From a virus, in the IMG/VR virus record IMGVR_UViG_3300003894_000032, positions 1 through 21,515 of that record: 21,515 nucleotides of DNA. One strand, 5' to 3'. Under the pieces are notes generated by a model. The model saw nothing but the letters and a program-made list of their open reading frames with translations, had not been told where the DNA came from and searched no databases. The position numbers and the translations under genes were made by a program. Below are positions 1 to 21,515 of this stretch, piece after piece; position 1 is the first letter of the stretch, and each line of letters starts with the position of its first letter.

Positions 1-266
1 TAAACCCATGCGAACAAAGTTTTATTTAAATTGCTAACTTTGCCTTTGTGGACAATGAACGCAGAAACTTTTCTAGACATCCCCGATCGGGATACACTAT
101 TGATCTGTGTATACAATTCTTTGTTATTTTTGCCTAAAATGGCTTGATACACACAAGGCAACAATTCCATAGCCTGTTCAACTGGATATTTCCTAAAATC
201 TGGCTCTTTGATTTTCTGCTTTGCAATTTCTTCCAATTTTGCTTTGATGATCTTTTTAGATTTCAT
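1..266 (-). CDS. Small phage protein with SRSGMSR motif (partial)
   Basis: The minus-strand frame opens with ATG at 266-264 and runs off the left edge after 88 codons. An AAAGGGGG ribosome binding site lies just upstream of the start. The product begins MKSKKIIKAKLEEIAKQ and carries the segment SVSRSGMSRKVSAFIV near residues 60-75. A serine/arginine motif of this type (SVSRSGMSR followed by a beta-strand-like stretch) recurs in small hypothetical proteins of many phages; its function is unknown to me. The start overlaps the stop of the 52-codon gene upstream (ATGA), so the two are probably translated in a coupled way from the promoter at 466-494. The C-terminus lies outside the window. Confidence 0.75.
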   Translation of the reverse strand, partial: MKSKKIIKAKLEEIAKQKIKEPDFRKYPVEQAMELLPCVYQAILGKNNKELYTQINSVSRSGMSRKVSAFIVHKGKVSNLNKTLFAWV

Positions 267-421
267 TTTTTGCCCCCTTTCAAATTTTGCTTTGTGAGTT
301 TGTGAGAAAATTTCCCTTTTCCGTTCAAAAGCGGAAAATCCATAAAAACGGTTAAACCGTACTTTTCATAATTCAAATTAGCTTGCTTCAATTTGTTCAA
401 GTCTCTTTGCAATTTTGTCAT
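263..421 (-). CDS. 52-residue unknown protein, coupled to the downstream gene
   Basis: The minus-strand frame starts with ATG at 421-419 and ends with TGA at 265-263. It is preceded by a TGGAG ribosome binding site. The product, beginning MTKLQRDLNKLKQANLNYEKYG and ending KQNLKGGKK, is basic and has a lysine/leucine/asparagine-rich N-terminal third that could form a helix. I recognise no family. Its stop overlaps the next start in an ATGA arrangement, and its last codons (Lys-Gly-Gly-Lys-Lys) also encode the ribosome binding site of that gene. It is the first gene behind the promoter at 466-494. The coupling and the promoter are the main reasons to believe in such a short gene. Confidence 0.6.
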   Translation of the reverse strand: MTKLQRDLNKLKQANLNYEKYGLTVFMDFPLLNGKGKFSHKLTKQNLKGGKK

Positions 422-449
422 TTTTTAGGTCTCCAATAGAATTTAAAAA

Positions 450-494
450 TCAACTAACTATAAATAATATAAATCATTAGTTGACAATAGTCAA
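450..494. promoter_or_regulatory. Inverted repeats around the promoter, candidate operator
   Basis: A perfect 8-bp inverted repeat, TCAACTAA (450-457) and TTAGTTGA (477-484), brackets the -10 box. A second, imperfect dyad TTGACAATAGTCAA (481-494) covers the -35 box. Such symmetry placed exactly on the promoter elements is typical of a repressor operator. No repressor gene is in the window, so the protein is unknown. Confidence 0.5.
466..494 (-). promoter_or_regulatory. Sigma70-type promoter for the leftward gene pair
   Basis: On the minus strand, TTGACT (494-489) and TATATT (471-466) are separated by exactly 17 bp, a near-consensus promoter. A start site near 459 would give a leader of about 38 nt before the ATG at 421. 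This drives the genes leaving the window on the left. Confidence 0.75.
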
Positions 495-496
495 GG

Positions 497-526
497 TTTT
501 TTTGTTCTTTTTTGTTCTTTTTTAAG
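497..526. repeat. T-rich direct repeat
   Basis: The 10-base unit TTTTTTGTTC occurs twice in tandem and is followed by another six T. The tract lies between the leftward promoter and the 42-bp array. It contains almost no purine on the plus strand. It could be an easily melted element or simply a spacer. Confidence 0.55.
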
Positions 527-569
527 TTTTCCTGATTTCCCAGTCGTGTTGCTCCACTAGGTCGGGGTA

Positions 570-853
570 TAGATTTACATTAACATTCACTGTATAGACC
601 AAGCACCAGGTTAGATTTACATTAGATGCCATTGTTCCAGGTCCACGATCAATAGATTTACATCCATTGTGCATCTAATGCGACGGTCCTGGACTAGATT
701 TACATTAACTGTGGTTGTGGATCTATGGACGGGGGCAGGGGTTACATGGAAAGTGAGTGTAAATCTATGGACGGGGACTAGATTTACATGGAAAGTTGAT
801 GTAGGTCTATGGTCCAGGAATTTTGCACACTTACAGTAAATGTAAATCTGTGG
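570..853. repeat. Tandem array of degenerate units with a ~42-bp period and internal dyads
   Basis: The motif AGATTTACAT (or its TTACAT core) recurs with the core starting at 575, 617, 658, 700, 742 and 784, giving steps of 42, 41, 42, 42 and 42 bp. Its inverted partner, of the type TGTAAATCTATGG, recurs with its TCT at 722, 764, 806 and 847, giving steps of 42, 42 and 41 bp. Where both arms survive, the distance from core to core is 22 bp. The unit at 775-815 folds as a stem of GGAC plus TAGATTTACAT against ATGTAGGTCTA plus GTCC. Two 13-mers, TCTATGGACGGGG and TTACATGGAAAGT, are repeated exactly 42 bp apart. No gene covers the array. It lies between two leftward transcription units, upstream of the promoter at 466-494. 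The period equals four turns of B-DNA, which suggests a set of same-face protein binding sites, but the function is not shown. Confidence 0.85.
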
Positions 854-897
854 CCATTAAGAACTCACCGAGAATTTTTGCAAATTTTCCAAAAAAG

Positions 898-949
898 CAA
901 TCCGACTTTTTCGCTGAAAAAATTTTCAGAAACTTTCAATCCGACTTTT
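898..949. repeat. 13-bp direct repeat flanking a small palindrome at the 3' end of the DUF551 gene
   Basis: CAATCCGACTTTT occurs at 898-910 and again at 937-949. The second copy holds the last codons and stop of the leftward DUF551 gene; the first lies 39 bp beyond it. Between them CTGAAAA (914-920) pairs with TTTTCAG (923-929). The palindrome might help stop the leftward transcript, but it has a two-base loop and is AT-rich. Confidence 0.5.
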
Positions 950-1391
950 CAAACCATTTAACAACATCCCACAAGCATCCACCAGATTGTTCAACATCTC
1001 GAACATTATCCAAGATATATTTCCCACACTCTTGGGAAATCCTTTTAGCGGTTCTGAACGATTTATTGGGAAAAATATCATTGCCCTCTGAGTCAGCAAC
1101 AAAGAACCGTTCGTCATCAATTTTGCTGATAAAGCCGATAGCAAATGGATCGTAAACAGAGCCATCCGGCCATGCGGTAGCAAGGACATAATCGCCAACG
1201 AATATTTTTGGTATCTTTGGTATGGGCATCCAATGAGTGATAAAACCACCTTTTGGGTCGAATGATCCTGCGTGGCAGTTCAGTCTTCCATTATCAAGTT
1301 GTCCTACAACAACGTAGTGCGCCCTTGGGGAACACAGCAGGATATCAGTAAGATCATTGGGAAGTTGTTCGTCAATACTGGTCCAATTCAT
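936..1391 (-). CDS. DUF551-family phage accessory protein
   Basis: The product has 151 residues. The first 65 or so match the DUF551 pattern: MNWTSIDEQLP at the start, a central strand region, and the signature ITHWMPIPKIP at about 51-61. The second part, VGDYVLATAWPDGSVYDPFAIGFISKIDDERFFVAD, followed by a helix near ISQECGKYIL, resembles a small beta-rich domain seen after DUF551 or alone in phage proteins. The biochemical role of both parts is unknown. An AAAGGAA ribosome binding site precedes the ATG at 1391. It is the last gene of the leftward operon that begins with the phosphoesterase. Confidence 0.8.
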   Translation of the reverse strand: MNWTSIDEQLPNDLTDILLCSPRAHYVVVGQLDNGRLNCHAGSFDPKGGFITHWMPIPKIPKIFVGDYVLATAWPDGSVYDPFAIGFISKIDDERFFVADSEGNDIFPNKSFRTAKRISQECGKYILDNVRDVEQSGGCLWDVVKWFEKSD

Positions 1392-1410
1392 TATTTATTC
1401 CTTTCTATAA

Positions 1411-1599
1411 TCATAATTGTTCCTCAATTAGGTCAGCAAGTTCCTTAAAAGTCATACCGTCGTCGTTTAGTTCAGCAATATTTTCCATTTCTTCTCGATA
1501 CAAGACCTCTGGATTTTCGTTTAATTCAGCCCATTTCTGAACACATTCAGGTAAGATGTACGTTTCTCCGGCTAAATCAAAGGAGTTGGGTTCTCCTCG
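1411..1599 (-). pseudogene. Orphan frame without a start, possibly the displaced C-terminus of the gene before it
   Basis: Between the two neighbouring leftward genes a frame stays open for 62 codons, from just after a TAA at 1602-1600 to a TGA at 1413-1411. It encodes a protein-like stretch, NSFDLAGETYILPECVQKW near its start and MTFKELADLIEEQL at its end. The only ATG that would keep more than a dozen residues is at 1488, giving 25 residues. A TTG at 1503 has a poorly spaced AGAGG. The frame is -1 relative to the unknown gene at 1572-1898 and overlaps its last eight codons. One lost base (or a real frameshift) would fuse the two into a protein of about 160 residues. Alternatively it is a short independent gene with an unusual start. 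Confidence 0.4.
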
Positions 1600-1898
1600 T
1601 TACAGGTAAAATATTTATCATGTGCGTAGCGTTCTTGAGCTAGGTAACGATAAATAGGAAGAGAATTACGACACCGTGTATAATCAAATAGTTCGCATTT
1701 TTCCAAGAACGCTTTTAATTCATCCTCTTCGTCATGTATTATAAGCCATGAGTCAAACGGACTGCATGATGATGGCCCTGGACGCTGCAGGTAGTCTGCC
1801 CTTTCCATTTCAATGCGTCTACGGTTGTTACGGACCGTAATACGAGTAAATTGAGGCTGATTGAAGGTGATGCCAGTCAAGTCAAGATCGTGCATCAT
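1572..1898 (-). CDS. Unknown 108-residue protein
   Basis: The gene begins with two adjacent ATG codons (1898 and 1895). The second overlaps the stop of the phosphoesterase gene, and GGAGG lies upstream inside that gene, so translation is coupled. The product contains an N-terminal strand-rich part (MMHDLDLTGITFNQPQFTR), a basic stretch NNRRRIEMER, and an acidic helix HDEEDELKAFLEKCELF. I recognise no family. It ends NEENPTPLI, and the orphan frame at 1411-1599 continues with plausible protein sequence in the -1 frame, so this copy may be truncated by a frameshift. Its place directly behind a phosphoesterase gives no specific clue to function. Confidence 0.6.
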   Translation of the reverse strand: MMHDLDLTGITFNQPQFTRITVRNNRRRIEMERADYLQRPGPSSCSPFDSWLIIHDEEDELKAFLEKCELFDYTRCRNSLPIYRYLAQERYAHDKYFTCNEENPTPLI

Positions 1899-2407
1899 AA
1901 AAGTTCCTCCAATGTTTTGGGTTCATAATCTCTAACGTCCACCCCGACGTTGAACATTCTACCCTTTCGAGTCCATTGTTTGTGAACGTGGCCATGTAGG
2001 AGAGGCATTCCACCGTCCTGTAGAGCGAGTTCGAACTTTCGTCCGTCATGTTCCTGTCCAGCGTATGGGTAATGACTCATAGCGATACCGAAGCCATATA
2101 GCAAACCAGAGTGTTTAACTCTGCGAAATCCCATTTCAACCCATTTATTGGGTTTGTGGTTGAATACGTCGTGATTCCCGAGGATGAGAATCTTCTCGCC
2201 GTTCAATTGGGAAATGATGTCTCTCGTTTTATTGACACCAGCCAAGCAGAAGTCGCCCAGAACAACAACAGTGTCGTTGTCAGTAACGCGATTATTCCAC
2301 CGTCGTATGAGCTCACTGTTCATGTGATCAACGTCTTTAAAAGGTCTGTCATTCAACGGGATGGCCCGTTTGTGATGGAAGTGTGTGTCAGCAGTGAAAA
2401 ATAGCAT
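1895..2407 (-). CDS. Calcineurin-like metallophosphoesterase
   Basis: The 170-residue product carries the full set of metal-binding motifs of the calcineurin-like phosphoesterase superfamily: DTHFHH at 7-12, GDF at 51-53, GNHD at 77-80, SHYP at 111-114 and HGHVH at 138-142. These residues normally hold two divalent metal ions and hydrolyse phosphomono- or diesters. The length is that of a minimal single-domain enzyme with no signal peptide, so it should act in the cytoplasm. Phages often carry such enzymes among accessory genes; the substrate (nucleotide, RNA end or protein phosphate) cannot be told from sequence. AGGA precedes the ATG at 2407. It is the first gene of a leftward operon starting from the promoter at 2438-2465. 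Confidence 0.93.
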   Translation of the reverse strand: MLFFTADTHFHHKRAIPLNDRPFKDVDHMNSELIRRWNNRVTDNDTVVVLGDFCLAGVNKTRDIISQLNGEKILILGNHDVFNHKPNKWVEMGFRRVKHSGLLYGFGIAMSHYPYAGQEHDGRKFELALQDGGMPLLHGHVHKQWTRKGRMFNVGVDVRDYEPKTLEELL

Positions 2408-2437
2408 AAGAATATCCTGAAAATAACAATTACCACT

Positions 2438-2465
2438 ATGATACAGCCTGAAACAAAAAAGTCAA
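2438..2465 (-). promoter_or_regulatory. Promoter of the phosphoesterase operon
   Basis: On the minus strand TTGACT (2465-2460) and TATCAT (2443-2438) lie 16 bp apart. They are located 31-58 bp upstream of the phosphoesterase start codon. Confidence 0.65.
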
Positions 2466-2485
2466 CGTAAATTTTGAATAAGGTA

Positions 2486-2513
2486 TTGACATTTATTTGG
2501 AATAGTGTACCTT
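2486..2513 (+). promoter_or_regulatory. Possible rightward promoter before the hydrolase gene
   Basis: A perfect TTGACA -35 box (2486-2491) is followed after 16 bp by a weak -10 candidate, TACCTT (2508-2513). The region is divergent to the phosphoesterase promoter. The -35 boxes form an inverted pair, GTCAA at 2461 and TTGAC at 2486. The weak -10 makes this uncertain; a phage-specific factor could be needed. Confidence 0.4.
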
Positions 2514-2542
2514 TAAAGTGTCATATAATATAGGAGGGTTAT

Positions 2543-3175
2543 ATGCCAATTATTTACATTAACGGTATAAATACATCTGAGATAGAGGCGAACGGTCAAG
2601 CAAGGTTGTTGGGTGATTTAACAGGTCGGAAGTGTGAGTTGTGTTACAACAAGACAGCTACGGCTGTGGTGGACTTGATGGAGAGTTTGTATAACCGTTG
2701 GGCTTATTGGTTGGTGCCCTTGCCAGTTACGCGGAAGTTAAGGAAGCGTATTCGTTCGCATTTGTCATTGGAGGCTACTGTCCATGTGGTGGCTCATTCG
2801 CAGGGGACGGTTATAGCGATGAATGCGGTACGAGGATTGACATTGGGAGAGCGTAAGCGAGTGACGATGACGCTGTTTGCTCCGGTTGCGACGCAGGAGC
2901 CCGATTTCGTTGATGTGGAGTATTTCCGTAATGAGTTTGACTATGTTGTGCAGGCGTTGCCCGGAACGTGGATCTTGAGGTTACTGCGTAGGATGCAGGG
3001 CAAGCGTAAGGAGAGGGCTGGTAAGACGCACGTTCGTCGAGGAGCGAAGGGTCATGCGCTTACAATGTCGTATTTGAAGCATTTGAAAGATTTCGAGACG
3101 TATGAAAGTAGTGGTATATGGCGTATTATAAACGAGAGCCGGTTTGATGAATGGTATTCGAGGTTAGTGAAATGA
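2543..3175 (+). CDS. Alpha/beta-hydrolase (lipase/esterase-like)
   Basis: The 210-residue product starts with a hydrophobic strand and Gly-Ile-Asn loop (IIYINGINTS). It carries the nucleophile elbow VHVVAHSQGTVIAMNAV with Ser86 in the G/A-x-S-x-G position. Asp133 (in RNEFDYV) and His171 (in KGHALTMSYLKHL) are placed as expected for the acid and base of the triad. This is the lipase/esterase-like arrangement of the alpha/beta-hydrolase fold. There is no signal peptide, so it starts in the cytoplasm. GGAGGG precedes the ATG. It heads a tight cassette with a lipoprotein and small membrane proteins just before the terminase, where lysis genes are often found. A role in envelope breakdown or in modifying host lipid is possible but unproven. 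The arginine/lysine-rich segment at 144-166 is notable. Confidence 0.8.
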   Translation: MPIIYINGINTSEIEANGQARLLGDLTGRKCELCYNKTATAVVDLMESLYNRWAYWLVPLPVTRKLRKRIRSHLSLEATVHVVAHSQGTVIAMNAVRGLTLGERKRVTMTLFAPVATQEPDFVDVEYFRNEFDYVVQALPGTWILRLLRRMQGKRKERAGKTHVRRGAKGHALTMSYLKHLKDFETYESSGIWRIINESRFDEWYSRLVK

Positions 3176-3528
3176 TGAGCAAACAATTAATTGCATTGTT
3201 AATGTTTGTGTTGGCAGGCTGTACATCAGGCCTGAACAATGCGGGTAAAACGTACGTGCATATAACCAAGCAGAGTGAAGCCAGTTGGGAAATTGAGTTG
3301 GACAGTGGTAAGGAGTACGATGCGGTGGATATCCAAATAGAAAAGACGAAAGAAGGATTGAAAGCCCATTATACTGCGTTCGGTGTTGAGGGAGAGCAGG
3401 TGTTGAAGCAGGTGGTGGAGAATAATACGCGCATTGCTGAGAAGTTTTCGGATATAGTCAAGAAGATTGCGCCGTATATGGCTCCGAATCCGTTATTGCT
3501 GTTGCCTGACAGTGGGACGATTGAATAA
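3172..3528 (+). CDS. Predicted lipoprotein
   Basis: Translation most likely begins at the ATG at 3172, which overlaps the hydrolase stop (ATGATGA) and has GAGG 8 bp upstream; an ATG at 3175 is the alternative. The product starts MMSKQLIALLMFVLAGCTSG, a type II signal peptide with lipobox LAGC, so the cysteine should be lipidated after cleavage. The mature part, about 100 residues, holds beta-strand-like repeats and then a helical stretch (EGEQVLKQVVENNTRIAEKFSDIVKKIAPYM), and ends in a leucine/proline-rich tail. No family is recognised. An outer-membrane lipoprotein next to short membrane proteins recalls an o-spanin, but the order and sizes do not match a classical Rz/Rz1 pair. Confidence 0.75.
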   Translation: MMSKQLIALLMFVLAGCTSGLNNAGKTYVHITKQSEASWEIELDSGKEYDAVDIQIEKTKEGLKAHYTAFGVEGEQVLKQVVENNTRIAEKFSDIVKKIAPYMAPNPLLLLPDSGTIE

Positions 3529-3596
3529 TGGTGCGGATTTATTTGATGAGTGCATCGCTGTTGGCGTTGTGCGTGTTAATCTGGAGTTTGGATTGA
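3528..3596 (+). CDS. 22-residue single-helix membrane peptide
   Basis: An ATG whose A is the last base of the lipoprotein stop codon (TAATG, 3526-3530) opens a frame encoding MVRIYLMSASLLALCVLIWSLD. It ends one base before the next start codon at 3598. The sequence is one hydrophobic helix with a positive N-end and an acidic C-end. The stop-start overlap and exact fit between neighbours support translation. Its size and character suit a small membrane effector or pinholin-like peptide, but no family can be named. Confidence 0.5.
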   Translation: MVRIYLMSASLLALCVLIWSLD

Positions 3597-3597
3597 G

Positions 3598-3783
3598 ATG
3601 AAGAATTTGACGACGTTGGAGAAGATTCTATTATCCGTGTTGGGAGTGATGTTGACGGCATGGTTAGGTTGGTTAACGACGACGGTGGTGAGCCTTGCGG
3701 ACAAAGCTCGTGAGGACACAGCCCAATGGGAAAAGATGCGCCGTTTGGAAGAGCGGATTAATAAATTTCATGACAGACATTGA
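3598..3783 (+). CDS. Small single-TM protein with a charged C-terminal helix
   Basis: The 61-residue product has a short N-terminus (MKNLTTLEK), one hydrophobic helix at about 10-33 (ILLSVLGVMLTAWLGWLTTTVVSL), and a charged helix (ADKAREDTAQWEKMRRLEERINKF) that may form a coiled coil. This layout, a membrane anchor followed by a short coiled coil, is seen in small phage holin- or i-spanin-like proteins, but it is shorter than a usual i-spanin. The gene starts one base after the stop of the 22-residue peptide, and its 3' end overlaps the next gene by 14 bp. Membership of a lysis cassette is inferred from context only. Confidence 0.7.
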   Translation: MKNLTTLEKILLSVLGVMLTAWLGWLTTTVVSLADKAREDTAQWEKMRRLEERINKFHDRH

Positions 3784-3997
3784 CGCTATGATGGGACATA
3801 GGATGAAGTTGAAGAATGGTGACGAAGTGGATGCCATATGTGCAAGGCGAGTGGTGAAGAATACGAACCCTTCGGCGATCAAGAAGATTTTAAATAAACG
3901 CTTGCGTAAGGAAGCAAAACAAACAATCTGCCACGACCACAATGAGTGGTTCCTATCAGCGAGTGCCGATCAGAACATGGTCGGCACCCTCCCCTAA
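3770..3997 (+). CDS. Unknown 75-residue basic protein
   Basis: The frame is open from further upstream, but the ATG at 3770 (MTDIDAMMGHRMKLKNG) fits best with the previous gene, overlapping it by 14 bp. No clear ribosome binding site is visible, so reinitiation is likely; ATGs at 3788 and 3791 are alternatives. The product is rich in lysine and arginine in the middle (IKKILNKRLRKEAKQ) and ends HNEWFLSASADQNMVGTLP. I recognise no family. It lies directly before the small terminase gene, and the end of its coding sequence contains two hairpins (3936-3950, 3963-3987). Confidence 0.55.
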   Translation: MTDIDAMMGHRMKLKNGDEVDAICARRVVKNTNPSAIKKILNKRLRKEAKQTICHDHNEWFLSASADQNMVGTLP

Positions 3998-4006
3998 AGG
4001 TGTAAT

Positions 4007-4678
4007 ATGACAAGCGCATTGACAGCCGAAGCGACGAACGCGTTCATAACTGGCTCAGAACCCTGTGATAGGCAGGTGTTTGAGAAGCCGGACAAGATGC
4101 AAAGGAAGTTTGCATTCGAACTTGCACGGGATCGTCGCCCGTTCTTCGCAGCAATACGTGTTGGGTACAGTTATGAGAAAGCCCTTGAAGCCAGGGAGTG
4201 GGTCTGTACGAGCCGTGAAGCGAGCAAGTACCCGTTAGTATATGATTTGTTTTTAAGTTGCTCAGATGAACGCTACGAGCGGGAGAGGATAGATATTCCC
4301 GCAGTAGTGGAGGAACTTGCCCACGTTGCATTGTCCGATATGAGTGATTTTATTGAGTGGGATACCGAGACGCATACCGAGACGGTAGTGGACCCAGATA
4401 CGTATGAGACGGAGCAGGTCACAGTTAAGAAGCAACAAGTGCGCCTGAAAGATATGTCTGAGATGACACCTGGAGCGGGAAGGGCGATAAAAGAATTGCG
4501 GGTGTCTGCGGAGGGAGAAATTTCGATAAAATTGCATGATAAGATGGCCGCGCTCCAGACGTTATTGAGGAAACTTTCACCAGATGTCAATACCCATATA
4601 AATATTAATGCCGATGCTACTGGGCCGAACAGCACCAAGCTCCTTCAGTCACTGGAGCGGTTTATGGAGACCCAGTAG
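4007..4678 (+). CDS. terS: Terminase small subunit
   Basis: The 223-residue product has an N-terminal helical part containing a DNA-recognition-like segment (KMQRKFAFELARDRRPFFAAIRVGYSYEKALEAREW, about 31-66). A middle section HVALSDMSDFIEW and a C-terminal section MTPGAGRAIKELRVSAEGEISIKLHDKMAALQTLLR match the pattern of small terminase subunits of the XtmA/Terminase_2 type. Small subunits form rings that recognise the packaging site and pass DNA to the large subunit. AAAGG precedes the ATG. The large subunit gene follows after an inserted minus-strand gene, which is unusual because the two are normally adjacent or overlapping. Confidence 0.85.
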   Translation: MTSALTAEATNAFITGSEPCDRQVFEKPDKMQRKFAFELARDRRPFFAAIRVGYSYEKALEAREWVCTSREASKYPLVYDLFLSCSDERYERERIDIPAVVEELAHVALSDMSDFIEWDTETHTETVVDPDTYETEQVTVKKQQVRLKDMSEMTPGAGRAIKELRVSAEGEISIKLHDKMAALQTLLRKLSPDVNTHININADATGPNSTKLLQSLERFMETQ

Positions 4679-4685
4679 TACTGTT

Positions 4686-4982
4686 TCAATTGTACTTGGC
4701 ACTGTTGGTTCTACTTCTTGTAGCAATGGTGATTTCGTAAATGTCCTGACTCAATTGGTTTAATTTTTCCACGAAAACATTGACATTTTGAAACGGTGGT
4801 TTTGAAAATTCAAGAATTAAAGACACAATTTCATCGTGGAATTTATCAGAGATGGCAACGGATAGGAATTGTTTAAAGGAGTTTAGATCAAGTTCTTCAG
4901 AAGTATTGTTAATGTGAATTTCAGCAGTTTTTTGTAGTATACTTTTGACGCACAGGTCGTAAGTGTCTTCTATAGGTTTCAT
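4686..4982 (-). CDS. Antisense insert between terminase genes, unknown 98-residue protein
   Basis: This minus-strand gene fills the gap between the two terminase genes. It begins with ATG at 4982, preceded by AAAGG, and ends 7 bp from the small terminase stop. It has its own promoter at 5017-5045. The product is mostly helical and acidic in its first half (MKPIEDTYDLCVKSILQK), with phenylalanine- and leucine-rich segments (FHDEIVSLILEFSKPPFQNVNVFVEKLNQLSQDIYEI) and a short basic end. I recognise no family. A self-contained gene of opposite strand with its own promoter inside a structural operon fits the definition of a moron, a gene often expressed in a lysogen, although prophage status is not shown here. 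Confidence 0.7.
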   Translation of the reverse strand: MKPIEDTYDLCVKSILQKTAEIHINNTSEELDLNSFKQFLSVAISDKFHDEIVSLILEFSKPPFQNVNVFVEKLNQLSQDIYEITIATRSRTNSAKYN

Positions 4983-5016
4983 AATTTGCCTTTTTTGTTA
5001 GTTGTTATTTAAAACT

Positions 5017-5045
5017 ATCATAACCGTTAGTTAAATAAAAGTAAA
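5017..5045 (-). promoter_or_regulatory. Promoter of the antisense insert
   Basis: On the minus strand TTTACT (5045-5040) and TATGAT (5022-5017) are 17 bp apart, 35 bp or more upstream of the ATG at 4982. The -35 box includes the first base of the large terminase start codon, so the promoter and terminase translation start share sequence. Confidence 0.6.
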
Positions 5046-6613
5046 TGAGTGATTCAGCTTTAATAAAACATCTTAAATCATTGGATGACTCACTCCGCGA
5101 AAAATTTTTTGCATCGTTGGTTGAGGAGGAGCGCGTAGCATTGCAAAAAGTTTTGAAGGACAGAGAGGTGGTGGAGAAAGCTGAAACGTCGTTGCGGGAG
5201 TTTATACCGCAGGCGTGGGCCATGGCTGATCCCAGTAAGTTCAAGGGTGGTTATCATATTGATGCGTTGTGCGATCATTTGCAAGCTGTGGTAAACGGTG
5301 GGATAAAGCGTTTGATAATAAATATACCGCCGAGGCACATGAAGTCCTTGGCGGTGGCAGTTCATTTCCCTGCGTGGACATGGATTAACCATCCAAAGAT
5401 ACGTTTTTTGTTTTCGAGTTACTCTGAGAAGTTGAGCATGAGGGATAGCGTTAAGTGCCGTAGGATACTGACCAGTGGATGGTATAGAGCGAATTGGGGA
5501 GACAGGTTTTCACTGGCGTACGATCAGAACCAGAAGTTGAGATACGAGAATGACAAGGGCGGGTATCGGTTGGCCACGTCTGTAGATGGAGCCACAACTG
5601 GTGAGGGTGGCGATATCATCGTGGTGGACGATCCGCACAACGTGACCGAAACAGAGTCCGATACAAAGCGGAATGCAGTATTGGATTGGTGGGACGAGGC
5701 GATGTCCTCCAGGTTGAATGATATAGAGACAGGCGCATACATCATCGTGATGCAAAGGGTTCATGAGAACGATCTGGTGGGACATATCTTGGCCAAGAAC
5801 AATCATTGGGATCATTTGTGCTTGCCCGCGATGTTTGAGGATGACCATCCGACACCAAGTAAGACTGTGTTGGATTTCAAGGATCACAGGAAGGATGGAG
5901 ATCCATTATGGCCCGACAGATTTTCACCTGCGGCTTTGGAAGACCTTGCAGATAGCATGGGGCCGTACGCGTCTGCTGGTCAGTTACAACAACGACCTGC
6001 ACCCCGTGAAGGCGGGATGTTTAAGAGTGAGTATTTTGAAATTGTTGAGCATGGACCTGTGAAGCCAATGGCAGTGGTGAGGCATTGGGACTTGGCGGCC
6101 ACAAAGAAATTGAGGAACAATAAGCCAGCGTATACGGCGGGTGTGAAGGTCAGTTTGGATAACAGAGGTACGTTTTACATCGAACATATCGCTCGTTTCA
6201 GAAAGTCAGCAGAGCAAGTATTGCCAGAGGTGCAACGGATTGCATGGGAAGATGGAAAGAGAGTGATGATCAGTTTGCCACAAGATCCAGGTCAGGCAGG
6301 AAAATTTCAGGGACAGTATTATGTGAAAGAACTGGTTGGGTTCACAGCCCATGCACGTCCAGAGACAGGAGATAAGATCACACGTGCAGCACCCATTGCG
6401 TCGCAGGCAGAAGCAGGTAATATAAAAATTGTGAAGGGTGATTGGAATAAAGCGTTTTTGGACGAATTGCAACATTTTCCGAATGGTTCGTATAAGGATC
6501 AAGTGGATGCTTTATCCGGTGCTTTTGAAGATTTGTTTCCAAAGAAGAAACGGGGTACAATAACGGACTTGAAACAGGCTACGAGTATGACCAAAGTGAG
6601 CAAGTGGAGATAA
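5045..6613 (+). CDS. terL: Terminase large subunit
   Basis: The 522-residue product is a complete packaging motor. The ATPase part shows a Walker A-like loop PPRHMKS at 95-101, Walker B DIIVVDD at 190-196, and a coupling-type motif QRVHENDL at 237-244. The C-terminal RNase H-like nuclease part shows RHWDLAATKK at 346-355 (Asp349), SLPQDPGQAGK at 410-420 (Asp414) and DQVDALSGAFEDLF at 485-498, as expected for metal-binding acidic residues. ATP hydrolysis drives DNA into the prohead through the portal, and the nuclease cuts the concatemer. No good ribosome binding site precedes the ATG at 5045, where the region is occupied by the promoter of the antisense gene. The portal gene follows after 3 bp. 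Confidence 0.97.
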   Translation: MSDSALIKHLKSLDDSLREKFFASLVEEERVALQKVLKDREVVEKAETSLREFIPQAWAMADPSKFKGGYHIDALCDHLQAVVNGGIKRLIINIPPRHMKSLAVAVHFPAWTWINHPKIRFLFSSYSEKLSMRDSVKCRRILTSGWYRANWGDRFSLAYDQNQKLRYENDKGGYRLATSVDGATTGEGGDIIVVDDPHNVTETESDTKRNAVLDWWDEAMSSRLNDIETGAYIIVMQRVHENDLVGHILAKNNHWDHLCLPAMFEDDHPTPSKTVLDFKDHRKDGDPLWPDRFSPAALEDLADSMGPYASAGQLQQRPAPREGGMFKSEYFEIVEHGPVKPMAVVRHWDLAATKKLRNNKPAYTAGVKVSLDNRGTFYIEHIARFRKSAEQVLPEVQRIAWEDGKRVMISLPQDPGQAGKFQGQYYVKELVGFTAHARPETGDKITRAAPIASQAEAGNIKIVKGDWNKAFLDELQHFPNGSYKDQVDALSGAFEDLFPKKKRGTITDLKQATSMTKVSKWR

Positions 6614-6616
6614 AAT

Positions 6617-7987
6617 ATGAATGATCAGGTAGCAGACGTATCCAAGGGAGACGGTACAGCTCCAATGAAGGCCATGGGATTTTCTGGTTTGAAGCACGAC
6701 TCTGGTTATGTACGTGAAGAGTTTTTGCAGAAGTTGCAGGGCGAGAGAGGTATAAAAGTTTACAAAGAGATGGCTGATAACGATCCAGTCATTGGTGCTA
6801 TTTTATATACAGTTAGTACACTGTTGCAGGGTGTCACATGGTCGATCGAACCAGACGATGAGCATAATGCAGAGGATGTTGCGGCAGCAGAGTTTGTAGA
6901 TAGTTGTGCCGAGGACATGGACTTCACGATGGATGAGTTTATTGACGAGGTGTTGTCGATGCTGGTGTATGGGTGGTCATTTTTCGAAAAGATTTTTAAA
7001 GTACGTTTGGGAGATAAAGGCAAGGTTCCAAGTAAATTTGATGACGGTAAGATTGGGTGGAAAAGATTTGGAATACGTTCGCAGGACACATTGAGGCGGT
7101 GGGTGTTCAATGATGAAGGCGATGTACTAGCGATGGTACAGGGACCGTCGTATAACATGGGGTATACGTCCTCCAAGAATTATGATGAAGTGACAATTCC
7201 AATGGATAAAGGATTGTTGTTTCGTACGCGAGCGTTTAAGAACAATCCAGAAGGTCGGAGCATTTTAAGAAATGCTTATAGGCCTTGGTATTTTAAAACG
7301 AATATTGAGTCCATCGAGGCCATTGGAATCGAGCGGGACTTAGCGGGGTTGCCGGTGGTGTGGGTTCCCCAGGAGCTGTTGGCAGAAGGGGCATCAACAG
7401 AGGAGCAACAGGTTCTGACAAGTTTGAAGGACATGATAAAGAATATTCGTAATGATGAGCAGGCAGGAGTGGTCATGCCCAATATATACGATGAGAGCGG
7501 AAATCCACTGTATAAGTTGGAGCTACTTACAACAGGCGGTCGAAAGGCATTTGATACGTCTAAGATAATCACGCGGTACGAGCAACGTATTGCGATGACG
7601 GCGTTAGCGGATTTCATGATGCTTGGTTTGGAAAAGTTTGGATCTTTTTCATTGGCATCGGAAAAAACGAATATGTTCACATCTGCGTTGGGAGCGATGT
7701 TGGAAAATATATCTTCAACGTTCACGAAACACGCCATACCTCAACTGCTGAGTTTGAACAATATGTCCGGTAAGGTACGATTGGTTCATGGTGATATTGA
7801 GGATAGACCACTGAGTGAGATCACGGAGTTTGTTTCTAAATTGTCAGGTGCAGGAGTTATTGTTCCAGACGAAGAGTTGGAAGAAGCTTTGCGTAAGTTG
7901 GCAGATTTGCCTAAGAAAGGTGGTTCAATTTCTCCTATAATTGGGGAGGAGGAAGGTGGACGAGAAGATGAGGATATGAATGAGTAA
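6617..7987 (+). CDS. Portal protein (DUF935/Mu gp29-like)
   Basis: The 456-residue product follows the large terminase directly and precedes a MuF-type head protein, the usual place of a portal gene. The N-terminal segment IKVYKEMADNDPVIGAILYTVSTLLQGVTWSIEP (about 36-69) and the later VDSCAEDMDFTMDEFIDEVLSMLVYGWSFFEKIFKVR are typical of the DUF935/Mu gp29-like portal family. Portal proteins form the twelve-part ring at one capsid vertex through which DNA passes. The C-terminus is acidic (GEEEGGREDEDMNE). GGAG precedes the start and the gene overlaps the next by 8 bp. Confidence 0.9.
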   Translation: MNDQVADVSKGDGTAPMKAMGFSGLKHDSGYVREEFLQKLQGERGIKVYKEMADNDPVIGAILYTVSTLLQGVTWSIEPDDEHNAEDVAAAEFVDSCAEDMDFTMDEFIDEVLSMLVYGWSFFEKIFKVRLGDKGKVPSKFDDGKIGWKRFGIRSQDTLRRWVFNDEGDVLAMVQGPSYNMGYTSSKNYDEVTIPMDKGLLFRTRAFKNNPEGRSILRNAYRPWYFKTNIESIEAIGIERDLAGLPVVWVPQELLAEGASTEEQQVLTSLKDMIKNIRNDEQAGVVMPNIYDESGNPLYKLELLTTGGRKAFDTSKIITRYEQRIAMTALADFMMLGLEKFGSFSLASEKTNMFTSALGAMLENISSTFTKHAIPQLLSLNNMSGKVRLVHGDIEDRPLSEITEFVSKLSGAGVIVPDEELEEALRKLADLPKKGGSISPIIGEEEGGREDEDMNE

Positions 7988-9137
7988 ACCCACTGGTCCC
8001 ATTGTTGCTGTGGCTGATAAAGAGATGCCCTTGATAAAGGGGAGACTTCTACGTGCTTTCAGAAGTTTACAGAAGGGAGTGACGATCAGAGGTATTATGG
8101 AGTCGTGGGTGCGAGGCGGTGATCAGGGGGTTATGAATTATATCCGTGTGGAGAGGTTAGAAAAAGCACTGAGTGGGTTGTTGAATATACCGTTCTATGC
8201 AGGGTACTTTGCAGAAAAAAGAAATTTAAAATTTCTATTAGGGATACAGAAAGCCGAGTTCAAAGATGAGTTGGGGTTCAATCTTAAATTTGATGGAAGT
8301 AATCCAGAAGTAGAGTCTTTCTTACAGGCAACGAATTTGGCGTTTGTAGGGAATGTAACGAATGCTACACGGGAGACAATACGAAGTACAATTTCAAGAG
8401 CATTTGTTGAAGGAGGCAATCCGAGATTACAGGCACGTCAGATACGCGATAGTATTGGAGTATTGTCACAGCACGAGCAAGCAATAAGAAATTTTAGATT
8501 GCAATTGACAGAGAGGTCGAATGCACCTGGTGGTCATGCAATGCGGCCTGCTCACTTACGTAGATTATTTGAGAGTGACAAGAGAAGTGTCAGGCAACAC
8601 ATGTTGAATGGAACATTTTCCCAGAAGCACATAGATGAAATGGTGGATGTGTACCAAGATAGATTGATTGATTATCGAGCTGAGATGATAACCCGAACAG
8701 AGACACTTAGAGCGGCCCATGCAGGTCAGCAGGCATTATGGAAACAGGCTACAGATGAGGGGTTGTTGCCAGATACTGCGAGACGCAAGTGGGTGTTCAC
8801 AAAAGATGAAAGAACTCGGGAGTCGCATAAAGCTATTCCGAAGTTAAATGCACACGGTGTAAAGGTTGGAGAGGCTTTCAAAACATCATTTGGGCCTGTG
8901 TTCCATCCACCTGCTGGACCGAATTGCAGGTGTACTGTGGTGCTTGATCCAGATGCTGGAGAGAAAGAAGTGATTGGTTCCTCGTCGCCAAATACAATTA
9001 CATTGGAAGAAACTGTAAGGCCCATAGTATTTGATCAACAGGTCAGGACACCCGCAATTGTGGCTGGTGCATTGGCGACAGAAGTGGTTGTTTCTGCAAT
9101 CGCAGAGGAAGTTGTGTTTGAGGAGAATATTCTATAG
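7980..9137 (+). CDS. MuF-like head morphogenesis protein
   Basis: The 385-residue product has a helical N-terminal two-thirds and a C-terminal MuF/SPP1 gp7-type domain. This includes ITRTETLRAAHAGQQALWKQA from residue 237, the segment RRKWVFTKDERTRESHKA at 268-284, and the cysteine-bearing end HPPAGPNCRCTVVLDP at 309-324. Such minor head proteins associate with the portal and are packaged in small numbers. The last 45 residues (IVFDQQVRTPAIVAGALATEVVVSAIAEEVVFEENIL) are hydrophobic and acidic and look like an added tail. The gene overlaps the portal gene by 8 bp. Its stop codon lies inside the 5' arm of the terminator-like hairpin at 9134-9173. Confidence 0.9.
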   Translation: MSKPTGPIVAVADKEMPLIKGRLLRAFRSLQKGVTIRGIMESWVRGGDQGVMNYIRVERLEKALSGLLNIPFYAGYFAEKRNLKFLLGIQKAEFKDELGFNLKFDGSNPEVESFLQATNLAFVGNVTNATRETIRSTISRAFVEGGNPRLQARQIRDSIGVLSQHEQAIRNFRLQLTERSNAPGGHAMRPAHLRRLFESDKRSVRQHMLNGTFSQKHIDEMVDVYQDRLIDYRAEMITRTETLRAAHAGQQALWKQATDEGLLPDTARRKWVFTKDERTRESHKAIPKLNAHGVKVGEAFKTSFGPVFHPPAGPNCRCTVVLDPDAGEKEVIGSSSPNTITLEETVRPIVFDQQVRTPAIVAGALATEVVVSAIAEEVVFEENIL

Positions 9138-9173
9138 ATTTACATTAATTGTAAAAGTAAATCTATCTTTTTT
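9134..9173 (+). terminator. Hairpin with T tract between head genes; solitary copy of the 42-bp array unit
   Basis: ATAGATTTAC (9134-9143) pairs perfectly with GTAAATCTAT (9157-9166) around a 13-nt loop and is followed by CTTTTTTT. This has the shape of an intrinsic terminator on the plus strand, although the stem has few G-C pairs. The arms are the same words, at the same 22-bp spacing, as in the array at 570-853. It lies after the MuF gene and before the protease gene, so it probably reduces rather than ends transcription of the downstream structural genes. Confidence 0.65.
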
Positions 9174-9211
9174 TAGTTTTTATGTGTAGGATAATACGCA
9201 GGAGGATGTTT

Positions 9212-9604
9212 ATGTCTGAATTTAGTTTTGATGCCAAGATTCAAAAGCTTGATGAAGAACGACAGTTGTGTTTTGGATGGTTCAGTGTCGTTGAGGATAG
9301 CAATGGTGTTGTGGAGGATCATGAAGGAGACATCATTAAGTCCGAGGACTTGGAAGAAGCGGCATATCAGTTCGTGATTGATGCTCGTATTGCTGGTGAA
9401 AACCATCTTCGTAAAGGTGTGGGCGTACTTGTTGAGTCCATGATGTTCACCAAAGAGAAGCAAGAGATGTTGGGGATTGATCTTCAGAAAGTAGGTTGGT
9501 GGGGTGGTTTTAAAATTACGGATGAAGATGTGTGGGCAAAAGTGAAGTCTGGCGAGTTCCAATCATTCAGTATTGGTGGTCGCGGTGATAGGGAGGAAAT
9601 TTAA
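9212..9604 (+). CDS. XkdF-like prohead protease
   Basis: The start is placed at the ATG at 9212, six bases after GGAGG (9201-9205), rather than at ATGs further upstream; the product then has 130 residues. It matches the XkdF-type phage serine protease pattern: QLCFGWFSVVEDSNGVVEDHEGDIIKSEDLEEAAYQFVIDAR, then a GENHLRKGVGVLVESMMFTKEK block that includes the conserved His and Glu-Ser, and WWGGFKITDEDVWAKVKSGEFQSFSIGG. This family is thought to act as the maturation protease of the prohead, cutting scaffold and sometimes capsid protein. The end overlaps the scaffold gene start (TAATG), a common protease-scaffold arrangement. Confidence 0.88.
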   Translation: MSEFSFDAKIQKLDEERQLCFGWFSVVEDSNGVVEDHEGDIIKSEDLEEAAYQFVIDARIAGENHLRKGVGVLVESMMFTKEKQEMLGIDLQKVGWWGGFKITDEDVWAKVKSGEFQSFSIGGRGDREEI

Positions 9605-10512
9605 TGGCCACAAAGAAAAATAAGAAAAAGTCTTTGCTGACAAATCTGAGCGTACAGGAAGTTTCGTTCTGTCGTAAGGGGATGAATCCTGGAGCTAAAG
9701 TGGCGTTGTTCAAAAGTGAAGATGTGGATAGAGAGTTTTTAGTGAAGGAAAGTATAAAACAGTTTAGTGAAGCGACTCAGAATCTTATAGAGCCGCTTGC
9801 TAAAACCAAAGACGCAATGAGCGTTACAAAACAAGAACAGGAGTTCAAAGGTATGAACGAGAAAGAACTGAAGGAATTGATTTCCAAAATGAAGTTGGAT
9901 GACGCTACGTCTGCCGCACTTGTTGGGATGCACACGCAAACCGCAGAAGCGGTAGAAATGTCTAAGTCCCTGCAAGAGAAACTGGATGCTTCTGAAAAGG
10001 AAATTGGGAAGCTGAAAGAAGCGTTGAAAGAAGGAGCAGTAGAAAAAGAGGATGAGGCGGTTGCCAAGGCTAAAGCTGATGGTGCAAGCGAAGAAATTTT
10101 GAAAATTCTTTCTGCACAGAGCGAAGAGATAAACAAGATGAAAGAGCAAAATGCTCGTCGTGAGTTCATCTCCAAGGCGGTTCCTCTTGAGCAAGCCGGT
10201 CTGGGCAAGAAAGAAGATCTTGGTGAGATTTTGAGGAAGGCTGATGCAACCGATGTCGAGTTTGGTAAGGCGTTGTTGGAAACATTAAGTAAAGCGGCCA
10301 AGGTTGTGAAGGAGAGTGATCTCCTGAAGCAGGTGGGTAACGAGGGTAGTAATGATGATTCAGGATCGGATTCTATCATCAGCAAGGTAAGAGCGGGTGC
10401 TGCTGAGCTGCGCAAAAGTGATCCGAACATGACTGCCGAACAAGCAGAATCAAACTTCCTGTTGAACAATCCTGAACTTTACGAAGAGTATGTTCAATCA
10501 GGGAAAAAATAA
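9604..10512 (+). CDS. Scaffolding protein (XkdF-associated)
   Basis: The 302-residue product starts with a basic end and the block LTNLSVQEVSFCRKGMNPGAKVALFK (about 12-37), a motif found at the junction of XkdF proteases and their scaffolds. The rest is highly charged, lacks large hydrophobic cores and is rich in heptad-like helix (KSLQEKLDASEKEIGKLKEALKEGAVEKEDEAVAKAKA, about 120-158), as expected for a scaffold that fills the prohead and is later removed. A glycine/serine/aspartate-rich linker (NEGSNDDSGSDS) precedes a C-terminal helical part that may bind capsid protein. It starts within the stop of the protease gene. Confidence 0.8.
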   Translation: MATKKNKKKSLLTNLSVQEVSFCRKGMNPGAKVALFKSEDVDREFLVKESIKQFSEATQNLIEPLAKTKDAMSVTKQEQEFKGMNEKELKELISKMKLDDATSAALVGMHTQTAEAVEMSKSLQEKLDASEKEIGKLKEALKEGAVEKEDEAVAKAKADGASEEILKILSAQSEEINKMKEQNARREFISKAVPLEQAGLGKKEDLGEILRKADATDVEFGKALLETLSKAAKVVKESDLLKQVGNEGSNDDSGSDSIISKVRAGAAELRKSDPNMTAEQAESNFLLNNPELYEEYVQSGKK

Positions 10513-10562
10513 GTGAGCGTTGATTTTTTTTTTATTAAAACAGTTTTTTGGAGGTTTTTATT

Positions 10563-10937
10563 ATGGCACATGTGGAGAATGTTAGTTATTTCACGCGGCC
10601 TGCTGCGGCTGATCTCTCTGCAAAGCAGTATTTTTTCATGCAGATTGATAGTAGCGGTAATGTGAATGTTTCAGGTGATGGTGGTGTAGCTGACGGTGTG
10701 CTGGCCAATAAACCATCAGCATCCGGTCGAGCGGCAACATTAGCTATGAACGGGATTATGAAGGTGGAATTGGGCGGTACAGTGACCGCAGGGGATGACG
10801 TAGCGAGTGACAGTGCTGGTAAGGCTGTAGTTGCAACGACAGGCGATGTAAAACTGGGTACGTGCGTTGTAGGTGGAGCAAGCGGGTCAGTTGGAAGCAT
10901 TCGTCTGGCGTTGGAGAACAGAGAAGCTCTGGCTTAA
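10563..10937 (+). CDS. Capsid decoration protein (DUF2190-like)
   Basis: The start is set at the ATG at 10563, eight bases after GGAGG; a TTG at 10548 upstream is not needed. The 124-residue product has the pattern of small head-decoration proteins: KQYFFMQIDSSGNVNVSGDGGVADGVLANKPSASGRAATLAMNGIMKVELGGTVTAGDDVASDSAGKAVVATTG, with repeated glycine turns and short strands. Such proteins bind the outside of the expanded capsid and stabilise it. It lies between scaffold and major capsid genes. A run of ten T (10524-10533) stands upstream without a convincing stem. Confidence 0.8.
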   Translation: MAHVENVSYFTRPAAADLSAKQYFFMQIDSSGNVNVSGDGGVADGVLANKPSASGRAATLAMNGIMKVELGGTVTAGDDVASDSAGKAVVATTGDVKLGTCVVGGASGSVGSIRLALENREALA

Positions 10938-10978
10938 TTTTTTATTTTATTTTTAATTTATTGTAATGGAGGTAAACT

Positions 10979-11968
10979 ATGCCGTTGCCAGCAGAAAGTG
11001 ATGTGCATGTAAATGGGCCGTTGACAAATATGTCAGTTGCCTATATTCAAAATGCGAGTAATTTTATTGCGTCAAGAGTATTTCCAAATATTCCTGTCAC
11101 AAAGCAGAGTGATGCGTATTACTCGTACGATAGAGGTTATTTTAATAAGGACGAAGCAGCCGTTCGTGCGCCTAGTACGGAGAGTAAAGGTGGCGGGTAC
11201 GCCATCGACGCTAACAGTAGCTACTACTGTAAAGTGTATGCTTTTCACAAAGACATTGACGATCAAGTTCGTTCGAATGCTGATTCTGTACTTCAATTGG
11301 ATCGAGAAGCCACAGAATACGTAACGAAAAAGATGTTGATCAGAAAAGAAAAAGACTGGGCAACATCTTATTTTGCAACGGGTATTTGGACGACTGATAT
11401 TGCAGGAGTATCAGGTACACCTACGACCGGTGAAGCTAAGCAGTGGAACGATGCGGCTTCTACGCCTATCGAGGATGTAACAGCCGGTAAGACGGTGGTC
11501 ATGCAGTCAACTGGATTTGATCCAAATACACTCGTTATTGGGCGAGAAGTTTGGGATCAGTTGAAAAATCATCCTGATATCATTGATCGAGTTAAAGCTG
11601 GTCAGACACCGAATGGGCCTGCAATGGGGCTATTGCAATCCGTTGCGATGATCATGGAATTGGAAAGAATCCTTGTCATGCAGTCCATTGAGAATACCGC
11701 AGAGGAGGGTGCGACGAACTCTCATGCTTTCATCGGTGGCAAAAAGGCGTTGCTGTGCTATTCTGCTCCAACTCCTGGAATCATGACACCATCTGCGGGA
11801 TACACCTTTTCATGGGCAGGTATGAACGGTGCAGGTAACGATGGTATGCGAATTAAACGATTTCGCAGAGAGGCGATTGAATCAGATCGTGTAGAAGGAC
11901 AAATGGCTTTTGATCAGAAGTTGATTTCTGCTGATCTTGGTTATTTTTTCAACGATATCGTTGCATAA
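10979..11968 (+). CDS. Major capsid protein
   Basis: The 329-residue product follows scaffold and decoration genes and precedes connector genes, the usual place of the HK97-fold major capsid protein. It has the N-terminal segment IQNASNFIASRVFPNIPVTKQSDAYYSYDRGYF, the central AYAFHKDIDDQVRSNA-type spine helix region, DREATEYVTKKMLIRKEKDWATSYFATGIW, and a C-terminal region that aligns in kind with capsid P-domain strands (PNTLVIGREVWDQLKNHPDIIDRVK). TGGAGG precedes the start at good spacing, consistent with strong expression. The fold is inferred from family pattern and position, not from structure. Confidence 0.88.
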   Translation: MPLPAESDVHVNGPLTNMSVAYIQNASNFIASRVFPNIPVTKQSDAYYSYDRGYFNKDEAAVRAPSTESKGGGYAIDANSSYYCKVYAFHKDIDDQVRSNADSVLQLDREATEYVTKKMLIRKEKDWATSYFATGIWTTDIAGVSGTPTTGEAKQWNDAASTPIEDVTAGKTVVMQSTGFDPNTLVIGREVWDQLKNHPDIIDRVKAGQTPNGPAMGLLQSVAMIMELERILVMQSIENTAEEGATNSHAFIGGKKALLCYSAPTPGIMTPSAGYTFSWAGMNGAGNDGMRIKRFRREAIESDRVEGQMAFDQKLISADLGYFFNDIVA

Positions 11969-11989
11969 TAATCCAATGCGGAGATAGTA

Positions 11990-12325
11990 ATGGTAACTGC
12001 GAACATAATTGATACCCGTGAAACAGTAGTGGCTAGAAGGCCATTCTGTTTCGACGGGGTGCAGTATAACAGGGATGATGAGTTTCCTTGGTTGGATATT
12101 GGTGCTGAAGAGAGGCGTGTGCATCAATTGTTCGATCAGGGTTATTTAATTCCCAAACGGATGCGTATGGATACGCTCGGTACAAAAGAACCATGGGAAG
12201 ATGCTAGTTTAACTGGTAGAGCATTATGGCAAGCTACAGTTAAACGAGCGCAAGAATTAGGTGTCCCATCCAAAGGAGGAACTTCCGTTGTTACCGAGCG
12301 TATCAAAGAACATTTGGCTAAATGA
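11990..12325 (+). CDS. Small virion-region protein with a SAP-like C-terminus
   Basis: The 111-residue product has an N-terminal part with aromatic and acidic residues (FCFDGVQYNRDDEFPWLDIGAEERRVHQLFDQGYLIP) that resembles small post-capsid phage proteins. Its C-terminal helix-turn-helix-like part, WQATVKRAQELGVPSKGGTSVVTERIKEHL, resembles a SAP or HeH-type motif. These motifs can bind nucleic acid; the function in the phage is unknown. CGGAG precedes the ATG. The last coding bases carry the perfect ribosome binding site AAAGGAGG for the next gene, whose TTG start lies inside this one. Confidence 0.7.
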   Translation: MVTANIIDTRETVVARRPFCFDGVQYNRDDEFPWLDIGAEERRVHQLFDQGYLIPKRMRMDTLGTKEPWEDASLTGRALWQATVKRAQELGVPSKGGTSVVTERIKEHLAK

Positions 12326-12911
12326 TACGGTTTTTATAATAGGTGGTGGGCCAAGTTTAGCTGGAGTTGATCTACAAAGGTTGCAGGGGAAGGGAGTATT
12401 GTTAGCGGTAAACGAAGCGTATAATAAGATACCGTATTGTAATGCGCTGTTCACCTGTGACCGTTTGTGGTTCCGCCATAATGTAAAAACTTTTGATAGT
12501 CGTCCAGATGTTTTAAAATTTGTAGCGTTGCCCAAAGATATGGTGATACCTGAGTTCTCTGGGACGTTATTGGAGCGGAGTAGGGAAGACGGTTTGAGCT
12601 ACGATCCGAGTTCAATACGTATTAATGGCAATTCAGGTTTTGGTGCATTGAATTTAGCGGTGCTTGCGGGTGCAAAACGGATAGTGTTGTTGGGTTTTGA
12701 TTTAAAACCAACAGCGAGTGTAACGCACTGGCATGGTGGGTATATCTGGTTTGACAAGCGCAATGAAACAGGGATGTATCCCCGTTGGATAAGGGCGTTT
12801 GAAACAGTCTCCAAAGAACTGTATGATATGGGGGTGAATGTTTTGAACATCAACAAGGATAGTGCAATTCGTTGTTTTGATTTCATCGACTTTGAGGATT
12901 TGTGTAAATGA
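12288..12911 (+). CDS. DUF115-like Rossmann protein, glycan-related (copy A)
   Basis: Translation is placed at the TTG at 12288, eight bases after the perfect AAAGGAGG (12272-12279), rather than at a GTG at 12261 that has no such site. The 207-residue product has the nucleotide-binding-like GGGPSL at 19-24, LLAVNEAYNKIPYCNALF at 38-55, the motif NSGFGALNLAVLAGAKRIVLLGFDL at 115-139, and THWHGGY at 146-152. This is the pattern of phage proteins related to the DUF115 (MptE-like) family, often annotated as glycosyltransferase- or lipopolysaccharide-related. The reaction is not known for the phage forms. It is inserted between the gene after the capsid protein and the head-tail adaptor, and is a clear paralogue of the gene at 14526. 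Confidence 0.75.
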   Translation: MLPSVSKNIWLNDTVFIIGGGPSLAGVDLQRLQGKGVLLAVNEAYNKIPYCNALFTCDRLWFRHNVKTFDSRPDVLKFVALPKDMVIPEFSGTLLERSREDGLSYDPSSIRINGNSGFGALNLAVLAGAKRIVLLGFDLKPTASVTHWHGGYIWFDKRNETGMYPRWIRAFETVSKELYDMGVNVLNINKDSAIRCFDFIDFEDLCK

Positions 12912-13348
12912 CCTGGACATATAGTGGTGATCCATCTGCCAATAACCGTGATGAAATACGATTCATGGTAGGCGATACAGATACTAATGATCAGTTGGTT
13001 ACAGATGAGGAAATTGCCTACGCAATTGCTGAAGAGGATAACAACTTGCTCGCTGCAAGTAGAATAGCAAATGCGATTGCCGCACAGTTTGCTCGTCGAA
13101 CGGATACCGAGGTTGGTGACTTAAGGAAGTGGTATAGTCAACGTTTCACTCAGTACACTGAACTGGCTAATAAGCTCAGACAACGGGGTGGACTGCTGTC
13201 ATCAGTACCGTATGTAGGCGGTATAAGCATCGACGATAAGCAGAGTGCAAAAGATGATTCAGATAGAGTCAAGCCCCGTTTTTCAAGAGGTCAGTTTTCA
13301 GATTTGGATAATAGCGAGTCACCTGAAAGATTATCTGCGGATATTTAA
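12908..13348 (+). CDS. Head-tail connector (adaptor) protein
   Basis: The 146-residue product begins MTWTYSGDPSANNRDEIRFMVGDTDTNDQLVTDEEIAYAIAEEDNNLLAASRIANAIAAQFARRTD. This matches the gp6-like head-tail adaptor pattern of a short helix with Arg-Asp-Glu, an acidic VTDEEI block and a long alanine-rich helix. The C-terminal helix (DLRKWYSQRFTQYTELANKLRQRGG) and flexible tail are usual. Adaptor rings sit below the portal. Its start overlaps the stop of the DUF115-like gene (ATGA). Confidence 0.85.
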   Translation: MTWTYSGDPSANNRDEIRFMVGDTDTNDQLVTDEEIAYAIAEEDNNLLAASRIANAIAAQFARRTDTEVGDLRKWYSQRFTQYTELANKLRQRGGLLSSVPYVGGISIDDKQSAKDDSDRVKPRFSRGQFSDLDNSESPERLSADI

Positions 13349-13350
13349 TC

Positions 13351-13698
13351 ATGCCAATAACAGATTTCTTGGAATTGCTTCAGCAAACAGTTACGTTGGC
13401 GGCGTTCTCAAGTCAGAATATTTACGGTACGGCAACGTATGCGTCAGGGGTTACATATAAAGCACGTATCGTGAAACGGCCACATAGGGTGCGCAATAAT
13501 TCTGGTGAAACAGTCGTAGCAAAAGGAGAGGTATGGTTTGGGCCACCAACTGCTGATTTGACAGATTCAACACCTCCAACAATTACAACACAGGACCGTA
13601 TAACATTACCCGACGCTAGCACACCTATCATATTATCAGTGGACGTGGTTAGCGATGACAGTGGTGGGTATCATCATACGAAGGTGCATTTTGGCTAA
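13351..13698 (+). CDS. Head closure (stopper) protein
   Basis: The 115-residue product is beta-rich (QTVTLAAFSSQNIYGTATYASGVTYKARIVKRPHRVRNNSGETVVAKGEVWF) and ends YHHTKVHFG. It follows the adaptor by 2 bp. The order adaptor, this protein, HK97 gp10-like protein, tail terminator matches the connector module of siphophages, in which this position holds the stopper that closes the head after packaging. Assigned from position and strand pattern. Confidence 0.75.
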   Translation: MPITDFLELLQQTVTLAAFSSQNIYGTATYASGVTYKARIVKRPHRVRNNSGETVVAKGEVWFGPPTADLTDSTPPTITTQDRITLPDASTPIILSVDVVSDDSGGYHHTKVHFG

Positions 13699-14146
13699 TA
13701 AAGTAAGTGTAAAAGTTTCTGGATTGACTAAGCTATTAAGTCAATTGAGCACAATACCTGACAGAGCTGAAAAGGCTGCAAAATCTTCTCTTTACATTGA
13801 GGGAGAGAGGATAATGGCAAAGTCTAAAGAACTCGTGCCTGTAGATACGGGCGCATTGCGTTCTTCTGGAACCGTAAGACTCCCCGTGAAAGACAAATCA
13901 GGGAAGATAACAGTTTCATTGGAGTATGGTGGAGTTGCAAAGGGAGTGTTTACAAGCGAGAGGACAGGTAATGTCAAAAACAGTCCCAATACAACCGAGT
14001 ATGCGCTCAAGGTTCACGAGGATTTGTCAATGAGACATGAGCCACCCACACAGGCCAAGTATTTGGAACAACCTTTTAGGGAAGCGATGAACAGGATGCC
14101 AACACGATTGGGCAGAGGTATAATAAAAGCTTTGAGGCGACTTTAA
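13691..14146 (+). CDS. HK97 gp10-like tail completion protein
   Basis: The start is placed at TTG (13691), which has AAGG at 13681 and overlaps the stopper gene by 8 bp; the product then begins MANKVSVKVSGLTKLLSQLSTIPDRAEKAAKSSLYIEGERIMAKSKELVPVDTGALRSSGTV. The segment AKSKELVPVDTGALRSS is the signature of the HK97 gp10-like family, which takes part in joining head and tail. The 151-residue length is normal for the family. A C-terminal part with PPTQAKYLEQPFREAM is also typical. Confidence 0.85.
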   Translation: MANKVSVKVSGLTKLLSQLSTIPDRAEKAAKSSLYIEGERIMAKSKELVPVDTGALRSSGTVRLPVKDKSGKITVSLEYGGVAKGVFTSERTGNVKNSPNTTEYALKVHEDLSMRHEPPTQAKYLEQPFREAMNRMPTRLGRGIIKALRRL

Positions 14147-14529
14147 TGGCGTTATTGGAAGATATCAATACAAAATTAGAAGCTGACAGTGTGACAGGTG
14201 GTGCTACGGGTTGGACAGTGCGTATTGGACCCATGACTGACCAGATTGATCAATTGGTGGTTTTGGCAGAGACAGGCGGGTTCCCTCCTGACCAGTTTGG
14301 TTCAACGTTGTCTGGTGAACAGACGTTTCAAGTTCGTGTTCGAGCGGGTAGACGAAGATACGACACTGCCCGTTCTAAAATGCAGGACGTATTCAATTCA
14401 TTGAACGCTTCAACAATCAGTGGTCATTTTTACACGTACGCTTTGAGCAGTGGGCCGTTGTTCATGGGATTTGATGCTAATGAGAGGCCAGAGTTTGTGC
14501 AGAACTTCAAGGTACGCAAGGCATTATGA
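14146..14529 (+). CDS. Tail terminator protein
   Basis: The 127-residue product has an N-terminal helix (MALLEDINTKLEADS), a strand region (TGWTVRIGPMTDQIDQLVVLAETGGFP), QTFQVRVRAGRRRYDTARSKMQDVFNSLN, and a final strand pair. This is the layout of tail terminator/minor capsid proteins that cap the head-proximal end of the tail tube. It starts at the last base of the preceding gene's stop (TAATG) and overlaps the next gene (ATGA). The usual neighbour, the tail tube gene, is displaced 1.8 kb downstream by three inserted genes. Confidence 0.78.
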   Translation: MALLEDINTKLEADSVTGGATGWTVRIGPMTDQIDQLVVLAETGGFPPDQFGSTLSGEQTFQVRVRAGRRRYDTARSKMQDVFNSLNASTISGHFYTYALSSGPLFMGFDANERPEFVQNFKVRKAL

Positions 14530-15131
14530 GAACTCTTTCACGAATATGGGAGAACGAGGTCTGTTACATAGTGGGAGGAGGGCCAAGTTTAAAGGATTTC
14601 GAATGGAGGAGACTCATAGGGAAAAATGTTATTGCAATCAATCGTGCACTTGAAGTTCTGCCGTTTGTGGACGTTATATTTTTTTCAGACTTGCGCTTTT
14701 GGAAACAGTATCGACAAAGTATATTGGCACACAAAGCAGAATATAAGGTCACGTTTTGTAAAGAAGCGTACGAAGATGCTCCAGAAGATTTAACTTATTT
14801 GAAAAATGAGAAGCGGTATGGGTTGGAATCCGATATTACCAAGATTTGTGATGGCAAAAATAGTGGCTATGCGGCCATGAATTTGGCGGCGCATTTGGGG
14901 GCTTCACTGATTGTGTTGCTGGGATATGACATGAAGGAAAAGGGTGACAATACACATTGGCATTCAGGATATACAGAAGGTTATGCTGAAAGAAAACTGA
15001 AGGCGTATAACGAAGCGTTTAAAAGCATTGTAAATCCTTTGAAGGATTTGAACATCAATGTGTTGAATGCGTGTGAGGATAGTGATCTGGAATACTGGAG
15101 TAAGGCAACTTTGGAGAGTGTTTGCCCGTGA
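14526..15131 (+). CDS. DUF115-like Rossmann protein, glycan-related (copy B)
   Basis: The 201-residue product shows the same plan as the gene at 12288: VGGGPSL at 16-22, GKNVIAINRALEVLPFVDVIFF at 32-53, NSGYAAMNLAAHLGASLIVLLGYDM at 112-136 and THWHSGY at 143-149. The two differ strongly in the middle and at the C-terminus, so they are old paralogues and probably act on different substrates or as a pair. It overlaps the tail terminator stop (ATGA) and is followed by a methyltransferase and a glycosyltransferase with overlapping ends, forming a three-gene block. The family link to DUF115 and to sugar chemistry comes from pattern only. Confidence 0.75.
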   Translation: MRTLSRIWENEVCYIVGGGPSLKDFEWRRLIGKNVIAINRALEVLPFVDVIFFSDLRFWKQYRQSILAHKAEYKVTFCKEAYEDAPEDLTYLKNEKRYGLESDITKICDGKNSGYAAMNLAAHLGASLIVLLGYDMKEKGDNTHWHSGYTEGYAERKLKAYNEAFKSIVNPLKDLNINVLNACEDSDLEYWSKATLESVCP

Positions 15132-15709
15132 GCGATACGATTTCAACTGTGCATTTGGAACGAACACGAAAGTTTCATACAAAGAATTACAAGTACGGAG
15201 CACAAGGAGGTATATGGGCAAAAGGTGTTCATTCAGTGGCGTTGAATAGAGGTGTTGAAACGTTTCTGGATTACGGCGCGGGCAAGGGTGTATTAGGAGA
15301 GAAGTCGATTCTGAAAGTAGAGAATTATGATCCTTGCATGGAGAGGTACAATAAATACCCAGATTCACATGAAATGGTAGTCTGTACGAATGTTCTGCAA
15401 TATGTGGAACCAGATTATTTGTTCAATGTTTTGCAGGAGTTGAAAAATCTGACAAAAGAAGCTATTTTTTTCGTGATAGAATCTGGACCGTCCAGGTGGT
15501 ATTTTCAAGAGCGAATGGGCGGTAAAAATGCTCGTTTGATTCAAATGGACTTGAATTGGTGGTACAGACAAATTAAAATGACGTGGGAAGGTTGGTACTT
15601 GACAAACATGGAAGTGGGACAGTTTAGGAATGGAGTATTAGTACCAAAACGATTTAAGAAGTCAGTGATGACAATGATGGTATCCAAAAAGGAATTTGAA
15701 GTATGCTGA
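15128..15709 (+). CDS. Class I SAM-dependent methyltransferase
   Basis: The product carries motif I FLDYGAGKGVLG (46-57), an acidic residue after the second strand (NYDPC, Asp68), and MVVCTNVLQYVEPDYLFNVLQEL (83-105), the order expected for a small Rossmann methyltransferase. The C-terminal part, with WWYRQIKMTWEGWYLT, may bind the substrate. With the GTG start at 15128, which overlaps the preceding stop (GTGA), it has 193 residues. A TTG at 15122, six bases closer to the GGAGAG at 15113, is the alternative. Because it sits between sugar-type genes, the likely target is a sugar, but a protein or small molecule is possible. Confidence 0.8.
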   Translation: MSDTISTVHLERTRKFHTKNYKYGAQGGIWAKGVHSVALNRGVETFLDYGAGKGVLGEKSILKVENYDPCMERYNKYPDSHEMVVCTNVLQYVEPDYLFNVLQELKNLTKEAIFFVIESGPSRWYFQERMGGKNARLIQMDLNWWYRQIKMTWEGWYLTNMEVGQFRNGVLVPKRFKKSVMTMMVSKKEFEVC

Positions 15710-16332
15710 CAGTGGTGTGTGTTTACCGATCGGGGGGAGTTTACACAGAGCAGGATGTTATTTCTTTGCGTGAACAAGTTACATCGAATCTCACTGTAAA
15801 TCATGAATTTGTTTGCCTATCCGATACGGATGTGGGAGCAGGGACGATCGCACTGCAACATAATTGGCCAGGATGGTGGTCTAAAATGGAGCTGTATGGG
15901 CCCTTATTACATGACAAAGAAGATATTTTGTATATTGATTTGGACACCGTTATTGCAGGAAATATAGATTGGGTGATTGATCAGGTGGCGAATATAGTCA
16001 TGTTACGTGACTTCAATATAAAAGCATTACCAGCATCTGGGTTGATGTTCTGGAGGGGAGGGGTCATGCGTTCGTTGTATGACAAATTTTCAGTCAACCC
16101 TGAAGCATTTATCGAGAGGTATCGTGGCATAGGTGTATCCAAAGGAGATCAAGGTTTCTTTCAAAATAATAGGCCTGATGTCCCTATAAATTACTGGCAG
16201 GATATGTTCCCAGGGCGTGTTGTGAGTTACAAGAAGCATTGTACAGAGTTTGTGCCGTTTGATGCAAAAATTATTTGTTTTCATGGTCGTACAAAACCGA
16301 AAGATGTTCCAGATTTATTAATAAGTCGTTGA
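15703..16332 (+). CDS. Glycosyltransferase (DxD type)
   Basis: The 209-residue product begins with a strand (MLTVVCVYRSGGVYTEQDVISL). The segment GWWSKMELYGPLLHDKEDILYIDLDTVIAGNIDWV contains the DxD motif Asp79-Leu-Asp81 that holds the metal and nucleotide-sugar in GT-A fold transferases. Later parts (ALPASGLMFWRGG, SKGDQGFFQ, CFHGRTKP) match the acceptor and C-terminal histidine region of GT8-like enzymes. It should transfer a sugar from a nucleotide donor in the cytoplasm. It overlaps the methyltransferase gene by 7 bp and precedes the tail tube gene. Virion proteins or host surface glycans are the plausible acceptors. Confidence 0.82.
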   Translation: MLTVVCVYRSGGVYTEQDVISLREQVTSNLTVNHEFVCLSDTDVGAGTIALQHNWPGWWSKMELYGPLLHDKEDILYIDLDTVIAGNIDWVIDQVANIVMLRDFNIKALPASGLMFWRGGVMRSLYDKFSVNPEAFIERYRGIGVSKGDQGFFQNNRPDVPINYWQDMFPGRVVSYKKHCTEFVPFDAKIICFHGRTKPKDVPDLLISR

Positions 16333-16353
16333 AAATTGTTGGAGGATTGAATT

Positions 16354-16761
16354 ATGCCTGATTATTCTGGTAGGTCGATATTAATTAAGGTGGGTGACAA
16401 TGCGTCGAGTGAGACGTTCACATCCGTTGGTGGTCTTCGAGCCAAGACATTCACGTTTAACAACAATACTGTTGACGTGTCGAATGCAACGGACGGTGTG
16501 TGGCGAAAGCTGTTGAGCGCTGGTGGGATTCGCAGTATGTCTGTGTCCGGTTCAGGAGTATTCCAAAATGATACTGCTGTTGTGGATTTGGAAGGCTACG
16601 CCCGTGATGGTACTTTGCAGAGTATGCAGTTGGTCATGCCCAATGCAGATCAATATGCTGGAGAGTTCCAAGTGACATCGTTCGAGTTGTCGGGCGAGCA
16701 TGATGGAGAGCAGACGTATAGTGTGTCTCTGGAATCCAGTGGATCAATTACTAAAACTTGA
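16354..16761 (+). CDS. Major tail (tube) protein
   Basis: The 135-residue product is beta-rich with the pattern of the TP901-1-type tail tube family: GRSILIKVGD, FTSVGGLRAKTFTFNNNTVDVSNATDG, WRKLLSAGGIRSMSVSGSGVFQNDTAVVDL and YAGEFQVTSFELSGEHDGEQTYSVSLESSGSITKT. It forms the hexameric rings around the tape measure. A strong GGAGG site precedes the ATG. It lies before the chaperone and tape measure genes, as expected. Confidence 0.9.
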   Translation: MPDYSGRSILIKVGDNASSETFTSVGGLRAKTFTFNNNTVDVSNATDGVWRKLLSAGGIRSMSVSGSGVFQNDTAVVDLEGYARDGTLQSMQLVMPNADQYAGEFQVTSFELSGEHDGEQTYSVSLESSGSITKT

Positions 16762-16789
16762 TGTTAATTCCTAATGAAGGAGGCTTGTA

Positions 16790-17158
16790 ATGGCGATTGC
16801 CGAAAGAGGGGAAGTTGAAATTACTATTGATGGCGAAGTATTTACGATGGTTCCAACCATGCGTGTTGTAAGCGAGATTGAGAGAGCAGTGTGCGGTATT
16901 GTGCCATTGTCCTGCAAACTCGTTGACATGACGTATACCAATACAGAAATCGCCACAGTAATTGCAGTTTCTTTGAAAGATAAGAAGGGCCCAAGTGTGG
17001 AGGAAATTTTGCAATCAATCCACGAAGAAGGTGTTTTGAATTTCACGCCTGCGGTAACGACGTTTGTATTGAATTGCTTAGGTGGTTCCAAGAATCTTGA
17101 AAAGGCAGGAAAAGAGGCTTCAGATAAATCGGGGAAGCAGGAGGCGACAACCGATTAA
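16790..17158 (+). CDS. Tail assembly chaperone, first frame (GTA gp11-like)
   Basis: The 122-residue product begins MAIAERGEVEITIDGEVFTMVPTMRVVSEIERAVCGIVPLSCKLVDMTYTNTEIATVIAVSL. This resembles the gene-transfer-agent gp11-like chaperone family found between tail tube and tape measure. GAAGGAGG precedes the ATG. The C-terminus (NLEKAGKEASDKSGKQEATTD) is hydrophilic. Downstream, the -1 frame is open and continues into the second chaperone frame, so a small share of ribosomes may make a longer fusion, as in many long-tailed phages. Confidence 0.85.
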   Translation: MAIAERGEVEITIDGEVFTMVPTMRVVSEIERAVCGIVPLSCKLVDMTYTNTEIATVIAVSLKDKKGPSVEEILQSIHEEGVLNFTPAVTTFVLNCLGGSKNLEKAGKEASDKSGKQEATTD

Positions 17159-17457
17159 ACCTCGAAGCATACAGGGATGTGTGCTGTGGAATACTCGGTT
17201 GGTCGCCTGAGCAGTTCTGGGAATATTCTACACCCATGGATGCAATAGGGGCTATGCGATCCTATTCGATATCTCAGGGTAATAAGCCAGATGATGGTCC
17301 AATGACTTCCTCTGAATTTAAGAAGATGAAAGAGGACAATCCCGATACGCCAGAGGCGAGGAAATCACGCAGAGAGCTTGAAAAGTTGACGTACGATGAG
17401 CGCAAAAAATTGATGGACGAACGCAGACGGAAAAAGAGGCAGAAAAATGGCAACTGA
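17128..17457 (+). CDS. Tail assembly chaperone, second frame (probably made by -1 frameshift)
   Basis: The frame is open from just after a TAA at 17125-17127 to the stop at 17457, 109 codons, and is -1 relative to the preceding gene. The recognisable part, NLEAYRDVCCGILGWSPEQFWEYSTPMDAIGAMRSY, is the second-chaperone pattern and begins upstream of the first possible start (GTG at 17179), which has no properly spaced ribosome binding site. This supports translation by frameshift from the first chaperone frame. The C-terminal half is strongly charged (SRRELEKLTYDERKKLMDERRRKKRQKNGN). It overlaps the tape measure start by 11 bp. The exact N-terminus depends on the slip site. Confidence 0.75.
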   Translation: MGEAGGDNRLNLEAYRDVCCGILGWSPEQFWEYSTPMDAIGAMRSYSISQGNKPDDGPMTSSEFKKMKEDNPDTPEARKSRRELEKLTYDERKKLMDERRRKKRQKNGN

Positions 17458-20011
17458 ACTGGAAAAATTGATTTTTAGATTGCAACTTGATGCGAGTGCT
17501 TTGCGGCGTGAGCTGAAGAAGTCAGGCTATGAAGTAGAAAATTCGTCTAAAAAGATGCAAACCTCGTTGCACTCTGTGGGTACATCTGCCAATAAAATGG
17601 AAAAATCCATGCTTAGTGCGCGAGCGGCTACCGCAGTTCTGGTTGCAAGTTTCGCAACAAGTGTATTTGCCGCAAAGAAATTGACAGCCTCACTTGTCAG
17701 TGCTCAATTTGCGTACGACAGGATCGTTAATACTTTGAAGGTTGTTTCGGGCACAACTGACGGTGCAAAGAGGGAATTTGAATTTGTAACAAAGGTGGTG
17801 AAGGATTTAGGACTCAATCTGGAAACGACGGGGGTGTCATACGGTAAATTAGCGGCGGCGGCAAAGGGTTCAGCATTAGAAGGACAAGGTGTACGTGACA
17901 TTTTTGAAGGGGTAGCACAAGCATCTGTGGCGTTAAATTTATCTGCTGAGCAAGCTGCAGGTGCTTTGAATGCTATTCAGCAGATGATTTCTAAGGGTAA
18001 TGTCCAAGCGGAAGAATTACGAGGGCAATTGGGTGAGAGATTACCGGGAGCACTACAGTTAACCGCGAGAGCGATGGGTAAGACAACTCAAGAGATCGAC
18101 AAGATGCTTGAGAGGGGGACATTAACTGCGGCTGAGTTATTACCTAAATTGGCGGTGGTTTTGAAAGAGCAGTTCGGAAATGTTGCGGCAGAAGCATTGG
18201 GTAATGTGCGCCAACAAACTAATTTACTCGATACTGCCATGTTTGAGTTACGCAAAGGAATGGCGAACAGTGGATTCTTGGACAAGTATGTTTTAGCTTT
18301 GCGTAAAATAACTGAACTGATAAGTGACCAAGAATTTCAGAGTGGTATGGGTACACTTGCGTCATTGGTAGGTGATTTAGTCGTGGGTGCAGCAAAAGGT
18401 ACAGCAGCAGTGGGTAGATTAGCAGGAGAGGTTGGAGATTCATTAAGGAAGTCTGATGATCTTACAAAGATGCGTCAATTGATACAAGAACGAGGAACGT
18501 CAGTTATACCTCAATTTACTGTAAAAAGAGGGACAGAAAACGAATTTAAGGATAACGTTCAACAGTTAATAGAGAGCAGAGAACAAATTGACAGACTTCA
18601 ACAAGACATCATTGGCAGGTCTCTATTAGCATTACAAAATTATGTAGAAGGCTCGATTCAAAAAGATAAAGAATTAATAGCATCCAGTAAGAATAGAATA
18701 GCCTCTTTACAGGAAGATTTGAGTGCTACACGGCAAATACTATCTGCTATCACAAGCCAGACGACAGAGATATTACAGAGAAGTGCTCTAGCATCTGATC
18801 CTACAAGTGTTGTGGCAGGAACTGGTAGAAAAATGCCTGTGGAGAGTTTGCAAAGAAAACACGGTAAGGTGAAACCCGCAGATATTACACCACTCAAAGC
18901 TCCAACGGACCCTTTAAAACAGATAAATGCAGAGATAAATAGTCAAATAGAGTTAATGAGAACACGACTATTTTTCCAAGAGTCCAGTTCAACATTGCTA
19001 GAGGGCGAATTAGAACTGACGAGGATTCTAAATGCGCTTGGCACGGATGGTGTGGAGATCAATGCGCAACTTGGGAAAGAACTTATCAACAGATTAGCTC
19101 CCTTAAAAGAACTAAGAGATATCGAAGCAGAAAACAAACGCATACGAGACGTAAATGAGACAATCCAGCAGTATCAAGCCGAGGCTTCTTCATTAGCGTT
19201 GATAATTCAGGGTAAGGAAAAGCAGGTTGAATTACAGGAGACACTCATCAGATTGGGAATAGATAAAACTAAATCAGAAGAGTCGTTTGATGAATATGAG
19301 CGCATTGTGAAAGTGATTGAGGCAACACAAGCCCTACGAGATAGGCTTGCTCTGGTTAATTCTATCACGCAAGCTGGAGAGCGCATTTTTGATCGGTTCG
19401 GGGATGGGATGATACGGAGTATGCAACAGGGTACGGATGCAATGGAATCATTCCGAAACGCAGCAGTAGCAGCCTTGTACGATGTCCAACGAGAGATTTT
19501 TAAAGTAGTGGCGTTTGATCCACTAAAGAAATTGGCAGGGGGTTTTATTTCAGACTTTATCGGTAACGTGACGGGTACAACGACAGGCCAATTATTGGGT
19601 GGTGCAAACGTCCCACTTTCATCGCCGGTGAGTATTCAGGGTGTGAACCCCAATGCGTTGGGTTCACATTTCAGTGGTTTCAAGACGCATCTTGCAACAG
19701 GTGGAATAATAGACAGGCCCACAGCGTTTATGGGAGCTGGAGGACCAGGGTTGATGGGCGAAGCTGGAGCAGAGGCCATTCTACCGTTGAAACGCAAAGG
19801 CGGTGTATTGGGTGTTCAAGCATCGGGTGGCAGTGGTGGAGGTACGTTTATCACTATCGACGCACGAGGTAGCAACGGTGACGTAGCCGTTGAAGCGGCT
19901 GTCCAGCGAGGTATAGCAAAAGCCGCACCGTTCCTGATTGATGCCAGTGTCAGCAAGGTCGTGAGCGACAGGCAAAGGGATCCACGTCTATTTTCAGGAG
20001 GATCAGTTTAA
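17447..20011 (+). CDS. Tape measure protein
   Basis: This is the longest gene, with 854 residues. Residues 85-245 match the tape measure N-terminal domain (AYDRIVNTLKVVSGTTDGAKREFEFVTKV, NLSAEQAAGALNAIQQMISKGNVQAEELRGQLGERLPGALQLTARAMG). It follows a basic/helical start and hydrophobic segments at 60-85. The centre is long helix rich in Gln, Glu and Lys. The C-terminal region contains ATGGIIDRPTAFMGAGGPGLMGEAGAEAILPLKRKGG, a glycine-rich end typical of tape measures. At about 1.5 angstrom per residue it predicts a tail of roughly 130 nm. GAGG at 17435 precedes the ATG. Confidence 0.96.
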   Translation: MATELEKLIFRLQLDASALRRELKKSGYEVENSSKKMQTSLHSVGTSANKMEKSMLSARAATAVLVASFATSVFAAKKLTASLVSAQFAYDRIVNTLKVVSGTTDGAKREFEFVTKVVKDLGLNLETTGVSYGKLAAAAKGSALEGQGVRDIFEGVAQASVALNLSAEQAAGALNAIQQMISKGNVQAEELRGQLGERLPGALQLTARAMGKTTQEIDKMLERGTLTAAELLPKLAVVLKEQFGNVAAEALGNVRQQTNLLDTAMFELRKGMANSGFLDKYVLALRKITELISDQEFQSGMGTLASLVGDLVVGAAKGTAAVGRLAGEVGDSLRKSDDLTKMRQLIQERGTSVIPQFTVKRGTENEFKDNVQQLIESREQIDRLQQDIIGRSLLALQNYVEGSIQKDKELIASSKNRIASLQEDLSATRQILSAITSQTTEILQRSALASDPTSVVAGTGRKMPVESLQRKHGKVKPADITPLKAPTDPLKQINAEINSQIELMRTRLFFQESSSTLLEGELELTRILNALGTDGVEINAQLGKELINRLAPLKELRDIEAENKRIRDVNETIQQYQAEASSLALIIQGKEKQVELQETLIRLGIDKTKSEESFDEYERIVKVIEATQALRDRLALVNSITQAGERIFDRFGDGMIRSMQQGTDAMESFRNAAVAALYDVQREIFKVVAFDPLKKLAGGFISDFIGNVTGTTTGQLLGGANVPLSSPVSIQGVNPNALGSHFSGFKTHLATGGIIDRPTAFMGAGGPGLMGEAGAEAILPLKRKGGVLGVQASGGSGGGTFITIDARGSNGDVAVEAAVQRGIAKAAPFLIDASVSKVVSDRQRDPRLFSGGSV

Positions 20012-20637
20012 TGGCTATATCATTTCCGTTGACTCTTCCAGCTACGCAAGCTCATGTAACTGCCAAGTTGCGAAAAATGTCGGCGGTTTCCAAATCAGTG
20101 AGTCCTTTCACGTTCGATGAGCAGGTGTACGTGTTCCCTGGGCAATTATGGGAAGCAGAAATTACGTTGCCAAAGATGAGCAGAACAGATGCGGAAGCGT
20201 GGGATGCGTTTTTCCATAAATTGAATGGCATGGAGGGGACATTCTACATGGGCATTCCAGACAAGCTGTCGCCGCAGGGCGTAGGCGGTGGAAGTCCGTT
20301 GGTGAATGGGAATGGTCAGTTGTCGAACACGCTGGTAGTTAAAAATGCGCCACTATCGACGAACGGTTGGCTGAATGTGGGTGACATGATCCAGTTGGGA
20401 ACAGGGACATCGAGCCGGTTATATAAAAATTTGGAAACTGCGAACACTGACGGTGCAGGAGCCGTGACGCTAACCGTATGGCCAAAAGTTTCTCGAAGTG
20501 CTCCAGCAGACAATGATGCCATTGTTGTTGACAGTCCAGTTGGGGTATGGCGTTTGACGAGTAACATGCACGAGTGGGACGCAGAAAGAGCAACAGTATT
20601 CGGGGTCACATTTCCAGTAGCAAGGGAGGTAGTGTAA
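20011..20637 (+). CDS. Distal tail (Dit-position) protein
   Basis: The 208-residue product directly follows the tape measure (shared TAATG) with AGGAGG upstream. The N-terminal part (PATQAHVTAKLRKMSAVSKSVSPFTFDEQVYVFPGQLWEAEITLPKMSRTDAEAWDAFFHKLNGMEGTFYMGIPDK) and the C-terminal strands (DSPVGVWRLTSNMHEWDAERATVFGVTFPVAREVV) are those of a phage tail-tip protein family that sits at the first position after the tape measure. It should form the ring joining tube to tip. It is not the DUF2460 protein usual here in gene-transfer agents, although the next two genes are gene-transfer-agent-like. Confidence 0.7.
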   Translation: MAISFPLTLPATQAHVTAKLRKMSAVSKSVSPFTFDEQVYVFPGQLWEAEITLPKMSRTDAEAWDAFFHKLNGMEGTFYMGIPDKLSPQGVGGGSPLVNGNGQLSNTLVVKNAPLSTNGWLNVGDMIQLGTGTSSRLYKNLETANTDGAGAVTLTVWPKVSRSAPADNDAIVVDSPVGVWRLTSNMHEWDAERATVFGVTFPVAREVV

Positions 20638-21191
20638 TGGCCAGATCATTATCAGCATCCATGGTAACAGAGGTCACTTCCAATGTGATGTCTCCAATTG
20701 TCCTGATAAAGTTGGAATTTGACAGTGGGGATTTGAACCTCTGGACAGGTATTGGGAATATTACGTTCAATGGCGATACTTACACCGGTGCAGGAGATGT
20801 CATAGATATATCAACCGTACAAGAAACGACCAAATTAAAAGCCACAGGAATATCCTTGACGTTGACGGGTGTTTCTTCAGGTCTGATTAGTACGGCATTG
20901 AGTGAGGACTATCAAGGTCGCATAGCTCATGTTTGGTTGGCAATGCTCGACAGTACTGGTGGTATCGTAAGTTCTCCTTATAAGTATTTCAGGGGCAGGA
21001 TGGACACGATGCCAATGGAAGATGACGGAACAAACGCCACTATACAGGTGAACGTAGAGAACATATTGATTGATCTTGAGAGATCTAATGATAGACGGTA
21101 CACGGACGAGGATCATCAGGCAGAATTTTCAGGAGACCTGTTCTGTGAGCACGTTGCAAGCCTCCAAGAAAAAGAGATCGTACTCAAATGA
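20637..21191 (+). CDS. Tail-tip protein, DUF2163-like
   Basis: The start is set at ATG 20637, overlapping the previous stop (TAATG) with AGGGAGG upstream; the frame is open further left without a site. The 184-residue product has SNVMSPIVLIKLEFDSGDLNLWTGIGNITFNGDTYTG, a central strand region, YFRGRMDTMPMEDDGTNATIQVNVENILIDLERSNDRRYTDEDHQAEFSGDLFCEHVASLQEKEIVL. This matches the pattern of DUF2163-type proteins (gene-transfer-agent gp13 position): fold change at FRGRMD, ENxLxDLER, RRYTDEDHQ. These proteins belong to the baseplate-like tip. Confidence 0.85.
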   Translation: MARSLSASMVTEVTSNVMSPIVLIKLEFDSGDLNLWTGIGNITFNGDTYTGAGDVIDISTVQETTKLKATGISLTLTGVSSGLISTALSEDYQGRIAHVWLAMLDSTGGIVSSPYKYFRGRMDTMPMEDDGTNATIQVNVENILIDLERSNDRRYTDEDHQAEFSGDLFCEHVASLQEKEIVLK

Positions 21192-21515
21192 ATCGTAAAG
21201 AGGCATGGCCCGAATTACTGGATGAAGTGTTTCAAAGACACTACACCACAGAGTTTGAGTGGGGTGTATTTGATTGCTGTATTTTCGTTTGTGAGTGTAT
21301 CCATGCAATGACGGGTATTGATATGTACGCTGATTTCAAAGGGAAATACACCACTGAGTTGGAAGCCCATCAGCTTGTGAGTGACTATGTAGGATTGGAA
21401 TACAAATCCTCTATAAAATTTGTGAGTGAAATAGCAGAATATTTTTGTTCAAAATACAAGTTACAGGTAGTCGAAAAATCCTTCGCCCAACGTGGTGATA
21501 TTGCGTTGATTGATC
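21188..21515 (+). CDS. DUF6950/NlpC-P60-like tail peptidase (partial)
   Basis: The start overlaps the preceding stop (ATGA) and the frame runs off the right edge after 109 codons. The product begins MNRKEAWPELLDEVFQRHYTTEFEWGVFDCCIFVCECIHAMTGIDMYADFKGKY and reaches SFAQRGDIALID. The segment WGVFDCC with Asp29-Cys30 and the later QRGD match the DUF6950 family, related in context to NlpC/P60-type cell-wall peptidases at the gene-transfer-agent gp14 position. A role in local peptidoglycan opening during DNA entry is inferred. Only the first part is seen. Confidence 0.8.
   Translation, partial: MNRKEAWPELLDEVFQRHYTTEFEWGVFDCCIFVCECIHAMTGIDMYADFKGKYTTELEAHQLVSDYVGLEYKSSIKFVSEIAEYFCSKYKLQVVEKSFAQRGDIALID

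Follow-up and report, generated by a model that had tools for sequence, protein, structure and literature searches.

PICI origins carry two sets of iterons flanking an AT-rich region and work with a primase and a replication initiator, in some cases fused as Pri-Rep (PMC6092414). When this two-set form was described in 2018, it was ascribed to PICIs and to no other known bacterial replicon (PMC6092414). The lambda ori combines iterons bound by the O protein with an adjoining AT-rich tract (PMC7466680). Here we describe an array of phased, inverted short sites that lies beside an AT-rich stretch in viral DNA, and we compare it with these origins, with analogous loci in related phages and with phage operators.

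The window, meaning the whole stretch of DNA analysed, is the 21,515-bp IMG/VR record IMGVR_UViG_3300003894_000032, probably a fragment of an uncultured tailed phage. It starts with a short block of leftward genes (1-2407), followed from 2.5 kb by rightward genes coding for TerS, TerL, a Mu-type portal, a Mu gpF-like protein and the capsid. Judged from protein identities, the virion genes put the phage near the RDJL1/KPP23-type siphoviruses: among named phages its capsid has its closest matches here, being 52-53% identical to those of the Roseobacter RDJL phages, 52% to that of KPP23 and 48% to those of Rhizobium RHph phages, and metagenomic capsids reach up to 63%. Two related proteins of the virion operon (12261-12911 and 14526-15131) both match the same L012 region at ~27%, and the former has a sub-threshold match to the Pfam family MptE-like. 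No replication or partition gene, lambda O homologue or Pri-Rep gene was recognised among the proteins scanned in this 21.5-kb fragment. The whole element is held by the longest gene-free stretch of the window, within the leftward block (Table 1).

A phased array of inverted half-sites

Two half-sites, TAGATTTACAT pointing right and ATGTAAATCTA pointing left, recur in a common 42-bp register over the entire array. The former is found at 570, 612, 653, 695 and 779 and in a weak form at 737, and its reverse complement at 757, 799 and 840 with a partial copy at 716. A repeat search recovered the 12-nt left arm at 569, 611, 652, 694 and 778 (steps of 42, 41, 42 and 84) and 19-nt copies of the right arm at 710, 752, 794 and 835 (steps of 42, 42 and 41). 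The TTACAT cores listed in the first-pass annotation (575, 617, 658, 700, 742 and 784) are exact, and its inverted partners are likewise found near 722, 764, 806 and 847.

Table 1. Features of the array locus and of analogous arrays in relatives
Feature	Position	Strand	Remarks
Leftward-promoter downstream gene	3-266	-	truncated by contig end; without family match
Intergenic gap holding the whole element	267-935	.	669 bp; flanked by two leftward genes; from ORF list and sequence
Most AT-rich 100 bp of the window	430-529	.	GC 0.20; putative unwinding element and promoter region
Sigma-70-like promoter TTGACT-17-TATATT	466-494	-	10/12 consensus matches
Three T-tracts (T7, T6, T6)	497-523	.	10-bp phasing; predicted curved DNA or UP-element-like
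Array, ~7 units in 42-bp steps	569-853	.	unit ATAGATTTACAT-N9-ATGTAAATCTATGG; arms 20 bp apart
Unit 1, left arm ATAGATTTACAT	569-580	+	repeat search
Unit 2, left arm TTAGATTTACAT	611-622	+	repeat search
Unit 3, left arm ATAGATTTACAT	652-663	+	repeat search
Unit 4, left arm full, right arm partial (GTGGATCTATGG)	694-727	.	
Unit 5, left arm partial (GGTTACAT), right arm GTGTAAATCTATGG	736-769	.	
Unit 6, both arms, TAGATTTACAT-N9-ATGTAGGTCTA	778-812	.	
Unit 7, right arm only, ATGTAAATCTGTGG	840-853	-	
DUF551 gene, ends at array gap	936-1391	-	leftward gene
TerS (4007-4678) and TerL (5045-6613)	4007-6613	+	3.1 kb downstream of array; positional reference for comparison
Solitary copy ATAGATTTACATTAATTGTAAAAGTAAATCTAT	9134-9166	.	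array arms at identical 20-bp offset, then T-tract; also terminator-like
RDJL1 array	L146:19215-19491		GCTATAC x9
RDJL2 array	L148:4372-4647		GCTATAC x9
RDJL6 array	L151:6416-6695		CTGGTCC x9
Tedan array	L149:22170-23430		GCCTTAC x10 and CCTTACA x9, two modules

Comparison with chance confirmed that the array is real. TRF reported a repeat of period 42 at 691-812 with 71% matches, and the autocorrelation of 541-860 has its top peak at lag 42 (0.453), followed by lags 83/84, 125 and 21. The annotated recurrence every 41-42 bp is therefore borne out by the copy steps, the TRF period and the autocorrelation alike. Self-identity also exceeded that of simulated sequence, since 2000 Markov simulations gave at lags 41-43 a mean self-identity of 0.282 and a maximum of 0.355. 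Moreover, GATTTAC (seven copies) forms the window's sole bidirectional 7-mer cluster of at least five, and the maximum in 60 simulated windows was 5.

The units had been described as palindromic, but the locus is an array of half-sites: both arms are found in the middle units 4-6 alone, the left one weak in unit 5 and the right one partial in unit 4, with the left arm standing essentially by itself in units 1-3 and the right arm in unit 7. Because the right arm is poor in units 1-3 and the left arm in unit 7, the functional unit is best taken as one half-site per ~2 helical turns. Arms are better conserved among units than the centre and linkers: mean pairwise identity is 0.73 for the left arm over all units (0.88 over units 1-6) and 0.73 for the right arm over units 4-7, against 0.43 for the centre and 0.40 for the 10-bp linker (0.60 over units 4-7). 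The annotated pattern of kept arms around a drifting centre thus stands as regards the arms, and conservation of the GGAC/GTCC flanks is not clear given the linker identity of 0.40. Helical phasing, also proposed at first pass, is upheld by a step equal to four helical turns and by the spacing of the arms.

Several other descriptions of the array were rejected. A global dyad symmetry is not claimed, the self-complement score of the whole array being only z 2.3. No ORF of at least 60 aa lies within 541-822, which speaks against a coding repeat, and a CRISPR-like array does not fit units that are imperfect and inverted instead of exact repeats with unique spacers. Function at the RNA level was set aside in the same way: there was no match at the gathering threshold to the known noncoding RNA families of Rfam, and two of the six folded stretches (unit 6 and the solitary site) clearly beat shuffles. 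Just right of the array, an exact 13-bp direct repeat, CAATCCGACTTTT, is found at 898-910 and 937-949 (39-bp step), and the latter copy reaches into the end of the DUF551 gene.

On its left, the array adjoins AT-rich DNA. The AT- or T-rich neighbour that had been noted beside the array proved to be the GC minimum of the window, and TRF found a period of 10 with 100% match in its T-tracts (498-523). These phased A-tracts sit upstream of the -35 box of the leftward promoter. No TAGATTTACAT site with up to two mismatches is found left of the AT-rich stretch.

The first-pass annotation missed a solitary full copy of the unit, located at the end of the gpF-like gene between two virion genes. The chance expectation for its 11-mer is ~0.01 per window. 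Its hairpin has a perfect 10-bp stem (-8.0 kcal/mol, z -2.84) followed by a T-tract; since the stem is AT-rich and the loop long, it would be a weak intrinsic terminator. The copy could serve as a terminator or as an operator, or could simply be a stray site of binding.

Strand composition weakly suggests a switch at the array. At third positions of the leftward genes right of the array the + strand is G-rich (138 G vs 82 C, p = 2e-4), and the reverse is seen left of it (14 G vs 20 C, p = 0.02) in one truncated gene only. The short noncoding stretches just right of the array are C-rich, which is the opposite direction. Rightward genes (2543-21515) have a strong coding-strand GC skew, with a mean of +0.26 per gene and of +0.36 at third positions. 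Among the relatives, Tedan has no skew flip at the corresponding gap, and the differences in RDJL1 and KPP23 are small and inconsistent.

Analogous arrays in virion-gene relatives

The array DNA itself has no similar DNA in the phage, plasmid, viral-contig or genome-contig collections searched, and in this sense alone the first-pass remark that no phage element of this exact form is known is borne out. A blastn search of the gap against phages and plasmids returned only weak short matches at query positions 155-229 (421-495 of the window), which correspond to the AT-rich tract, outside the array. Scans for paired or palindromic half-site patterns found only chance pairs and one unrelated array among viral contigs, and nothing among genome contigs. 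That unrelated array (L005:3440-3660), found via the motif search alone, is a TTACAT/ATGTAA array of its own in a 1-kb gap between divergent genes, with half-site CAGATTTACATGG and extended palindrome ATGCGACTCAGTTACAT. No viral contig with shared early genes came up when TerL, portal, capsid and DUF551 were used as queries.

Relatives by virion genes were scanned for 7-mers clustered in both orientations, over 49.7 kb of RDJL1, 14 kb each of RDJL2 and RDJL6, and 48 kb of Tedan. In RDJL1, RDJL2 and RDJL6 the sole bidirectional cluster of the scanned stretch falls in one long gene-free gap, and in Tedan one such gap holds the two largest clusters together with a weaker one. In all four phages this gap is located ~3-6 kb upstream of TerS and also has the lowest-GC 100 bp of the stretch. 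The sites are unrelated in sequence to those of the window and are mostly 9-bp iterons around an AT core, whereas the window has 42-bp units and a one-sided AT-rich part. Inverted site sets surround AT-rich DNA in RDJL1 and Tedan. RDJL1 and RDJL2 have kept the iteron part in common, while much of the rest of the gap has diverged. Additionally, genes for Prim-Pol/PriCT_2/DUF5906 proteins lie at 2-3 kb from this gap in the genomes of RDJL1, RDJL6 and Tedan. Judged by site layout and gene content, the anatomy of the gaps of RDJL1, RDJL2, RDJL6 and Tedan is PICI-origin-like, here in tailed phages. The records of these siphoviruses carry no annotated replication origin, and the literature searched mentions none.

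Other relatives are more varied. An 865-bp gap at a comparable location is found in KPP23 and RSP, and in KPP23 it contains a 520-bp imperfect palindrome (self-complement z 9.4) and a k-mer cluster within chance. Among metagenomic relatives, G015 carries a GGCATACA array upstream of TerL, and G010, related by portal and capsid, has four to five palindromic TTTAACCTAGTAAAC sites in ~32-bp steps upstream of TerL (L158:752-886), with matches of 0-2 mismatches nowhere else in the contig. A weaker TGGTCTT cluster was seen in G019. No such cluster was found in YuA (1-50 kb), RHph_Y60, G011, G012 or G016, and in several array-less relatives the AT minimum falls directly ahead of the terminase genes. 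A further contig, L051, has a 9-mer array of TGGTCCGGG (5466-5770) and, upstream of TerL (8870-9100), palindromes of the TGTCAAGCGCTTGACA type that form an array of their own. Since these relatives share virion genes and no early genes with the window, the shared position is an analogy and not a demonstrated homology.

Candidate functions of the array

An origin, a centromere, an activator array and a packaging or regulatory protein sink had all been put forward at first pass, an interpretation that is partly supported; the origin gains most, through the analogous arrays of the relatives. We give about even credence to the reading that the gap is an iteron-type replication origin or part of one. 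This is the best reading because the layout of the window resembles that of lambda ori, with iterons and an adjoining AT-rich tract. The sites repeat in phase, are of a type that proteins bind, and lie in gene-free DNA next to an AT-rich neighbour; strand composition leans mildly in favour of an origin. We infer an initiator, wrapping of the DNA, melting and origin function as follows. A phage-encoded initiator, not recognised in the 21.5-kb fragment, would bind the half-sites, which at ~2 helical turns and in alternating orientation would present themselves on one face of the helix. It would build a wrapped nucleoprotein complex over the array, and this complex would melt the adjoining AT-rich, A-tract-curved DNA, where helicase and primase would be loaded. 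Opening may be aided by transcription from the leftward promoter. Several observations argue against an origin: no replication gene was recognised in the window; the relatives have only virion genes in common with it, their sites are built differently, and some of them show no cluster; the skew switch involves one truncated gene and finds no consistent counterpart in relatives; the AT-rich stretch doubles as a promoter region, and AT-rich stretches also occur at promoters; and a solitary site lies at 9134, away from the array.

The main alternative, which we consider less probable, is an operator or upstream-activator array: the half-sites, phased and positioned at about -110 to -395 relative to the leftward promoter, would be bound by a phage regulator that turns the leftward operon on or off, and the site at 9134 would be a second operator or a regulated terminator in the virion operon. 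This option stays alive because a good leftward promoter adjoins the array, with the phased A-tracts in place upstream; inverted half-sites would suit a dimeric regulator, and the solitary full site sits between two virion genes. Promoter-like matches are, however, no commoner in the window than in shuffles, and some 10 half-sites within 285 bp, the nearest of them over 100 bp upstream of the start, are unusual for a phage operator. In addition, a common promoter setting is missing, as the arrays of RDJL1 and Tedan lie among rightward genes and that of KPP23 among leftward genes.

The distance to the terminase genes brings in a packaging site (pac, bound by TerS) or a partition centromere (bound by a partition protein), which we consider improbable. 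Both cosB and centromeres typically contain repeated sites, the array precedes TerS by 3.1 kb, and the arrays of the relatives are likewise upstream of terminase genes. Pac and cos sites are nevertheless usually located within the TerS gene or right beside it, whereas the distance from array to TerS is ~3 to 6 kb and variable among relatives; for a centromere, the scanned window proteins include no recognised partition gene.

Finally, tandem copies of a hairpin or terminator-like repeat, now decaying and without function and seeded by the 9134 element or vice versa, would account for the arm lost in units 1-3 and 7 and for the perfect stem and T-tail of the solitary copy, but this is quite improbable, as arms more alike than linkers and centre and a maintained 41-42-bp step are the reverse of what neutral decay predicts and most units tested fold no better than shuffles as RNA.

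Comparison with known origins and operators

If the array is an origin, it provides a concrete, clonable test piece; it would also imply that origin sites are replaced faster than origin layout, and would connect virulent phages with the origin design seen in phage satellites, their competitors for replication and packaging.

Phage operator arrays resemble the window in having dyad-related sites near a promoter and a solitary site elsewhere, and differ from it in that the window has many more sites in a strict 42-bp step, all well upstream of the start. Lambda ori, like the window, has tandem inverted-repeat sites beside a one-sided AT-rich tract. It lies, however, inside gene O and consists of four 19-bp iterons, whereas the array of the window is intergenic with wider sites, and no O homologue was recognised.

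PICI/SaPI origins share with the window an array of short sites and an AT-rich stretch in gene-free DNA, and share with its relatives the inverted iteron sets around an AT-rich core together with a Prim-Pol/helicase protein. The window departs from them in its one-sided AT-rich stretch, its 42-bp split-dyad units and a fragment without a recognised Pri-Rep gene. The arrays of RDJL1, RDJL2, RDJL6 and Tedan match that of the window in their long gene-free gap upstream of terminase, their sites in both orientations and their lowest GC; sites and spacing are unrelated (9-bp sites), the AT core is mostly within the array and the flanking genes are non-homologous. Rather unlikely as a general scheme, but worth stating, is that RDJL1/KPP23-like siphoviruses and their metagenomic kin share one origin type, in which layout and position upstream of terminase would be kept and the recognised sequence replaced, each phage having its own initiator-iteron pair; the window would then represent a form whose 42-bp split-dyad units all lie to one side of the DNA that melts, and RDJL1 and Tedan the two-set form of PICIs.
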